A stretch of 64,000 nucleotides of DNA, from NCBI RefSeq assembly GCF_017743735.1, contig NZ_JAGHRO010000009.1, positions 62,001 to 126,000 of the forward strand, given 5' to 3'. Below the pieces are notes generated by a model, which was not told the DNA's origin, ran no database searches, and saw nothing but the letters and a program-made list of their open reading frames with translations. Source of the DNA: Shimia sp. R9_2. GTDB taxonomy: Bacteria > Pseudomonadota > Alphaproteobacteria > Rhodobacterales > Rhodobacteraceae. Made by a program: the position numbers and the translations under genes. This document shows positions 1-64,000 of this stretch, one piece after another; positions within the stretch are counted from its first letter, which is position 1; every line of letters begins with the position of its first letter.

Positions 1-882
1 GGGCAGTGGCGCACGTTTCTGGCGGCGCGTGGCTCCTACAAAACCCTGCGCGCCCTGTCTGAAGCCTACCCGGAGCCTGCCAAACGTCTGGCGATGCCAC
101 GCCCGCAGATCTCGCTGAACGCCACCATCGCGCAGGCAGGTCCGCCGCTGGCACAGAATGCCACCATTGGCGGGATCGACTTTGTCCTTTCTGCCGGAGA
201 TGTGGTTGCGGTGATCGGGCACAGCGGGTCGGGCAAATCCACCTTGGCGAAAATGCTGGCCGGGATCTGGGTACCGCAGCGCGGGGCGATCCGTCTGGAT
301 GGCACGCCGATGGCGAAATGGGACACAGAAGAGCTTGGCCAGCTGATTGGTTATCTGCCACAGGATGTGCAGCTGTTTGACGGCACCATTCGGGACAATA
401 TTGCGCGGTTTTCCACCACGATTGATGACAGCAAAGTGCTGGAAGCGGCAATTGCGGCGGATGTGCATGGTTTGATCAGCAGCCTGCCCGATGGCTACGC
501 CACCGAGATCGGCAACGGCTATCATCTGTCCGGCGGCCAGCGTCAGCGCATCGCGCTTGCGCGCGCGCTTTACAATGATCCCTTTGTGCTGGTGCTCGAT
601 GAGCCCAATTCCGATCTGGATGCCCAGGGGGAGCTGGCGCTGCGCAATGCCATTCGCGGCGCAAGTGCGCGGGGCGCGATCACCTTTGTCATGACTCACC
701 GCCCGAGCACGCTTGAGGCGGTCAACAAAGTGCTGACGCTGAACAAAGGCGCGCAAACCGGCTTTGGCGACAAAGAAGACATTCTGCGCCCCCGCCAGCA
801 GACATCTGTGGCGCGTGCGGCAAACCTGCGGCTGGCGGAAGGCCAGGCGGCACCAGCGAGCAAGAAAGGAGCGAACCAATGA
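1..882 (+). CDS. Type I secretion ABC transporter (permease/ATPase), C-terminal part
   Basis: This is the end of an inner-membrane ABC exporter of the PrtD/HlyB type; the frame is open from base 1, so the transmembrane half lies outside the window. What remains is the nucleotide-binding domain: Walker A GHSGSGKST near base 217, a Q-loop (GYLPQDVQLF), the signature LSGGQRQR near base 526 and Walker B VLVLDEP near base 587. The Walker B region reads DEPNSDLD, as in PrtD-type secretion ATPases. It overlaps the next gene, an HlyD-type adaptor, by 4 bases (ATGA), so the two are translationally coupled. Its family powers export of RTX proteins with an uncleaved C-terminal signal. The RTX protein at 25185-28628 is a possible client, but nothing here proves that. 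Confidence 0.93.
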   Translation, partial: GQWRTFLAARGSYKTLRALSEAYPEPAKRLAMPRPQISLNATIAQAGPPLAQNATIGGIDFVLSAGDVVAVIGHSGSGKSTLAKMLAGIWVPQRGAIRLDGTPMAKWDTEELGQLIGYLPQDVQLFDGTIRDNIARFSTTIDDSKVLEAAIAADVHGLISSLPDGYATEIGNGYHLSGGQRQRIALARALYNDPFVLVLDEPNSDLDAQGELALRNAIRGASARGAITFVMTHRPSTLEAVNKVLTLNKGAQTGFGDKEDILRPRQQTSVARAANLRLAEGQAAPASKKGANQ

Positions 883-2249
883 CCCCTGCTTTGAGAAAAC
901 AATCCAACGGCTGCGTTCTGCGCCTTGAGGACTACAACCGCGTGCAAACAAAGGCAGCGGGCATCGGGATCGGAGGCTTTGTCTTCTTTGGCATCCTGAC
1001 CGTGGCGGGTTTCCTTGGTGGCGCGGCCTATTGGGCGAGCACCTCGCAGCTTGACGGTGCGGTGGTGGCCCCGGCTTCCTTTGTTGTGGAAGGCAACCGC
1101 AAGACGGTTGAGCATTTCGAGGGCGGCGTGGTGCGCAATATCTTTGTCAGCGACGGGGATCTGGTGGAGGCGGGGGACACGCTTGTGGAACTCGACAACA
1201 CCGATCTGGGGGTGGATCTGGATGTGTTGAGCAGCCAGATTGGCGACCTTTCTGCGCGGCGCGCGCGGCTGGAAACACAGCTCGACAGCGCGCCTGTTTT
1301 TGCGGAAGAGCGTGTGGCAAATGCGCTGCCTGTGGCACTTGAGCCGGAAGTCTGGCAGGCGTCATTTGTGCGGCAAAAGGCCTTGTTTGATGCGGAGCAG
1401 CGCTCTCGTGATGCCGAAGCAGCACTGATTGAGCAGCGGTTGGTGAGCCTTCAGGATCAGGTGGAAGGGCTGCAGGCGCAACAGGTGTCAAACCGCCGTC
1501 AGGTGGAGATCACACAGCAGGAGCTGGTCAATCTCGAAAGCCTGTTGGATCGCGGTCTGGTGGCTGTCACCCGTGTGAATTCCCGCCGTGTCGAGATTGA
1601 GCGCCTCAATGGTGTTGAAGCGGCCCTGCGCACTGATGAGGCGCGGGCGCGCAATGAAATTAGCGAGTTGCGCCTGTCCCAGATTGGCACAGAGCGCCTG
1701 CGTCAGGAGACGGCCTCCACTGAAATCGCGCAGATTGAGGCCCAGCTAGAAACGCTTGAAGCGCAGTATCTTGGGGCCAGTGAGCGCTTCAATCGTGTGG
1801 CGATCACCGCGCCGGTCAGCGGGCGGGTCGTGGAAATGACGGTGTTCACCAAAGGCGGCGTGGTGCGTCCGGGTGCGCCGATCCTCGATATTGTGCCGCT
1901 GGATCAACCGCTTGTGGTTGAGGCGCGTGTGGAGACCGGGGACATTGAAAAACTGCATGTTGGCCAATCCTCGCGCGTGCGTCTGTCGGCCTTTGATCAG
2001 GGCGATGTGCCGGAGGCCAATGGCATGATCGTCGACATCTCCGCTGACAGTCTGGAAGACGAGCGCACCGGGCAGTTCTACTATGTGGCCAAGGTGAAGC
2101 TTGATGAGGCGCAGCCGCGAGAGGTTGCCGCGCTTGAGATCGTGCCGGGGATGCCTGCGGATCTGTTTGTGAACACCGGAGAGCGCACCGCGCTGAGCTA
2201 TCTCACCAAACCTCTGAGTGACCGTCTCGCGCGGACCTTCATCGAGTAA
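879..2249 (+). CDS. HlyD/PrtE-family type I secretion periplasmic adaptor
   Basis: 456-residue membrane fusion protein that links the ABC exporter to an outer-membrane TolC-like channel. It has one N-terminal membrane anchor (about residues 33-52). A lipoyl-like half follows, with the typical EGNRKTVEHFEGGVV stretch. Next comes a long Ala/Glu/Gln-rich coiled coil (about residues 120-300), then the second lipoyl half and beta-barrel (ITAPVSGRVVEM). The C-terminal PGMPADLFVNTGERTALSYL block is characteristic of PrtE-type adaptors. The ATG start overlaps the stop of the ABC gene, so these form an operon. No tolC-like gene follows; the operon ends at a hairpin at 2256. Confidence 0.94.
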   Translation: MTPALRKQSNGCVLRLEDYNRVQTKAAGIGIGGFVFFGILTVAGFLGGAAYWASTSQLDGAVVAPASFVVEGNRKTVEHFEGGVVRNIFVSDGDLVEAGDTLVELDNTDLGVDLDVLSSQIGDLSARRARLETQLDSAPVFAEERVANALPVALEPEVWQASFVRQKALFDAEQRSRDAEAALIEQRLVSLQDQVEGLQAQQVSNRRQVEITQQELVNLESLLDRGLVAVTRVNSRRVEIERLNGVEAALRTDEARARNEISELRLSQIGTERLRQETASTEIAQIEAQLETLEAQYLGASERFNRVAITAPVSGRVVEMTVFTKGGVVRPGAPILDIVPLDQPLVVEARVETGDIEKLHVGQSSRVRLSAFDQGDVPEANGMIVDISADSLEDERTGQFYYVAKVKLDEAQPREVAALEIVPGMPADLFVNTGERTALSYLTKPLSDRLARTFIE

Positions 2250-2255
2250 ATACCT

Positions 2256-2284
2256 GTGTCACGCCGCAAATGTCGGCGTGACAC
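2256..2284. terminator. Hairpin terminator between convergent genes
   Basis: A perfect 11-base-pair stem (GTGTCACGCCG and its complement) with a 7-base loop lies just after the adaptor stop codon. It also contains the stop codon of the convergent LysR gene. The T-run is weak, so termination efficiency is uncertain, but position and symmetry suit a shared terminator. Confidence 0.6.
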
Positions 2285-3179
2285 CCTTTGGCGGGTTCTT
2301 GGCGATGTAGGCGCCGATCTTGGCCAGGAGGGGTTTGCGCGGGCAGGTCAGGCGCGAGGCCGCACCGAGATTGCGCAGGTTGCCTGGGGCCTCAAAAGGC
2401 ACAAAAGAAAGCGGCCAATTGTCTTCGCGAAACTGCTCCGCGGCCAGCGCTGAGACAATGGTGCAATCATCAGAATGCATGATGTGGCGGCAGATGGTTT
2501 CAAACCGCAGGGCCGTGAGATCAAACCGCTTGGAGGCACGGGATTCCGGTCGGGGCGTGGGCAGGCGATCTTCCAGTTCATAGCCAAAGGAATGCGGCAG
2601 GCGGATGAAATCGCTGACCGGCACGTCTTCGGGGTGAATGGCAGATAGCGTCGCAAGCGGATGGCCGTGGCGCATGGCCAGATACAGCGGCTCTGTCCAG
2701 ATCGAGGTGAAATCCAGTGTTGGATTGTGATTGAGCTGCGCCACCAAGGCGACGTCAAGCTCGTGGTTTTCCACCATTTGCAACATGTTCTGCGGCAGGT
2801 CTTCGATCATCGTGACCCGCATACGGGGGAACAAGTTATTGAACAGAATGGAGAAATACTGCGTGAGATAGGGCGCAAGCGTGGGGGTGAGACCAATTTT
2901 GAACGGCACGGCCTCTGGGTCGCGGAACTCGGTTGCGGCGTCCTTGATGCGTTGGGCATCAGACAGCATACGGTCGGCAATGCGGGCCACCCGCTCGCCA
3001 AAGGCCGAGAGCCGGGTTTCACCGCTCATGCGGATGAAAAGGTCCGCGCCCAGTTCCTTTTCGAGTTTGCGAATTTGGTTGGACAGGGCCGGCTGCGTCA
3101 CGTTGCAGGCCTCGGCAGCGCTGCTGAAGTTTTTCAGCCTCGCAACCGCCGTGACATACTCAAGGTCTCGCAGGTTCAT
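2259..3179 (-). CDS. LysR-family transcriptional regulator (OxyR-like sequence, no redox cysteines)
   Basis: 306-residue LysR-type regulator. The N-terminal winged helix-turn-helix reads MNLRDLEYV, then NFSSAAEACNVTQPALSNQIRKLE in two runs, which is close to OxyR. The effector domain starts with FKIGLTPTLAPYL. The paired cysteines that make OxyR peroxide-responsive are not at the expected loop; the only cysteines present are scattered (CNVT, ICRH, DDCT, LTC). I therefore do not name it oxyR. It lies downstream of the flavin oxidoreductase/GST operon on the same strand, separated by a 112-base gap holding two palindromes. It may control that operon or be unrelated. Confidence 0.88.
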   Translation of the reverse strand: MNLRDLEYVTAVARLKNFSSAAEACNVTQPALSNQIRKLEKELGADLFIRMSGETRLSAFGERVARIADRMLSDAQRIKDAATEFRDPEAVPFKIGLTPTLAPYLTQYFSILFNNLFPRMRVTMIEDLPQNMLQMVENHELDVALVAQLNHNPTLDFTSIWTEPLYLAMRHGHPLATLSAIHPEDVPVSDFIRLPHSFGYELEDRLPTPRPESRASKRFDLTALRFETICRHIMHSDDCTIVSALAAEQFREDNWPLSFVPFEAPGNLRNLGAASRLTCPRKPLLAKIGAYIAKNPPKGVTPTFAA

Positions 3180-3229
3180 CTCTCAGCGCCATCACATGTG
3201 TTCCTAATGCCGAATTTAACTCGGCTGAG

Positions 3230-3279
3230 GCACCCTAAGTCGCTCAAAGACCTTACGATAGGGTGCACACAGGCCTGTG
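3230..3279. promoter_or_regulatory. Inverted repeats upstream of the LysR gene
   Basis: Two symmetrical elements occupy the gap before the LysR start. One is an 8-base arm pair, GCACCCTA and TAGGGTGC, at 3230-3237 and 3259-3266. The other is a perfect 12-base palindrome, CACAGGCCTGTG, at 3268-3279. They could be an autoregulatory operator or the end-hairpin of the upstream operon. No function is established. Confidence 0.4.
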
Positions 3280-3291
3280 ATGGGAAGTGAG

Positions 3292-4935
3292 CTATCGCGC
3301 CGAGGGGCCAAAGCTCTCAAAATGGATCTGCTCAGCGGGCACGCCTGCCGCTTCAAGGCCGCTGCGCAGCTCTGCAATGAAGCGCGCGGGGCCGCACAGC
3401 AGGTAGTGCGCCGTGGCACCGGCCTCCAGTTGCAAAAGTGCCTGCGCGGTGATCCGGCCATGGTGGTCAAAACGGCCTGCAGCCTGATCCGCTGCGCTGG
3501 GGCGGCTGTAAAAGAGGCGCTGGTGGAGGTGGTCGTGTGCTTCAACCAAAGCATCCGTTTCGCTGCGCAGCGCGTGGTGCGCGCTGTCTTTTGCGCCATG
3601 TACAAACCACACCGGTCGAGCCGCTTTGTCTTGCGCAAGGGTGTGCAGCATGGAGACCATCGGGGTGAGCCCGACACCGGCGCTGACCAGCACCAGCGGG
3701 GCGCTGTCTTGAGGGATCACGAAATCCCCCGCAGGCTGGGACGCGCGCAGCATCGCGCCTTCCTCCAACCCATCATGTAGATGCCGTGAAGCCAGCCCGT
3801 GGCTTTCTCGTTTGATTGTAAGGCGATAGGCCGACTTGTCGCTCGGATCACCCGAGAGGGAATAGCTGCGTTTCACGGGGCCGGTGTGGCCCGGCACGTT
3901 GATTTCTATCGGCAGGTGCTGACCAGCGGCGTAAGGCGTGACTCCCTCGCCATCTACGGGGGACAGATAGAAGGAGGTGGTCTCCTCACTTTCCTTGACG
4001 CGCTTTGACACCGTGAATTGGCGCAGGTCCGCATCCGGCTTTGACCAGCGCAGACCAAGCGCGTTGGGGCGCTCGATCACCGCGTCGATTGTGACGTCGA
4101 TCACGCGGTGGGCCTCTGGGTCAAGTTTTGCGTCCGGGTGCCAGTTGATGCTGGCGCGTCCGGAGATGTGCAGCAGGCTTCCGCTGTCAAAATCGACAAA
4201 GACCAAGCCCACACGCGGATCGGCGAGCAGGTTGCCGATGGTGTTGAAAAAGTTGTTGCCCGCATAATCCGGGATGTGCAGATGCGTGGCATCTGACACG
4301 CGCACAAACCCCGGCAATCCGCCCCGGTGGGAGGCATCAAAGCCGCGCGAGGGCACATCGGCACCGTACTGATGGCCGGAGCCGATGAACAGCGTGTCAG
4401 CATTGGTGATCCACGCCGTTTGTGACGGTGTGAGCGCCTCCGTGCGCTTGGCTGGCGCGGGGGTATTGGCGGACACACGGCGCAAACTGCGCTCGTGGAT
4501 GTATTGCGGGCAATTCCCGAAAGTCTGTTTGATATCGAGCGTATAGGCGGCACCTGATCGCTTGAGGCGTCCGCTAAAGCGGTTGCGACGGCGGCTGTGC
4601 AGCTCGATGCCGACGGCACCGATGTCGGTGCCCGCATCCACGGCGGCGCGCAGCGGATCTTGTGCATCAATCTCTGTGTTCAGCGTAAGCGCGCGCGGGT
4701 TTGGCGAGCGGATAAATCCGTCCGGCCCGTCCAGCAGCGTGACCCATGTGTGGCCATCTGCACCGGCGCCAGACACCACCAGAAACGGCAAAGACGTGTG
4801 AAAATCCCGGTGCTGTTGCGGTAGATAATCGCGGATGAAACCGCTGGCCCATTGGGCCACGTCACCGGCGCCTGCGCGTTTCTGGGCGGCGCGTTCTCCG
4901 GCGTGAAACGGGGTGCGTTCTGAAACGGTGTCCAT
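3292..4935 (-). CDS. Pyridoxamine 5'-phosphate oxidase-like / ferredoxin-reductase-like fusion oxidoreductase
   Basis: 547-residue two-domain flavoprotein. Residues about 30-300 form a split-barrel FMN-binding (PNPOx-like) domain (e.g. DRSFDASHRGG-type and GNNFFNTIGNLLADPRVGL segments). Residues about 305-547 form a flavohaemoglobin/phthalate-dioxygenase-reductase-like module: FAD motif RSYSLS, NAD-binding VSAGVGLTPM, YLLCGPARF, and the terminal ESFGP. Many relatives carry a C-terminal plant-type 2Fe-2S domain; here the protein stops right after ESFGP, so that domain is absent. It probably passes electrons from NAD(P)H through FAD to FMN. It is the third gene after the DUF1348 protein and the glutathione S-transferase, which suggests a detoxification or redox role. 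The substrate is unknown. Confidence 0.87.
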   Translation of the reverse strand: MDTVSERTPFHAGERAAQKRAGAGDVAQWASGFIRDYLPQQHRDFHTSLPFLVVSGAGADGHTWVTLLDGPDGFIRSPNPRALTLNTEIDAQDPLRAAVDAGTDIGAVGIELHSRRRNRFSGRLKRSGAAYTLDIKQTFGNCPQYIHERSLRRVSANTPAPAKRTEALTPSQTAWITNADTLFIGSGHQYGADVPSRGFDASHRGGLPGFVRVSDATHLHIPDYAGNNFFNTIGNLLADPRVGLVFVDFDSGSLLHISGRASINWHPDAKLDPEAHRVIDVTIDAVIERPNALGLRWSKPDADLRQFTVSKRVKESEETTSFYLSPVDGEGVTPYAAGQHLPIEINVPGHTGPVKRSYSLSGDPSDKSAYRLTIKRESHGLASRHLHDGLEEGAMLRASQPAGDFVIPQDSAPLVLVSAGVGLTPMVSMLHTLAQDKAARPVWFVHGAKDSAHHALRSETDALVEAHDHLHQRLFYSRPSAADQAAGRFDHHGRITAQALLQLEAGATAHYLLCGPARFIAELRSGLEAAGVPAEQIHFESFGPSAR

Positions 4936-4960
4936 GTGATCTACCTTTCTGAAAAGGGGG

Positions 4961-4980
4961 CTGGCGCTGAGGCGCGCCAG
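4961..4980. other. Intercistronic hairpin
   Basis: CTGGCGC and its complement GCGCCAG form a 7-base-pair stem with a 6-base loop in the short gap between the GST gene and the fusion oxidoreductase. It may tune expression within the operon. Evidence is symmetry only. Confidence 0.4.
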
Positions 4981-4989
4981 CCTGCTGGA

Positions 4990-5613
4990 TTAGGCCAGTT
5001 CCGGGACCGGAGAAGCCACCATGCCGACAAAGTTCGGCTCGGCCTCAACACGCGCGATCCAAGCGCGCAGGTTGGGGTAGGGGGCGAGGTCGACGCCGCC
5101 TTCTGGTGCATGGGCGATGTAACTGAAGCAGGCCACGTCGGCGGCGGTGATGACATCGGCGGCCAGCCAGTTGCGGTCCGCGAGATGCGCTTCCATGACC
5201 TTAAAGAGCGCATGGGCCTTGGCGATGGCGGCCTCGTGATTGAGCGGTGCACCAAACAAGGTGACCAGACGCGCGGCACAGGGGCCGGAATAGACGTTGT
5301 CTGCGGCGATGGTCAGCCAGCGCTGCACCTCGGCTGCCACTTTTGGATCGGCGGGCAGCCAGTCGCTGTCTGGCGCATAGGTTTTCACCAGATAGACAAG
5401 GATGGCGTTGGAATCCGCGAGAGTATAGCCATCGTCCTCAATGGCCGGAACCAGACCAAAGGGGCTGACTTTCAGGAAGTCCGGTGCCTTATGTGCGCCA
5501 GCGGCCATATCCAGATCGATGGTTTCATAAGGCAGGCCCAGCAGGGCGAGCATCAGCTCGACCCGGTGACAGTGGCCGGATTTTGGGGTGCGGTAGAGTT
5601 TGATCGGTTTCAT
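4990..5613 (-). CDS. Glutathione S-transferase family protein
   Basis: 207-residue cytosolic GST. The N-terminal thioredoxin fold begins KPIKLYRTPKSGHCHRVELML, with the family's cis-proline strand (GLVPAIEDDGYTLADSNAI, where VP-A and the DS pair bind glutathione). The all-helical domain follows (residues about 90-200, with the NWLAADVITAADV hydrophobic-staple motif typical of bacterial GSTs). Length is normal. The ATG at 5613 has AGGA upstream. It sits between the DUF1348 gene and the fusion oxidoreductase in one apparent operon. Likely role: conjugation or thiol-dependent detoxification. Confidence 0.92.
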   Translation of the reverse strand: MKPIKLYRTPKSGHCHRVELMLALLGLPYETIDLDMAAGAHKAPDFLKVSPFGLVPAIEDDGYTLADSNAILVYLVKTYAPDSDWLPADPKVAAEVQRWLTIAADNVYSGPCAARLVTLFGAPLNHEAAIAKAHALFKVMEAHLADRNWLAADVITAADVACFSYIAHAPEGGVDLAPYPNLRAWIARVEAEPNFVGMVASPVPELA

Positions 5614-5631
5614 ATCGTGATCCTGTTGTGA

Positions 5632-6108
5632 TTAGAGGCCAAGGTCGCTCAGGCCGGGGTGGTCGTCGGGGCGCCGGCCCAGAGGCCAGCGGAAGAGCCG
5701 CTCTTCTTCGGTGATCGGTTTTTCGTTGATGGAGGCATGGCGGTTGGCCATGTAGCCATTGGCGTCAAATTCCCAGTTCTCATTGCCGTAGGCGCGGAAC
5801 CAGTTGCCGCTGTCATCGTGATATTCATAGGCGTAGCGCACCGCGATGCGGTTGTCGGTATAGGCCCAGAGCTCCTTGATCAGGCGGTAGTCGAGCTCCT
5901 TGTCCCATTTGCGGGTCAGGAAGGCTTCGATCTCGGCCCGGCCCTGCGGGAACTCGGCGCGGTTGCGCCACTTGCTGTCCGGCGTATAGGCGAGCGCCAC
6001 TTTGGCAGGGTTGCGGCCGTTCCAGCCGTCTTCGGCGAGGCGCACCTTTTCGATGGCTGTTTCTCGCGTAAACGGTGGCAGGGGCGCGCGGGGCGGTTCT
6101 TGAGACAT
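5632..6108 (-). CDS. DUF1348 / NTF2-like small protein
   Basis: 158-residue NTF2-fold protein of the DUF1348 family, recognised by the [31 protein letters not shown] and [12 protein letters not shown] segments and the end [14 protein letters not shown]. The family has no firm function; members often sit beside LysR regulators and oxidoreductases. I chose the ATG at 6108 rather than a TTG 6 bases upstream, because AAAGGA lies 8 bases before the ATG and is too close to the TTG. It is the first gene of the operon running to 3292 and is divergent from the LysR gene at 6237. Confidence 0.88.
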
Positions 6109-6199
6109 GGCCAAATCCTTTGATTGGAAATCTGCGTTTCATCGCTTGGCCAAGAGATAGATTGATCCGGAAAGCGAATGAATATACGAAATATGAAAG

Positions 6200-6218
6200 T
6201 CATTATTTTGAAAAATGA
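6200..6218. promoter_or_regulatory. Candidate LysR-type binding site in a divergent promoter
   Basis: TCATT-N9-AATGA, an inverted repeat with T-N11-A geometry inside it, lies in an AT-rich 128-base gap between the DUF1348 operon and the divergent LysR gene. LysR regulators typically bind such sites next to their own gene and the gene they control. Location and symmetry support the call; the exact site is inferred. Confidence 0.5.
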
Positions 6219-6236
6219 TCATATTGGAGCTGTGCT

Positions 6237-7133
6237 TTGGATCGTTTGCAAACCCTCGAAGTCTTTGTGGCTGTGGCAGAAGAAGAGAGCTTTGCGGCCG
6301 GGGCGCGGCGGCTGGGGTTGAGCGCACCTTCGGCAACGCGGGGGGTGAACACGCTGGAGGCGCGCCTTGGGACGCCGTTGTTCACACGGACCACGCGGCG
6401 GGTGCGGTTGACCGAAGTGGGGCACACCTATCTGGAGGATGCGCGCCACATTCTGGCGCAGATGCAGGCGGCGGATGACGCGGCCACGGGGGCGGCGACC
6501 AATCCGGTGGGGCAGCTGCGGATCACCTGCCCAACGGAATTTGGCCGGATTTATGTTGCACCGATCCTGACGGATTTTTTGGACCTCTTCCCGGCGGTCA
6601 GCGCTGATGTGCTGATGGTGGATCGGGTGGTGAATATGGTGGAGGAGGGCTTTGACCTTGCGGTGCGGATCGGCGATTTGCCCTCCTCAGGCCTGACGGC
6701 GGTGCGTGTGGGGCAGGTGCGGCGTATGGTGGTGGCTGCGCCGGAGTATCTGGCGCGTCACGGGATGCCGCAGACGCCGGCAGACCTGCCACAGCACCAG
6801 ATCCTCACCGCCGCGCCGGTCAGCCCGACCACCGAATGGCGCTTTGGCCGGGAGCTGCAGGGCGGCGTAAAAATCAAGCCCCGCTTGACTTTAAGCAGTG
6901 TCGCAGCGGCAATTTCCGTGGCGCAAAGCGGCTGGGGTCTGTGCCGGGTGCTGTCCTATCAGGTGGCCGCTGATCTGGAGTCCGGAGCGCTGCTGGCCGT
7001 GCTGGAAGAACATGAGCCCGCGCCGCTGCCGATCCATCTGGTGCATGCGGAAGGGCGGCGGGCGCCAGCAAAAATCCGGGCCTTCATTGATATGGCGCGA
7101 GACCGGCTGCGCGCGGTCCCGGGGCTGGCTTAG
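6237..7133 (+). CDS. LysR-family transcriptional regulator
   Basis: 298-residue regulator of the common proteobacterial group with start MDRLQTLEVFVAVAEEESF. The helix-turn-helix (RRLGLSAPSATRGVNTLEA) is followed by RLGTPLFTRTTRRVRLTEVG, and the effector domain starts near GQLRITCPTEFG. The start is a TTG with GGAGC 8 bases upstream; no in-frame ATG exists nearby. It is divergent from the DUF1348-GST-oxidoreductase operon, which is therefore its most likely target. It converges with the catabolic island ending at 7147, with only 13 bases between. Confidence 0.91.
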   Translation: MDRLQTLEVFVAVAEEESFAAGARRLGLSAPSATRGVNTLEARLGTPLFTRTTRRVRLTEVGHTYLEDARHILAQMQAADDAATGAATNPVGQLRITCPTEFGRIYVAPILTDFLDLFPAVSADVLMVDRVVNMVEEGFDLAVRIGDLPSSGLTAVRVGQVRRMVVAAPEYLARHGMPQTPADLPQHQILTAAPVSPTTEWRFGRELQGGVKIKPRLTLSSVAAAISVAQSGWGLCRVLSYQVAADLESGALLAVLEEHEPAPLPIHLVHAEGRRAPAKIRAFIDMARDRLRAVPGLA

Positions 7134-7146
7134 GGGCCCTCAGCGC

Positions 7147-7842
7147 TCAGGTGCGCGCGGCTTCGAAGGCCTGCCAGGCGGCTTCAAACTTTTCAAAATC
7201 AAAGTCGTCGGCGCGGGCTGGTTCCAGCACCAGCTTTTCTGTGTCCAGAAGCTTCAGAATGGCGTCTTCCAGCATCGGCAAGACGGCTTCGGGTATGACC
7301 AGCGCGCCGTGGCGGTCTGCGTGGATGAGGTCGCCGTCGTTCACCGTCATGCCAAAGATTTCCACGGTTGTGCCAACCTCGCGCACATGCACAAAGGCGT
7401 GGCTGGGGCCGATGGAGCCTGCGACCACGGGGAAGCCCTCCGGCAGGTCGCCAAGGTCACGCATCACCCCGTTGGTGAGCGCACCCGACACACCTAAGCC
7501 CTTGTGAACCGTGGTGTTTATCTCTCCCCAGAACGCGCCAACTGCATCCGGGTAATCCAGATCTTCGACCACAGTCACGCGGGGAGACGGGCCTTCGGAC
7601 ATGTGTTTGTAGTACGCCATGCGGCGCGCGCGGATCACGTCGGGGGCTTCTTGAGAGGGTTCCTGTGCGGCGATTTTGGCGGTGCGGGCATAGCCGACCA
7701 TGGCGCCTTCCTCAGGGGCGGAGCAGAGCATGGTGCCGCGGGTGAATTGGGCAAAGCCACGTTTGCCCTGGGCGACTTCGATGGCGTTGCAGACGGTGGG
7801 TGTGTCGACAGATTGCAGGAGCTTGAGCAGGGAGGGGGTCAT
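7147..7842 (-). CDS. RraA / HMG-aldolase family protein
   Basis: 231-residue protein of the RraA-like family, which includes 4-hydroxy-4-methyl-2-oxoglutarate aldolases and oxaloacetate decarboxylases. Visible family signatures are VDTPTVCNAIE at the N-terminus, GALTNGVMRDLGDL (normally GG-x-T-D-G-x-x-RD, supplying the substrate Arg and metal Asp) and VNDGDLIHADRHGALVIP. In catabolic operons such enzymes cleave a hydroxylated keto acid to pyruvate or oxaloacetate. It is the last gene of the long minus-strand operon and overlaps the hydrolase gene by 4 bases. The exact substrate is unknown. Confidence 0.88.
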   Translation of the reverse strand: MTPSLLKLLQSVDTPTVCNAIEVAQGKRGFAQFTRGTMLCSAPEEGAMVGYARTAKIAAQEPSQEAPDVIRARRMAYYKHMSEGPSPRVTVVEDLDYPDAVGAFWGEINTTVHKGLGVSGALTNGVMRDLGDLPEGFPVVAGSIGPSHAFVHVREVGTTVEIFGMTVNDGDLIHADRHGALVIPEAVLPMLEDAILKLLDTEKLVLEPARADDFDFEKFEAAWQAFEAART

Positions 7843-8534
7843 AGGGTCTCCAACCAGGTTTTGAGCGCCGCGGTGGTGGCGTCGGGTTGTTCGAGGGTCG
7901 GCAGGTGGCCTGCGTTTGGCAGCACTTTTAGCGTGCTGTCGGGCAGCAGGTCATGCATGAGTTCGTGGCGGGCAACGGGGCAGAGGCTGTCATCCTCGCC
8001 GCAGAGCGCCAGCGCGGGGCCGGTGAAAGATTTTAGCGTCTGAGACTGATCTGGCCGGTCGCGTAACGCGATGGATTGGTTGATAAAAACCTGATCCCCG
8101 AGGGCGGTGGCCATGTTCATGCAGAGATCGAGAATGGCCCCCTGATTGGGGCCATCGGTGAGGTAGTTGGGCTTCATTTCCTCGCGCATCACACGGCGCA
8201 GCTCGCCGCGCTTTACCGCCTCGATCTGCGGGCCGCGTTTGGCTTTCACCGCGTCCGCTTCGGCGAGTGGGTTGGTGTCCATCAAGGCGAGGCCCGCGAC
8301 ACGTTCGGGGGCCTGACGGGCGATCTCCATGGCGACGATGCCGCCCATGCTGAGGCCTGCCAGCGCGAAGCGGGGTGGGGCGTGGGCCAGCACCTCTTCG
8401 GCCAAAGCGGCCATGGTCTGGTGGTGCCCGATGGGTGCGACAGAGACCGTGCGCTGAGCGGAAAAGGCGGCGATCTGCGGGGCAAAAAGCCGCGCGTCAC
8501 ACATCATGCCGGGGAGGAAAACGAGCGGGGTCAT
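7839..8534 (-). CDS. Alpha/beta-fold hydrolase
   Basis: 231-residue serine hydrolase. The nucleophile elbow GLSMGG lies near residue 62, a candidate acid is in CGEDDSLCP, and the catalytic His is in NAGHLPTLEQP. The oxyanion region starts LVFLPGMMCDARLF, typical of small cytosolic esterases and lactonases. It overlaps both neighbours by 4 bases (ATGA), so it is translated in coupling with the MetE-like and RraA-like genes. It may open an ester or lactone intermediate in the island's pathway. Confidence 0.9.
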   Translation of the reverse strand: MTPLVFLPGMMCDARLFAPQIAAFSAQRTVSVAPIGHHQTMAALAEEVLAHAPPRFALAGLSMGGIVAMEIARQAPERVAGLALMDTNPLAEADAVKAKRGPQIEAVKRGELRRVMREEMKPNYLTDGPNQGAILDLCMNMATALGDQVFINQSIALRDRPDQSQTLKSFTGPALALCGEDDSLCPVARHELMHDLLPDSTLKVLPNAGHLPTLEQPDATTAALKTWLETL

Positions 8535-9664
8535 GCCAGATCTGAGGCCAGTTTTGCACCCTCGCTGAGGGCGGAAAGTTTGGCATAAGCGATGTCGGGA
8601 TCGACTGCGCCGAAACCGGCAAACGTGCCAAAGCCACAGTCGCTTCCAGCGACCACACGCTCGGCCCCTACGATGTCGCTAAAGCGTTGAAGTCTTTGGG
8701 AAACCAGCTCCGGATGCTCTACAAAATTGGTGGTTGTGTCGACGACGCCCGGCACCAGAACCTTGTCCTCCGGGATCTCGGATTTGCGGTCGCGGAACAC
8801 GGTCCATTCATGCGCGTGGCGGGGATTTGAGGTCTCAAAGAGCACATAGCGCGCTTTGGTGTCCATGAGCGTGGTGAAGACCTTGTCCATACCGATGTCA
8901 CAGCAGTGGGGGCCTTCGTAGTTGCCCCAACAGATGTGGATGCGGACGCGCTCTTGCGGGACGTCGCGCAGGGCGTGGTTCAGCGCCTCGACATGCAGGT
9001 TGGCGATCTGAACAAACTCATCGTCGCTGAGGTCGGTAAACAACATATGACGGGACAGGGCGAGGTCGGGGCAATCCAGTTGCAGATCAAGCCCGTGGGC
9101 GATGATGGTGTCGTATTCTTCTTTCATCGCATCGGCCAAAGCGGCGAGATAGGCCTCGCGATTCTTGTAAAAATCATTCTGCAAAAACAGCGAAACCACC
9201 CCCGGAGAGGCGGCATTCATGAAGCCCTGTTCGGCGCCATGGGTGGCCATGGCGGATTTCAGGTTATTGATATCTTTTAGTAATTCGCCTTGGCCTTTGC
9301 TACGGACTTCGCCGGTGCATTTGGGGCGGGCGTATTGTGGAGTGCCGCCGCCATCCGCGAGACGCTTGAGAAAACTGGGGAACATTTTCAGATCCGCCGG
9401 GGCGTTGCGCTCGCTGTCGCCAGAAAAACCGGTGTAGCGGTCTTTGACATAGGTGGCGTAGGAAATTTTGCTGGTTTCCCCGTCGCTTACAACGTCGACA
9501 CCTGCCTCGACCTGTTTGCGCACGGTGACGTCCACCGCAGCGGTCATGGCGGCGTCAAAAGCGGCGGGATCGTAGGGTGTTTCGTTCTCGCGTGCGAAGA
9601 TGAAATCCACCACCTCCTGCGTGCGGGGTAGGCTGCCGACGTGGGTCGTTAAGATTTTGCTCAT
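8531..9664 (-). CDS. MetE-like (cobalamin-independent methionine synthase II / epoxyalkane:CoM transferase family) zinc protein
   Basis: 377-residue single-domain TIM barrel of the MetE C-terminal/EaCoMT family, with the typical start LTTHVGSLPRTQEV and VDVVSDGE. Probable zinc ligands are His243 and Cys245 (RIHICWGNYEGPH) and Cys343 (AGSDCGFGTF), matching the His-x-Cys...Cys set that activates a thiol in this family. It is half the length of true MetE and lacks the folate-binding N-terminal half, so it is unlikely to be a housekeeping methionine synthase. In catabolic settings relatives transfer methyl or alkyl groups to thiols. Its coupling to an esterase and an aldolase suggests a step in substrate breakdown. 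Confidence 0.87.
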   Translation of the reverse strand: MSKILTTHVGSLPRTQEVVDFIFARENETPYDPAAFDAAMTAAVDVTVRKQVEAGVDVVSDGETSKISYATYVKDRYTGFSGDSERNAPADLKMFPSFLKRLADGGGTPQYARPKCTGEVRSKGQGELLKDINNLKSAMATHGAEQGFMNAASPGVVSLFLQNDFYKNREAYLAALADAMKEEYDTIIAHGLDLQLDCPDLALSRHMLFTDLSDDEFVQIANLHVEALNHALRDVPQERVRIHICWGNYEGPHCCDIGMDKVFTTLMDTKARYVLFETSNPRHAHEWTVFRDRKSEIPEDKVLVPGVVDTTTNFVEHPELVSQRLQRFSDIVGAERVVAGSDCGFGTFAGFGAVDPDIAYAKLSALSEGAKLASDLA

Positions 9665-9679
9665 GGGCCAAAATTTCCT

Positions 9680-9701
9680 GTCGGTATCGCGTCGGTATCG
9701 C
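9680..9701. repeat. Tandem 11-base direct repeat
   Basis: GTCGGTATCGC occurs twice in tandem, 15 bases upstream of the MetE-like start. It could be a binding site or simple slippage; no matching copies were noticed elsewhere in the window. Confidence 0.5.
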
Positions 9702-9790
9702 GGCTGAATTGCGGAGGTGCAATTTTCAGCGGGTGGCGTTAACTTTTGGGGGTGTTGCGCGGCGTACGTTGCGCCGCGCAGGGGGTCTTA

Positions 9791-10750
9791 TTAACCTTTC
9801 CACGTCGCCCCGGCGGGGTCGTTGGTGGCGGTGATGCGGTAAAGCCCGGCTTCGCCGGTCATGGAGGGCGCGGCACTGTAGCTTTCGCCGGGCATGGCCA
9901 GGGCGGTGTCCCCGGCGGAGAGGGTGACCTCCACGTCATCAATCTTGATGCGCCAGTGGCCGCTGGCGGGCATCAGCACCACGGGCTGATCGGTTTTGAC
10001 CTGCTCGGCCATCGCGGAGCCACGGGTGAGGAAATCCACTTCAAAGCCGGGTTTGTCTTTGATCATGGCGTCCTCGCCAATCACTTTAGCGGGTTTCTTT
10101 GACCCAAGCGCCATCAGATCCCAGTAGCGGGCGACGTATTTGCCAACCACATCCTCGACCGGCACTTCGGGGTAGGCTTTCAGCTCTTCCTCAGACAGGA
10201 GCGGCATAGGGCGCACATTGTGGGGCAGCTCCTGACCTTTCTTGCTGTCATAAAGCACGCCGTTGTCGCCCAGCATCAGGCCGTGGGCCTGCGCGTCCTC
10301 GATCACCTGCGGCGCCCATGTGACGCCGCCGCCCGCATCGTCACCGCCAAGGATCGACATGATCATGCCGTAGTCTTGGCCGACGTTTTCAAAGCCCCGG
10401 AAGATGCCGGTGGGAATGTTGAAGATGTCGCCTTCTTCGGCGATGAATTCACCGGCGGTGCCATAGCGGCCCCAGAAGAAGCGCCAGCGGCCTTTGGCGA
10501 CAAAAAACACCTCGGCGGTGGTGTGGCTGTGCAGGGAGTTGCGGCATTTGGGCGGCTGGCCTGCCGCACCGATGTTGAAGCCGATCTTATCGGTGATGTG
10601 GACGTGCTGATCGGGGGATTCAGACACGCCGCCGCCGACGATGGTGAAGTTCTCTTTCTGATCGGACCCCGGCGTGTGGGCGTCGATGAAGGCGGTTTTG
10701 CAGGGTTGAAGCTCGCCGTAGCGGACGATGCGGGATTGGATGGTGCTCAT
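9791..10750 (-). CDS. Bicupin domain protein
   Basis: 319-residue protein with two cupin folds. The first (residues about 70-140) has the metal-type motif RNSLHSHTTAEVFFVAKG with downstream GDIFNIPTGIFRGFEN. The second (about 240-310) has VVLMPASGHWRIKIDD and GDTALAMPGESY and lacks the histidine motif. The layout resembles ring-cleavage or isomerase bicupins, but the function cannot be assigned. The ATG has a strong AAAGGAG 8 bases upstream. It is separated from the upstream SnoaL-like gene by 166 bases that carry a GC-rich hairpin (10841-10868). Confidence 0.85.
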   Translation of the reverse strand: MSTIQSRIVRYGELQPCKTAFIDAHTPGSDQKENFTIVGGGVSESPDQHVHITDKIGFNIGAAGQPPKCRNSLHSHTTAEVFFVAKGRWRFFWGRYGTAGEFIAEEGDIFNIPTGIFRGFENVGQDYGMIMSILGGDDAGGGVTWAPQVIEDAQAHGLMLGDNGVLYDSKKGQELPHNVRPMPLLSEEELKAYPEVPVEDVVGKYVARYWDLMALGSKKPAKVIGEDAMIKDKPGFEVDFLTRGSAMAEQVKTDQPVVLMPASGHWRIKIDDVEVTLSAGDTALAMPGESYSAAPSMTGEAGLYRITATNDPAGATWKG

Positions 10751-10916
10751 GATGTGTCTCCTTTGGATTGGTTGGAATTTGAGGGGGGATCAAATTCCTT
10801 GTCCGGGAGGACGGTTGTTCAAGCGCCGGGCACGCAGAGAGGCGCGGTGTGCATGAAAGCGCCGCGCCGCCTGTGTGGCGTTGAGATATGAGTTTGCTGC
10901 CAGCACCAAGCGCGCC

Positions 10917-11906
10917 CTAGAGCTCGCCGGTGTGCAGCAGGATTTGTTTCCAGACGGCGGTTTCGTCAAACAGGGTCCATTCGCGGCGCAGGCGGATGTC
11001 GCCGCCAATCAGCTCGCCCCATTCCGCGTGGCTGATGCCGAGCACATAGAGATCGGCCCCTGTGGGCGCGCCAAGCGCGCCCCAGCCGTCGTGTTTACCG
11101 TGCAGGCTCCAGCGGATCGCTGAGCGGGGCGGCATGTTGGGATCGTCGCGGCCGATCTGGTGATGGATGGTGAATGTGGCCGAGGGCATGGAGGCGCGCA
11201 GGGACATCCAGAAACGCTCGACCGGATCCCAGCTGTGGCCGATGGCCCCACCGGGATACTCGCTTTGCACGGCGCGGTTATAGTGCCGTTTGATCGCCGC
11301 CATATCGGCATCCACCATCGAGGTCAGCAGATCGGCGTGGCGCTGGCCCCATGCATTGTCATTGCCGGTGCCCTTGTAAGGGCCGTCGATGTCATTGGCC
11401 GGGGTGAAAGGTTTCACGCAGGCTTCTGGGCCGCCTTCGCGGGCAATCAGATCACGGGCAAAGTCTTTGGGATCCCAGCCCATCTGGCGCACCACCGCGC
11501 CGTTGTCGCGGATCAGCCATTCGTCATCAATGGCGTTATTCTTGGCGTGGCAATCCGCCAGAATGCGGTAGGTGAGCTTGCTGCCGGTGGCCTTGCCAAA
11601 GACGCCATCGCCCAGATGGGTCGCGGTGGACATGATCCGGTGGCTGGAGAGCATGCCCTCCTCCGGTGTGCCGGACCAGATCACATCTTCGCCCAGCAAC
11701 GTACGATCAGGAAATTCTGCAAGCGTCGCCATGGTGGCGCCAATCACGCCTGCGTTGCCGCGCGACACAGAGCCGGGCATGCGCACCGCCACATCCGGGG
11801 CGTAATAGTCATGCAATGTGGCCATGCCGCGGTCTTCCCAAATCTCTTTGGTGATGCCGATGATGTAGTCGGGGAAGTCCTTAAACTTCGGGTCAAAGCC
11901 TTGCAT
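10917..11906 (-). CDS. SnoaL/NTF2-like two-domain protein (copy A)
   Basis: 329-residue protein built from two NTF2-like domains. The first begins FPDYIIGITKEIWEDRGMATLHDYYAPDV in two runs, with a helix then an acidic pocket; the second begins about residue 180 with HADLLTSMVDADMAAIKRHYNRA and ends RLRREWTLFDETAVWKQI. Such SnoaL-like proteins include polyketide cyclases and dehydratases, but most are unassigned. I chose the ATG at 11906, which has AAGGAT upstream and begins 5 bases after the LacI stop codon; a longer frame would overlap LacI. It is one of four SnoaL-like proteins in this island. Confidence 0.83.
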   Translation of the reverse strand: MQGFDPKFKDFPDYIIGITKEIWEDRGMATLHDYYAPDVAVRMPGSVSRGNAGVIGATMATLAEFPDRTLLGEDVIWSGTPEEGMLSSHRIMSTATHLGDGVFGKATGSKLTYRILADCHAKNNAIDDEWLIRDNGAVVRQMGWDPKDFARDLIAREGGPEACVKPFTPANDIDGPYKGTGNDNAWGQRHADLLTSMVDADMAAIKRHYNRAVQSEYPGGAIGHSWDPVERFWMSLRASMPSATFTIHHQIGRDDPNMPPRSAIRWSLHGKHDGWGALGAPTGADLYVLGISHAEWGELIGGDIRLRREWTLFDETAVWKQILLHTGEL

Positions 11907-11911
11907 GGCGT

Positions 11912-12949
11912 TTATCCTTCTTGCGGGGGCCAATTGGCAGGCACGCGGGCGGAGCCGCGCACGATCAGCGGGGCCGTTATGGAGACCTGGCGGGGGGCTG
12001 CGTTGGCGGGGTCTTCGATGTGGGCGAGCAGAGCGTCTACGGTTTCTGCCACCATCAGATTGGCGCGCTGGCGCATGGTGGTGAGGTCATAGGCCCGCCA
12101 GGCGGCGGGGGGCACATCGTCAAAGCCGACCACAGAGACATCTTCTGGGATCTTGAGATCAAGGCCAAAGCGCAGCTCGTCCATCACTGCGAAAGCCATG
12201 TGATCATTGGCGACAAACACCGCGTCGGGACGCTCGTCTGCGGGCACGTTGAACATGGCGTGGGCGGTTGCGCGGGTGTGGTCGGTGTCAAACTCGCCGC
12301 AGCCGCGGGCAAAGAGGCTCTGGCCCAGTTCTTCCAAACCGGCGCGGAAGCCCGCCTCGCGGTCGCGCTGTGTAGACGCCCCTTCCCAACCGGCGATATA
12401 GGCGATTTTCTTATGCCCGCCAGCAACGAGGAACTGCGCAAGCTCGCGTCCACCAGCGAAGTTGTCTGAGGTCACCGAGCTCACGCCTTGGGTTTTCTCA
12501 AACCGGTTGAAATGGACCACCGGCACATTGGCCTGAATGCATTTCTGCGACAGTTTGGAGGACATGGCGACAGAGGCGGTGACGATGCCATCTACCTGAT
12601 AATCCAGAATTTCCTGAACCACATCGTCGATGGGCCCTGCGGTTTGCGAGGCCATGAAAACCAGCACGTGGTAGCCTTTTTCCTGAAGCGCGTTGGAGAG
12701 GATTTCCAGCGTCTCCGGGTAAAAGTAGTTGTCCAGATAGGCGACCACGAGGCCAATGATGCGGCTTTTGCCGGAGACCATGGCGCGGGCGAGCACGTTG
12801 GGGCGGTAGCCCAGCTCCTCAGCCGCCTTGCGCACTTTGTCTACGGTTTTCTGGCTCACCGAGGCACCGGGAGTGAAGACGCGGCTGACCGCAGATTGGC
12901 TGACGCCAGCACGCTCGGCCACTTGCAGGGAGGTGACTTTCTCCGCCAT
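11912..12949 (-). CDS. LacI-family transcriptional regulator
   Basis: 345-residue regulator. Its N-terminal helix-turn-helix reads SLQVAERAGVSQSAVSRVF, then the hinge helix (RPNVLARAMVSGKS). A periplasmic-binding-protein-like effector domain follows (IIGLVVAYLDNYFYPE, later ARPDAVFVANDHMAFAVMDE-like and SVVGFDDVPPAAWRAYDLTT). It is embedded in the catabolic operon, overlapping the SDR stop by one base (TGATG). Two perfect or near-perfect LacI-type palindromes lie at 21291-21365 before the ABC importer. It is the only LacI gene in the window, so it is the obvious candidate to bind them. The inducer is probably the imported sugar-like substrate or an intermediate. Confidence 0.94.
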   Translation of the reverse strand: MAEKVTSLQVAERAGVSQSAVSRVFTPGASVSQKTVDKVRKAAEELGYRPNVLARAMVSGKSRIIGLVVAYLDNYFYPETLEILSNALQEKGYHVLVFMASQTAGPIDDVVQEILDYQVDGIVTASVAMSSKLSQKCIQANVPVVHFNRFEKTQGVSSVTSDNFAGGRELAQFLVAGGHKKIAYIAGWEGASTQRDREAGFRAGLEELGQSLFARGCGEFDTDHTRATAHAMFNVPADERPDAVFVANDHMAFAVMDELRFGLDLKIPEDVSVVGFDDVPPAAWRAYDLTTMRQRANLMVAETVDALLAHIEDPANAAPRQVSITAPLIVRGSARVPANWPPQEG

Positions 12950-13713
12950 CAGTCTGCCGTCCAGCCGCCGTCGATCAGCATGGAGGTGCCGGTGACCAAT
13001 GCGGAGGCCTCTGTGGCGAGATAGAGGACAGCGCCCATGATGTCCTCCACTTCGCCGATGCGCCCAAGTTTGATTTTCTCTTTGATCCAGGCGGCGCGCT
13101 CCGGGTTGTCAAAGGTCGATTGCGTGAGTGGTGTGCGGATGAAGGTCGGGCAGACGGTGTTGATGCGGATCTTGGACTGGCCCCATTCGATGGCCATGGC
13201 TTTGACCATGCCTTCAAGCCCATGTTTGGAGGCGCAGTAGACCGCGCGGTCGATGCCGCCCACATGGCCCATCTGGCTGGAGATATGAATGATTGAGCCG
13301 GGTTTGCCTGCTGCGACCATGGCCTTTGCAGCATAGGCCGAGAGGAAATAGGCCGACCGCAGGTTCAGCCCCATCACGGCGTCGTAGTCTTCCGGTGTGG
13401 TCTCCATCGCGGGGCCGTGGCGCGCCAGACCGGCGGAGTTCACGACCACATCAAAGGCGCGTTCCGCCATCACGGGGGCAAGTGCCTCCAGATCGTTCTG
13501 ATCCAGCGACAGCGCCTCGGCGCTGTGGCCCGCTGAGGTGAGTGCGGTGACGGTGTCGTTGAGTTTGTCCACACCGCGCGCGGCGCAGACCACATGCGCG
13601 CCTGCCTCAGCCAGCGCCACGGCGCATCCCTGACCGATGCCGGAGGAGGCTCCGGTGACAAGCGCGGTCTTGCCAGCAAGGGAAAAGGACGGGGTGCGGG
13701 GCAGTTGGGTCAT
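12949..13713 (-). CDS. Short-chain dehydrogenase/reductase (SDR)
   Basis: 254-residue classical SDR. The cofactor motif is TGASSGIGQG near residue 20, followed by NSAGLARHG, the active-site YCASKHG pair (Tyr-x-x-x-Lys) and a C-terminal SALVTGTSMLIDGGWTAD. An Ala-Arg pair after the second strand (CAARGVDKL) leans towards NADP(H), but NAD cannot be excluded. The start codon overlaps the upstream SnoaL-like stop (TGATG), and its own stop overlaps the LacI start, so it is firmly inside the operon. It probably oxidises a hydroxyl of a pathway intermediate, as in gluconate or fuconate-type routes. Confidence 0.94.
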   Translation of the reverse strand: MTQLPRTPSFSLAGKTALVTGASSGIGQGCAVALAEAGAHVVCAARGVDKLNDTVTALTSAGHSAEALSLDQNDLEALAPVMAERAFDVVVNSAGLARHGPAMETTPEDYDAVMGLNLRSAYFLSAYAAKAMVAAGKPGSIIHISSQMGHVGGIDRAVYCASKHGLEGMVKAMAIEWGQSKIRINTVCPTFIRTPLTQSTFDNPERAAWIKEKIKLGRIGEVEDIMGAVLYLATEASALVTGTSMLIDGGWTAD

Positions 13714-14762
13714 CAGGTCATTCCATCAGGCAGTGTCAGGCGCGCAAGGCTGCGCGCTTTGTTGAATTCCCGCAAGCGGGCGAAGACATCAACACCCAAC
13801 TGCCGGTAGATGTCGAGCAGATCGACAAGCACCCAGTTTTCGCGGATCTTGTCGCCTTCTACGCGCCAGAAATCGAGGCTGCGCAGGCTGATCTTTTTGC
13901 CGGAGGGGGCAATCCCCATCCAACCGTCCGCGCTGAGGCTCTGCATCATATTGGGCCAGCCGGTGACGGCGGCATAAGCCCCGTCCCCAAAGAAATGATG
14001 GGTGATTTCATCTTCATGCTGGCCGCGATCCGGCATGGCCTTGAGGAAAGGGATCTGGTGCCAGTTGCGAAAGCCTGCGGTGCCACGCGCGGTGCCGATG
14101 CCCGCCGGGCCATACCAGCTCATGCGGGGATGCCAGAAGCGGTCAAGCTCCATCACACGCGGGTCCGGATCTTTGGGATGTTTCACCAAAGCCGTGAGCA
14201 TATCGAGGATCAGCTGGCAGCTCTGCGCGCTTTGCTCTGAATCATAGGGCCTGGCCACCAGCCCGTCACAGGTGGCCGGGCCGGGCACCCGCCATTCACG
14301 CCCCAGCGAGGGCGCCATGGGCCATGCATGGGCCTGCATCATCACCTCAGGAATGTCCCAGATCGCCTGTATCTCCACCACTTTGCCATCTTCAAAACGG
14401 AAAAATTCGTGGTAGCGCATGGCGATTTGGTGGCCGGTGGGCGGGATGTCGAGCCACGGGGCGAGAAACACGCCAGTGTAGTGACCGCCACAGCCGACCC
14501 AATCCTGACCAAAGGCATCTGCGCCCGCCATGACAATAAAGTCGCGCCGCTCCAGATCGGGTACCGCCGCAAACAGCGGCGCGAAGGCGCGCTCATAAAG
14601 CGCCTCTGGCCCGGTCAGGTCGCCAAACGGATGGCACAGATGGACGTCTACATCCGGCGCGCAGAGCTGCGCCAAGGCATTCTGCACTGCGGCCGCGTCA
14701 AAATCATAAGCCGCCTCACGAAACGTCTTGATCGCTGCCTTATGCCGGGTGTGTCTGTCCAT
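13713..14762 (-). CDS. SnoaL/NTF2-like two-domain protein (copy B)
   Basis: 349-residue protein with two NTF2-like domains. The first contains LCAPDVDVHLCHPFGDL and the pocket helix AFAPLFAAVPDLERRDFIV; the second contains ELDRFWHPRMSWYGPAGIGTARG and ends DFWRVEGDKIRENWVLVDLLDI. The second half closely parallels that of copy D (21436-22458), which also reads WWGPTGIGA and ENWIFIDLLHF, so these are paralogues. I favour the ATG at 14762, which follows GAGGAAA, over a TTG 15 bases upstream, though the spacing is short. Function unknown. Confidence 0.82.
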   Translation of the reverse strand: MDRHTRHKAAIKTFREAAYDFDAAAVQNALAQLCAPDVDVHLCHPFGDLTGPEALYERAFAPLFAAVPDLERRDFIVMAGADAFGQDWVGCGGHYTGVFLAPWLDIPPTGHQIAMRYHEFFRFEDGKVVEIQAIWDIPEVMMQAHAWPMAPSLGREWRVPGPATCDGLVARPYDSEQSAQSCQLILDMLTALVKHPKDPDPRVMELDRFWHPRMSWYGPAGIGTARGTAGFRNWHQIPFLKAMPDRGQHEDEITHHFFGDGAYAAVTGWPNMMQSLSADGWMGIAPSGKKISLRSLDFWRVEGDKIRENWVLVDLLDIYRQLGVDVFARLREFNKARSLARLTLPDGMT

Positions 14763-14825
14763 TTTCCTCTTGCTCAAAATATCCCGGGGAGTCTGAGGGG
14801 CTGGCCCCTCAGTCCCGAAATCACC

Positions 14826-16157
14826 TCACTCGGCGGCGTCACGGTAAGGCGCGCCGGTGCCATAGGGCACGTTGATGCCGCCATAGCGGCGCACGCGGAC
14901 GTTGCATTGCTCTGCGTGGCCCACAAAGCCTTCGAGCATGCAGAGGCGCGAGCCATATTCGCCAATCAGCGTCGCTGCCTCATCTGTGGTGACTTTCTGA
15001 TAGCTGTGAGTTTTCAGGTATTTACCCACCCAGAGACCGCCAGTATAGCGGCCCGCCTTTTTGGTGGGCAACGTGTGATTGGTGCCGATCACCTTGTCGC
15101 CGTTGGAGACATTGGTGCGTGCGCCGAGGAACAGCGCGCCGTAGCAGGTCATGTTCTCAAGGAACCAATCGTCGCGGTCGGTCATCACCTGCACATGCTC
15201 AGAGGCGATGTCATCGGCCACCTCAAGCATTTCCTCATAGGTGTCACAGACAATCACCTCGCCGTATTCATCCCAGCTCACGCGCGCGGTGTCTGCGGTG
15301 GGCAGGATCTGCAAGATACGCTCGATCTCCACAAGGGTCTCTTCGGCGAGTTTCTTGCTGTTGGTCAGCAGCACACAGGGGCTGTTGTAACCGTGCTCTG
15401 CCTGACCCAGCAGGTCGGTGGCGCAGAGTTCGGCGTCAGCGGCGGTTTCATCTGCGATCACCATGGTTTCGGTTGGACCGGCAAAGAGGTCGATGCCGAC
15501 GCGGCCAAAGAGCTGGCGCTTGGCTTCGGCCACAAAGGCGTTGCCGGGGCCAACCAGCATATGCACCGGATCAATGGTCTCGGTGCCGATTGCCATTGCA
15601 CCAATCGCCTGAATGCCGCCCATCACATAGATCTCATGGGCGCCGCCCAGATGCATGGCGGCAATCACGGCTGCGTTGGGCTTGCCCTGAAATGGCGGGG
15701 TGCAGGCGATGATGCGGGGCACACCGGCCACAGAGGCGGTGGCCACGGACATATGCGCCGAGGCCACCATGGGGAATTTGCCGCCGGGCACGTAGCAGCC
15801 CACGGATTGCACCGGGATGTTTTTGTGGCCGAGGATCACGCCCGGCATGGTTTCCACTTCGATGTCCAGCATGGAATCCCGCTGAGCCTGAGCAAAGTTG
15901 CGCACCTGCTCCTGGGCAAATTTGATGTCGGCCAGCTCGCGCTCGGTCAGCGAGGCGATCAGCGCGTCGATCTCTTCCTGGCTCAGGCGGAAGGACTCGG
16001 GGGAATAATTGTCAAATTTCTCAGACAGCTCGCGCACGGCAGCATCGCCGCGGGTTTCAATGTCTTTGAGCGTGGCTTCGACCACAGCGCGGGTTTTGGC
16101 ATCGTCTTCGGCGCGTTCCGCTTGGTCTTTGCCGCGTTTCAGATACTCGATGGTCAT
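14826..16157 (-). CDS. Histidinol dehydrogenase-family NAD-dependent alcohol dehydrogenase (HpsN-like)
   Basis: 443-residue HisD-fold enzyme starting MTIEYLKRG. HisD catalytic features are present: the zinc pair Gln and His in [12 protein letters not shown], the general-base Glu-His in ASEHVQVM, the Asp/His region [13 protein letters not shown] and the last zinc His in FVGHAEQ. The NAD site reads GIQAIGAMA and [15 protein letters not shown]. Its sequence is much closer to the sulfopropanediol dehydrogenase HpsN group of Roseobacters than to biosynthetic HisD, and no histidine genes are near. It probably oxidises a primary alcohol to an acid in two NAD-dependent steps. The start at 16157 is set by GGGAGA 8 bases upstream; a longer frame exists but has no such site. 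Confidence 0.87.
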
Positions 16158-16235
16158 CTCAGTGTCTCCCGCCCCGCAGGATCGGCGGGGCCTCATTCAT
16201 AGAGTGGGGTCCCGGACTTGTGCCCGGGACATGGT

Positions 16236-16769
16236 TTATTTTGCCTCTGGACGGGGCGCTTCTTTTTCACCGCGGTCATAGGCTTCCCAGCCTTCGCCGT
16301 TGAAGATGTCGACCCCCAGCTGGGCGGCCACATGGGCGAAATCCACGTTCACCCAGTTGTCGACAATCTTGCCGTCCACCACTTTCCAGAAATCCATGTA
16401 GCGGATTTCGACGCGTTTGCCGGTGGGGGCAATGCCGAGGAATTCACCGGAGTGGGTGGCTTCCTGACGGCCAAAGGCCGCGGCCCATTCGCCCATGTAG
16501 AGGCGGGCCTCATCGATGCAGGTCTTGTCGGAAAATGCCGCTTGGAACGGGCGTTGCCAATTGTCCTGAAATTCCTTGAGGCCGGTTTTGGTGCCGCAGC
16601 CCTGGTTGCCCATCCAGCGGAAGCCTTGGGTGAAGAATTCGCCGATATCGTCGATGCGGTGGTCGTTGAGACCATCCACCATGGTTTCGATCACGCGGCG
16701 GGTGTCTTCGGTTTTGCTCATATCCGTGTCACGGGTCAGAACGGCTTGTTCGGGGCGAGAACCTTTCAT
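16236..16769 (-). CDS. SnoaL/NTF2-like single-domain protein (copy C)
   Basis: 177-residue SnoaL-like protein with one NTF2 fold: MVDGLNDHRIDDIGEFFTQ as the N-terminal helix, then FRWMGNQGCGTKTGLKEF, and GIAPTGKRVEIRYMDFWKV as the central sheet. The GIAPTGK motif recurs in copies B (GIAPSGK) and D (GIAPTGK), which supports common ancestry. The start at 16769 is preceded by AGGAGA 6 bases upstream. It lies between the ABC permease genes and the HpsN-like gene in the same direction. Function unknown; the family includes cyclases and dehydratases acting on small acidic molecules. Confidence 0.85.
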   Translation of the reverse strand: MKGSRPEQAVLTRDTDMSKTEDTRRVIETMVDGLNDHRIDDIGEFFTQGFRWMGNQGCGTKTGLKEFQDNWQRPFQAAFSDKTCIDEARLYMGEWAAAFGRQEATHSGEFLGIAPTGKRVEIRYMDFWKVVDGKIVDNWVNVDFAHVAAQLGVDIFNGEGWEAYDRGEKEAPRPEAK

Positions 16770-16895
16770 GGTTAGTCTCCTAGTAGAATGCGTTGTTTGT
16801 TTTGAGTTGGGCGTAAGAAGCCCCACTCAAGAAATCACGGGGCATCCTGTTGAGCGCAGGGTGGCGCGCCATGGCGCTGTGGCGGGCGGTGGCGC

Positions 16896-17780
16896 TCATC
16901 CTTTCACGGCCCCTGCGGTCAGGCCCGAAACGATCTGGCGCTGGAAGAACATCACCAGCACAAAGAGCGGTGCGGTGGCGGAGACCACGGAGGCAACAGC
17001 AAACATCACGTTGCCCTCTTCCTGTGTGGAGCCAAGGAAGCCGTAGATCGCAGGCACCATGGTGCGGTTCTCTTCGCTGAGCAGCATCGAAGTGACCGAG
17101 AAGTCATTATAGGCCAGCAGGAAGGAGAACAGGCCGGTGGTGATCACGCCGGGCCACATCACCGGGATGATCACATGGCGGAAGGCCTGGAACTGGTTGC
17201 AGCCGTCGACCTTGGCGCTTTCGTCCAGATCCTTGGGGATGTTCAGGAAGAAGGAATGCAGCATCCAGAGCGTGAATGGCTGGTTGATGGCGACAAGCAC
17301 GATGATTGCGGTGGGGATATGGCCCCAGAGGTTCCATTCAAAGAATGGCAGCAGGTAGCCCGAAACCAGCGTGATATGGGGCATGGCGCGAAACACCAGC
17401 GCGATCATCAAAAGCCAGAAGGAATAGTTGTGACCCGAGCGCGCCAGCGCATAGCCGCCCAATGTGCCAAAGGTCAGCGAGATCACAACGGTGAAGAACA
17501 CGATGATGAAAGTGTTGATCGCCGCGCGCCAGAATTCTTCCTGCACCCAAGCGCCTTCATAGCCTTTGCCGGTGAAGGTGCCGCCGGTTTCAATCAGCGT
17601 GCGCGTGCCGGTGAGGGCCTGGGTCCAGTCCGCCTTGGAGAAGAAATCCCCCTGCACTTTGAAGGAGCCCCAGAGGGTCCAGAGGAAGGGGAAGGAGGCG
17701 ACAATCACCCAGAGCAGCACGAAGGCTGAGGAGATCACAATCAGGCTGCGGGAGGAGCGGTTTGCAATGGTGGAGGACAT
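16896..17780 (-). CDS. Sugar-type ABC transporter permease (MalG-like)
   Basis: 294-residue inner-membrane permease with six predicted helices. The EAA loop that contacts the ATPase is seen as IPKDLDESAKVDGCNQFQAF followed by IPVMWPG. It ends AGAVKG, typical of MalG-type subunits (TAGAVKG). The ATG at 17780 overlaps the stop of the upstream permease (TGATG), and AAAGGAAAGG lies just before it, so I reject a start 30 bases further upstream. Together with 17780-18808, 18887-20122 and 20203-21252 it forms a complete carbohydrate uptake (CUT1-type) importer. Confidence 0.94.
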   Translation of the reverse strand: MSSTIANRSSRSLIVISSAFVLLWVIVASFPFLWTLWGSFKVQGDFFSKADWTQALTGTRTLIETGGTFTGKGYEGAWVQEEFWRAAINTFIIVFFTVVISLTFGTLGGYALARSGHNYSFWLLMIALVFRAMPHITLVSGYLLPFFEWNLWGHIPTAIIVLVAINQPFTLWMLHSFFLNIPKDLDESAKVDGCNQFQAFRHVIIPVMWPGVITTGLFSFLLAYNDFSVTSMLLSEENRTMVPAIYGFLGSTQEEGNVMFAVASVVSATAPLFVLVMFFQRQIVSGLTAGAVKG

Positions 17781-18808
17781 CAGACAGCCTTTCCTTTGAA
17801 GTCGCGCCATGTGCGCACCAAGACTGGAGCAAGCAGGATTGTGACCCCGATCACGGTCAGCACCGAGGTGGCGGCGGCGGAGTTGAAGCGGGTGATGTCG
17901 CTGCGCATATCCGCAAAGATGATGTAGGAGAGCGAGGGTGCATTGGCTTGGGCTGAGAAGCCCACCACCGGTTCAAACACCCTGAAATTGTCCATCAGCT
18001 GCATCAGCGAGATAAACACCGCCAGCGGCATCAGATGGGGGATCACCACATAGCGGATCTGTTGCCATTTGGTGGCCCCGTCGATCATGGCGGCCTCAAG
18101 AGAGTCGCTGTTCACAGTCTGAAGCCCCGCGTAGAAGACCACAAAGGCAAAGGGCGCGCCGCTCCAGATGCCGTAGACGATGAGGGTGATCCATGTGAGT
18201 GGCGGGGAGGCCTTCAGCGAGAGTTCCGGATCATCAAAGATCCACTGCAACGATTTGCCGATCACCCCTTGGGCGTCGATCATCCAGAACAGGATCAGCG
18301 AGCCGATCAACGGCGTGATGATCATCGGCAGCAGGGAGACAAAGATTGTCGGACCTTTGAGCGCAGGCGTGAGGCGGTTCACCCCCAGCGCGATCAGCAG
18401 ACCGAGCACGATCACCATCGGCGTGACCACAAAAGTGTAGGTCAGGGTGAAGGCGAGGGCCTTGTAAAACGGCAGGTTATAGAGTTCGGCGAAGAAGTCT
18501 CCGAGGCTTTCGCGATTGGCCCAGGCTTCGGCGATTTCTGCCGAGGCGAGGTGGCCGCGGTCAAAGTAGGTGGCAAGGCCCGCAAACCGCCCAAGCGGCT
18601 GCTCGGCGCGCAATTTGGCGGTGGCCTCAGTGTCGACAGAGCTTTCCTGCGTACAGCCGAAGGGGCCGCAGTTTTCGGTCACAACAAGGACCTGCTCATG
18701 TTCGATGTGCATGGACTGGACAACCACTGACACCAGCGGCAGCGCAATGAAGAGGATCATCGCCGCAAGGCTGGGCAGAATGAACCAGAGGAAGGTTTTA
18801 TGGCGCAT
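17780..18808 (-). CDS. Sugar-type ABC transporter permease (MalF-like)
   Basis: 342-residue permease. The first helix is FLWFILPSLAAMILFIALPLVSVVVQSM; it is followed by an unusually long periplasmic stretch of about 110 residues that contains two cysteines (ENCGPFGCTQE). Five more helices follow, with the EAA loop DSLEAAMIDGATKWQQIRYVVIPH split across the fifth. The extended first periplasmic loop recalls MalF's large P2 region. The gene is 78 bases downstream of the binding-protein gene, with a hairpin between. Confidence 0.93.
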   Translation of the reverse strand: MRHKTFLWFILPSLAAMILFIALPLVSVVVQSMHIEHEQVLVVTENCGPFGCTQESSVDTEATAKLRAEQPLGRFAGLATYFDRGHLASAEIAEAWANRESLGDFFAELYNLPFYKALAFTLTYTFVVTPMVIVLGLLIALGVNRLTPALKGPTIFVSLLPMIITPLIGSLILFWMIDAQGVIGKSLQWIFDDPELSLKASPPLTWITLIVYGIWSGAPFAFVVFYAGLQTVNSDSLEAAMIDGATKWQQIRYVVIPHLMPLAVFISLMQLMDNFRVFEPVVGFSAQANAPSLSYIIFADMRSDITRFNSAAATSVLTVIGVTILLAPVLVRTWRDFKGKAV

Positions 18809-18841
18809 GTCAGATCGTCCCGTTCACGAAGGGCCAGGGGC

Positions 18842-18873
18842 GGCAGAACCAGGGGGAGGGGACCGGTTCTGCC
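18842..18873. other. Intercistronic hairpin between binding protein and permeases
   Basis: GGCAGAACC and GGTTCTGCC form a perfect 9-base-pair stem with a 14-base loop between the binding-protein stop and the MalF-like start. Such hairpins after binding-protein genes commonly protect the upstream message or partly terminate, giving more binding protein than permease. That role is inferred. Confidence 0.55.
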
Positions 18874-18886
18874 AAGGGATGGCTTC

Positions 18887-20122
18887 TTACTGAAGGAAGC
18901 CTTTTTCTTTGGCGGCAGAGACATAGGCTGCCTCAACATCGGCCAGAGCCTGCTCAGCAGATTCAGAGCCTTGCAGGAACTCGGAGAGTTCCGCGCCAAG
19001 TGCGGAGTGCATCAGACCCATGAAAGGGATCATCGGGTAAGGCTTGGTGCCGCCGGTGGCGGTTGCCAGAACACCCGCAGAGGCCGCAGAGGGCTGATAG
19101 CCTTCGACAAGCCAGACGGCTGCGTCGTTGTTGGCTTTCACATTCTCTTGGCTGATGCCGTTGAGCATGGCGACAAAGCTGGCTTCGGCGTCCTCGTCAC
19201 TCACATTGGCAGCGATGGCAAAGCCGTCCCACCACAGGGAAGAGGCAGGTGTGCTGCCGCCGCCAACGGTCGGGGAGGAGACCAGCACGGTGTTGCTGAC
19301 GATCTCGTCCGTGGAGCCTTCTGCATCAAGAATACCGGTGCCGCGTGAGCCCCAGAGGTGCGCAATCGCCAGATCGCCCGCTTCCCAGGAGGCCTGAACT
19401 GCGTTGGAGTCAAAGGTCAGGAAATCCGGGTTGGACTGCTCGGTCAGCGACTTGAGCATGTTGAGCGCGGCCACGCCGGTTTCGTTGTTCACATTCGGCT
19501 CTGCGGTGCCGGGTTTGAAGAACTCGCCGCCAAAGCCGAGGTACATGTTCACAAACTCTTCGCCGAGGTTCCAGCCGGTCTGGCTGGTGGTGGCGAAGGG
19601 GTGCTCCATCAGGCCTGCGGCTTTGATGGCTTCGCTTGCGGCCACAACATCCTCATAGGTGGTGGGCACCTCTACACCGGCTTTCTCAAGGATGTCGGTG
19701 CGCACAAACAGGTGCTGGGCATTGGCCATGAAGGCCACCGCCATCACTTTGCCATCCACAGTGATCAGCTGGTTCTTGGAGATGTTCTGGCCGTGTTTGG
19801 CAATCAGATCATCCAGCGGGCGGATCAGGCCTTCGCCAATCAGCGGCACGATGGCGGCGTTGGTGGTGACCACAGTGGAATATTGCGCCGGATTTGCGGT
19901 CAGCGCGGCGATTTGCAGATCGCGGTAATCTTTGTTGAGGTTGCTCTCGACGGTCACGCCGTCACCGGCGCATTGCTTGGCGCCTTCGGCAACCGCCTGA
20001 ATGGCGGCAAAATCATTGCCCAGAATGCTGACGTTGCCGGAGGTCACGCCGCAGCCCGCGTAAGCGGTGGTTCCCATGAACACGGCCGCTGCGCCGAGCA
20101 TTGAAAGTTTCATCATAGACAT
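18887..20122 (-). CDS. ABC transporter extracellular substrate-binding protein (sugar type)
   Basis: 411-residue family 1 binding protein exported to the periplasm. The signal peptide is MSMMKLSMLGAAAVFMGTTAYA, with cleavage after AYA. The mature part has the cluster-B layout (DFAAIQAVAEGAKQ, then NAQHLFVRTDILEKAGVEVP, and WEAGDLAIAHLWGSRG). Two early cysteines (AGCG, KQC) may form a disulfide. The GGGAGA 8 bases before the ATG is strong, and an 80-base gap separates it from the ATPase gene. Ligand unknown; the family favours sugars, polyols and their derivatives. Confidence 0.93.
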   Translation of the reverse strand: MSMMKLSMLGAAAVFMGTTAYAGCGVTSGNVSILGNDFAAIQAVAEGAKQCAGDGVTVESNLNKDYRDLQIAALTANPAQYSTVVTTNAAIVPLIGEGLIRPLDDLIAKHGQNISKNQLITVDGKVMAVAFMANAQHLFVRTDILEKAGVEVPTTYEDVVAASEAIKAAGLMEHPFATTSQTGWNLGEEFVNMYLGFGGEFFKPGTAEPNVNNETGVAALNMLKSLTEQSNPDFLTFDSNAVQASWEAGDLAIAHLWGSRGTGILDAEGSTDEIVSNTVLVSSPTVGGGSTPASSLWWDGFAIAANVSDEDAEASFVAMLNGISQENVKANNDAAVWLVEGYQPSAASAGVLATATGGTKPYPMIPFMGLMHSALGAELSEFLQGSESAEQALADVEAAYVSAAKEKGFLQ

Positions 20123-20202
20123 TTGTGTCTCCCTGTTTTGGTCAATTGGGGCGCTTTCACCCCGGTTGGCCTTGGCCGCTTATGCGAAGGCAGAACGCTG
20201 GG

Positions 20203-21252
20203 TTAAGATCCCAGTCTTGCGCCATCTTCTGCGTTGAAGAGATGGCAGATTTCAGTCGGGATGCTGAGGGAAACCAGATCGCCGATTTCGGCGCGGTAGG
20301 TCTTGTCAGCTTTCACGGAAACCAGTGCATCCCCGACACGCACGGATATCATCGTGGCGTCGCCAAGAAGCTCCAGCGTGTAGATGGGAGCGGTGATCTG
20401 GCCTTTGCCTTCGGCAACAGCCGCATCCTCTGCGCGGAAGCCGAGGGTTAGTGGGCCATCAGGGGCATCAATGCCGGAAATTTCCACATTTTGCGCGCGG
20501 AACACGCCGCCCGCGACCTCGCCATCCATCAGGTTCATGGCCGGAGAGCCGATGAAGCTTGCCACAAAGGTGTTGGCGGGGCGGTCATAGATTTCGGTGG
20601 GGGAGCCAACCTGCTGCACCACGCCTTTTTTCATCACCACAACGCGGTCCGCCAGTGTCATCGCTTCGATCTGGTCGTGGGTCACATAGATGGTGGTGGC
20701 CTGAAGATCATGGCTCAGGTTCTTGATCTGGGCGCGGGTGGAGACCCGCAGCTTGGCATCCAGATTGGAGAGCGGCTCGTCCATCAGGAAGACTTTGGGC
20801 TTGCGCACAATGGCGCGCGCCAAGGCAACGCGCTGACGCTGACCGCCGGAGAGTTCCGCCGGTTTGCGGTGCAAAAACTCGCCCAGTTCCACACGCTCTG
20901 CGGCCTGCATGATCCGTTCATGATGGGTGGCCGGATCAATGCCGCGCACCTTCAGCGGGAAGCGGATGTTCTCATAGACGTTCATGTTCGGGTAAAGCGC
21001 GTAGCTTTGAAACACCATGGCCACGTCGCGGTCTTTGGGCTCGAGCTCGTTCACCACAGTGTCGTCGATGCGGATTTCCCCTTCGGTGACATCCTCAAGC
21101 CCGGCGATCATCCGCATGGTGGTGGTTTTGCCGCAGCCGGAGGGCCCGAGCAGCACAAGGAACTCTTTGTCGGCGATGGTGAGGTCGAAGTTGTGAACAC
21201 CCACAAAAGTGCCCCAGCGCTTGCCAACATTGCGAAGCTGAATTTCGGCCAT
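20203..21252 (-). CDS. ABC transporter ATP-binding protein (MalK/UgpC family)
   Basis: 349-residue ATPase. Walker A is GPSGCGKTT, the Q-loop is MVFQSYALYPNMNVYENI, the signature LSGGQRQRVALARAIVRKP is close to the family consensus, and Walker B is VFLMDEPLSNLDAKLR. The C-terminal TOBE regulatory domain starts near LGFRAEDAAV. The start at 21252 (MAEIQLRNVGKRWG) has GGGGGA upstream; a 29-residue upstream extension would run through an operator sequence and is rejected. It is the first gene of the minus-strand operon and lies directly behind the two LacI-type operators. Confidence 0.94.
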   Translation of the reverse strand: MAEIQLRNVGKRWGTFVGVHNFDLTIADKEFLVLLGPSGCGKTTTMRMIAGLEDVTEGEIRIDDTVVNELEPKDRDVAMVFQSYALYPNMNVYENIRFPLKVRGIDPATHHERIMQAAERVELGEFLHRKPAELSGGQRQRVALARAIVRKPKVFLMDEPLSNLDAKLRVSTRAQIKNLSHDLQATTIYVTHDQIEAMTLADRVVVMKKGVVQQVGSPTEIYDRPANTFVASFIGSPAMNLMDGEVAGGVFRAQNVEISGIDAPDGPLTLGFRAEDAAVAEGKGQITAPIYTLELLGDATMISVRVGDALVSVKADKTYRAEIGDLVSLSIPTEICHLFNAEDGARLGS

Positions 21253-21290
21253 TTTGGTCCCCCGAGCAGCATCCGGTTGATCCGGGTGCG

Positions 21291-21310
21291 TTTTGCATAC
21301 GTTTGCAAAA
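21291..21310. promoter_or_regulatory. LacI-type operator, copy 1
   Basis: TTTTGCATAC-GTTTGCAAAA, a 20-base palindrome around a central CG with one mismatched base pair, lies 39 bases upstream of the ATPase start. LacI regulators bind palindromes with a central CG. It nearly repeats copy 2, whose centre is 54 bases away (about five helical turns), which favours cooperative binding. Confidence 0.82.
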
Positions 21311-21343
21311 TGGTAGTGACGCGGCGTCGGTTTTGGCAAGACA

Positions 21344-21365
21344 TTTTTGCATACGTATGCAAAAA
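21344..21365. promoter_or_regulatory. LacI-type operator, copy 2 (perfect palindrome)
   Basis: A perfect 22-base palindrome: half-site TTTTTGCATAC and its mirror, centred on CG between 21354 and 21355. It lies between the divergent ABC importer operon and the SnoaL-amidohydrolase operon, so one repressor could control both directions. The LacI protein at 11912-12949 is the likely binder. Confidence 0.87.
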
Positions 21366-21435
21366 TACTGGAAACGACTCCGGAAGCCGCGTTGTTAAAT
21401 GAGCAGCAAATACATGTTTAATATGGGAAAATCAC

Positions 21436-22458
21436 ATGAGTGATGTTCAAGAGGCCAAGCACATTATTCGGGCATTTTATGCCGATCTGGACGCTGCACC
21501 GGCGGAGGGCGCGGCAGAGGTGATGGCCAAATACTGTGATTCTGAGCTGTTGTGGCGTGGATTTCATCCCTTTGATGAAATCCGAGGCGCGCGCGCTGTG
21601 GGGGATAAATTCTGGACCCCGCTGCGCCAGAGCCTGACACGGATGCAGCGCCGGATGGACATCTTTTTTGCCGCGCAGAACCGGTTTGACGATCAGGGCG
21701 GTGTCTGGGTGAGCTCAATGGGGCATCTGATGGGGCTGTTTGATCAGCCGTGGCTGGGCATTGCTCCCACCGGCAAGTTGGCCTTTCTGCGCTATTGCGC
21801 CTTTCATCGGGTGTTGGATGGCAAGATTGTCGAGACCGCGATGTATTTCGACATTCCGCATCTGATGGTGCAGGCGGGTTTGCAGCCTTTCCCGGAGCAG
21901 ACCGCCGCGCAGCTGGTGCAGCCCGGCCCGCTGACCCATGATGGGTTGCTCTATGAGGCGCAGCCCGCAGAAGAAGGCACCAAGACGCTGGCGGCGATTG
22001 AGGCGATGATTGGTGATCTGGGGCAATGGGACAATCCGTTGCCGCTGGAAGAAGAGCTGGCGCTGACGTGGCATGACGACATGATCTGGTGGGGGCCAAC
22101 AGGGATTGGCGCGACCTACACCATTGAACGCTACGCCAAGCAGCATTCCGGGCCATTTCGGGCGGGTTTCACTGAGCGCTCCAAGACCAATCACATCTGC
22201 CGTATGGCGGAAGGGCACTATGGCGGCTTCTTTGGCTGGCCCAATTTCACCGCCGTGCCCAGTGGCGGGTTTATGGGCATGCCCGCAACCGGCAAGGCCG
22301 GAGAGTTTCGGGTGATCGACATCTATCGCCGCGAGGGCGACAAGCTGGCGGAGAACTGGATTTTCATCGATCTGCTGCATTTCTGGAAGCAGCAGGGCGT
22401 TGATATTCTGGCGCGGACCACAGGCATTTCAGGCACGGGAGCAGGCCATGCGGATTGA
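21436..22458 (+). CDS. SnoaL/NTF2-like two-domain protein (copy D)
   Basis: 340-residue protein with two NTF2-like domains. The first covers residues about 5-150 (AKHIIRAFYADLDAAP, LLWRGFHPFDEIRG, GIAPTGKLAFLRYCAFHRVLDGK). The second covers about 185-335 (LTWHDDMIWWGPTGIGATYTI, FMGMPATGKAGEFRVIDIYRREGDKLAENW). Its two halves align with copy B. It is the first gene of the short plus-strand operon controlled from the same region as the importer, and its last 11 bases overlap the amidohydrolase gene. Function unknown, but co-regulation with the pathway enzymes argues for a catalytic role on a pathway intermediate. Confidence 0.85.
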   Translation: MSDVQEAKHIIRAFYADLDAAPAEGAAEVMAKYCDSELLWRGFHPFDEIRGARAVGDKFWTPLRQSLTRMQRRMDIFFAAQNRFDDQGGVWVSSMGHLMGLFDQPWLGIAPTGKLAFLRYCAFHRVLDGKIVETAMYFDIPHLMVQAGLQPFPEQTAAQLVQPGPLTHDGLLYEAQPAEEGTKTLAAIEAMIGDLGQWDNPLPLEEELALTWHDDMIWWGPTGIGATYTIERYAKQHSGPFRAGFTERSKTNHICRMAEGHYGGFFGWPNFTAVPSGGFMGMPATGKAGEFRVIDIYRREGDKLAENWIFIDLLHFWKQQGVDILARTTGISGTGAGHAD

Positions 22459-23323
22459 TGCACATCACCACCTTTGGGATTTGAAGGCGGTCAGCTATCC
22501 GTGGCTGATGGCCAAAGGCGTGGCGCGGTTTTTTGGCGACCCGGCCCCGATCCAGCGGGACTACCTGATCGCGGAGTTTCGCGAAGATGCGGCGGCGCAG
22601 GGCTTTGGTGGCTCGGTGCATATTCAGGTGGGGGCCGAGGATGGTCTGGCAGAGGCGCGCTGGGTGCAGACCGTGGCAGAAGAGACGCCGGATTGGCCGA
22701 TGGCGCAGGTCGTCTTTTGCGATCTGACCGCGCCGGATCTGGACGCGCAGCTGGATGCGTTTCAGGCGCTTTCGACCGTGCGCGGAGTGCGCCAGATTGT
22801 CGGACGCGCCCCCGGTGAGGATGCGGTGACCGGCACCAACGCGCTGCTCGATGATCCGGCGTTTTTGCGGGGATTGCAGTTGGCGGGAGCGCGTGGGCTG
22901 TCCTTTGATTTGCAGCTGATCCCGGAGTTGATGGAGAAGACCGCGCGGGTGCTGGCACAGGCGCCTGAGACGCAGGTGGCGCTGTGCCATGCGGGCAGCC
23001 CGCATGATCGCAGTGCGGCTGGTTTGGCGCAATGGGCCAAGCAAATGAAGGCGCTTTCCGCATTGCCTCAGGTGACGTGCAAGCTTTCGGGGCTGGGCAT
23101 GTTTGATCACGACTGGACGGTGGACAGCATCCGCCCGATCGTGGCGGAATGCCTTGCGCAGTTTGGGGCATCGCGGGTGATGTTTGGGTCGAACTTTCCC
23201 GTCGACAGCCTCTCGTCAGACTACGCGACGCTCGCCGGCGCTATGCGGGAGTTGGTGCCCGAGGCGGACCACGAAGAGGTCTTTGGCGGCACGGCGGCGC
23301 GGTTTTACGGGATGGGGGCGTGA
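22448..23323 (+). CDS. Amidohydrolase-family lactonase-like protein (COG3618 type)
   Basis: 291-residue TIM-barrel metal hydrolase beginning MRIDAHHHLWD, where the His-x-His is the first metal site. VHIQVGAEDGLAEARWV, LCHAGSP with a metal or substrate His, and VMFGSNFPVD with the catalytic Asp are all hallmarks of the L-fuconolactonase / pyrone-dicarboxylate lactonase group. It probably hydrolyses a sugar-acid lactone or similar ring. The start overlaps the SnoaL-like stop by 11 bases and follows GGGAGCAGG; a 16-residue longer frame is less likely. It converges with the sulfotransferase gene 10 bases later. Confidence 0.9.
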   Translation: MRIDAHHHLWDLKAVSYPWLMAKGVARFFGDPAPIQRDYLIAEFREDAAAQGFGGSVHIQVGAEDGLAEARWVQTVAEETPDWPMAQVVFCDLTAPDLDAQLDAFQALSTVRGVRQIVGRAPGEDAVTGTNALLDDPAFLRGLQLAGARGLSFDLQLIPELMEKTARVLAQAPETQVALCHAGSPHDRSAAGLAQWAKQMKALSALPQVTCKLSGLGMFDHDWTVDSIRPIVAECLAQFGASRVMFGSNFPVDSLSSDYATLAGAMRELVPEADHEEVFGGTAARFYGMGA

Positions 23324-23333
23324 TCCGGGCGGA

Positions 23334-24131
23334 TCACTCCTCAAACAGGGGCGCGTAGCGGGTGCCCGCAAAGGCGTCCTTGAGTTCGGCGAAGTTTTTG
23401 ACAACTTCGGATTTGGGGCGCTTGTTCTGTTTGGACATTTTGGAGTGAAACGGCGCTGGCGGGACATCGAGAAAGGCACAAAGACGCTGCATCTCGGCCT
23501 CTTTCTGGGCCACCAGATCTTCGTAGGTCATCTGCAAAAGACGTGAGGGCGGGAACGCCTCGGCAATCCGCGCCTCCCAGCTTTCCAGCCATTCAAAACG
23601 ATCCCGGACCCAATCCACAGGCAGCTCCAGGGTTCGGTCGCCATAAGACCCGCCGACCCATTCGCCGCTCTCATAAGCCAAGCGCGTTGAAATGAGGACG
23701 GCGAGTTTGTCTTTGCGTCTGAGGTGGATGAGCCGGATGTCCTCTGCCGCGCGCAGATAGGGCAGCACGCCGCTGGTGTCGCTGATCCCGAATTTCTCGC
23801 CATAGTCGCTTTCGAGGTGGCGATAGAGCAGTTTGACGCCGACGATGTCTTCGTTGGACATGCGCGATAGGCGGCGCTCGAGATAGGACTGCGCACCCGC
23901 GCCGGTGATCCGGCGGCGGACCGCTGCGCTTTGCAACTGGTATTCACCGATGATTTCCCCGTGCTGCCGGGTTTTGGGGATGCTTTTGATCAGGGAGACC
24001 AGCAGGTTTGAGCCTGACCGTCCGGCAGAGAGGATGGCGTATTTCTTGACCGGGGGCAGGAAGAGATCGGAGATCCGTCCGGTTGAGGCGTGCAGGCAAT
24101 CTTTGATCAACGCGGCGTTGGCAGGTTTCAT
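23334..24131 (-). CDS. Sulfotransferase family protein (Stf0-like)
   Basis: 265-residue PAPS-dependent sulfotransferase-like protein. The 5'-phosphosulfate loop is AILSAGRSGSNLLVSL near residue 32; HLRRKDKLAVLISTRLA supplies the 3'-phosphate-binding region, with the Arg and Ser pair of the family. The terminal half (LQMTYEDLVAQKEAEMQRL, then DVPPAPFHSKM) matches trehalose-type Stf0 relatives. It would sulfate a sugar or lipid head group in the cytoplasm. No sulfate-activation genes are nearby. It has no strong ribosome site. Confidence 0.85.
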   Translation of the reverse strand: MKPANAALIKDCLHASTGRISDLFLPPVKKYAILSAGRSGSNLLVSLIKSIPKTRQHGEIIGEYQLQSAAVRRRITGAGAQSYLERRLSRMSNEDIVGVKLLYRHLESDYGEKFGISDTSGVLPYLRAAEDIRLIHLRRKDKLAVLISTRLAYESGEWVGGSYGDRTLELPVDWVRDRFEWLESWEARIAEAFPPSRLLQMTYEDLVAQKEAEMQRLCAFLDVPPAPFHSKMSKQNKRPKSEVVKNFAELKDAFAGTRYAPLFEE

Positions 24132-24330
24132 GGCGTCTGGAACAGCAGTTTGGAAAAAATTTCAAATTCAAAAAGTCTGTGCGGGCGGACAAAAATCGCG
24201 TCCGGCGCAGGGGTGAGTTCAGCACAGGTTGCCCCCTGTCGCAAATGAATTTGGCTGTCGGGCCGCGCTCTGGAGACGGGTGTTGCAACTTTGGAAGGTT
24301 CTGCCTGCAAGACCTGCGCGGCTGTTGGCA

Positions 24331-24355
24331 GAGAAAGCCCCTGAGGGGCTTTCTC
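24331..24355 (-). terminator. Strong hairpin terminator
   Basis: GAGAAAGCCCC-TGA-GGGGCTTTCTC is a perfect 11-base-pair stem with a 3-base loop, 38 bases after the stop of the truncated MAPEG gene on the minus strand. It most likely ended that gene before the deletion and now insulates the sulfotransferase. Confidence 0.75.
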
Positions 24356-24392
24356 GTTGGTGAGAGAGGTCTCTCCTGAGGGCAAGCGTGCC

Positions 24393-24500
24393 TCAGCCGA
24401 TGTGCTGCGCCATCATCACGAGGCCCACGAGGCTGATCGCCCAGACGATGGTCCGCAGATAGGGCACGCCGGTGAGGTAGAAGATCTGGCCGAGCGCGTG
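24393..24500 (-). pseudogene. MAPEG-family membrane protein, C-terminal remnant
   Basis: On the minus strand, 35 codons ending in TGA encode HALGQIFYLTGVPYLRTIVW followed by a hydrophobic AISLVGLVMM-type tail. This matches the last transmembrane helix of MAPEG proteins (the YL-x-G-x-PYLRT motif). Upstream, an in-frame TGA lies at 24507-24509 and no start is available, so the gene's first three quarters are missing. The end abuts a truncated AraC gene on the other strand. This is the mark of a deletion rather than a working gene. Confidence 0.75.
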
Positions 24501-25040
24501 TTGCAGTCATTGCCGCAGGTGATCGTACTGGACGGGTTGGCGGAAGACCCTATCGAGTGGCTTGATGAAATGTGCGGCTTGGTGCTGCGCGAGCTGGGCG
24601 CGACGCAGCCGGGGGCAAGTTTGATGGTGTCCCGGCTTTTGGATTTGCTGCTGGTGGTTATTCTCAGACGCTGGGCGCAATCTGATGACAGCTTGCCCGG
24701 GTGGCTGGCGGCGGCGAAAGATGAGCGGATCGCGCGGGCGATTGCGGCGATCCACTCCAACAGCGGCGGCAGTCTGAGAAATGCGGAGCTGGCCGATATT
24801 GCCGGGATGTCGGTGTCTAACTTTGCGGATCGGTTCAAACAGGTGATGGGGCAGGGGCCGGGGGCCTATCTGAGAGGCTGGCGGCTGGATCAGGCCGCTG
24901 AGGCGCTGCTGCATTCTAGCGCATCGATTGAGGCGATTGCCGATCGGGTGGGCTATGCCTCAAAAGAGGCGTTCAGTCGCGCGTTTCAGGCGAAGTTCGG
25001 GCAGTCTCCCTCGGCCTGGCGCGGTGCGCGGCACGCTTGA
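24498..25040 (+). pseudogene. AraC-family regulator lacking its sensor domain
   Basis: About 180 codons encode the second half of an AraC regulator of the cupin-6 type: VLQSLPQVIVLDGLAEDP, the linker helices MVSRLLDLLLVVILRRW, then two helix-turn-helix units (NAELADIAGMSVSNFADRFK and IEAIADRVGYASKEAFSRAF) ending SPSAWRGARHA. The usual N-terminal cupin of about 110 residues is absent. The open frame continues upstream to an ATG at 24357, but those 47 codons are antisense to the MAPEG tail and look nothing like AraC. The DNA-binding half is intact, so a shortened protein could still be made. Confidence 0.72.
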
Positions 25041-25057
25041 CCTTCGAACAGACAAAG

Positions 25058-25088
25058 AAAAGCTCCCGAAGCTGTTTCGGGAGCTTTT
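25058..25088. terminator. Bidirectional rho-independent terminator
   Basis: AAAAGCTCCCGAA and its complement form a 13-base-pair stem with a 5-base loop, flanked by A and T runs. It lies between the AraC remnant (plus) and the RTX gene (minus) and can serve both. A weaker CAGGCCC/GGGCCTG hairpin at 25156-25177 sits closer to the RTX stop. Confidence 0.85.
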
Positions 25089-25184
25089 GATTTTGTCGCC
25101 AATGCGCTGTGAGGCTGAGGTAAGTCCAAGAGGCGCATCACGACCTGAGGGTGAGCAGGCCCCCGATTGAGGGCCTGATCTGTT

Positions 25185-28100
25185 TTAGATGAGCACCACT
25201 TCCTCGAAGTTGCGGATGTCGAGATCCAGCGTGGTGAAGCTGAAGGTGTCTGTGAGGATGCTGCCGTCGTTGATGCTGCCTGCTGCGGGCGCATTGAGGG
25301 CAACCAGAGCGAGGTAGGCGTCGACTTCGGCCTGAACCGCAACCGCATCGGCGCCGTCCAGCTCGATTTCGAGGCGGTCGATCCCGCTTTCCCCATCGAG
25401 GAAGTCCCGTTCGCCCGCATCGCTGGCTTCTGACCAGATGAACTCGTCGGCACCAGCGCCGCCAAGGATCACATCTGCGCCGTCGTTGGGGCTGAGGAAC
25501 CGGTCATCACCCGCGCCGCCTGAGACATAATCCGAGCCCTGCAGGCCGCGGATGAAGTCATCGCCGTCGCCGCCAAAGAGTGTGTCGGCACCCGCTTGAC
25601 CGGCAAGTGCGTCATTGCCGATGCCACCCAAGGCGAGGTCGGCCTGACCGTCGGCGTTGATGGTGTCGTCGCCTTCACCACCGAGCAGGGTGTCAAAGCC
25701 AGCGGTGCCCCGCAGGTTGTCGTCGCCCCGGCCGCCTTCGATGAAGTCGTCGCCGCCGCGCCCTTCGATGGTGTCTTCGCCGCGTGTGCCAAGGATGTTT
25801 TCATCCAGACCCGTGCCGGTGAAGCTGACCCCGTTTTCGCCCAGAGGCTCGACCAGCACGATGGTGCTTGGGTCCGCTGGGTCCAGCGTTGGAACGTCGC
25901 CGACCTGCACTTCGACCGTGCGGACAAAGCCGACACCGTTGGTGACGGTGTAGTTGAAGGAGTCATAGCCGGTGAAGTTCGCGCCAGCCGTGTAGGTCAC
26001 GGTGCCATCCGCTTCAAGCACCACGGTGCCGTAGCCGCCGTTGTTGACCTGAGCGACCTCAAGCATGCCTTCGCTGAGCTCGATGTCATTGGCGAGCACG
26101 TCGATGTTGACGGAGCCGCCCGCACCCGGTGCGGCCACCTGATCGCTGGTGCCGCCTGGTACAAGCTCTTCCACGGCCACGGTCATATCATCAAACTGCA
26201 GGAATTCGATGTTGCGCAGGCGGTCGACGCCATCCACGGAGGTGATGATCAGCTCACCGGTGAAGATGTCGACGATTTGGATGTCCGCATCGGCAAAGTT
26301 GCCGCCAAACACCGCGGTGTCGACCTCGCCGTCGCCGTTGAGATCATCATTGCCAGCGCCGCCGATCAGGATGTCATTCTCGGACCCGCCGTTGAGATCA
26401 TCCTCGCCTTCGCCACCTTCCAGCAGGTCGTCATAGCTGCCGCCTTCGAGGGTGTCGTTGCCGCCGTTGCCCATCAGGGTGTCTTCGCCGGAGAAGCCGA
26501 TGATGCTGTCATCGGTTTCACAGCCCACCAGCAGGTCAAAGCCGCCGACCGGTGAGTTTTCATCGGCCTGGCTGGTGCCTTCGATCAGGCCGCAGCGCAG
26601 GATACCGGCGTCCAGCGTGAGGTTGGATTCGCCTTCGGCCAGGGTGACCACCTGAGTCATCGCGAAATCAGCGCTCATTGGCACCGCATCGGAATCGCGC
26701 GCATCATCGCCGCCCTGATTGGCCGCTGTGAAGGCAAAGCCCTCAGGCAGGATGAAGCCGACCTTGTAGTCGCCTGCAGCGAGACCGGTGAAGAGATAGT
26801 TGCCGTTCTCATCGGTCATCTGCTCAGCAAGCACCATGCCGGAGGCGGTCAGGAGCTGAACGGTGACGCCCTGCACGCCCTGTTCGCGGCCGTTAAAGAA
26901 CGGATCGAATTCCTCGTCATTGAGAATGCCGTCGCCAAACAGGTCCAGCCAGACGGTGTCGCCCAGCTCTGCGGTCATCGGGTCGGTGTCACGCACACCG
27001 GCGTCATTATCGCCAGTGTCTTCGCCGGACACCACGGTGATGTTTTCAATGACGGACATGGTGGTGTCGCCGATAGCGTCGCTGTCGGAGGTGTCATCCG
27101 CGCCAACATTGGGGTTCACCAGCTCTTTGCCAACCAGCACGGCATCCGGGTCTTCGAATTTGACGCCATAGGTGCCGGGTTCCAGATCAGAGAACTGATA
27201 GTTGCCATCCGCATCGGTCAGAGTGGTGATGGCGTTGCCGCCAGCGTCCAGCACCGGATCGCCATTGGCATCGAGCAAGGTGACAAGCACACCCTGGATA
27301 CCAGGCTCGTCGCCGTTGTTGTTGTCGAGGTCATCTCTGTCCACGTCGCAGAAATAGCGCCCGGAGAGGGAACCGGGATCTTCTTTCACGCAGACGCCGA
27401 GGTCGATGTCGGTCTCGCTGTCTGCGGTGACCGAGACCACGCCGGACATGCCGTTCTCATCTACGTCGGAATCGATGCTGTCATCTGTGCCAGCGTCCTG
27501 AATGGTGAATTCTGTGCCATCCGGGGCGACGCCCATGATTTTGTAGTCACCCACAGGGACGTCATCGAAACGGTAGTTGCCATCTGCATCGGTCTGGGTG
27601 GTTGCAACCACATTGCCGTCCAGATCCAGAAGCTTGATGGTAACGCCCGCTTTGGTGGGTTCAGAGACCACTTCGGTCTGATCCTGACCTTCCAGAACGA
27701 TGTTGTCGATGCGGACATATTCGTAGTCGTCGCCAAAGGCTTTCAGGGTGACATCCTGACCGGATTCAATCGCAACATCTTTGATTACATAGGTGGAGAA
27801 GCCACCATCATTGGAACCCCAGCCGTCGGTGTCTGCATCCAGACGGACGGCTTCGACGACCTGACCGCCGACCTTAAGCTTGATGACGCTCTGGCCGTCT
27901 TTTTCATCCTGCACACGGATTTTTACGTCATAAACGCCGGTTTTGCCGTCAAAGGTGGTGCAAAGCTCACCGTAGCCACCTGCGCAGTAGAGCTTGACCA
28001 ATTCGCCACCGGAGGCCTGCGCGCCTTCGACGGTTTTGAAGCCATAGCTGGCCATGTCTTCGGCTTCGATGGTGTAATCGCAGCCGGGGATGACGGTGAC

Positions 28101-28628
28101 TTCGCCGTTGATGCCGTCACAATCCACATCGCAGAAGACGGTGCCGGAGATCGCGCCGGTTTCGACCTTTTCGCCTGCGCTGAGGCATTTGTAGTCGACC
28201 CAGTTGCTTTTCACGTTGCAGGTTTTGACAACGGTCAGCTCGGTGCCTTCTGGCGGCACTGCGCCGTAGAAGCTGAAATAATCGTCGCCTGCGCCGGGGG
28301 CGTTGTGATCTTCGATTTCGATTTCGATCATGTAGTAGGTCTGGCCATCAGAGCCTTTCAGCACGTGATAGCTTTCCGCATACATCTGACCGCCAACTTT
28401 TTCACCGTCGACATAGGCCTGCTGACCGGAGCGGTCGTTGGCGTGCTCATTGCGGCAGTTGTCGCCGGAGAGGAAGTAATCGTTGTCTTTGGTTGAGAGA
28501 CAGACTGAGGCGCTGTCCGGCATGGTGAATTTATCGCCACAGCCGATGCTGGACCCGTTGCCGCCCTGATCCAGAAGATCGGATTCCTTGAGAGCGGTCC
28601 ATTCATATTCGCGGTAATAGTATGACAC
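25185..28628 (-). CDS. Large secreted RTX protein with SdrD-type B repeats and a carbohydrate-binding-like domain
   Basis: 1147-residue acidic protein with no N-terminal signal peptide and a C-terminal LDIRNFEEVVLI tail, as in type I secretion substrates. Domains in order: a cysteine-containing N-terminal domain (1-155); the start of an SdrD B-type repeat (160-175) interrupted by a CBM6/35-like module (about 180-315, DYTIEAEDMASYGF to YVRIDNIVLEG); the rest of that repeat (325-365); two more SdrD B repeats (about 420-510 and 552-650); RTX nonapeptides (about 697-790, GGAGNDDLNGDG style); a cadherin/Big-9-like domain (about 836-905); and a second RTX block (about 943-1060). The repeats bind calcium outside the cell. 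Likely a surface or biofilm matrix protein; its exporter may be the system at 1-2249. Confidence 0.93.
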   Translation of the reverse strand: MSYYYREYEWTALKESDLLDQGGNGSSIGCGDKFTMPDSASVCLSTKDNDYFLSGDNCRNEHANDRSGQQAYVDGEKVGGQMYAESYHVLKGSDGQTYYMIEIEIEDHNAPGAGDDYFSFYGAVPPEGTELTVVKTCNVKSNWVDYKCLSAGEKVETGAISGTVFCDVDCDGINGEVTVIPGCDYTIEAEDMASYGFKTVEGAQASGGELVKLYCAGGYGELCTTFDGKTGVYDVKIRVQDEKDGQSVIKLKVGGQVVEAVRLDADTDGWGSNDGGFSTYVIKDVAIESGQDVTLKAFGDDYEYVRIDNIVLEGQDQTEVVSEPTKAGVTIKLLDLDGNVVATTQTDADGNYRFDDVPVGDYKIMGVAPDGTEFTIQDAGTDDSIDSDVDENGMSGVVSVTADSETDIDLGVCVKEDPGSLSGRYFCDVDRDDLDNNNGDEPGIQGVLVTLLDANGDPVLDAGGNAITTLTDADGNYQFSDLEPGTYGVKFEDPDAVLVGKELVNPNVGADDTSDSDAIGDTTMSVIENITVVSGEDTGDNDAGVRDTDPMTAELGDTVWLDLFGDGILNDEEFDPFFNGREQGVQGVTVQLLTASGMVLAEQMTDENGNYLFTGLAAGDYKVGFILPEGFAFTAANQGGDDARDSDAVPMSADFAMTQVVTLAEGESNLTLDAGILRCGLIEGTSQADENSPVGGFDLLVGCETDDSIIGFSGEDTLMGNGGNDTLEGGSYDDLLEGGEGEDDLNGGSENDILIGGAGNDDLNGDGEVDTAVFGGNFADADIQIVDIFTGELIITSVDGVDRLRNIEFLQFDDMTVAVEELVPGGTSDQVAAPGAGGSVNIDVLANDIELSEGMLEVAQVNNGGYGTVVLEADGTVTYTAGANFTGYDSFNYTVTNGVGFVRTVEVQVGDVPTLDPADPSTIVLVEPLGENGVSFTGTGLDENILGTRGEDTIEGRGGDDFIEGGRGDDNLRGTAGFDTLLGGEGDDTINADGQADLALGGIGNDALAGQAGADTLFGGDGDDFIRGLQGSDYVSGGAGDDRFLSPNDGADVILGGAGADEFIWSEASDAGERDFLDGESGIDRLEIELDGADAVAVQAEVDAYLALVALNAPAAGSINDGSILTDTFSFTTLDLDIRNFEEVVLI

Positions 28629-29092
28629 TGTTAATTCCCCCTAATTACTCGCAACAAACGCGTATTTTTCGCCAAATAAGCGGGAGAGCAGCGGAGCGGG
28701 GATTCAGAGCGGAATTGCGCCGAATGTTAAACAAATAGGTCCACTTTGATGGACCGAACATCAAAGAGGCAAAAGTATAAATTTTATGCAGGCAAAAAAT
28801 GGTCCTGCGGTTTGGAATTGTTAAATTCCCCCGATATTCCGCCTGTTTGATTACCCTTCCCACAGACACATCACAAATAAGATACGGAGATTTCAGCGGC
28901 GTCAATAAGTATTAATAATCTATTAAAAAAACATTTAAAATTAGATGCTTGTGAATTTCCAGTCAGGGTTTTGATACCTACCCAAAAGAGTAGCGTGCGG
29001 GGCGTGGCGTTTGGCCGTGAAATTCGCCGCTATTTCGCGCGGTTTTTATTGACGTAGCGCGCGTCGGAGGCTGATATTGAGAAAACACATTA
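28629..29092. promoter_or_regulatory. 464-base AT-rich divergent intergenic region with a CtrA-like site
   Basis: This gap separates the RTX gene (minus) from the PHP-like gene (plus) and is far richer in A/T than its surroundings. At 28912-28926 it holds TTAA-N7-TTAA, the consensus of the alphaproteobacterial cell-cycle and motility regulator CtrA. In A/T-rich DNA this match can arise by chance, so it is only a candidate. I see no convincing small gene in the region. Confidence 0.45.
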
Positions 29093-29935
29093 TTGTCTCT
29101 ATTTGGGCCAAATCTATTGAATAACAATGATCTAGAGGCTGCTGCTGGCGGTCTGAAACGCTGCCATATTGATGGCCATGTGCATATTCATTCCGCGTTT
29201 TCTGTGGAAAAGGCGCTCGATAATGCGCGGTCGACTATGGGGCTAATGAGAAACAGTCATTCTGACCTCGGTTTTTTGTTTCTCACAGAGATATCAGGCG
29301 TGAATTTTTATGATTCTCTCCCCGAAAAGGCGGGAGAATGGGAAATCACACAAACCCAAGAAGAGATGACCAAGCTGGCGCGCACGCCGGATGGGAGCTA
29401 CATCTATATTGTCGCCGGGCGGCAGGTTGTGACGCAGGAGGGGCTTGAGGTTTTGCTGCATGGGACCTCTGCGGCACCGCCTGACGGGGCGCCCTTGGCA
29501 GAGGTAATCAGCGCGGCGGTCGGGCAGGGGCTGCTGGTGGTGTTGCCCTGGGGCTTTGGCAAGTGGCAGGGCGCGCGGGGCGAGGTGGTGCGGTCGCTGA
29601 TTTCGCAACCGCCGACCGACACGGGGGTCTTTGTCGCAGACAGTGGCGTGCGGATGCGTGGTGCGCAGCGGCCAGCCTTGCTGGCGGAAGCCGAAGCCCA
29701 TGGCTGGCGCGTTTTGGCTGGGTCAGACCCGCTGCCGTTGCCCAATCAGGAGCGGGCCGTTGGGCGCTATGGGTTTGTCGCGGACTGCGCGATAGATCCG
29801 GAACGTCCGTTTGGCAGCATGGCGGGCTGGTTGCGACAGGTTGAACGCTCGCCGGCGTGTTTTGGGGCACTGACGACCCCGACGGCCTTTGTTGCGGCGC
29901 AGATTCGGATGCAGTTGCGAAAGCGGTTTGGCTGA
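29093..29935 (+). CDS. Putative PHP-like metal-dependent protein of unknown function
   Basis: 280-residue protein that I cannot assign firmly. Near the N-terminus it has KRCHIDGHVHIHSAFS, a His-x-His-x-His cluster like the first metal site of PHP-domain phosphoesterases, then FLFLTEISGVNF. The later VLAGSDPLPLPNQERAVGRYG resembles the closing Asp region of such hydrolases. The start is unclear: TTG at 29093 is used here, but a second TTG at 29117 also fits and neither has a good ribosome site. It is followed after 3 bases by a membrane protein of the DUF457 type, so the pair is likely co-transcribed at the edge of the polysaccharide region. Confidence 0.65.
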   Translation: MSLFGPNLLNNNDLEAAAGGLKRCHIDGHVHIHSAFSVEKALDNARSTMGLMRNSHSDLGFLFLTEISGVNFYDSLPEKAGEWEITQTQEEMTKLARTPDGSYIYIVAGRQVVTQEGLEVLLHGTSAAPPDGAPLAEVISAAVGQGLLVVLPWGFGKWQGARGEVVRSLISQPPTDTGVFVADSGVRMRGAQRPALLAEAEAHGWRVLAGSDPLPLPNQERAVGRYGFVADCAIDPERPFGSMAGWLRQVERSPACFGALTTPTAFVAAQIRMQLRKRFG

Positions 29936-29938
29936 GCC

Positions 29939-30832
29939 GTGCCTGCCACCTTGGGGCATATCGGCGCGCAGATGCTGCTCACCCGGATTGGACTGCCGCA
30001 GGCGGACACAAAATGGATTTTGGCAGGATGTGTGATCCCGGATCTGCCATGGATTTTGCAGCGTGTGGTGCGCGCCGTTGGCGATGTACCTGCGATTGAG
30101 CTGCGGCTCTATGTTGTGGCGCAAAGCAGTCTGCTGATGAGCCTGGTGCTCTGCGCCTGTTTGGCGCTGTTCAGCCGGAGAGCGTTGAGCGTTTTCAATG
30201 TATTGGCTTTTGGTGCGCTGCTGCATTTTGCTTTGGATGCGCTGCAGACAAAATGGGCCAACGGTGTGTTGCTTTTTGCGCCTCTGCGTTGGGAGCCGTT
30301 GAATTTCGGGCTGTTCTGGCCGGAGGATTGGCCCACCTATGCGCTTTATGGGCTGAGCCTTGGTGTGGTGTTCTGGATGGTTTTCAGAGATGCGCCCAAT
30401 GGTGACGATTTGCGGCGCCCGAGGGGCGCGCGTGCGCGGGCTGCGGTTGTGCTTTTGGCGGTCTATTTCTGTGCGCCACTCGCGATGGAGAAAGCCGCTT
30501 TTGCGGCCAATGTGCATTCCACCAAGGTACTGGCAGAGTATGGCCAGCGTGCGGGGCGGGAGATTGGCATTGATCGCAACCGGATTGTTTTTGAGAACGG
30601 AGTGCCGCATCTGCGTGTGTGGACCGGCGAGCGCCTTGCGCTGACAAACTCAACGCTGGGCGCAGGCGCGCTTGTCTCTGTCAAAGGAGTGTTTGAAACG
30701 CCCTCAACGTTGCGGGTTGAGGACGTCCATCTGCATGCGTCAGGCGTCCGCGATATCGCTTCTTATGTCAGCCTGCTGGCGATCGCCCTGTGGTGGGGTC
30801 TCTGTATCGCGCGGGCGCGCGGTGCGTTCTGA
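29939..30832 (+). CDS. Putative membrane-bound metal-dependent hydrolase (YdjM/DUF457-like)
   Basis: 297-residue integral membrane protein with about five hydrophobic helices and a GTG start 3 bases after the previous stop. Signs of the YdjM-type family are an early LGHIGAQML His, the DxPW motif (CVIPDLPWILQ) and HFALDALQTK, a His-x-x-x-Asp pair in a membrane helix. A soluble stretch near residues 195-265 (SVKGVFETPSTLRVEDVHLH) may face the periplasm. The last 93 bases overlap the end of the convergent glycosyltransferase gene, an unusually deep tail-to-tail overlap. Function is not known. Confidence 0.62.
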   Translation: MPATLGHIGAQMLLTRIGLPQADTKWILAGCVIPDLPWILQRVVRAVGDVPAIELRLYVVAQSSLLMSLVLCACLALFSRRALSVFNVLAFGALLHFALDALQTKWANGVLLFAPLRWEPLNFGLFWPEDWPTYALYGLSLGVVFWMVFRDAPNGDDLRRPRGARARAAVVLLAVYFCAPLAMEKAAFAANVHSTKVLAEYGQRAGREIGIDRNRIVFENGVPHLRVWTGERLALTNSTLGAGALVSVKGVFETPSTLRVEDVHLHASGVRDIASYVSLLAIALWWGLCIARARGAF

Positions 30833-31834
30833 GGCCGCCTCTTCTGCAGCGGTCGGGCGGCCCCGCAGGACTTGATCGATCTCGTAGCTGCGCAACCTTC
30901 GGCTTGAGGAGAAGATGATGATTTCCCCGACGAGGCCGAGGGCAACGATCTGGATGCCAAGCACCAGCATCAGAACCGCAAACACCAGCGCCGGGCGGTC
31001 CGCGAGGGCCGCGCCAAAGAACAGGCGCTCAATCACCAGATAGGTGGTCAGCAAGGCGCCAACCAAGATCAGGGGCACGCCGACCGAGCCAAAGAACCGC
31101 AGGGGGCGGCGTAGGTATTTCAGGCCGACAAACAGGGTCATCAGATCCACCAGCGCACCGACATGGGCGTGGGGTTTGAATTTGTAGATGTCCTGTTCGT
31201 TGAGGTTCTGCATCACCGTCACATCCACCTCCTTGACCTTATAGCCTTCAGAGGCGGCGATCAGGGGCAGGAAGTGCTGGCGGACGCCCAGTTCAGAGAC
31301 CTTCTGAAACACATCGCGACGACCGGCGCGGGCGCGGCAAAACACATCGCTGAAGCTTTGTTGAAACAGGGCGCGCAGCAGGCCGTGGGTGGCCCATGAG
31401 CGGAACTTCTGGATGCCGTTGCGATCCACCTTGTCGCGTTTGCCCACCACCATATCGGCATCAGAAAGCCCATCGAGCAGCGCATTGATGGAGCCCGGCT
31501 CAATCTCGCGCCACGATGGCAAGGTGAGGACGATATCGCCCACCGCCTGGCCAATGCCGTGTTTGATGGCCGCGTCTTCGCCGGCCCAAGGGCGCTGGCC
31601 GATGGATTTGAGGTTGGGCCAGCTGTCTTGCAGCGCGCTGAGCGCCTGGGTGATGCCGGATGAGGATTGCTCATAGACCACCACCAGTTCGTAAGGCTCG
31701 GGGCGGGCATCAAGCACCGGGCGGAAATCAGACAGCAGCTCTTTCAGCCCTTTGCCATCCCCATCGGCGGTGACAATCACCGTGAGAAGTTCGCTTGCTG
31801 CTTTTGCGTCATGGGTATTTTGACTGTGAATCAT
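30740..31834 (-). CDS. GT2-family glycosyltransferase with C-terminal membrane segments
   Basis: 364-residue glycosyltransferase related to dolichyl-phosphate-mannose synthase-like enzymes. The N-terminal GT-A domain shows LLTVIVTADGDG, YELVVVYEQSSSG and DADMVVGKRDKVDR, but the usual DDGS is replaced (VYEQSSSG), so activity is uncertain. Two membrane helices follow (about residues 250-275 and 285-320), then a charged cytoplasmic tail. The ATG at 31834 has GGAG 6 bases upstream and begins one base after the stop of the next GT2 gene, so both are co-translated. It probably adds or processes a lipid-linked sugar. Confidence 0.85.
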   Translation of the reverse strand: MIHSQNTHDAKAASELLTVIVTADGDGKGLKELLSDFRPVLDARPEPYELVVVYEQSSSGITQALSALQDSWPNLKSIGQRPWAGEDAAIKHGIGQAVGDIVLTLPSWREIEPGSINALLDGLSDADMVVGKRDKVDRNGIQKFRSWATHGLLRALFQQSFSDVFCRARAGRRDVFQKVSELGVRQHFLPLIAASEGYKVKEVDVTVMQNLNEQDIYKFKPHAHVGALVDLMTLFVGLKYLRRPLRFFGSVGVPLILVGALLTTYLVIERLFFGAALADRPALVFAVLMLVLGIQIVALGLVGEIIIFSSSRRLRSYEIDQVLRGRPTAAEEAASERTARPRDTETPPQGDRQQADIRSDIADA

Positions 31835-31835
31835 T

Positions 31836-32789
31836 TTATTCTCCATTCGGCAGCGCGGTCACGGAATGGCCGCCGAGCCAATACAATTTGTCGGGCCCAA
31901 TCTGGCGATGCACCAAGGCACAGACCACGCCGACCAAAAACAAGAAAAGGGACAGAGAGCCGCAGAGCATGGCCACGGATGTAAAGACCATGACGCTGCC
32001 GGTTTCAGCAGCGCCGGGGCCAAAGACGATGGGCCAAGCAAAGAGGCAGGTCAAAAATGCAAAAGTGACGGACAGCCCGGTGAAGCGCCGCATGGGTTTG
32101 CGCGAAAACATCAGCAGGGTTTTGATCGCAATCAGATCAAGCAGCACTTTGAAAATGCGTGACAGGCCATATTTGGACTCGCCAAATTGGCGGGCATGGT
32201 GGCGCACGCCCACCTCAGCAATGCGCGCGCCCACGGGCAATGTCATCGCCGGAATAAAGCGGTGCATATCCGAATAGAGCGGCACCCGCTTGATGGTGTT
32301 GGCGCGGTAGACCTTGAGGGAGCAGCCGTTGTCTTTCACCGGCAGGCCGGTGACCTTGCCGATCAGACGGTTGGCAATCATCGAGGGCAACTTGCGTGAC
32401 AGCCATTTGTCCTGACGGTTGATGCGCCAGCCAATGACCATGTCATAGCCTTCGTCAATCTTGGCCAGCATCATGGGAATGTCTGCGGGATCGTTCTGCA
32501 GATCGCCATCCATGGTGACCAGAACCTCGCCGCGCGCATATTCGATGCCCGCCATCATCGCTGCGGTCTGTCCGTAGTTTTTGCGGAACTTCAGCACCAC
32601 GACACGCGGATCCTCTGCGGAAAGCTCCGAGAGCTTTTCAAAGCTGCTGTCGGTGGATCCGTCGTCAACAAAGATGAGTTCAAAAGACAATTTGGACTCA
32701 TCAAAAACGGTGGCGACTTTCTGATAGAGCAGTCCCACACTTTCTTCCTCGTTCAAAATTGGAACGATGACAGAGTATTTAACGGTCAA
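31836..32789 (-). CDS. GT2-family glycosyltransferase (polyprenyl-phosphate sugar synthase type)
   Basis: 317-residue enzyme with a full DPM1/GtrB-type catalytic core: YSVIVPILNEEESV, FELIFVDDGSTDSS, NYGQTAAMMAGIEYARGE, VTMDGDLQNDP (DxD metal site) and SLKVYRANTIKRVPLY. Two C-terminal membrane helices follow (residues about 230-290). The family moves a hexose from a nucleotide sugar to undecaprenyl phosphate on the cytoplasmic face. I use a TTG start at 32789, because AGGAG lies 7 bases upstream and the core begins two codons later. Any upstream extension crosses an AT-rich promoter-like segment. Confidence 0.9.
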   Translation of the reverse strand: MTVKYSVIVPILNEEESVGLLYQKVATVFDESKLSFELIFVDDGSTDSSFEKLSELSAEDPRVVVLKFRKNYGQTAAMMAGIEYARGEVLVTMDGDLQNDPADIPMMLAKIDEGYDMVIGWRINRQDKWLSRKLPSMIANRLIGKVTGLPVKDNGCSLKVYRANTIKRVPLYSDMHRFIPAMTLPVGARIAEVGVRHHARQFGESKYGLSRIFKVLLDLIAIKTLLMFSRKPMRRFTGLSVTFAFLTCLFAWPIVFGPGAAETGSVMVFTSVAMLCGSLSLFLFLVGVVCALVHRQIGPDKLYWLGGHSVTALPNGE

Positions 32790-32972
32790 AGTATGACTCC
32801 TGACCAAAACAAAATAATTAAAAATACCTAAAGCAAAATGCCTTCGAATTGGCTCAAACTCTAGCAACCGCTGTGGGCTGTGGCAATTGCGGAGTGAGGT
32901 GACACGTTCACGCAACACCTTGGGCAGTGAAAATAGGCAAAAACCGCTGTGGAATTGGACAATACCGCTGGC

Positions 32973-33137
32973 TTAATTGGCTTTGTTTCCATTGCGGTGT
33001 TTGCGGCCGAATAAAAGAAAACACAGAGTCGCAATAAGCGCGCCGATCAGGGTGCCGGAATAGAGGCTTCCAGGGACAAAAACGGACAGGAAGAGGCCCC
33101 ATGCGGCGATCAGAATCAGAAGGATGAAAACCCGCAT
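32973..33137 (-). CDS. Small two-helix membrane protein
   Basis: 54-residue protein, MRVFILLILIAAWGLF followed by a second hydrophobic helix (GTLIGALIATLCFLLF) and a basic tail GRKHRNGNKAN. The ATG at 33137 immediately follows the TGA of the upstream Tat protein. It lies between the GMC/Tat pair and the GT2 genes. The family was not recognised; it may be an accessory subunit. Confidence 0.6.
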   Translation of the reverse strand: MRVFILLILIAAWGLFLSVFVPGSLYSGTLIGALIATLCFLLFGRKHRNGNKAN

Positions 33138-33138
33138 G

Positions 33139-33465
33139 TCAGGCCCCTTCTTCCTGCAAAGCGATCCATGCGCAGACGCAGGCTTCGGTCTCACTCATCA
33201 CCCAGCCATCGACCTGAACGGTGTGGCCTGCGGCAAAATCCTCCGCGACTTTCGCGTTTAGGGATCCGGTGTGATCAGACAGGGTCGCGTGGCGATGCAA
33301 GCCAAGTGCAGCGCGCAAGGCCGCAGGGTCCGCCGGAACGGCGCCTTGCGCAAGGGCGGCGCGGCCAATCTTTTTGAGTGCGTCCAAGGAGGGATTGGGC
33401 ATGGCTTTGGCGAGCGAGGCCACCGGGCTGAGGGCGGCGGCCAGAAGCAAGTCACGTCGTTTCAT
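33139..33465 (-). CDS. Tat-signal small protein paired with a GMC oxidoreductase
   Basis: 108-residue protein with a twin-arginine type leader, MKRRDLLLAAALSPVASLAKA, cleaved after AKA. The mature part is about 85 residues (ALGLHRHATLSDHTGSLNAKV then HTVQVDGWVMSETEACVCAW). It starts 13 bases after the GMC gene on the same strand with AGGAGGG upstream. The flavoprotein has no leader of its own, so this partner could carry it across the membrane folded, as in gluconate dehydrogenase-type complexes. A second GMC/Tat pair lies at 51595-53429. Confidence 0.72.
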   Translation of the reverse strand: MKRRDLLLAAALSPVASLAKAMPNPSLDALKKIGRAALAQGAVPADPAALRAALGLHRHATLSDHTGSLNAKVAEDFAAGHTVQVDGWVMSETEACVCAWIALQEEGA

Positions 33466-33478
33466 AGGGTCGCCCTCC

Positions 33479-35068
33479 TTACAGGCTGCCTGCGCGTGCG
33501 TCGGCTTTGAATTTGTCTGCCATGCGGATCGACAGGGCGGCGATGGTTACGGTCGGGTTGGCGTAGCCATTGGTGGGGAACACGGATGAGCTGCTGATGA
33601 AGAGGTTGCTGATGCCATGCACCTGACAGTCGGCGTTTACCACGCCGGTGTCCGGCCCCGCTGACATGCGGGTGGTGCCGCAGTGGTGTTTGCCGCGGGC
33701 GACAAAGCTTGGCCAGTCGTAGTCCTCGCTGAGCACATCGGTCCAGACGCGACCTGCACCTGTGCGGCTGATCTCTGAGGCGAGCAGTTCTGTGGCGCGT
33801 TTGACGGTGCGCATTTCCTGATCCGTGAGCTGCCAGTTCAGCGCGATCTGGCGCTGGCCGAAGCGGTCTGTTTCTTCCACCAGATGCACGGTGCTGTCGT
33901 AATTTGGCACGCATTCAAACCCAAGCCACGGGCCAACCCATTCGCGGGTGATCAGATCGTCTCTTGTATCAAGGGCGCGCCGCCAGATGCCGTTGACCGC
34001 GCCATCCAGATCGGTCAGCACGTTCTGGATATGCGGGGCGAGGCCGTTGCCTTTGCCGCGGAGCTGTTTGGTAAGCTGGCCAATGGCCAGATCGCCGGGG
34101 GAGCGCGCGGCGGGGAACATGTGGAAAATGAAGCTTGCGATTTGTTCGCGCCGGAGCAGATCATCTGACGGCACAATGGCCGCAAACATGCCGCCCACAT
34201 CGTCAAACTCGTATGGCTCGGCATAAAGATCGATGTTGGGGGCGTTGCGGCCCGCCAGAATGCGCGCGGCCGGGCGGATGGCGGCGTGGTCTGCAAAGAA
34301 GCGGCCCACAAGGTCATTGCCGTTGCCAATGCCGGTGTTTTGCACCTTGTTTGACAGAAGCATCAGGCGCGGGATTTCGATGCCGCCCATGCAGAGGACA
34401 TAACGCTTGGCCTCGCAGCGCAGCCTTGGGCCGTCGATGCAGGCCAGATCAATGCCCGTGATCTCGGAGGCGGTGGACGTGCTGTCGATGTTGAGCGCAT
34501 TGGCGTTGAGAAACACCGTGACATTCTCAGACGCCCGGAGCGCGTCCTCGTAGGTATAGCCAAAAGCCGTTGGCGGGCTTTGGTTGATGGAGACGTTTTC
34601 CAGAAGATCCGGGTTGAGGTCAAAGAGGTCAAAGCCAAGACGGTCCGCCCAATAGGCGATGTCATAGGGGCGCTCTTCATGAAGCTCGAAATAGGGCTGC
34701 GCGCGGTCATAAAACGGGGCGACATCATCATAGGTGATGGGCCAGCCGGACCATTTCATCCAGTCGCGCACCTCAAAATCCACCGGTGCCAGACGCATGG
34801 CGTGGCCGCTCCAGTGGTTTGAAGAGCCACCAAGAAAGCGCAGGCGGGCCTCATCCAGCGGGTCATATTGAAAGCCGAGGTTCGGCCCCTTGTAGAGTTG
34901 CTGGGTTTCATCCTCATAATAGATGCCACCGCTTTCAATCAGGGCAACTTTTAGAGGGGAGCCAGAGAGTTCCAGTGCAAGGGTGATGCCCGCAGGGCCA
35001 CCGCCGACGATGCAGATGTCGGCGTCGATAACCTCGCCGTCAGGTAAGCTGCGAGCGTCAATAATCAT
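33479..35068 (-). CDS. GMC-family FAD oxidoreductase
   Basis: 529-residue flavoenzyme. The FAD-binding Rossmann motif is ADICIVGGGPAGITLALEL, then GGSSNHWSGHAMRL, which in this group contacts the isoalloxazine, and near the C-terminus KHHCGTTRM plus FPTNGYANPTVTIAAL, which hold the catalytic His and Asn. It probably oxidises an alcohol or sugar hydroxyl. It has no signal peptide and is followed at once by a Tat-leader protein. Its position at the edge of the polysaccharide gene region suggests it modifies a sugar. Substrate not known. Confidence 0.9.
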   Translation of the reverse strand: MIIDARSLPDGEVIDADICIVGGGPAGITLALELSGSPLKVALIESGGIYYEDETQQLYKGPNLGFQYDPLDEARLRFLGGSSNHWSGHAMRLAPVDFEVRDWMKWSGWPITYDDVAPFYDRAQPYFELHEERPYDIAYWADRLGFDLFDLNPDLLENVSINQSPPTAFGYTYEDALRASENVTVFLNANALNIDSTSTASEITGIDLACIDGPRLRCEAKRYVLCMGGIEIPRLMLLSNKVQNTGIGNGNDLVGRFFADHAAIRPAARILAGRNAPNIDLYAEPYEFDDVGGMFAAIVPSDDLLRREQIASFIFHMFPAARSPGDLAIGQLTKQLRGKGNGLAPHIQNVLTDLDGAVNGIWRRALDTRDDLITREWVGPWLGFECVPNYDSTVHLVEETDRFGQRQIALNWQLTDQEMRTVKRATELLASEISRTGAGRVWTDVLSEDYDWPSFVARGKHHCGTTRMSAGPDTGVVNADCQVHGISNLFISSSSVFPTNGYANPTVTIAALSIRMADKFKADARAGSL

Positions 35069-35099
35069 CTCGTCTTCACAATATGCTATGTCAAAATTT

Positions 35100-35144
35100 G
35101 AGGGCGAGGCCCTCCTTAAAATCTAAGGCCACGTTAGGTCGTGG
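35100..35144. other. Two small hairpins upstream of the GMC gene
   Basis: GAGGGC-GAG-GCCCTC at 35100-35114 and CCACG-N6-CGTGG at 35129-35144. They lie in the 210-base gap between the GMC start and the acyltransferase stop (same strand) and may end the acyltransferase transcript. Weak evidence. Confidence 0.35.
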
Positions 35145-35278
35145 TGGCGGTTTGTGGCAAGCTGTTTGCGCGAGAAAGCGCGCGGGGGCGTGGTTTTGAT
35201 ACATCGGTGCGGCTCAAACACCCAAACGGGATGCACGGATTTGGAAAAGGGCCGTCCGGCGTAGAGCGGCAGCGCTGA

Positions 35279-36031
35279 TCAGCTGCGGAGGCGGATAACA
35301 CGGGCGGGAACGCCTGCGACAATGGCGTTGTCGTCCACATCGCTGGTGACCACCGAACCTGCCGCTATCACCGCGCCGTTGCCGATGCGGACCCCGTCCA
35401 GAATAGAGACATGCGCGCCGACCCAGACGTCATTTCCAAGCACCACAGGGCCTTTGGTTTCCAGACCTTGTGTCACCATGGGGCCTTCGCCAAGGGCCAT
35501 TTTGTAGCGCCCGCCGCCGAAGTAGCATTGGCCTGCGATGATGCAGTGATCGCCAATTTCAATGCCCGATACACCGCTGAGATTGCACTGGCTGCCGATG
35601 GAGCAATCCGCGCCAATGCGCAGGTGGTTGTTTTTCACGAGCAGCACGGTGTCGCGCGCAATCAGGGTGCGCGGGCCAATGGAAAAATCATCGGCAGAAG
35701 CCGCGCCGCGCGCGTCTAGCGCGCAGCCGTCATCAATGGTCACGCTCTCGCCCAGCGACATGCGGGTGGGGCAACGCAAAGATATATTGCGGCCAAAATT
35801 GACGCCTTTTCCGGTTTTGGCAAATAGGCCGGGGAATAGGTGTTTTCTGAGAAAGAAGCCCAAAGCGCCGCGCGTGCCAGCCGCAAACATCATGGCAAAT
35901 TCATACCGCAGAAAGGCGCTGAAACTGGAATTGCCGACAAAGAATTTCTGATATTTTTGCAGGGCAGAGCTGTCGTCGTTTAACGCATCAACGACGCGGT
36001 CTTTTTTAAGAGTGTCGCGCTCACTTTCCAC
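35279..36031 (-). CDS. Hexapeptide-repeat acyltransferase
   Basis: 250-residue left-handed beta-helix protein. About eight hexapeptide turns run from GVNFGRNISLRCPTRMSLG to IGDHCIIAGQCYFGGG and VWVGAHVSILDGVRIGNGAVIAAG, ending with the typical GVPARVIRLRS. Such enzymes O-acetylate sugars or lipids from acetyl-CoA; the sequence is like maltose/galactoside acetyltransferases. The GTG start at 36031 follows AGGGGAC by 5 bases. In this setting it probably decorates the surface polysaccharide. Confidence 0.88.
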   Translation of the reverse strand: MESERDTLKKDRVVDALNDDSSALQKYQKFFVGNSSFSAFLRYEFAMMFAAGTRGALGFFLRKHLFPGLFAKTGKGVNFGRNISLRCPTRMSLGESVTIDDGCALDARGAASADDFSIGPRTLIARDTVLLVKNNHLRIGADCSIGSQCNLSGVSGIEIGDHCIIAGQCYFGGGRYKMALGEGPMVTQGLETKGPVVLGNDVWVGAHVSILDGVRIGNGAVIAAGSVVTSDVDDNAIVAGVPARVIRLRS

Positions 36032-36255
36032 CAGCGTCCCCTATAAACAACCCAAGCCTGAATTGCGTAGCACCAAAAAAGCGCGCCTCGCAAGATGCCT
36101 GCGCAGAGTGTTGTGATGTGGTCACGCAGGTGATGCCTCAATTCCTCAGCGCGGCAATTGGCAGCATGACAAACGGTGGGAAATTGCGTCTTATCAAAGG
36201 CGGTTATTTGATTAAGTGGCCGTTTTTAATAGATTCGTGCACCATTGGTGACTTT

Positions 36256-37827
36256 ATGAAACGTGATTTGTCAGAGCTGTCGACGCGGCAGTTTGATCTG
36301 GTTGTTGTGGGCGGCGGTGTGCTGGGGGCCAGTGTGGCGCGGGATGCGGCGTTGCGAGGGTTGAGCGTGGCGCTGGTGGAGCAGGCCGATTTTTGCAGTG
36401 CCACAAGCCACAACTCCCTGAAGACCATTCACGGCGGCATCCGCTATCTTCAGCATCTCAATTTCAAGCGGGCGATTGAATCGATCCGTGAGCAGCAGAT
36501 TTTTCTGCAGACTGCGCCGCATCTGGTGCAGCCGATGCGGTTTTTGATGCCGGCTTACGGGTTTGGCATGCGGGGGCCTGCCGCGCTTGGCATTGGGGTG
36601 GCGCTTTATGAGTTCCTCAATGCCTGTGTGGCCCTACGCGACGGTCGCAGGCTCAAGGCCCCCAAGGGGCGCGTTATGGGAGCGAAGCGCTATCGTGAGA
36701 TGGTGCCGGGCATGGAGGATCAGCCCCTGAGCGGCGGGGCGATGTGGATGGATGCGCAGGTCTCGCTGGCGGATAAGGCGGTGCTGCAGATGTTGCAGCA
36801 GGCGGCGGAGTATGGGGCTTCGGTGGCCAATTATGTGACCGCAGATGCGCCGCTGTTTCGGGAGGATGATCCGCAGGTGATCGCTGGCGTCAAAGCGCGG
36901 GACATACGCAGCGGGACGTGTTTTGACATTCAGGCACGCGCAGTTGTCAACGCAACCGGTCCCTGGGCGGCGAGCTGGATCAACGGTGCGGGGGAGCCCC
37001 AGCTGACTATGCAGCTTGGGCTGGTCAAGAGCATGAATTTGGTGACCCGCAAGCCGGCGCTGCCCCATGGGGTGGCAGTGCGCAGCAACCGCGCCTCTGA
37101 CTCCAAGGTCGACAGTGCCAACCGCATGTTTTTTGTGGTGCCCTGGCAGGGCAAAACCATGATCGGCACCACCCATGTGGCGCATGAGGGGGCAGAGGTG
37201 GATGACCGGGTTGGGCCGGGTGATGTGGCTGATTTTGTTGAGGAGTTTAATGAGGTCTACCCGGAGCTGGGGCTGACTCCTGAGGATGTGCTTTACAGCT
37301 ACGCGGGGCTGGCGCCTGCGATGCAGGAAGAGGGCGCAGAGGCGGTGCCGCTGCATGAGAGCGAGATCATCGATCATGGTGTTGTGGACGGGATTGTCGG
37401 GCTGTTCAGCATTGTCAGCGTGAAATGGACCACCGCGCGGCTGGTGGCGGAGCAGACGGTTGATCAGCTGTTGGGCGCACAGGCAAAAGCGCGGCCCTGC
37501 CAGACGCGCAGCGTGGGCTTGCCGGATTATGAAAGCATGCCGCATGAGATTGCAGGGATGACGGAGGCGCAGCTGCGCGCCTTTGTGCGCCAGCATGTGG
37601 ACGGGACGCAGGCCTTCCGGCTGAGTGATGTGCTGCTCAGGCGCACAAATGATCTGGTGCTGGGCGCGATGAGCGCGCAGCAATTTGAGGTGGTTGTCAG
37701 CGAAATGGCGGCGCTTTTGGGTTGGAGCGAAGAGATGCGGAGCGAGGAGATTTCGCTGGTTTTGGAACGGCTCTCCAATGCGGCGCAGAAAGCGGATCTT
37801 TCTGCGCAAATGGATCTGATTTCCTGA
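36256..37827 (+). CDS. glpD: FAD-dependent glycerol-3-phosphate dehydrogenase-like oxidoreductase
   Basis: 523-residue flavoprotein of the GlpD/GlpA family. FAD site FDLVVVGGGVLGASVARDAA, then FCSATSHNSLKTIHGGIRYLQ (the conserved SS-x-x-H-GG-R-Y-L type region) and the WTTARLVAEQTVDQLL end of the FAD domain, with a C-terminal helical cap (370-520). It would oxidise glycerol-3-phosphate and pass electrons to quinone. It lies in the polysaccharide region, not with glycerol transport genes, so the true substrate may differ. The ATG at 36256 fits the start of the conserved domain. An upstream extension of 46 residues is not GlpD-like. Confidence 0.82.
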   Translation: MKRDLSELSTRQFDLVVVGGGVLGASVARDAALRGLSVALVEQADFCSATSHNSLKTIHGGIRYLQHLNFKRAIESIREQQIFLQTAPHLVQPMRFLMPAYGFGMRGPAALGIGVALYEFLNACVALRDGRRLKAPKGRVMGAKRYREMVPGMEDQPLSGGAMWMDAQVSLADKAVLQMLQQAAEYGASVANYVTADAPLFREDDPQVIAGVKARDIRSGTCFDIQARAVVNATGPWAASWINGAGEPQLTMQLGLVKSMNLVTRKPALPHGVAVRSNRASDSKVDSANRMFFVVPWQGKTMIGTTHVAHEGAEVDDRVGPGDVADFVEEFNEVYPELGLTPEDVLYSYAGLAPAMQEEGAEAVPLHESEIIDHGVVDGIVGLFSIVSVKWTTARLVAEQTVDQLLGAQAKARPCQTRSVGLPDYESMPHEIAGMTEAQLRAFVRQHVDGTQAFRLSDVLLRRTNDLVLGAMSAQQFEVVVSEMAALLGWSEEMRSEEISLVLERLSNAAQKADLSAQMDLIS

Positions 37828-38498
37828 TGTTCGATCCAATGGTGTGCGTTTCAATATTCCTGTGAATGGGGCTGCTGATATGCGGCAATCATACCGCGTT
37901 TTTTGGCAAGTCGCGGATCAGAATTACTGTTGTCAGGATAAAGCTAGGCCGATCACAAGGCTTGGGCTAAATATTAGAGTATTGATTCTCTAATTTATGA
38001 GGCCCACCCATGGGTGTTGACGGTACTTTTTCTCGGCCTGTCAAAAACTTGATTGCCAGCAGCCTAAATTTTTTGTCGAAATCGGCCGCAGGGCGGCCCA
38101 AGTAGGACGCTGTCGCTGATTGTGGAATTGAGCCACAAATCGATAGCGCGCTTTTTGATGCGATGCCGCAAAAAAATCGAATAATTCGGCTGTGATGTGC
38201 GTGCGGATGGCCGCATAGGAACGCCTAAAAACGGGGACATGAATACACGCGTATTATTGGTCAGTGCTTCGAACCATTTTGGGTGAGGGCTGGTGCGTAT
38301 TTCTGTGCCAACTTTCTGTGGATGGCGGGCCATTTGCCGCTCTGCGGCGTTTTTAAATGACTGGATATTGCGCAAATCGATATTTTGGCAACTCTGAGAG
38401 CCAAGTTACGCTTTCTTGAACAGCTATCGCTTGGTTTAGAATAGAGCTTGGGGTTTCCTACTTTTAGATTTTAGACTTTTTTGGTTTTGGATTAAATT
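37828..38498. other. 671-base intergenic region, no gene seen
   Basis: The gap between glpD and the DPA-type gene cluster holds no frame that looks coding. Near its start GCGG/CCGC followed by six T (37882-37904) may end glpD; a small inverted repeat ATTAGAG/CTCTAAT lies at 37973-37994. The last 100 bases before 38499 are T-rich and promoter-like. A 103-codon minus-strand frame (38064-38375) resembles nothing I know. Confidence 0.5.
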
Positions 38499-39989
38499 AT
38501 GACGACGATAGGAGCACAGCGCGGATCTGCGGACGCTCTTGAATTTGACATGTCTGATACTGTGGACATACCGTTGGTCGTTGATTTGGACGGCACGCTG
38601 ACCAAATCAGATACGATGCACGAAGCGCTTTTGCTGTTGATTGCAAAGCAGCCTGCAAAATTGCCTCAGATTGTCTCTTGGCTGTTTGCGGGGAAAGCGC
38701 AGTTCAAAGACAAGCTGGCCGCCGAAATGGTGGTTGATGCCGACAGCGTGCCGCTGCGTGAGGATGTGTTGGCGCAGATTTCTGCGGCCAAAGAGAGTGG
38801 GCGGCAGGTGCTGCTGGTGTCGGCCTCAAACCACAGACAGGTGAGTCTGATCGGGGATCAGCTGGAGCTGTTTGACGAGGCGATTGGCTCGGATGCGCAG
38901 CGCAATCTTGCAGGCAGCGCCAAGGCGCAATGGCTTGTGGATCGGTTTGGCGAGCGGGGCTTTGATTATATCGGGGATTCCAGCGCCGACCTTGAGGTTT
39001 GGCCCAAGGCGCGCAAGGCAATCACCATCGGGGCCAAGCCGGCGGTGCGTGCGCGTGTGGATGCGATGGATGTCGAGGTCACCCATTTGGACAGGAATAG
39101 TGATGAAAGCGCGACGCGCAAAGCGCGCCATTACCTCAAAGCGATGCGGCCGCATCAGTGGCTGAAGAACCTTTTGGTGTTTGTACCTGCGCTGGCCGCG
39201 CATGAGATGTCGATGCTGCTGCCGTCGTTTTTTGCCTTTTGTGCCTTTAGTCTCGCGGCCTCCAGCATCTATTTGATCAATGATATGCTCGACTTGCACG
39301 TGGACCGGCAACACCCGCGCAAATGCAAACGCCCGTTTGCGGCGGGTACCATTCCGGTCGCCCATGGGGTTGTGCATTCGGCGGGGCTGTTTCTGACGGC
39401 GATGGTGATTGCGGCCTTCCTGCCATCGGCCTTTGCATTGGTTCTGGTAGGCTATGTGGCGCTGACCTTTGCCTATTCTCTGGTGCTCAAGCGCAAGCTG
39501 ATGATTGATATCTGGACCCTTGGTGCGCTTTACACGATCCGGATCGTGGCCGGTGGCGCGGCCAGTGGCATCCCGCTGTCTGAGTGGCTTCTGGCGTTCT
39601 CGATGTTTGTCTTCCTTGCGCTGGCTGCGGTGAAGCGGATTTCCGAGCTCAAGGATCTGGAAGCGCGGGATTTGGACAGCACCGATGGGCGCGGATACAG
39701 CGTGGGCGATTTGCCTGTGGTGCTGGGGGCGATGTTGGCTTCCGGCTATTGTTCGGTGGTGATCCTGGCGCTTTATGTCTCCAACTCCAATGTGGCGAGC
39801 CTATACTCGGAACCAAAGCTTCTTTGGTTGGTGTGCATGATGCTGCTTTATTGGATCAATCGCGTGGCCATCATCTCCTATCGCGGAGAGATGGATGACG
39901 ATCCCATTGTTTTTGCTCTCAAAGATAAGGTGAGCCTGATTGTCTTTGCCGCCTGCGGCGCGGTGTTTCTGGCGAGTGCGCAGCTATGA
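38499..39989 (+). CDS. HAD phosphatase-UbiA prenyltransferase fusion (DPPR synthase-like)
   Basis: 496-residue two-domain membrane enzyme. Residues about 24-195 are a HAD hydrolase: nucleophile motif VVDLDGTLT (Asp29, Asp31), VLLVSASNHR as motif II and FDYIGDSSADLEVW as motif IV. Residues about 205-496 form a UbiA prenyltransferase: LKAMRPHQWLKNLLVFVP, the metal motif NDMLDLHVD (261-269) and KRISELKDLEARD. This UbiA subgroup includes decaprenyl-phosphate phosphoribosyltransferase, which joins PRPP to decaprenyl phosphate. The HAD half could then remove the 5-phosphate. It overlaps gtrA by 4 bases. The ATG at 38499 lacks a good ribosome site, so the true start could be ATG 38550. Confidence 0.87.
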   Translation: MTTIGAQRGSADALEFDMSDTVDIPLVVDLDGTLTKSDTMHEALLLLIAKQPAKLPQIVSWLFAGKAQFKDKLAAEMVVDADSVPLREDVLAQISAAKESGRQVLLVSASNHRQVSLIGDQLELFDEAIGSDAQRNLAGSAKAQWLVDRFGERGFDYIGDSSADLEVWPKARKAITIGAKPAVRARVDAMDVEVTHLDRNSDESATRKARHYLKAMRPHQWLKNLLVFVPALAAHEMSMLLPSFFAFCAFSLAASSIYLINDMLDLHVDRQHPRKCKRPFAAGTIPVAHGVVHSAGLFLTAMVIAAFLPSAFALVLVGYVALTFAYSLVLKRKLMIDIWTLGALYTIRIVAGGAASGIPLSEWLLAFSMFVFLALAAVKRISELKDLEARDLDSTDGRGYSVGDLPVVLGAMLASGYCSVVILALYVSNSNVASLYSEPKLLWLVCMMLLYWINRVAIISYRGEMDDDPIVFALKDKVSLIVFAACGAVFLASAQL

Positions 39990-40405
39990 CACTGACGCAA
40001 CTTGTCACCCGCTACAGCGCGTTTGCGGTGGTGGCGACCATCGCGAACCTGCTGACGCAGCGCTTGTCCCTGGCGCTATATGAAGGCAGTTTTGGGGTTC
40101 CGCTGGCGATTTTTGTCGGCACGGTTGTGGGGCTGGTGGTGAAGTTTCACCTCGACAAGCGCTGGATCTTTTTTGATGTCTCCAAGGAGGCGCAGAGCCG
40201 GAAATTTGGCCTCTACACCCTGATGGGGGTGATCACGACGGTGATTTTCTGGGGCTCGGAGTATGGGTTCTGGCTGGTCTGGCAGACCGATTTGATGCGC
40301 GAAGTGGGCGCTGTGCTGGGTTTGAGCATCGGCTATTTCTGCAAGTATCATCTGGACAAGCGGTTTGTGTTTACCCCTGCGGCTGGCGTTGGGGGGCATG
40401 CATGA
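39986..40405 (+). CDS. GtrA-family membrane protein
   Basis: 139-residue protein with four membrane helices in the GtrA pattern: RYSAFAVVATIANLLTQRL, GTVVGLVVKFHLDKRWIF, YTLMGVITTVIFWG and a last YFCKYHLDKRFVF. The repeated FHLDKR/YHLDKR after helices 2 and 4 is a GtrA feature. GtrA proteins are proposed to flip or anchor polyprenyl-phosphate sugars. It is flanked by 4-base overlaps with both neighbours. In mycobacteria a GtrA protein lies in the same place, directly before dprE1. Confidence 0.9.
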   Translation: MTLTQLVTRYSAFAVVATIANLLTQRLSLALYEGSFGVPLAIFVGTVVGLVVKFHLDKRWIFFDVSKEAQSRKFGLYTLMGVITTVIFWGSEYGFWLVWQTDLMREVGAVLGLSIGYFCKYHLDKRFVFTPAAGVGGHA

Positions 40406-41748
40406 TCAAGACGCAGACGCTCTCAGGCTGGGGACGCTGGCCGCAGCGCAAGTGCGCGACGGCGCCGCTTGATCCGGCAGGGTTTGACGCGCTGCCAGTG
40501 GCTGCGGGCAAGGGCATGATCGCGCGCGGCTTTGGCCGCTCTTATGGCGATATTGCCATGAACCCGGACCTCACATTGCTGGGCACAGCGCGCAATCGGA
40601 TCCTGTCTTTTGATGAAGACACCGGCACGCTTGTGGCCGAAGCGGGCTTGAGCCTCACCGAAATTCTGGACGTGTTTGTACCGCGCGGCTGGTTTCCTGC
40701 GGTGACGCCGGGGACAAAATTTGTCTCGCTGGCGGGGCTGATCGCGGTGGATGCGCACGGCAAGAACCACCACAAGGTGGGCAGCTTTGGCGATCACGTT
40801 CTGTGGTTTGATCTTTATTGCGCGGACGGGCAGATCCGACGCTGTTCGCCTGAGGAGAACACCGCGCTGTTTCATGCCACGATTGGCGGCAATGGCTTGA
40901 CGGGGCATATCCTGACGGTGTGCACCAAGCTGCTGTCGATCCCTTCGGGTTGGGTGCGGCAGACCACCCATGTGGCGGAAAACCTCGCTGACGCGATTGA
41001 GATTTTTGAGACCCACAACGATGTGACCTATTCTGTGGCCTGGATCGACTGTTTGGCCAAAGGTGCGCATCGCGGGCGCTCGCTGGTGTTTCTGGGAGAG
41101 CATGCCGCGCCTGAGGAATTGGCTGCGGCCCAGCGGGATCTGCCATTTGATATTCCCTTGCGCAAGAAGCAACGGATGCCGATGGATGCGCCCTCCTGGG
41201 CGCTGAACACCTACACCATTCGTGCCTTCAACCGGCTCTATCACAAGAAGAATTCTCAAAATCTCGCACCGCAGCTCGTTGACTATGACCGGTATTTCTA
41301 TCCGCTGGATGCGATCCTTGAGTGGAACCGGCTTTATGGGCGCGGCGGGTTTGCGCAGTATCAATGTGCGCTGCCGCTGGCGGAGTCTGAGGCCGGGCTG
41401 ACCAAGCTGTTGACCGCGATTTCCGATGCGGGGCTTGGCTCTTTCCTTGCAGTGCTGAAACGCTTTGGCCCCGGCGCGCCGCAGCGGCCTCTGTCGTTTC
41501 CGATGGAAGGCTACACGCTGGCGCTTGATTTCCAGCTGTCGCCGCGCGCGCTGACCCTGATGACCGCGCTTGATGAGATTACAACGGACCATGGCGGGCG
41601 TCTTTACATGGCGAAGGACAGCCGCATGAGCCAGCCGATGCTTGAGGCAGGATATGCCGAGGGCTTGCCTGCGTTTCGTGACCTGCGCGCCCAATCCGGT
41701 GCGCGCGGGCTATTTCAATCTATGCAATCCCAGAGGCTGAACCTGTGA
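40402..41748 (+). CDS. dprE1: DprE1-like FAD oxidase (decaprenyl-phosphoryl-ribose 2'-epimerase subunit)
   Basis: 448-residue flavoenzyme of the VAO/ALO family. It carries the FAD region ARGFGRSYGDIAM, TPGTKFVSLAGLIAVDAHGKNHH (conserved in DprE1), FAQYQCALP with the substrate Gln pair, and LYMAKDSR with the catalytic Lys405. DprE1 oxidises decaprenyl-phosphoryl-beta-D-ribose at C2 to the keto form. Where Mycobacterium tuberculosis DprE1 has Cys387 (target of benzothiazinones) this protein has Ala375 (GYTLALDF). It overlaps gtrA and the DprE2-like gene by 4 bases each, so the four genes are translationally coupled. The lipid substrate here is inferred. Confidence 0.9.
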   Translation: MIKTQTLSGWGRWPQRKCATAPLDPAGFDALPVAAGKGMIARGFGRSYGDIAMNPDLTLLGTARNRILSFDEDTGTLVAEAGLSLTEILDVFVPRGWFPAVTPGTKFVSLAGLIAVDAHGKNHHKVGSFGDHVLWFDLYCADGQIRRCSPEENTALFHATIGGNGLTGHILTVCTKLLSIPSGWVRQTTHVAENLADAIEIFETHNDVTYSVAWIDCLAKGAHRGRSLVFLGEHAAPEELAAAQRDLPFDIPLRKKQRMPMDAPSWALNTYTIRAFNRLYHKKNSQNLAPQLVDYDRYFYPLDAILEWNRLYGRGGFAQYQCALPLAESEAGLTKLLTAISDAGLGSFLAVLKRFGPGAPQRPLSFPMEGYTLALDFQLSPRALTLMTALDEITTDHGGRLYMAKDSRMSQPMLEAGYAEGLPAFRDLRAQSGARGLFQSMQSQRLNL

Positions 41749-42488
41749 CACCTGCCGACACTCCCGCATTGATCCTTGGTGCCCGGTCCGGCATCGCCCG
41801 TGGCATTGCCGTCGCGCTGGCCAAGCGTGGGCATCCCATTATGCTGGCCGCGCGCAATGCGCAGCGGCTGGAGGCGGATGTCTCCGATATCTCTATCCGG
41901 CACAGCGTGGAGGTGTCCGCGCATGATTTTGATGTGCTGGATGTGGCGGGGCATCAGAGCTTTCTTGAAAGCCTGCCGATGAAGCCGGGCATCGTGGTCT
42001 GCGCCATCGGTGTTCTGGGCGACCAGGAGGCGGATGCGGGGGACAGCGCGGCGACCAAGCTGATTGTTGAGAGCAATTTCCTCGCGCCATGCCTGTTTCT
42101 GGAGCGGGTGGCGACGCAGATGTCCGCTTCAGGGCGGGGCGGGCATATTGTTGGCATAGGCTCTGTTGCCGGTGATCGCGGGCGCGCCAAAAACTACGTC
42201 TATGGCTCCGCCAAGGCGGGGTTTGCGGCCTATCTTTCCGGCCTGCGGCAGAAATATGCGGCCAGCGCGCTGCATGTGATGACGGTGAAGCCGGGCTTTG
42301 TGCGCACCGCGATGACGGAGGGGATGGATCTGCCCGGACCGCTGACCACCGACGCAGAGCCGTTTGCCGAGCGCGTCGTGGCGGCGATGGAGAAGGGCAA
42401 GCTTGTCTATTACGACATGCGGTGGCGTGCGCTGATGGGCGTGATCACGCATCTGCCCGAACGTATTTTTATGAAGACCAAATTTTGA
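41745..42488 (+). CDS. dprE2: DprE2-like short-chain dehydrogenase
   Basis: 247-residue SDR with a GTG start overlapping the DprE1 stop. The cofactor motif is LILGARSGIARGIAVALAKRG (two runs), the active site is VYGSAKAGFAAY with Tyr-x-x-x-Lys, and MTVKPGFVRTAMTEGM is the family's C-terminal mark. DprE2 reduces the DprE1 product to decaprenyl-phosphoryl-arabinose using NADH. Adjacency and overlap with the DprE1-like gene make this identity much likelier than a generic SDR. The end, LPERIFMKTKF, is a basic tail as in mycobacterial DprE2. Confidence 0.88.
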   Translation: MTPADTPALILGARSGIARGIAVALAKRGHPIMLAARNAQRLEADVSDISIRHSVEVSAHDFDVLDVAGHQSFLESLPMKPGIVVCAIGVLGDQEADAGDSAATKLIVESNFLAPCLFLERVATQMSASGRGGHIVGIGSVAGDRGRAKNYVYGSAKAGFAAYLSGLRQKYAASALHVMTVKPGFVRTAMTEGMDLPGPLTTDAEPFAERVVAAMEKGKLVYYDMRWRALMGVITHLPERIFMKTKF

Positions 42489-42504
42489 AGAGATCGGACG
42501 GCAA

Positions 42505-44139
42505 ATGGATCAGCCACATAAATTCCAAGATTTTATACTGGCCCTCGGGCTGACCTGCATCGGGGCGGCGCTGGCGTGGTTTCTGTCTGGCGGTCTGCCG
42601 TTCATTGGCATTGATGATGCTGCGATCACCCGATCCTATGCTGAAAACGTCGCCAATGGGGCGGGGTATGTTTACAATGTGGGCGGCGAAAAGGTCGAAG
42701 GTTCCACCGCGTTTCTGTGGATGAGCATTCTGACGGTGGCCTACAGTCTGACGCCCACGCCGGAGTTTCTGATCATCGGATTATGTGCGCTGTTTGCACT
42801 TGGCGCGGTCTATATCACCCTGCGTCTGGTGCGGGCGCTGACCGATTGGCTGGACGTGCCAACCGGACCGGCGCTGTGGACCATGGCGCTGTTCCTGATG
42901 GCCAGCCCGGGGTATTTCATGTGGTCGGTCTGGACCATGATGGAGCTGGCGCTGTGGTCGATGATGGTGATCTGGCTGGTGTTTCTGCTGGCCAAGCGGG
43001 TGGAGGACGATTTTGGCCCCAGCAACGGGCTGGCGCTGGTTCTGGCAGCCGCATTGATGCCCTTGGTGCGCCCTGAAGGTATTTTGGTGGCAGTGGGGCT
43101 GATCTGTTTGAGCTTTCTGCTCTCGCTGCGGTCCTGGCGCGTTCTGGGGCTGTCTGTCCTCGCGGCGGGCGGCTCTTTTGTGGCGGTCACCTTTTTCCGG
43201 CTGAGCTATTTTGGCCAGCCGTTTCCCAACACCTTTTATGCCAAGGTTTCCTCTGATCGGTTGCAGGGGCTGGCGGACGGGATGAAATATCTCTTTGATT
43301 TCCTGCTGCGCAGCCCGTTCACGGATATTTTGGTGATGATCTGGCTGGGGCTGACCTTTTGGGCGCTGTTTGAGGCGCGGCACAGCCGCCCCGGCACGCG
43401 CGCGCTGATCGTTGCGGCTGCGGCCATATTTGGCCTGCTGATGACCTATGCGGCGCTTGGTGGCGATCACTTTGTGCTCTGGCGGTTCTATCAGCCGGTG
43501 GCCCCGTTGCTGCCTGTTGCGCTGGCGCTTCTGGTTGCTTTGGGGGCTGGGATGCCCTCTACAACCCTCGGTGCGGCGAAGGTGGCCGGCGCGGTTGCTG
43601 CGCTCGGCATCATGCTGATTGGGTGGGGGCAATACTACCAATCACGCTTTGATATCCGCAAAGAATATGTGCTGGTGGAGCAGGGGCTCGATTTTGGTGC
43701 GTTCCTCAACGAGGTGGAACCGCGCCCCTCAATTGGCGTGGGTCCGGCGGGCGGCATTGCGCTGGCGTATGACGGGCACATCTATGATCTGCTTGGGCTG
43801 AACTGGGTTGAGATGGCGCATGCCAATCCCGTGAAGATCGGGATGCGCAACCACGCGAGTTTTGACAAGCCGACATTCTGGAAGCACCAACCGGACGTGC
43901 TTGCCGCCTTCAACCGGGCCTGCACAAAAGATCAGGGGCTGGCGTTCTGGTCACATGCGGACAGCGCCTTTGACGGGCTGTATTCGGATGCGGATTTTCA
44001 GGCTGCCTATGTGCCGGTTGCCTTTCGAAACACAACCCAATGTTGGCCAAGTTTCGCGCGGCACGAATGGTTGGCAAAAGCGACCCCAAGTGATGCGATC
44101 CTGGTCTATGATTGGGCAGATGTGATCAAACTGGACTGA
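42505..44139 (+). CDS. GT-C membrane glycosyltransferase, possible arabinofuranosyltransferase
   Basis: 544-residue integral membrane protein with about ten helices and a C-terminal periplasmic tail (420-544). The first periplasmic loop has IDDAAITRSYAENVANGAGYV and VEGSTAFLW. Paired acidic residues (DD) after helix 1 and the VEG-x-T-x-x-LW motif resemble mycobacterial AftB-type arabinofuranosyltransferases, which use decaprenyl-phosphoryl-arabinose. It starts 17 bases after the DprE2-like gene. It would transfer the sugar on the outer face of the inner membrane. The acceptor is unknown. A general PMT-type identity remains possible. Confidence 0.78.
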   Translation: MDQPHKFQDFILALGLTCIGAALAWFLSGGLPFIGIDDAAITRSYAENVANGAGYVYNVGGEKVEGSTAFLWMSILTVAYSLTPTPEFLIIGLCALFALGAVYITLRLVRALTDWLDVPTGPALWTMALFLMASPGYFMWSVWTMMELALWSMMVIWLVFLLAKRVEDDFGPSNGLALVLAAALMPLVRPEGILVAVGLICLSFLLSLRSWRVLGLSVLAAGGSFVAVTFFRLSYFGQPFPNTFYAKVSSDRLQGLADGMKYLFDFLLRSPFTDILVMIWLGLTFWALFEARHSRPGTRALIVAAAAIFGLLMTYAALGGDHFVLWRFYQPVAPLLPVALALLVALGAGMPSTTLGAAKVAGAVAALGIMLIGWGQYYQSRFDIRKEYVLVEQGLDFGAFLNEVEPRPSIGVGPAGGIALAYDGHIYDLLGLNWVEMAHANPVKIGMRNHASFDKPTFWKHQPDVLAAFNRACTKDQGLAFWSHADSAFDGLYSDADFQAAYVPVAFRNTTQCWPSFARHEWLAKATPSDAILVYDWADVIKLD

Positions 44140-44145
44140 TCCGCC

Positions 44146-45603
44146 ATGGGCTCTGAAAACGGCAACTCCGGCCATTCCACCAAGGGATTTTTTGTCAACG
44201 TCGGCTCCCTTGTGTCTGCGCGCCTGTTTCTGGCGTTGTCGCAGATTTTGGTTTTGCCGGTGGTGGCGCGTTATCTCACGGTGGATGAGTTTGCCCTGAT
44301 TGCCATGGCGATGTCGCTGATCGTCTTTTGCAGCGTTTTGAGCGATGCGGGGCTTGGGCGGTCGTTGATCCGGACGCCGGAGTATGACCATGACGAATGG
44401 GTCAGTGTGTTCTGGCTGCTTGTGATGGTGGGGGGCGGTTTGATGGCTGTCATCCTGCTGGCCGCGCCGCTTTGGGCGTCATTCTTTGCGCAGCCGGAGC
44501 TGGTGAAGATCATTGCGGCGCTGTCGGTGGTGCCTCTGATGCAGGCCATTGCCGCCACGCCCAACGCGGAGATCGAGCGGCGGGAAAATTACACAGGCAT
44601 TGCCAAGGTACAGACCATCACAACGGTGTTCAGCCTTGGCGCGGTTGTGATACTTGCGGTGCTCGGCGCCGGTGTCTGGGCGCTTGTCGCGCAACAGCTG
44701 GCGCTGGCCGGGGTCAGATTGGCCGGTATTCTGTACCTGTCCGAGTTTCGCCCCACGCGGGTATTCCGCCCCGCTCTGGTGAGGCCACACCTTGAGTTTG
44801 CCCGAAATGCTTTGATTGTGTCGGCCATTTCAGCCGTAAAAGCGCAGTCTGCGGTGATGAGCATCGGGAAGTTCAACGGGGAGGCGGCCTTGGGTCTGTT
44901 TTCCATGAGCGCCCGATTTTCCAAGTTGCCGCAGTTTGGCCTCGTCGGGCCAGCGTCCACGATTGTTTATGTCCGCATGGCGAAGGCTCAGCATGATCCC
45001 AAGCGGCTGGTCGACATCTATCTCAGCGCGATGAACCTGATGGCGACGGTTCTGTTTCCCATCCTGGCCGTGACAGCGGCTGCGGGGACGGCGGTGTTCA
45101 CCGTGGCGCTCTCAGATGATTGGGCGCAGGTTGCACCGATTTTTGCCTTTTCGATTGCGGGGCTGACATTTGAGGCGATTGCGGTGGTTTTGCTGTCCTG
45201 CATTTTCCGGGCTACCAATCGCACCGACTTGCATGTGCGCCTTATGACGGAATCCGCGGTTCTCTATACGGTTATGGTACTCTGCGCCGCTGCATTTTCT
45301 GATGTGCTCGGCGTGGCGACGGTGATCACGGTCTGGGGGCTGGTCATTGTGCCGCGTGGTTGGATTTTGGCGCAGAAAATCGTGCCGATCAGCCTGGCAG
45401 ATTGCGTCAATGCGATCGCTGCACCGCTTTTGCTTTCTGTGGGTTTGGTCTGCGCCCATATCGGGCTGCGGACACTCTGGGAGCCGGGTCATGTTGTGGA
45501 AATTCTATTGGCCGGAGGGCTGCTTGTGGTGGGGCTTGGCGGCACCATTTTGATGCGCCGTGAGACACTTCTGGAAGCGGTTGGGACGTTCAAACAGGCC
45601 TGA
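44146..45603 (+). CDS. Polysaccharide flippase (Wzx/MOP family)
   Basis: 485-residue protein with about 13-14 membrane helices. The N-terminus GFFVNVGSLVSARLFLALSQ and the repeated helix-loop pattern (LGLFSMSARFSKLPQFGLVGPAST) fit WzxC/lipopolysaccharide flippases. It begins 7 bases after the GT-C gene, so it belongs to the same operon. It probably moves a lipid-linked repeat unit across the inner membrane. No Wzy-type polymerase is certain in the window, although the next GT-C-like gene may serve. Confidence 0.88.
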   Translation: MGSENGNSGHSTKGFFVNVGSLVSARLFLALSQILVLPVVARYLTVDEFALIAMAMSLIVFCSVLSDAGLGRSLIRTPEYDHDEWVSVFWLLVMVGGGLMAVILLAAPLWASFFAQPELVKIIAALSVVPLMQAIAATPNAEIERRENYTGIAKVQTITTVFSLGAVVILAVLGAGVWALVAQQLALAGVRLAGILYLSEFRPTRVFRPALVRPHLEFARNALIVSAISAVKAQSAVMSIGKFNGEAALGLFSMSARFSKLPQFGLVGPASTIVYVRMAKAQHDPKRLVDIYLSAMNLMATVLFPILAVTAAAGTAVFTVALSDDWAQVAPIFAFSIAGLTFEAIAVVLLSCIFRATNRTDLHVRLMTESAVLYTVMVLCAAAFSDVLGVATVITVWGLVIVPRGWILAQKIVPISLADCVNAIAAPLLLSVGLVCAHIGLRTLWEPGHVVEILLAGGLLVVGLGGTILMRRETLLEAVGTFKQA

Positions 45604-46101
45604 AAAAGTCAATTTGCGCAGAGTTTGTGCAGCGGTGTTTTTTCAACGCATGAAATGCGCGAACACGGGTGATCGCCATATTTGACTGGCAAAAATGATG
45701 GGAAGACGGTAAGAAATAGTATATTCTTTAACGTGTATTTTTCTGCATTTGTTCAATTTTGTTTTTGTTTTGAGGAGTTGGCGACGCATGTGCGGGCACA
45801 AGGCTGTTGTGGTCCCTGAGAGGGCATCTGTCTGAATATTGAAAATCCAGAATTCAGTCAGATGATTTGGGGGGATAGCGGAATTGTAATTTTGGGTGTT
45901 CACGCAATTTTGCATGCGGGAAAGCAACACTCGGGCTATCATCAACCAAAGACAAAACAACATGTATGCATATGATATTTGGTCGAATATTCTGATTATA
46001 TATTGCTGAATTTCTTTTGGGGGTGCGGTTATTGGGATGCCGCCTGAAGACGAAGCATTTGGTCGCCCGTTAATTTCTTGGGCGATCCAAGGAAGTGAAT
46101 T
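45604..46101. other. 498-base AT-rich intergenic region
   Basis: This gap between the flippase and the next glycosyltransferase is AT-rich and promoter-like, with no frame that looks coding. A minus-strand open stretch (45643-45963) has no recognisable protein features. I see no strong terminator or operator. Confidence 0.5.
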
Positions 46102-47847
46102 GTGTTTGGAAGTTTAGAAGAAAATACTGCGCTGCCCGGTCGGGATGACACCAAATCGCACCTGCTGCGACTTCTGGGAATTGGCCTGATTTCGTTTGTG
46201 ATGGCGATGCTCACCCGGGTGGGGCTGATCAACCATCCTCTGATCTATGATGAGCTTTATCAGTATTTGCCCTCGGTGAGTTGGCAGGAAAATCAGACCT
46301 TCACGGTGCTTGATGGGATCTATGACCGTGCCGCCCGGTTCTCGCAGTTTATTGCCTTCAGTTTTGACGTGATTGGCGAGCAATCGGCCTTTTCGGCGCG
46401 GCTGATCCCCTCGGTGATCCCGGGCGCGCTGTTGGTGGCGCTGATTGTGTCTTGGGCCTACCACGTCAGCGGGCGTGTCGCGGCATTGATTGCGCTGTGC
46501 TTTCTGCTGTTTTGGCCCAACGGCATCGAGGTGTCTCAGTATATCCGGTTCTACTCCGCCCAAGGGGTGCTTTTTGTGGCGGGCGCGTTGCTGGTTTACA
46601 TCGCGTTGACCGAGATCACTTCTGTGATCTGGCGCGCGGCGGCGTTGGTTGCTGCGGCCATTGCGTTCCTTGTGGCGCTGGATTTGCAGATGCTGACCGC
46701 GCTTGGCGTCGGGGCGATCCTGCTGTGGGTGCTGGTGGTTTTTATGCCCGGTTGGCTGCGACGCTACCCCATGCTTTGGTGGCTCAATGGTGCCATTGTG
46801 CTTGGCCTGGCGATCTTCTTTCTCAGCGGTGTGGCGTCGGAGGAAATCAACTGGCTATGGACCACTTACAACTGGGAACCTTGGCCGCATGTGGATGATA
46901 CGACGTTTTATCACCGCAATTTCCGCGACAATTATCCGACCTTCTGGACGCTGTTTCCGGTGATTGCGATCATTGCGCTGCGGGCCAATTTTATGCCGGC
47001 CTCGTTTTGTCTGGCGCTTTTTGTCACCACCTTTCTGCTGCAGTCGTTTGGCGGTCTGAAAAACATCCGCTACCTCTATCCAACGATGCCGTTTTTCTTT
47101 GTTTTGTGGGGCATTGGCTTGCAGGCGGTGCTGCCGGTCTTTTGGCGTTTCCTGAAGACCAGCGCGACGGAGGCGTCGGGCAATTTTGTGCCATCAGTGC
47201 TGAAAAAGCCTCTGGCATTTGCGGTTTTGGGGATCAGCGCAGGCTTTTTGATCTTTGCCAATCCTGCCCTGCCGCGCAGCGCCAAGCTGATCCTGGGCCA
47301 AGATGAGAACATGCTGCTGGGTAAGACGCGCTGGCAGTGGGAGGGCGCGGAGGCGTTTTTGACACCCTGGCTGGCGGACAATCCTTTGATTGTCACCGAC
47401 GAGGAGATGCGGGCTGTGGAATGGCTGGGGGACTTTGACCTCGCTTACAACAAACCCAGGTTCTCCGAGCTGCTTTACAGTGTGAGCCCTGACGCGCCGC
47501 CTTTCTCGGTAGATCGGCGCACCGGACGGCCGTTGATTGGAGACTATGCTGATTTCCGTCTGGTGGTGTTTTGCCATCCTGTCGGGGTTTTTGTCACAAA
47601 CGAGGCGGGCGCGCGCAATGGCAATATCCTGCGTCTGCTGCAGGAGGCGCGGAGCGCGGATTTGAGTGTGTCGCTGCAGACCGGCCGGGGCATGGCGATG
47701 GTTGGTTGGCGGCACAAAGCGCATATGGAGCTGCCGGAAGACTGTCGAAAGGTTCCGAATTTTGGTGATCCGTCTGCGGCCGGTCGTATTCTGTCTGGTG
47801 AATCCGTGCCGTGGAGTGTCGCGTCGTCCACAGTTCGGACACATTGA
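46102..47847 (+). CDS. GT-C-type (PMT-like) membrane glycosyltransferase
   Basis: 581-residue protein with about ten helices in the first 390 residues and a soluble C-terminal part. The first loop carries HPLIYDELYQYLPSVSW, with the Asp-Glu typical of dolichyl-phosphate-mannose-type (PMT, ArnT) enzymes, and WPNGIEVSQYIRFYSAQG later. It likely transfers a sugar from a polyprenyl-phosphate donor in the periplasm. The GTG start follows AAGGAAG by 7 bases. The C-terminal region (from about residue 425) has FRLVVFCHPVGVFVTNEAG, an unrecognised domain. Confidence 0.8.
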   Translation: MFGSLEENTALPGRDDTKSHLLRLLGIGLISFVMAMLTRVGLINHPLIYDELYQYLPSVSWQENQTFTVLDGIYDRAARFSQFIAFSFDVIGEQSAFSARLIPSVIPGALLVALIVSWAYHVSGRVAALIALCFLLFWPNGIEVSQYIRFYSAQGVLFVAGALLVYIALTEITSVIWRAAALVAAAIAFLVALDLQMLTALGVGAILLWVLVVFMPGWLRRYPMLWWLNGAIVLGLAIFFLSGVASEEINWLWTTYNWEPWPHVDDTTFYHRNFRDNYPTFWTLFPVIAIIALRANFMPASFCLALFVTTFLLQSFGGLKNIRYLYPTMPFFFVLWGIGLQAVLPVFWRFLKTSATEASGNFVPSVLKKPLAFAVLGISAGFLIFANPALPRSAKLILGQDENMLLGKTRWQWEGAEAFLTPWLADNPLIVTDEEMRAVEWLGDFDLAYNKPRFSELLYSVSPDAPPFSVDRRTGRPLIGDYADFRLVVFCHPVGVFVTNEAGARNGNILRLLQEARSADLSVSLQTGRGMAMVGWRHKAHMELPEDCRKVPNFGDPSAAGRILSGESVPWSVASSTVRTH

Positions 47848-47992
47848 GAGGAGGATTTTCTGTCGGCCAACAACGTGACCGCTTTCCGTATTTGAGGACA
47901 AGATGTCACGAAACTGCGCCGCAGGTCGTTTAAGTTTTGGAGCAGATATTATGGATCTGCTTTTGAGAAATGATTTTTAGGAGTGCGAATTT

Positions 47993-48985
47993 ATGAGCTC
48001 GGAGCCAATTTATCTCGTCACAGGTGCCGCGGGTTTTGTGGGGGAGCACCTCGTGCGGCACCTGAAAGGCGCTGGCGTCAAAGTGCGGGCGATGGTGCGC
48101 AAGCCCGCGCAGGCGGAGGCGCTAAAGTCTCTGGTCGATGAGGTGGTTGTCGCGGATCTTGCGCAACCCGAAAGCTTGCCTGCAGCCGTGGAAGGGGTGG
48201 CTGGCATCTATCATCTGGCGAGTATTTTCCGGCAAGAAGGGCTGCCGGATGAGACCTTCTATGACATCAATGCCGAGGGCACGCGGCGCATTTTTGAAGC
48301 GGCGATTGCGGCCGGGGTGCCGCGCATCATTCATTGCTCCACAAATGGTGTGCACAGTGACATTGATCACCCTCCGGCAACCGAAGACTATCCTTTCAAG
48401 CCCGGCGACATTTATCAGGAAACCAAACTTGCGGGCGAGGAGATCGCGTCAGAGTATTTTGCGGATGGTCGTATGGCTGGCGTGGTGTTGCGGCCGACGA
48501 TGATCTGGGGGCCAGGCGATGACCGGACGCTCAAAATGTTCCGCATGATCCAAAAAGGGCGTTTCTTCTTTGTTGGAGATGGCGGCACGCTTCACCATTG
48601 GGTTGATGTGCGCGATCTGGCGGCGGCGTTCCGGCAGGCGATGGAAAGCGAGGTCAACAATGAGGCTTTCCTGATTGGCGGGCGCGAATATGTATCATTG
48701 CGCAATATCGCAAATGAGATCGCCGATCAGCTGGGCAAACCCAAACCAAGTTTGCGTGTGCCGGTTGGGCCTATGATGCTTTTGGCACATGCCACGGAAA
48801 TTGTCTGCAAGCCCCTGGGAATTGAGCCACCGATTTTTCGACGCCGCGTCGGGTTCTTTATCAAAAATCGCGCATATGACATTTCAAAAGCGCATCGCAT
48901 TCTCAATTTCCAACCCAAGCAGGATATTGCAGGGGAAATTGCAGATATTATCGAGGCTTACAAGAGTGATGGAAAATTGGCCTAA
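47993..48985 (+). CDS. NAD-dependent epimerase/dehydratase (extended SDR)
   Basis: 330-residue extended SDR. The NAD motif is TGAAGFVGEHLVRHL near residue 8; YQETKLAGEEIASEYF holds Tyr-x-x-x-Lys, and RPTMIWGPGD is a hallmark of nucleotide-sugar or steroid-type epimerases. It may convert a nucleotide-sugar or lipid-linked sugar for the polysaccharide pathway. The ATG has AGGAG 9 bases upstream. The 3-beta-HSD-like C-terminus (IFRRRVGFFIKNRAYDI) leaves the substrate open. Confidence 0.88.
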   Translation: MSSEPIYLVTGAAGFVGEHLVRHLKGAGVKVRAMVRKPAQAEALKSLVDEVVVADLAQPESLPAAVEGVAGIYHLASIFRQEGLPDETFYDINAEGTRRIFEAAIAAGVPRIIHCSTNGVHSDIDHPPATEDYPFKPGDIYQETKLAGEEIASEYFADGRMAGVVLRPTMIWGPGDDRTLKMFRMIQKGRFFFVGDGGTLHHWVDVRDLAAAFRQAMESEVNNEAFLIGGREYVSLRNIANEIADQLGKPKPSLRVPVGPMMLLAHATEIVCKPLGIEPPIFRRRVGFFIKNRAYDISKAHRILNFQPKQDIAGEIADIIEAYKSDGKLA

Positions 48986-49296
48986 GGCCATTTAATTTAA
49001 GATTGCCGCCCAATTTGCGCCTGATTTTTCTGGTAATATTTCAATTATGAAGAAAGGATAGTGACGTTTAAACCACATGCTTTGTCGATATTGGCTGCCG
49101 TTAACCAGCTTAACGTAATTTTATTGTAGGAAAGTTGCGTGCATTGCTTAGCATAAAATTGATTTTGCGGTTTGAAGCCGAAGTTTAATAATACCACTGG
49201 GGAAGGGGTAAACGCTCGGTAAGTCTATGAGATTTCGAAATACTGTCGGGAAGAACCGCGACTCGACGGAATACAAATGAGTTTCTTTGAATACCA
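48986..49296. promoter_or_regulatory. 311-base AT-rich promoter region with an inverted repeat
   Basis: The region upstream of the Wzc-like gene is AT-rich and contains CGTTAA-CCAGC-TTAACG, a perfect inverted repeat at 49099-49115. It could be an operator. I see no gene in it. Confidence 0.5.
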
Positions 49297-51504
49297 ATGA
49301 ATAGAGTTCTTTCACCTGATAGAAAGTTGGAGATGCGTCTGCCCAAAGCTGCGACATCTGCTCCGAAAATGCTGGAATTTTCCGATGTTATTCGCGCGCT
49401 GCGGCATCGGATCGCGCTTGTGCTTGCCACAGGCGTGCTTTGTTTGGGGGGCGCGGTTTACTACCTGTCGTCCATCACGCCGACCTATAGTTCCGGCGGC
49501 CAGCTTTTGTTGGGTGGGCAGGGGCTCAGTGAACAGAACTCGTTTGATCTTGTGGAAGCTCAGGTGCTCAGCAATGCGGTGATCGAGGGGGAGATCGCGA
49601 TTATGCGGTCCAATGAAATCCTCATCAACGTGGTGCAGAAGCTCAATCTGGACGAAGATCCTGAATTCAATCCGAGTTTGCGTGAAAAGCAGGTGCCCAA
49701 TCCGGTGGTGTCCTGGCTCAAGGATACAGCCAAAACCATTCTGGGCCGAGGCGAGAGCGCAGCGGATGATGAGGTGGTTGTTGTTGAAACAGCCTCCAAT
49801 ACAGCGGTTTTGGAGGCGGCCTCTCTGAACGAGCAGACCCTTGGTGAGTATGGCACCTCGGTCGGGATTTTGCGCAAGGGTCTGTCCATTCGCCAGCAGG
49901 GCACATCGTTCCTGATGGCGGTTCAGGCCACGTCGGAGAGCCCACAAAAGGCGGCGGCGATTTCCAACACGGTTATGACGGAATATATACGCGTGCTAGC
50001 GGATAAACGTTTCCAGACGGCAAGCCGTTTCACCGGCTGGCTGGAGGGTCGGGTTGAGGAGCTTGCGAGCAACCTTGAAGAATCCGAGCGTGCCGTTTTG
50101 GAGCTGCGCAGCGTCATGGAGGCGGATGCTGACAATGGTGCCCGTCTGGATCAGCAGATGCAGGAGTTCACCACCAAGCTGGTGAACGCGCGGGCGGAGC
50201 TGGCGCAGGCAGAGGCGCAGGTGCGTCGGGCGACGCTGGTGAATGAGCAGGATGGCCCGCTGGCGACCGCGAATATTCTTTCCAATGATGCGATTTTTGA
50301 GTTCCGTCGGGCGCTGGTGGATCTGCGCCGCGAAGAGGCAGAGGCCTCACTGAGCTTTTCAGATGAGTCCGCGCGGATGGACTCGATCCGCCGCGCGATT
50401 TCCAAAACCGAAGCGGAGCTGGCCAATGAGGTTGAAAACCTGATTTTGCAGCTCAACAACCGTGTGGAGACACTTCGGCTCAACGTGCGCACGTTGGAGA
50501 CCAGCCTGCGCAGCTTTGAAGGATTGAACCTTGAGCGGTCACGCCAGTTGATCGAGATGAACCAGTTGCAGCGTGTGGCGGACATCAACCGCCGTGTGTA
50601 TGAGGATTTCCTGGGGCGGTATCGCGAAATCAGTGAGTTTCAGGAAATTCCGATCTCTGATGCGAAGATCATTCGCTATGCCTCACCACCCAGCAGCCCG
50701 TCTCACCCACGCAAGAAAGTGGCGGCGATTCTGGCGCTGGTTGGAGGGCTTTCGCTGGGGGCGGCTTTGGCCTTCATGCTGGAGTGGCGGCCCAGACGGC
50801 TCTCTGAGCCGAGGCAGGTGTCGCGTGCAACCGGATTGCCGGTGTTTGGCAACACACCCCGTTTGAAGAAGATCCGCTCGGCTGAGAAGCTGCTTGCACA
50901 GCTTTCCAATGATGAGGCCTTTGCGCAGGCGGCGCTGAAACTGGCGGACAACATCAATCTGCACAGTGAACGATCGCTGAGGTCTCTTTTTGTGACCTCC
51001 TATGATGCCAATCAGAGTCGGACCAATACGGCGATCTTGCTGGCCTGGGCCAATGCGCAGCGCGGCCGGAAATGTGTGCTGGTCGACGGAGATTTCCGCA
51101 CCGCACAGCTGACAGATAGTTTTGGTCTGAATGAACAGGCTAATTTCTTGTCCGCCATCCATAGCGACAAGCCTTTGAGTGAATGTCTGGTGGTAACGGA
51201 TACGACGGATGGATTTGACTGTATCGGCGCGGAAGTATCGGCGGCGGATCCCTCTGTGCTCTACAGCTCTGAGCGGATGCAGGACATGATTGCCCTGCTG
51301 CGCAAGGTTTATGATGTGGTCATCATTGACGCGCCAAGTCTGGAGGACAGCTCCAACAGCTTTGCCGGTTTGAATTCGCGTGATCTGGGGATTTTCACCA
51401 TCGAGACCAATAAGATGACGCGTGATGGCATGAACCGCAGCCTGAACATGTTGAGAGATATGGATCTGGGCGGCGCGGGCATTGTCCTGAATGGGGCCAA
51501 GTGA
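49297..51504 (+). CDS. Wzz/Wzc-like polysaccharide chain-length protein with degenerate ATPase domain
   Basis: 735-residue protein in the BY-kinase layout. An N-terminal Wzz domain has membrane helices near residues 38-60 and 470-490, with a long periplasmic coiled coil between (about 240-440) and PSSPSHPRKKVA before the second helix. A cytoplasmic ATPase-like domain starts near residue 540. Walker A should read G-x-x-x-x-GKST, but residues 569-578 read YDANQSRTNT, so the P-loop Lys is missing. Walker A' VLVDGDF (594-600) is kept. The C-terminus has no tyrosine cluster. It may set chain length and act as a structural partner rather than a kinase. Confidence 0.9.
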   Translation: MNRVLSPDRKLEMRLPKAATSAPKMLEFSDVIRALRHRIALVLATGVLCLGGAVYYLSSITPTYSSGGQLLLGGQGLSEQNSFDLVEAQVLSNAVIEGEIAIMRSNEILINVVQKLNLDEDPEFNPSLREKQVPNPVVSWLKDTAKTILGRGESAADDEVVVVETASNTAVLEAASLNEQTLGEYGTSVGILRKGLSIRQQGTSFLMAVQATSESPQKAAAISNTVMTEYIRVLADKRFQTASRFTGWLEGRVEELASNLEESERAVLELRSVMEADADNGARLDQQMQEFTTKLVNARAELAQAEAQVRRATLVNEQDGPLATANILSNDAIFEFRRALVDLRREEAEASLSFSDESARMDSIRRAISKTEAELANEVENLILQLNNRVETLRLNVRTLETSLRSFEGLNLERSRQLIEMNQLQRVADINRRVYEDFLGRYREISEFQEIPISDAKIIRYASPPSSPSHPRKKVAAILALVGGLSLGAALAFMLEWRPRRLSEPRQVSRATGLPVFGNTPRLKKIRSAEKLLAQLSNDEAFAQAALKLADNINLHSERSLRSLFVTSYDANQSRTNTAILLAWANAQRGRKCVLVDGDFRTAQLTDSFGLNEQANFLSAIHSDKPLSECLVVTDTTDGFDCIGAEVSAADPSVLYSSERMQDMIALLRKVYDVVIIDAPSLEDSSNSFAGLNSRDLGIFTIETNKMTRDGMNRSLNMLRDMDLGGAGIVLNGAK

Positions 51505-51594
51505 AGCGCAAAGCTGAGTGGCGGATGCCTGAGTGCATCTGCCCCTTCGCCGTACCCCGCGTGACATGTGTTTTGATCCAGACATAGGTGCCGA

Positions 51595-53007
51595 GTGAAA
51601 CCGATTTCCGCCGCAGACGCTCAGAAGACATCCTGGGATGTCATTTTGGTTGGGACGAGCTTTGCCTCCTGTTTTTTCGCCTACAAGTTGAAGGGTCGCG
51701 GCCTGAGGGTTCTGTTTCTGGAGCGTGGTCCGTTTATTGACCATGACACCCAGCTGGAAACCCGCGTTCCGCACCCAACAGGCGGTGTGGTGCAGGAAAA
51801 CAGCTCTGGCCAGCGCAAGGACTGGACCGTGCGGCACCAGTTTGGCGGCTGCTCAAACTGTTGGTGGGGGAACACGCCGCGCCTGCAGCCGAGCGATTTT
51901 GAGCTGTTTTCAAGATATGGCGTGGCGCAGGACTGGCCGGTGTCTTACGGCGACATAGAGCCTTACATGGTGGAAGCCGAGTATCTGATGGATATCGCCG
52001 GTTCCGATGAGGCGGGATATGCGCCCCGGAGTGCCCCGTTTCCGTTTCCGCCGCATGCGCCAACGCGGGCGGAGCGCAAGCTGTTTGCCCAAGAGCCTAG
52101 CTGGCAACCGATGCCCTGCGCGCGTTCCAATGGGGGGCGTCGCACCACCTGTTGTGTGTCTGGCGCCTGTAACCTGTGTCCGGTGGATGCGAAGTTCACG
52201 ATCCTCAATTCTCTGGAGCTGTTTGAGGATGAAGGGTTTCATTATCTGCTGGATGCGGAGTGCCGCACTGTGGAGACTGCTGCGGGTCTCGCCACCGGTG
52301 TTGTGGCGCAGACAGCCGAGCTGGGGCCGATCACCTTACGGGCGGATTTTGTCGGGCTTGGGGCCAACCCGATCTTCAATTCGGCAATACTGCTGAGATC
52401 AGGCATTGGCTCTGATCTGGTGGGGCGTGGGTTGCATGAACAGGTGGGGCAGTTTGTTTGGGTGAACATTCCGTTTGACAACTATTATGGCGGCACTTCG
52501 CTGACCGGGATGGGATACGGATTTTACGATGGGGAGTTTCGTCGCGAGGCGGCGTCTGTCCTCATTGAAAGCTGGAATGCACCGCCGTCCTTGCGCCTTG
52601 AGAAAGGAAAATGGCTGCAACGCCTGAAGTTGAAGCTGGTGGCCGAAGATTTACCGCAGGCGCAGAATCGCGTTGTGTTGAAAGATGACGCGCCGACGAT
52701 TTTGTGGTCCGGGCACAGCGCCTATGCCTATGCCGGCCTAGCGCTGGCGCGTGAGCGTGTGTCCTCACTGATCCCGTTTGACCATGAGATTGTCGGGATC
52801 GGGGGCATTGAGCCGACGGAAGCGCATATTATCGGAGGCACGCCGATGGGTACGGACAGCGCAACGGGTGTGGTGGACAAAAACCTGCGTGTCTTTGGTG
52901 TCTCCAATTTGGCCTGTCTTGGGGCTGGGACCTTCACGACCGGGGCGGCTGCGAACCCGACGCTCACCCTATCGGCGCTGTCGCTTTATGCGGGAGAGCA
53001 GCTATGA
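51595..53007 (+). CDS. GMC-family FAD oxidoreductase with a cysteine-rich motif
   Basis: 470-residue flavoprotein. FAD site WDVILVGTSFASCFFAYKL, the flavin-contact region FGGCSNCWWGNTPRL and the C-terminal GTPMGTDSATGVVD plus FTTGAAANPTLTLSAL are GMC hallmarks. RRTTCCVSGACNLCPVDAKF (residues 182-201) holds four cysteines at 186, 187, 191 and 194, unlike the other GMC protein here; these might bind a metal or an iron-sulfur cluster. It has no leader and is followed with a 4-base overlap by a Tat-leader protein. The GTG start follows AGGTG. It may modify the polysaccharide. Confidence 0.87.
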   Translation: MKPISAADAQKTSWDVILVGTSFASCFFAYKLKGRGLRVLFLERGPFIDHDTQLETRVPHPTGGVVQENSSGQRKDWTVRHQFGGCSNCWWGNTPRLQPSDFELFSRYGVAQDWPVSYGDIEPYMVEAEYLMDIAGSDEAGYAPRSAPFPFPPHAPTRAERKLFAQEPSWQPMPCARSNGGRRTTCCVSGACNLCPVDAKFTILNSLELFEDEGFHYLLDAECRTVETAAGLATGVVAQTAELGPITLRADFVGLGANPIFNSAILLRSGIGSDLVGRGLHEQVGQFVWVNIPFDNYYGGTSLTGMGYGFYDGEFRREAASVLIESWNAPPSLRLEKGKWLQRLKLKLVAEDLPQAQNRVVLKDDAPTILWSGHSAYAYAGLALARERVSSLIPFDHEIVGIGGIEPTEAHIIGGTPMGTDSATGVVDKNLRVFGVSNLACLGAGTFTTGAAANPTLTLSALSLYAGEQL

Positions 53008-53429
53008 GTTTGAGGCGGCGCGCGTTTTTGGTGGGGGCAGCCGGTCTGGCGGGAGCGGTTCTGGTGCCTTTGACGCTGGGCGGCACCACGTCATTCCTGC
53101 GACGCACGCTGAAGGATCACTTTGGCCCTGAGGTTCTGGAGTTGGCGGGTATTGACGATTTTGTTGACGAGTTCGCCGCCTTGGCCGGGGAGGATGACCC
53201 GGCAAAGAAGATCGCGGCAGAGATGTATTTTGGCTGGCATGGGGATCGTGTGAAAATGATCGGCCCGGCCAAGGCGATGCAGGAGCGGTTTCTTTTCACA
53301 ATCCTGCACCGGAGCAACATCATCGCAGTCCAGCAAGGTCGCGCGACAGAGTTTGAATACGGGTCCGTTGATCCCTGGTCGCCGGTGTGCGGGCTCTATC
53401 TTTCTGCCTTCGCGGATGAAACGCTTTAG
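53004..53429 (+). CDS. Tat-signal small protein paired with the second GMC oxidoreductase
   Basis: 141-residue protein with a twin-arginine leader MSLRRRAFLVGAAGLAGAVL. The mature part includes AGIDDFVDEFAALAGEDDP and WHGDRVKMIGPAKAMQERF. It resembles small subunits of membrane sugar or alcohol dehydrogenases (gluconate dehydrogenase subunit 3 type). The ATG overlaps the GMC stop. The arrangement, GMC gene then Tat gene, repeats that at 33139-35068, though the two small proteins are not close in sequence. Confidence 0.72.
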   Translation: MSLRRRAFLVGAAGLAGAVLVPLTLGGTTSFLRRTLKDHFGPEVLELAGIDDFVDEFAALAGEDDPAKKIAAEMYFGWHGDRVKMIGPAKAMQERFLFTILHRSNIIAVQQGRATEFEYGSVDPWSPVCGLYLSAFADETL

Positions 53430-53497
53430 GTGAAACCCCGCATCGCTGCTGCGCATCTTTCTGGTATTGATCAGATCTTGCGCTGTGGCGACGGCGG

Positions 53498-53524
53498 TGT
53501 GGATATCTTGGGCAGATATCCACA
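53498..53524. promoter_or_regulatory. Inverted DnaA-box-like repeat
   Basis: TGTGGATATC-N7-GATATCCACA, a perfect 10-base inverted repeat. Each arm contains ATATCCACA, one mismatch from the DnaA box TTATCCACA. It lies 51 bases upstream of the nrd promoter. It could also act as a terminator for the Tat gene. Confidence 0.55.
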
Positions 53525-53567
53525 GAAACTTTGCATCCATCAACAATAAATCGAAGTCACAATGCCG

Positions 53568-53608
53568 CTATATATTGACACTATGTAGTGATCACACCCT
53601 ATATAGGG
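53568..53608 (+). promoter_or_regulatory. nrd promoter with an NrdR box pair
   Basis: CTATATATTG (53568-53577) matches the NrdR core CWATATATWG fully; CTATATAGGG (53599-53608) matches eight of ten. Their centres are exactly 31 bases apart, as is usual for paired NrdR boxes. A -35 TTGACA (53575-53580) and a -10 TATATA/CTATAT (about 53599-53605) overlap the boxes, with the predicted start of transcription near the riboswitch 5' end. Confidence 0.8.
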
Positions 53609-53611
53609 GTG

Positions 53612-53777
53612 CTTCGGTTCTTTCGATTCCTGTCGAAGGCTAAGAGGGAAGCCGGTGAAATTCCGGCGCTGCCCCCGCAACTGTAAGCGGATAGCAAGGC
53701 TGAATATGCCACTGGGGGGGCATCCTCGGGAAGGCCAGCCAAGCGTTGATCCGCGAGTCAGGAGACCTGCCGAAAGT
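53612..53777 (+). ncRNA. Cobalamin riboswitch in front of nrdHIEF
   Basis: This leader carries the conserved cobalamin-riboswitch core: GGGAAGCCGGTGAAATTCC, then GCCCCCGCAACTGTAAGCGG, the B12 box GCCACTGG and the closing AGTCAGGAGACCTGCC. TTCGG at the 5' end can pair with CCGAA at the 3' end as stem P1. It ends about 95 bases before nrdH. In this class, adenosylcobalamin binding normally lowers expression; that fits a B12-independent reductase that is not needed when a B12-dependent (class II) enzyme can work. Confidence 0.95.
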
Positions 53778-53871
53778 GCAAAATGATGACCACGAACGGA
53801 GGGTTCGGGGGCGCGCGAGAGGTGGTGCTGCCACTCTGCGTCCTCGGCTTTGACAAAAAGAAAGAGGACAG

Positions 53872-54093
53872 ATGAGCATCATCGTTTATTCCAAACCCGC
53901 TTGTGTACAATGCACTGCAACCACACGTGCGCTGGACGCCAAAGGCATCAGCTATGATGTGGTTGATCTGACGCAAGATGATAGCGCGCTGAGCCATGTG
54001 ACCGAGCTGGGCTATCGTCAGGCGCCAGTGGTTGTGGCGGGGGCGGATCACTGGTCGGGCTTCCGTCCGGACATGATCGCTCAGCTGGCCTAA
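53872..54093 (+). CDS. nrdH: NrdH glutaredoxin-like electron donor
   Basis: 73-residue thioredoxin-fold protein with the redox motif CVQC ([14 protein letters not shown]) and the NrdH end [17 protein letters not shown]. It delivers electrons to class Ib ribonucleotide reductase and is reduced by thioredoxin reductase. It is the first gene after the cobalamin riboswitch, with GAGGACAG upstream of the ATG. Confidence 0.96.
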
Positions 54094-54098
54094 GGGAG

Positions 54099-54527
54099 GT
54101 GAGTCGCCAATTTCCGGCGCTTGTCTACTATTCCTCAAAATCGGGCAACACCCACCGGTTTGTGACGCGGCTCGGTATTGAAGCCGCGCGCATCTCGGAG
54201 GATCCCGACGCGCCGCTCCCTGACCCCAAAGAAGCCTTTGTTCTGATTTGTCCGACCTATGCGGACGGGCAGGGGCGGGGGGCTGTGCCCAAACAGGTGA
54301 TCCGTTTTCTAAACGACGCCACCAAACGCGCCCACCTTGTTGGGGTGATCGCCACCGGCAATCGCAACTTTGGCGCCACCTATGGGTTGGCCGGGCGCGT
54401 CATCGCCGAAAAATGCAATGTCCCGCTGCTCTACACTTTCGAGCTGGCTGGCACCGAAACTGATATTTCCCGCGTTCGTGCGGGGCTGGAAAAGATTGGG
54501 AGACCACTATGCTCGACAGCACAGTGA
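54099..54527 (+). CDS. nrdI: NrdI flavodoxin-like maturation protein
   Basis: 142-residue flavodoxin-like protein. The FMN-binding start is [15 protein letters not shown] and [15 protein letters not shown] is the second FMN loop. NrdI supplies superoxide to assemble the Mn(III)2-tyrosyl radical of NrdF. The GTG start at 54099 lies directly behind GGGAG, so spacing is poor and translation may depend on coupling from nrdH. It overlaps nrdE by 19 bases. Confidence 0.94.
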
Positions 54528-56632
54528 ACGAGCAGGACTATCATGCACTTAACGCGATGCTGAATCTGTATGACGCGGATGGCAACATCCGCTTTGACGC
54601 GGATCGCATGGCGGCGCGTCAGTATTTCCTGCAGCATGTGAACCAGAACACCGTTTTCTTCCACTCGCTGGATGAAAAGCTCGGCTATCTGGTGAGTGAA
54701 GGCTACTATGAAGAAGCGGTTCTGGATCAGTATTCCAAGAACTTCATGCGTGCGATCTGGGACGCGGCCTATGCCAAGAAATTCCGGTTCCCGACCTTCC
54801 TCGGCGCCTTCAAATATTACACCTCCTACACGCTGAAAACCCGCGATGGGCAGCGCTTCCTGGAGCGCTATGAGGACCGTGTGGTGATGACCTCTCTGGC
54901 GCTGGCGCGCGGGGATGAAGATCAGGCCATGGCCTTTATGGAAGAGATTCTGGAGGGCCGTTTCCAGCCGGCCACGCCGACCTTCCTGAACGCCGGTAAA
55001 GCTTCCCGTGGCGAGCTGATCTCCTGCTTTCTGCTGCGTCTTGAAGACAATATGGAAAGCATCGGCCGCGGCATCAATTCGGCATTGCAGCTCTCCAAGC
55101 GGGGCGGCGGTGTGGCGCTTTTGCTGACCAACATCCGCGAGCATGGTGCGCCGATCAAAGGCATTGAGAACCAGTCTTCCGGCGTGATCCCGGTGATGAA
55201 ACTGCTGGAAGACAGCTTTTCCTATGCCAACCAGCTGGGCGCACGTCAGGGCGCAGGCGCGGTCTATCTGAACGCGCACCACCCTGACATCATGCGCTTT
55301 CTGGACACCAAGCGTGAAAACGCCGACGAGAAAATCCGCATCAAGACGCTTTCGCTGGGCGTGGTGATCCCCGACATCACCTTCGAGCTCGCAAAGAAAA
55401 ACGCCGATATGTATCTGTTCTCTCCGCATGATGTGGAGAAGGTCTATGGCGTGCCATTCTCTGAAATCTCGGTGACCGAGAAATATGAGGAGATGGTGGA
55501 CGACAAGCGCATTCGCAAATCCAAGGTGAACGCGCGGGAATTCTTCCAGACTATTGCCGAAATCCAGTTTGAGAGCGGCTATCCCTACGTGATGTTTGAA
55601 GACACGGTGAACCGGATGAACCCGATTGAGGGCCGGATCAATATGTCCAACCTCTGCTCGGAAATCCTGCAGGTGAATGAAGCGTCCGAGTTCAAAGACG
55701 ATCTCAGCTATGCCAAGATGGGCAGCGATATTTCCTGTAACCTCGGCTCGCTCAACATCGCCAAAACCATGGATGGCAAAGATCTGGGCCGCACCGTGGG
55801 GGCCGCGATCCGCGCGCTGACCGCCGTGTCGGAAATGTCCGCGATCGACTCCGTGCCATCGGTGCGCAAAGGCAATGATGACAGCCACGCCATCGGCTTG
55901 GGCCAGATGAACCTGCATGGTTTCCTTGCGCGCGAGCACATCCACTATGGCAGCCCGGAAGGCATTGAATTCACATCGGTTTACTTTGCCGCTGTGGCCT
56001 TCCATGCGCTGCGCACCTCCTGTGATCTGGCGCAGGAGCGCAAGGCCTCCTTCAAGGGTTTCGAGCGCTCAGACTATGCCTCCGGTGTGTTCTTTGACAG
56101 ATACACCGAGCAGGACTGGTTGCCGGAAAGCGACAAGGTGAAAGCGCTGTTTGACGGCGTGGATCTGCCCACCCGAGAGGATTGGGCGGCGCTTAAGGCA
56201 GACGTGATGAAACACGGGCTGTTCAACCGCAACCTTCAGGCCGTACCGCCGACCGGCTCGATCTCCTACATCAACAACTCGACCTCCTCGATCCACCCGA
56301 TTGTGTCCAAAATCGAGATCCGCAAAGAGGGCAAAATCGGCCGCGTCTACTATCCGGCCGCCTTCATGAACAACGAGAACCTCGAGTACTACCGCGACGC
56401 CTATGAAATCGGGCCCGAGGCGCTGATTGATACCTATGCGGCGGCCACCGAACATGTGGATCAGGGCCTGTCGCTGACCCTGTTCTTCCCGGCCGAAGCC
56501 ACCACGCGCGACATCAACCGCGCGCAAATCTACGCCTGGAAAAAAGGCATCAAAACAATCTATTACGTGCGTTTGCGTCAGGAGGCCCTGGAGGGCACCG
56601 AGGTGCAGGGCTGCGTATCCTGCTCGCTGTAA
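54509..56632 (+). CDS. nrdE: Class Ib ribonucleotide reductase, alpha subunit
   Basis: 707-residue catalytic subunit of standard length. Active-site markers are [16 protein letters not shown] (first Cys of the redox pair), NMSNLCSEI with the thiyl-radical Cys, and the C-terminal [10 protein letters not shown] with the C-x-x-C that passes electrons from NrdH. It reduces ribonucleoside diphosphates. It lacks an N-terminal ATP cone, as expected of class Ib. A long open frame on the opposite strand is a codon-bias shadow. Confidence 0.97.
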
Positions 56633-57615
<983 letters not shown>

Positions 57616-57616
<1 letters not shown>

Positions 57617-58002
57617 TGTCCCGCGACACGCTCGCGCTTGTGAAGGAATGGCATGAGGCCTTTGATGTGCCCGTGGTGGACACACCTGCCATTCCCCACG
57701 CGCGTGCGGAGATGCGTCAGGACATTCTCGAAGAAGAGGTGGCTGAGCTGCGCGCCGCCATCGCGGCCGGGGATATGGTCGAGGTGCTCGATGCGCTCTG
57801 TGACATCCAATATGTGCTGGACGGCACCTTTCTGGAGTTCGGCCTGCACGGGTTGAAATCCGCTGCCATGGAGGAGGTGCATGCCTCCAATATGTCCAAG
57901 TTGGGTGCCGACGGCCGCCCTGTGCTGCGCGAAGATGGCAAAGTGCTGAAAGGGCCGGATTTTCGGCGGCCAGATCTGGGGCGGGTTTTGAAGGATGGGT
58001 GA
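57616..58002 (+). CDS. MazG-like all-alpha NTP pyrophosphohydrolase
   Basis: 128-residue all-alpha nucleotide pyrophosphohydrolase. The metal motif is ILEEEVAELRAAI (E-E-x-x-E) with DALCDIQYVLDGTFLE (D-x-x-x-D), as in MazG and phosphoribosyl-ATP pyrophosphohydrolase relatives. HASNMSKLGADGRPV is the conserved tail. It is translated in coupling with nrdF and so is made with the reductase, suggesting that it removes unwanted dNTPs or sets a pool balance. Substrate unknown. Confidence 0.9.
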
Positions 58003-58020
58003 GGGTGGTGTGATGCGACG

Positions 58021-58330
58021 GAAGGTGAGGAGATTGGGAGCCCTATTGGCTATGCTAAAGTCGGCCACAATCACATTACTATCATTCATCCTGCGAGCGA
58101 GTTTGTTAGCGATATTGCGCATGCAAACGGTATTGAAAGCTTCCGGCCGATTCCACAGCGCGGGTACACCTGCATTTATCACTTATGAGTGCCAAGCATT
58201 TGCACCGTTATGTGGAAGAGTTTTCCTTGCACCACAACACGGCACAGATCGGCAAACTGACTTCATCGAAATTACAACCGAGCGCATGGTCAACACGCGA
58301 TTCATAAAAAAAGGACTTATTGATGGCTAA
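58021..58330 (+). pseudogene. IS1595-family (ISXO2-like) transposase, decayed C-terminal fragment
   Basis: From 58051 the frame reads YAKVGHNHITIIHPASEFVS, then HANGIESFRPIPQRGYT, the ISXO2 motif HTNGIESFW with Trp changed to Arg. At 58183-58184 one base is missing, after which another frame gives MSAKHLHRYVEEFSLHHN, the next conserved block. A further shift near 58240 leads to ITTERMVNTRFIKKGLIDG and a stop at 58330. The N-terminal two thirds are absent. It is adjacent to the P63C gene. Confidence 0.85.
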
Positions 58331-59312
58331 AAATAAAGACGAAATCCAAAAAATTCCTGATAACCTTGATAGCGTCGTAAGTTCCGTTGTGGATAGCACG
58401 ACTCCTAACAATGACGTGCTGGACGCCGTTTACAGCGGTCAATTGCCTATCGCTGATATTGAACTTGATTGCGCTGTTCTCGATGGAGGTGTTCGAGTTC
58501 TATCTGAACGGGCGGTGCACCGCGCTTTCGGCAGCAAGAGAGGTGGCTCCCATTGGAAGCGGATGAAAGAAAATGAGGACGGCGCCAACCTTCCCTCATT
58601 TTTATCAGCAAAGAATTATTCGGAATTTATTTCCAGAGACTTAGAGGAGGCGCTAAGAACGCCAGTAACCTATCGAGCAAATAGTGGCGCTACGCCCGCA
58701 AACGGGATCAGGGCGGAGCTACTTCCAGAGATTTGTGGTGTAATTCTTTCGGCGCGCCGGCATGGCAAGTTACACCCATCTCAACAGCATTTGGCGATAC
58801 AGGCCGAAATCTTGATGGAAGCATTCGCCAAGGTCGGGATCATAGCGCTTGTTGATGAGGCAACCGGCTATCAAGTCGATAGATCACATGATGCGCTACG
58901 GCTTCTTCTCTCAAAGTACATCGCGCAAGGCTTGCAAAAATGGTTAAAGACTTTCCCCGACGCTTTCTTTGCGGAGTTGGACCGACTCTACGGGAATGAC
59001 ACCAGCCATGGTAAGCGCCCTCAGTACTATGGGGGCTTTATCAACAAGTACGTCTACAACCCGATTGAAAACGGCTACGTTAAGCAAGAGCTAGACAAGT
59101 TGAATATTGATGATGACGGAAAACGGCGCGCACGTTTTCACCAATGGCTGAGTGATGAAGGTAGAAATATGCTTATCCACCAGATTGGTCGGGTACAAGG
59201 GTTGATGGAAATGTGCGTTGACATTGATAATTTCAAAACCGCCGCGCAAAAGCAGAAAAATGTTTCGGTTGCCCCATATCTCTTTGATGAGATGAACAAG
59301 ATTATTGATTAA
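58323..59312 (+). CDS. P63C-domain protein, probable mobile-element passenger
   Basis: 329-residue protein with a P63C domain in the middle: LHPSQQHLAIQAEILMEAFA, then GYQVDRSHDALRLLLSKYI and LKTFPDAFFAELDRLYG. This domain is found in phage and bacterial proteins of unknown function. The gene is visibly richer in A/T than its neighbours. It starts inside the last bases of the transposase remnant and has AAGGA upstream. Its own terminator and an IS-like end follow, so it probably arrived with the element. Function unknown. Confidence 0.85.
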   Translation: MAKNKDEIQKIPDNLDSVVSSVVDSTTPNNDVLDAVYSGQLPIADIELDCAVLDGGVRVLSERAVHRAFGSKRGGSHWKRMKENEDGANLPSFLSAKNYSEFISRDLEEALRTPVTYRANSGATPANGIRAELLPEICGVILSARRHGKLHPSQQHLAIQAEILMEAFAKVGIIALVDEATGYQVDRSHDALRLLLSKYIAQGLQKWLKTFPDAFFAELDRLYGNDTSHGKRPQYYGGFINKYVYNPIENGYVKQELDKLNIDDDGKRRARFHQWLSDEGRNMLIHQIGRVQGLMEMCVDIDNFKTAAQKQKNVSVAPYLFDEMNKIID

Positions 59313-59315
59313 AAA

Positions 59316-59340
59316 ATTGGCGCCCAGTGCTGGCGCCAAT
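59316..59340. terminator. Hairpin terminator after the P63C gene
   Basis: ATTGGCGCC and GGCGCCAAT form a perfect 9-base-pair stem with a 7-base loop, 4 bases after the stop codon. It is preceded by six A (59311-59316), so it could also stop transcripts on the minus strand. Confidence 0.75.
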
Positions 59341-59350
59341 CCAAAATCGG

Positions 59351-59373
59351 CTAGCTAGTTAGATATAGGCCCC
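59351..59373 (-). repeat. Candidate right terminal repeat of the IS1595-like element
   Basis: Read on the minus strand this begins GGGGCCTATATCTAACTAGC. The G-rich start and its place just past the P63C terminator suit the end of an IS. No matching left copy is visible upstream of 58021, which agrees with a left-truncated element. Confidence 0.45.
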
Positions 59374-59396
59374 TTTCTTTGTATCTTTGCGCTGGC

Positions 59397-60476
59397 TCAG
59401 ACCTCTACTGCCACTTTTCCAATCGGGTTGGAGCAGCAGGCGAGGATGTAGCCGGCTTCGATGTCGTCGTCCGAAATGCCGCCGTTGTGGACCATATGCA
59501 CCTCGCCTTCGGTCTTTTTGACCTTGCAGGTGCCGCAGACGCCGAAGGTGCAGCCTGAGGGGATGTTGAGCCCGACCGAGCGCGCGGCGGCGAGCACGGT
59601 TTCGGTTTCGGCCACTTTTGCGGTGACATCAGACGTGGCGAAGTGGATTTCTGCCTTGCTGTCCTCATCAGGCACCACATCATCCAGCGCGGGCTGTTCG
59701 GCTTCGGTTTCCACCGGCGCGCCGAAGCTCTCCTGATGGTAGTTGTCCATGTCAAAGCCCAGACCGGCCAGCGCTTCGCGCACCGCTGTCATGAACGGCT
59801 CCGGCCCGCAGCAATAGACCTCACGGTCAAGGTAGTCAGGCGCCATCAGACCCAGCATCAGCTGGTTGAACTGGCCTTGATAGCCCGTCCATGGGCGGTA
59901 GGGATCGGGTTCTTCGACCACAAATTTGAGATCCAGCCCGGGGGTGCGGCTGGCCATCTGTTCGAGACGCTGGCGGAAGATGATTTCCGAGGGGCGTTTG
60001 GCGCAGTTGATGAAGACGGCGTCCAGTTCCTGACCTTCGTCCCACATGCAGGTGGTCATCGACATCATGGGGGTGACGCCGGAGCCTGCCGAGATGAAGA
60101 GAAATTTCTTCGCCGTGCTGCCCGCGTTGGTGAAGAGGCCTGCTGGCCCCAAGGCTCTGAGGCGCATGCCGGGGCGCAGGTTGTCGAGCATCCAGCGGGT
60201 GCCGATGCTGTCAGGCTGTGCCTTGGCGGTGATGGTGATCGAGCGCGGACGCGAGGGTGAGGAGGAGATCGTGTAGGTGCGGTGCACCACGCCTCCCGGC
60301 TGCCCCGGTGCGGGGATTTCGAGGGTCAGGAACTGCCCCGGATCATAGGCGAAGAGGGCGCCGGATGGGGCGCGGAAGGTGAAGCTTGCCGTGTTGGGCA
60401 TTTCCGGCACGATGGAGACGCATTCCAGCATCTCGTTGTCCTGCCAAACAGTTGCGGTGGTCTGAAGATCTTTCAT
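59397..60476 (-). CDS. gbcB: Rieske oxygenase reductase (GbcB-like, FAD/NAD/2Fe-2S)
   Basis: 359-residue reductase. FAD motif RTYTISSSPSRPRS, NAD region FISAGSGVTPMMSMT, YCCGPEPFMTAV, and a C-terminal plant-type ferredoxin domain with PSGCTFGVCGTCKVKKTEGE (C-x4-C-x2-C) and a fourth Cys near ILACCSNP. It passes electrons from NADH to the Rieske partner at 60481. Sequence and pairing match GbcB of the glycine betaine demethylase. The ATG at 60476 has GGAG 8 bases upstream and lies 4 bases after the partner's stop. Confidence 0.88.
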   Translation of the reverse strand: MKDLQTTATVWQDNEMLECVSIVPEMPNTASFTFRAPSGALFAYDPGQFLTLEIPAPGQPGGVVHRTYTISSSPSRPRSITITAKAQPDSIGTRWMLDNLRPGMRLRALGPAGLFTNAGSTAKKFLFISAGSGVTPMMSMTTCMWDEGQELDAVFINCAKRPSEIIFRQRLEQMASRTPGLDLKFVVEEPDPYRPWTGYQGQFNQLMLGLMAPDYLDREVYCCGPEPFMTAVREALAGLGFDMDNYHQESFGAPVETEAEQPALDDVVPDEDSKAEIHFATSDVTAKVAETETVLAAARSVGLNIPSGCTFGVCGTCKVKKTEGEVHMVHNGGISDDDIEAGYILACCSNPIGKVAVEV

Positions 60477-60480
60477 CACA

Positions 60481-62004
<1,524 letters not shown>

Positions 62005-62135
62005 CGCCCGCAAGATATTTTGAAGTCTGATTGCCTCTAAAATTTTTGCGACCTTTCCGGTTGCAAAACAGACATTGGTCCGATCAGGGGTAAATTTTCG
62101 AAAGAAGCCGTGGGATTTTCTGAAAAAATGATGCG

Positions 62136-62173
62136 CAAGATGGGCGGGTTTCGGCCAAAAAATGCGCATCTTG
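62136..62173 (-). terminator. Probable terminator after the NicO gene
   Basis: CAAGATGGGC and GCGCATCTTG form a stem with nine of ten pairs. On the minus strand it is followed by ATCATTTTTT. It lies 23 bases past the NicO stop and separates that operon from the downstream riboswitch. Confidence 0.6.
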
Positions 62174-62195
62174 GCCTTTGCGGGGCGTAGGGGCT

Positions 62196-63098
62196 TTAGA
62201 ATGTGAAGCCGAGAAGGCCGAGGCTGAAGATCAGGATCATAAGGCCGGTCAACATCTGTAGCGCCGGCAGCATGGTGGCCACGCCGTGCAGGGAGCCTGA
62301 TGACATCACAGCCAAGCGCCGGGCGGCAGTGCTTGAGACCGCCACAAGGCTTGTCAGGGCGGCGGTGCCCAGCCCCATAACCACAACGGCCAGAGCGCCG
62401 GCGGTTTTGATGTCCATTTGCCACGCGATGACCAGCAGGAAAACGGCGCCGGTGCAGGGCCGGATGGCAATGCTGAGGATCAGCGCGATGGCCTCTCTGA
62501 CAGATGTGAGGCGGGCGGCTTCCTCAGCCGTCGGCCCATGCGCGTGACCGCAGCCGCAGTCATCATGGGCGTGGTCATGGGAGTGTTCACGGTGGTGGCT
62601 GTGCTTGGCCGCGCTTTTGGGAAGGGCGCGCGCACCCCGCCAGATGATCGCAAGGCCGACACAGGAAATGGCGAGATAGCTGGCTGGGGCCAGAATGTCC
62701 TCGGTCCACCCCGTCATCTGTTGCGCGCTGGCCTGCACAATGGAGAAACCGCCATAGACCAAGATGATCGCCCAAAGCGCCTGTGCGAGGCTGGAGGCCA
62801 CTGCGAGTGACAGCAGGCGCATGGCGGAGACTTCTGTACCGAGCCCCACACCGCCAACGAGATATTTGCCATGCCCCGGCCCTAGCGCATGCACAAAGCC
62901 ATAGGCTGCGGTTGCGCTGAGAAGCGCAAAGTAAGCGCCCGGCTCGCCCATTTTCAAAGCACGGACTGTTCCGGCCATCTGGTTTTGAAACCCACGCTGC
63001 GCCTCAAGCGCCCAAGCGGAGACTGAGGAGAAATCCACCATCCAGAAGACCGCAAGCGCCAGCGCTGCAATCACGCAGAAAGACAGTATCACGCGCAT
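62196..63098 (-). CDS. NicO/RcnA-like nickel-cobalt transporter
   Basis: 300-residue membrane protein with six or seven helices. YGFVHALGPGHGKYLVGG is the family motif (H-A-x-G-P-G-H). A metal-binding loop rich in His, with HSHHREHSHDHAHDDCGC, lies in the middle (residues about 165-190), and IAIRPCTGAVFLLV is conserved. It may export or import Co or Ni. It overlaps the DUF1007 gene by 10 bases. DUF1007 and NicO pairs occur in cobalt or nickel loci. Confidence 0.89.
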   Translation of the reverse strand: MRVILSFCVIAALALAVFWMVDFSSVSAWALEAQRGFQNQMAGTVRALKMGEPGAYFALLSATAAYGFVHALGPGHGKYLVGGVGLGTEVSAMRLLSLAVASSLAQALWAIILVYGGFSIVQASAQQMTGWTEDILAPASYLAISCVGLAIIWRGARALPKSAAKHSHHREHSHDHAHDDCGCGHAHGPTAEEAARLTSVREAIALILSIAIRPCTGAVFLLVIAWQMDIKTAGALAVVVMGLGTAALTSLVAVSSTAARRLAVMSSGSLHGVATMLPALQMLTGLMILIFSLGLLGFTF

Positions 63099-63778
63099 AT
63101 GAGGATGATCCTATCGGCAAACTCCTTGCCTACATTGGGGATGCTTGGGGTCTCTTCTCGGCTGAGCAGGGCCAATGAGGCTTGCAGGCTGTTGTTCTTG
63201 AGCGCTGGGTTGAAGGGGATCACCTCAGCGCGGCACCCTTCTGCTGGGCCCAAGAGTTCGGGCGTGTCGGTGATGGAGAATGCAAAGAAATAGGTGGACT
63301 CATAAAAGGCGACCTCTGCCGGGGAAGCGCCCAGCGGGAGCGCCGTTTTAAGATCGCGTGTGAAGGTGAGCTGCAAGCGCCCGTCAATCAGCTGGGCATC
63401 GAGATCTTTGGGCCAATCGAGAGAAACACGCTCGCCATGTACTGACAAATGGGCGGAGCCGTTGAAATCCAGTGGCCAATTGCTTCTGATGCGGATGAGC
63501 TCTTGCCGGTCCGCTTCATCCAAAGAGCCTTCGGCGTTGAGAGACATGTCGTGGGAGGACAGAATGTAGAGCGTCTCAAAGGCATCGTAGAGCCAGGTGA
63601 CGTTGAGGGCAGTCAGGCGGTTTTCCGCGTCAAACACGAAATCCACACCGCCGTCGACAAAGACATGCGGATGCGCCTTGGCTTGCGGGCTGAGCCCGAA
63701 GAGCAGGCAGCAGAGTGCCGTGATCAGAATATTGTGTTGAAGCGCAATGAAGGCGCGACGCGAAGGAAGATGTCTCAA
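63089..63778 (-). CDS. DUF1007 periplasmic protein
   Basis: 229-residue protein with an N-terminal leader (ILITALCCLLFGLSPQAKA) cleaved before HPHVFVDGG. The HPHVF start is the DUF1007 hallmark and may bind metal at the mature N-terminus. TWLYDAFETLYILS and FYESTYFFAFS are also typical. Its gene is coupled to the NicO transporter, so it is likely a periplasmic metal-binding partner. Confidence 0.88.
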   Translation of the reverse strand: MRHLPSRRAFIALQHNILITALCCLLFGLSPQAKAHPHVFVDGGVDFVFDAENRLTALNVTWLYDAFETLYILSSHDMSLNAEGSLDEADRQELIRIRSNWPLDFNGSAHLSVHGERVSLDWPKDLDAQLIDGRLQLTFTRDLKTALPLGASPAEVAFYESTYFFAFSITDTPELLGPAEGCRAEVIPFNPALKNNSLQASLALLSREETPSIPNVGKEFADRIILICA

Positions 63779-63892
63779 GACGGTTTCGCCTCAGTCCTTG
63801 AGGGTGCATGTGATGAGAGGCCTTTGGACCCCTTGTCGCCTAATATCTCTCAGGTTGCGATGTGATCAAAGCTTTCTTAGGGGCAAGCGCGA

Positions 63893-64000
63893 TCAAATTT
63901 CCTTTTGTGGATCAAAGACCGGGTCCAGTACCAACACAGAGCGTGTTTCTCCGGTACCTTCGATGGGAGGCGAACGGTGGAGCAAACCGGATTGCGGGGT
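63893..64000 (-). CDS. C-terminal end of an unidentified protein (runs off the window)
   Basis: On the minus strand the last 35 codons read TPQSGLLHRSPPIEGTGETR and then SVLVLDPVFDPQKEI before TGA at 63893-63895. Codon use suits a real gene, but the fragment is too short to identify. Confidence 0.4.
   Translation of the reverse strand, partial: TPQSGLLHRSPPIEGTGETRSVLVLDPVFDPQKEI

Follow-up and report, generated by a model that had tools for sequence, protein, structure and literature searches.

A predicted polyprenyl-phosphoryl-D-arabinofuranose system with an AftB-type glycosyltransferase in an exopolysaccharide locus of Shimia sp. R9_2

D-Arabinofuranose (D-Araf) is an uncommon sugar, and the enzymes that make and transfer it have been studied as mycobacterial drug targets. 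The pathway itself is already known from Azorhizobium Nod factors, Pseudomonas pilin and the 'three-component' systems reported in 2024. The 2024 survey describes the pathway in Gram-negatives, reports that the function of a HAD-UbiA fusion was demonstrated in Citrobacter, and gives no beta-linking example besides AftB (PMC11127046). Among the open-licence PMC matches listed, we found no paper on AftB outside the mycolata. What is new in the locus described here is its GT-C protein, which is AftB-type and accompanied by DprE1 far outside mycobacteria.

This locus lies in the window, the whole 64,000-nt stretch of Shimia sp. R9_2 that was analyzed, where five adjacent plus-strand ORFs occupy positions 38499–44139. 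ORFs 1 to 4 are joined by overlaps of exactly 4 bases (39986–39989, 40402–40405 and 41745–41748), and ORF 5 starts 16 bases past the end of ORF 4. For gene 1 (38499..39989, +), the start at 38499 was preferred to that at 38550 because the alignment with a relative (L120) begins at residue 1. Its product matches PRK08238 (NCBIfam) with 607 bits against a cut-off of 351, and combines a HAD phosphatase domain (PF12710; approximately residues 25–200) with a UbiA domain (PF01040; approximately residues 210–490). The best PDB match is decaprenyl-phosphate phosphoribosyltransferase 8j8j (E = 3.5e-32), in an alignment that covers chain residues 17–198 and leaves the pyrophosphate-contact Lys208 outside. 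Via this alignment, the PRPP/Mg residues of Rv3806c (K28, N73, D77 and K143; PMC10994848) were placed by hand on protein 1, and their equivalents are kept in 63 of 63 alignment rows. The ribose-contact Gln135 of Rv3806c corresponds to Thr323, a position where 61 of the 63 rows have T, S or N, and the HAD residues D29, D31, S108, K142, D160 and D164 are present. We predict that protein 1 is a bifunctional polyprenyl-phosphate 5-phosphoribosyltransferase and 5'-phosphatase.

Gene 2 (39986..40405, +) encodes a GtrA-type small membrane protein that exceeds the cut-offs of both NF037976 (170 bits, cut-off 50) and PF04138. For the FAD oxidase (FAD_binding_4) encoded by gene 3 (40402..41748, +), the nine top PDB sequences are all DprE1 (E = 1.3e-73 to 1.2e-65) and the next family follows at 6e-6; an unrelated-oxidase reading was rejected because DprE1 is by far the top PDB match. 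The protein scores 379.6 bits over positions 2–449 of 449 in NF053785, below the curated cut-off of 500, and for this reason we call it DprE1-like. What we take to be the DprE1 active-site residues (Y60, H132, Q336, K367 and K418, M. tuberculosis numbering) fall in columns that are invariant in all 81 aligned rows, comprising the window protein and the 80 unique sequences of 95 homologs. The strain's own genome holds one full DprE1 match only; three weaker partial matches look like other FAD oxidases. Gene 4 (41745..42488, +) encodes an SDR with a YxxxK motif at residues 153–157, whose top PDB match is DprE2 (21gq_C, E = 1e-24; next match, 7e-15). This DprE2-like protein reaches 161.4 bits against NF053786, below the cut-off of 250, and passes the generic PRK07102 (270.8, cut-off 267).

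The product of gene 5 (42505..44139, +) matched no Pfam or NCBIfam model, and PDB searches with the single sequence and then with a 6-sequence profile returned no match. When profiles of 18 and 58 family sequences were used (matches listed up to E = 10), AftB 9dlf was the sole significant chain, with E = 2e-35 over positions 12–510 of 535 and E = 2e-24 over positions 9–384 of 557, respectively. AftB, which we take to belong to CAZy family GT89, is a retaining enzyme. Its donor-site residues D62, T91, E172, R221, T274 and R372 (PMC12041299) correspond, as mapped by hand, to D38, T68, E147, R189, T243 and R327 of protein 5; five of them agree in both profile alignments, and R372 agrees in the 18-sequence alignment only, being one residue off in the 58-sequence one. 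Among the 58 GT-C family rows, D38, R189, T243 and R327 are kept throughout, position 68 is T in 45 rows and S in the other 13, and position 147 is E in 40 rows and D in the other 18. With the AF2 model of protein 5 (pLDDT 95.2), Foldseek placed AftB at rank 1, VIA-align gave no discrimination between AftB and other GT-C enzymes, and structural alignments with AftB gave 17–18% identity. Protein 5 is thus a predicted AftB-type arabinofuranosyltransferase that would use a polyprenyl-P-Araf donor in the periplasm.

The initial annotation had listed five adjacent genes, the first four with 4-base overlaps, and the ORF coordinates agree with it, as do the family models for its GtrA protein and the best solved structures, DprE1 and DprE2, for its DprE1-like oxidase and DprE2-like SDR. 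Its UbiA transferase is present in gene 1 as part of the HAD-UbiA fusion, not as a plain UbiA protein. The AftB likeness claimed for gene 5 emerges from the two larger profiles but not from the single sequence or the 6-sequence profile.

The block is surrounded by Wzx, Wzz/BY-kinase, GT2 and acyltransferase genes. A Wzx/MOP-type oligosaccharide flippase gene (44146..45603, +; PF13440, 180 bits) lies immediately 3' of the GT-C gene, here and in relatives such as L120, L121, L123, L124, L126 and L128. Further on is a Wzz-type exopolysaccharide co-polymerase/BY-kinase (49297..51504, +), which scores over the cut-off of PF02706 and below that of TIGR01005 (157 bits). Between them, a second GT-C (46102..47847, +) is ArnT-like, with ArnT as its best Foldseek match (E = 7e-10; AftB, 2e-2) from an AF2 model of pLDDT 81; no Pfam or NCBIfam family was assigned to it, and a 9-row profile search of the PDB was empty. 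This second GT-C, found in the relatives L037 and L038 and in 9 of 295 family genomes, probably acts on a different sugar. An ArnC/GtrB-like GT2 (31836..32789, −), with a GT2 domain and 183 bits against PRK10714 (below the cut-off of 529), likely makes another polyprenyl-P-sugar.

The grouping recurs more than chance would explain. UbiA, GtrA, DprE1 and DprE2 occur together in 11 of the 12 other type A loci of the family sample, with GtrA next to the UbiA fusion in these 11 and absent from the twelfth (L043), and the block order was seen again on three named plasmids examined. Beyond these, we examined the best 79 of 525 confirmed GT-C relatives' loci, chosen by similarity alone. Genes in relatives' loci were predicted with a codon-usage caller, which made no calls on L224 and L225 and doubtful calls on L222. 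The examined flank contains DprE1 in 16 of these loci, a UbiA match in 21, and UbiA, DprE1 and DprE2 together in 13. At three loci (L121, L124 and L136), the GT-C gene directly adjoins UbiA-GtrA without DprE1 or DprE2, and DprE1 is found elsewhere in the genome. Leisingera aquimarina DSM 24565 has HAD-UbiA, a GtrA match, the GT-C and Wzx side by side, with DprE1 at another place in its genome. DprE1 is present in 44 of the 48 genomes picked for carrying the GT-C (from 50 of the 79 loci, with L161 left out and two loci in one genome); the background in sampled genomes is 31/289, 27/198 and, within the same family, 51/149 (own genome included). When the own or seed genome was left out, DprE1 occurred in 6 of the 9 sampled genomes that have the GT-C and in 24 of the 279 that do not (Fisher p = 5e-5); in a second sample, the counts were 6 of 9 and 20 of 188 (p = 2e-4). 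The AftB-like GT-C and DprE1 can form an apparent operon, as in Bacteroidota and Planctomycetota, or lie close by, as in Verrucomicrobiota.

In the midpoint-rooted DprE1 tree, the window protein groups among Roseobacteraceae, then with rhizobial and other alphaproteobacterial sequences, within a starred, all-alphaproteobacterial set of 26 rows that includes a nod-locus DprE1. Direct horizontal gain from mycobacteria is not supported by this tree, which holds no trustworthy actinobacterial reference. 'Williamsia' MAG contigs with the GT-C or DprE1, considered as a bridge, look like Bacteroidota contamination and were left out. The block has homologs of mycobacterial proteins; with DprE1 in 51 of 149 same-family genomes, it is not specially mycobacterial. 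The likeness to the M. tuberculosis gene order fits in part and misleads in part, since the arabinosyltransferase beside gtrA-dprE1-dprE2 there is presumably AftA and the GT-C here is AftB-type.

The best-supported reading, and the one first proposed, is that the block makes a polyprenyl-phosphoryl-D-arabinofuranose donor and places Araf on a surface glycan; for the donor together with AftB-type transfer, we estimate a probability of about 0.8. It draws on the PDB matches of proteins 1, 3 and 4, most key residues and the AftB donor-site residues; from the observed gene order, homology, residues, predicted fold and co-occurrence we infer the lipid, the acceptor, the flippase role and the anomer. 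The block would then be a self-contained system within an exopolysaccharide locus. With PRPP as the source, the UbiA half of protein 1 would place 5-phosphoribose on a polyprenyl phosphate that is presumably undecaprenyl-P, and the fused HAD half would remove the 5'-phosphate from the lipid-phosphoribose. The DprE1-like protein (FAD) is predicted to oxidize C2' of polyprenyl-P-ribose and the DprE2-like SDR (NAD(P)H) to reduce the 2'-keto group, so that ribose would become arabinose. GtrA, as a predicted flippase or accessory for lipid-linked pentose, would aid membrane crossing of the lipid-sugar. In the periplasm, the AftB-type GT-C would transfer D-Araf with Asp38 as the putative catalytic residue and Arg189 and Arg327 binding phosphate. 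The acceptor would be the polysaccharide of the surrounding Wzx/Wzz locus, on which D-Araf would most likely be a terminal or side-chain residue. Because AftB is retaining, homology predicts a beta-D-Araf linkage; the exopolysaccharide acceptor and the anomer are less certain than the donor and its transfer.

Could arabinose instead pass through the ArnT-like GT-C, with the AftB-like protein moving something else and the donor pathway unchanged? The ArnT-like enzyme is in the same cluster, also in L037 and L038, and GT136, the known pentofuranosyl GT-C, is described as closest to ArnT (PMC11127046). We nevertheless regard this as very improbable: it is the AftB-like protein that has the AftB donor-site residues, directly adjoins UbiA-GtrA in L121, L124 and L136 and tracks DprE1 across phyla, whereas the ArnT-like GT-C matches AftB only distantly in fold and has its own candidate donor maker in the ArnC-like GT2. 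Equally hard to credit is a loosely specific GT-C in a block that delivers ribofuranose or another pentofuranose, with DprE1/DprE2 partial or serving another substrate. The overlaps of 4 bases that join the DprE1/2 genes to UbiA-GtrA and the invariant active-site residues speak against it, despite the ribose and xylose donors taken by GT136 (PMC11127046), and the L121, L124 and L136 genomes, which appear to favor it in lacking DprE1/2 beside the GT-C, have DprE1 elsewhere.

The acceptor might also be a lipid, pilin or LPS core, with everything else as in the exopolysaccharide reading. Pilin is the acceptor in Pseudomonas paraeruginosa (PMC12369383) and a Nod factor in Azorhizobium (PMC2443382), and in a related DprE1 clade, the locus examined has Flp/Tad pilus genes as neighbors. 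Set against the Wzx, Wzz/BY-kinase, GT2 and acyltransferase neighbors here, and a GT-C gene that stays beside Wzx in several relatives, such an acceptor seems unlikely. We retain the exopolysaccharide as the preferred acceptor.

More broadly, we would give even odds to the proposal that AftB-type GT-C proteins are widespread retaining D-arabinofuranosyltransferases working with DprE1/DprE2 (in Pseudomonadota, Bacteroidota, Planctomycetota, Verrucomicrobiota and others). Together they would make up a second class of periplasmic pentofuranose modification, one that forms beta linkages. If the combination is common in environmental bacteria, these could offer harmless models of AftB retaining GT-C chemistry, and glycoengineering might gain a way to make beta-D-Araf glycans. 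More speculatively, it might bear on the D-arabinan-degrading enzymes of some environmental and gut bacteria. It would also assign functions to genes that the plasmid records examined label 'FAD-binding oxidoreductase', 'UbiA family prenyltransferase' or 'hypothetical protein'.

Compared with the mycobacterial decaprenyl-phosphoryl-arabinose pathway (Rv3806c, DprE1, DprE2, Rv3789; AftB), the block has a homologous PRTase, DprE1, DprE2, GtrA and AftB-type transferase with most key residues. It differs in having a fused HAD domain in place of the phosphatase Rv3807c, Ala for DprE1 Cys387 and Thr for Rv3806c Gln135, and in its presumed exopolysaccharide acceptor and undecaprenyl-P carrier. With M. 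chubuense AftB (9dlf/9dlh), protein 5 shares the GT-C fold, the DD motif and the six donor-site residues, and it differs in its Gram-negative origin and in one residue more spacing before R327. The nod-linked cassette of Sinorhizobium alkalisoli, considered with Azorhizobium noeCHOP, has the same UbiA-GtrA-DprE1-DprE2 order and a DprE1 in the same 26-row set, but lies beside nodABCSU and continues with a 401-aa protein that is not an AftB-type GT-C; the match of its UbiA to protein 1 begins only past residue 60, which means that the HAD portion is either absent or truncated. The P. paraeruginosa pilin system (PSPA7_6245-6251, TfpW), as described, also makes the donor via homologous enzymes and uses a GT-C transferase (PMC12369383, PMC11127046), with type IV pilin as acceptor and alpha-1,5 oligomers as product. 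The three-component systems of Citrobacter youngae O1/O2 (Kelly et al. 2024, PMC11127046) share a UbiA-type polyprenyl-phosphoribose synthase with the HAD phosphatase domain fused at its N terminus, along with a flippase and a periplasmic GT-C, and DprE1/E2 homologs are predicted in that account where Araf is made. The flippase there is of the MATE type, whereas the candidate here is GtrA, with a Wzx-like neighbor; the transferase there is GT136 and the GT-C here is predicted to be AftB-type, with an expected beta linkage here in place of the alpha linkage there.

An ORF check of the window found all five genes of the block (38499-44139, + strand) at the coordinates given in the initial annotation, with the 4-base overlaps described there. 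The window (G000:C25:62001-126000) is part of a 4.47-Mb draft genome. We put the probability that the block works like a polyprenyl-phosphoryl-arabinofuranose system ending in AftB-type transfer at roughly 0.8, a figure that leaves the acceptor and the anomer aside. On sequence grounds, the window proteins are homologs of DprE1, DprE2, Rv3806c and AftB, although two of them score below a curated cut-off and one residue of Rv3806c is not kept. The third protein (40402-41748), proposed to be a DprE1-like oxidase, bears out that name: its top PDB matches are nine DprE1 sequences (E 1.3e-73 to 1.2e-65), and another family follows only from 6e-6. The fourth protein likewise matches DprE2 best among PDB entries, in agreement with its assignment as a DprE2-like SDR. 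Neither reaches its curated NCBIfam cut-off (DprE1 and DprE2 models, respectively), and both are therefore homologs too divergent for NCBI's automatic naming. In M. tuberculosis DprE1 numbering, the positions matching Y60, H132, Q336, K367 and K418 are invariant in 81/81 aligned rows, and that of Cys387, the residue attacked by benzothiazinones in mycobacterial DprE1, holds Ala in 80 rows (Ala374 in the window protein) and Thr in one.

The first protein (38499-39989) had been called a UbiA transferase; domain search recovers the UbiA domain (residues 210-490) but also a HAD phosphatase domain (residues ~25-200), so that it is not a plain UbiA protein. It matches NCBIfam PRK08238 far over the cut-off, strong matches in the PDB are confined to two entries for decaprenyl-phosphate phosphoribosyltransferase, and the HAD part was aligned in 45 of the 62 homologs collected for it. 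Equivalents of K28, N73, D77 and K143, described as Mg/PRPP-binding residues of Rv3806c (PMC10994848), are kept in 63/63 aligned proteins. The ribose-contact Gln135 of Rv3806c is not kept, being Thr323 in the window protein and T/S/N in 61/63.

A similarity scan for relatives of the GT-C (42505-44139) confirmed 525 stretches, of which the best 79 loci were retained; the closest named relatives among these belong to Ruegeria sp. 2205SS24-7 (72%) and Leisingera aquimarina (69%). Within the fetched flanks of these 79 loci, where many contigs stop early, DprE1 lies in 16/79, a UbiA match in 21/79, and UbiA, DprE1 and DprE2 together in 13/79. Two of the 21 UbiA loci (L184, L187; 28-34% identity, without DprE1) may carry other UbiA proteins. 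UbiA, DprE1, GT-C and DprE2 follow one another along one strand in Bacteroidota loci L151 and L161, as do UbiA, DprE1 and GT-C in Planctomycetota loci L177 and L189. Four more loci, two from Bacteroidota (L148, L159) and two from Verrucomicrobiota (L158, L163), have the cassette near the GT-C on the other strand. Three loci (L121, L124, L136) show the order UbiA-GtrA-GT-C, their genomes carrying DprE1 at another site; this arrangement connects the GT-C directly with the lipid-pentose synthase. A Salipiger sp. CCB-MM3 plasmid (L073) encodes a pair of AftB-like GT-C paralogs separated by about 2 kb (8827-10428 and 12254-13942), one close to the window GT-C and the other distant. L185 and G436:C147 (record titled Williamsia sp. 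MAG) carry Bacteroidota-like genes, and the contigs look like MAG contamination.

At genome level, DprE1 was detected at E 1e-40 in 44 of 48 GT-C genomes, with partial or weak matches in two of the 44 (G482, G489), and was not found at this threshold in the GT-C genomes of L133, L143, L155 and L168. The 48 were drawn from 50 of the 79 loci (two loci share a genome and L161 was left out), and some of them also belong to the family and class samples. Three other samples were not chosen via the GT-C. The class sample has DprE1 in 7/10 GT-C genomes including the own genome, the three without it being of one genus. Because the genomes include relatives and so are not independent observations, the p values are too favourable in both class comparisons: 6/9 GT-C genomes against 24/279 others in this sample without the own genome (Fisher p 5e-5), and 6/9 against 20/188 in the class of a Chitinophagaceae genome, seed excluded (p 2e-4). 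The family sample has DprE1 in 6/6 GT-C genomes, own genome included.

Overall, DprE1 is present in 51/149 sampled genomes of the family and 31/289 of the class, own genome included in both. The sole other sampled genome of the genus (G170) gave no DprE1 match at E 1e-40, and the block therefore looks like an accessory trait. The family sample holds two kinds of DprE1. Type A, which shares 47-62% identity with the window DprE1, usually sits in a run of HAD-UbiA, GtrA, DprE1 and DprE2. Leaving the window aside, 11 of the 12 loci fetched have this run, and L043 is without GtrA. Type B (about 36-43%) is a DprE1-DprE2 pair, with an adjoining HAD-UbiA on the opposite strand in 14/20 fetched loci. 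In a maximum-likelihood tree of 81 DprE1 rows, type B (20 rows; Rhodobacteraceae loci L051-L070) forms one side of a branch (99/98). A set of 26 rows (100/98) contains the window DprE1 and every other type A row, together with the DprE1 of Sinorhizobium alkalisoli and four further rows from alphaproteobacteria; the rows nearest to the window DprE1 are Ruegeria sp. 2205SS24-7 (76%) and an uncultured Sulfitobacter. Taken with the Ruegeria and Leisingera relatives of the GT-C, these neighbours mark the source as an alphaproteobacterium of roseobacter type. In the only type B locus whose neighbours were scanned (L053:8037-17320), an LPG_synthase_TM gene lies just upstream, with topoisomerase, CoA-transferase and Flp/Tad pilus genes (RcpC, secretin) in the vicinity; going by these neighbours, the type B group might serve pilin or lipid arabinosylation.

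The block is surrounded by genes for a Wzx-type flippase, Wzz/BY-kinase, GT2 enzymes including an ArnC-like one, an acyltransferase, a sulfotransferase and oxidoreductases, and the acceptor is therefore most likely an exopolysaccharide. Because AftB is described as a retaining enzyme (PMC12041299), a beta linkage seems somewhat more probable than an alpha one. ArnC/GtrB-like GT2 enzymes (31836-32789, also 30740-31846) may make the donor for a second, ArnT-like GT-C (46102-47847; no family match), with which the ArnC-like enzyme probably forms a second lipid-sugar pair; a second lipid-sugar modification is thus possible in this polysaccharide locus. Adjoining the locus, 25185-28628 encodes a 1147-aa protein with SdrD_B, cadherin-like and RTX repeats, which has a relative in locus L050.

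The S. alkalisoli DprE1 cassette (UbiA-GtrA-DprE1-DprE2 plus a 401-aa hypothetical protein; L079:8425-13265, plasmid NZ_CP034911.1) adjoins nodABCSU on its upstream side, and in this Sesbania nodule isolate it is likely a Nod factor arabinosylation locus. The donor pathway is already known in Gram-negatives, since gene sets have been described both for Azorhizobium Nod factors, where noeC, noeH and noeO are proposed to make the D-arabinose precursor (PMC2443382), and for P. paraeruginosa, where a D-Araf gene set serves pilin (PMC12369383). Kelly et al. 2024 report that the HAD-UbiA architecture both makes and dephosphorylates polyprenyl-phosphoryl-5-phosphoribose in Citrobacter (PMC11127046). 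Since one protein performs both steps there, an Rv3807c-like phosphatase should be unnecessary in the window, whose first protein likewise joins a HAD phosphatase and UbiA in a single chain.
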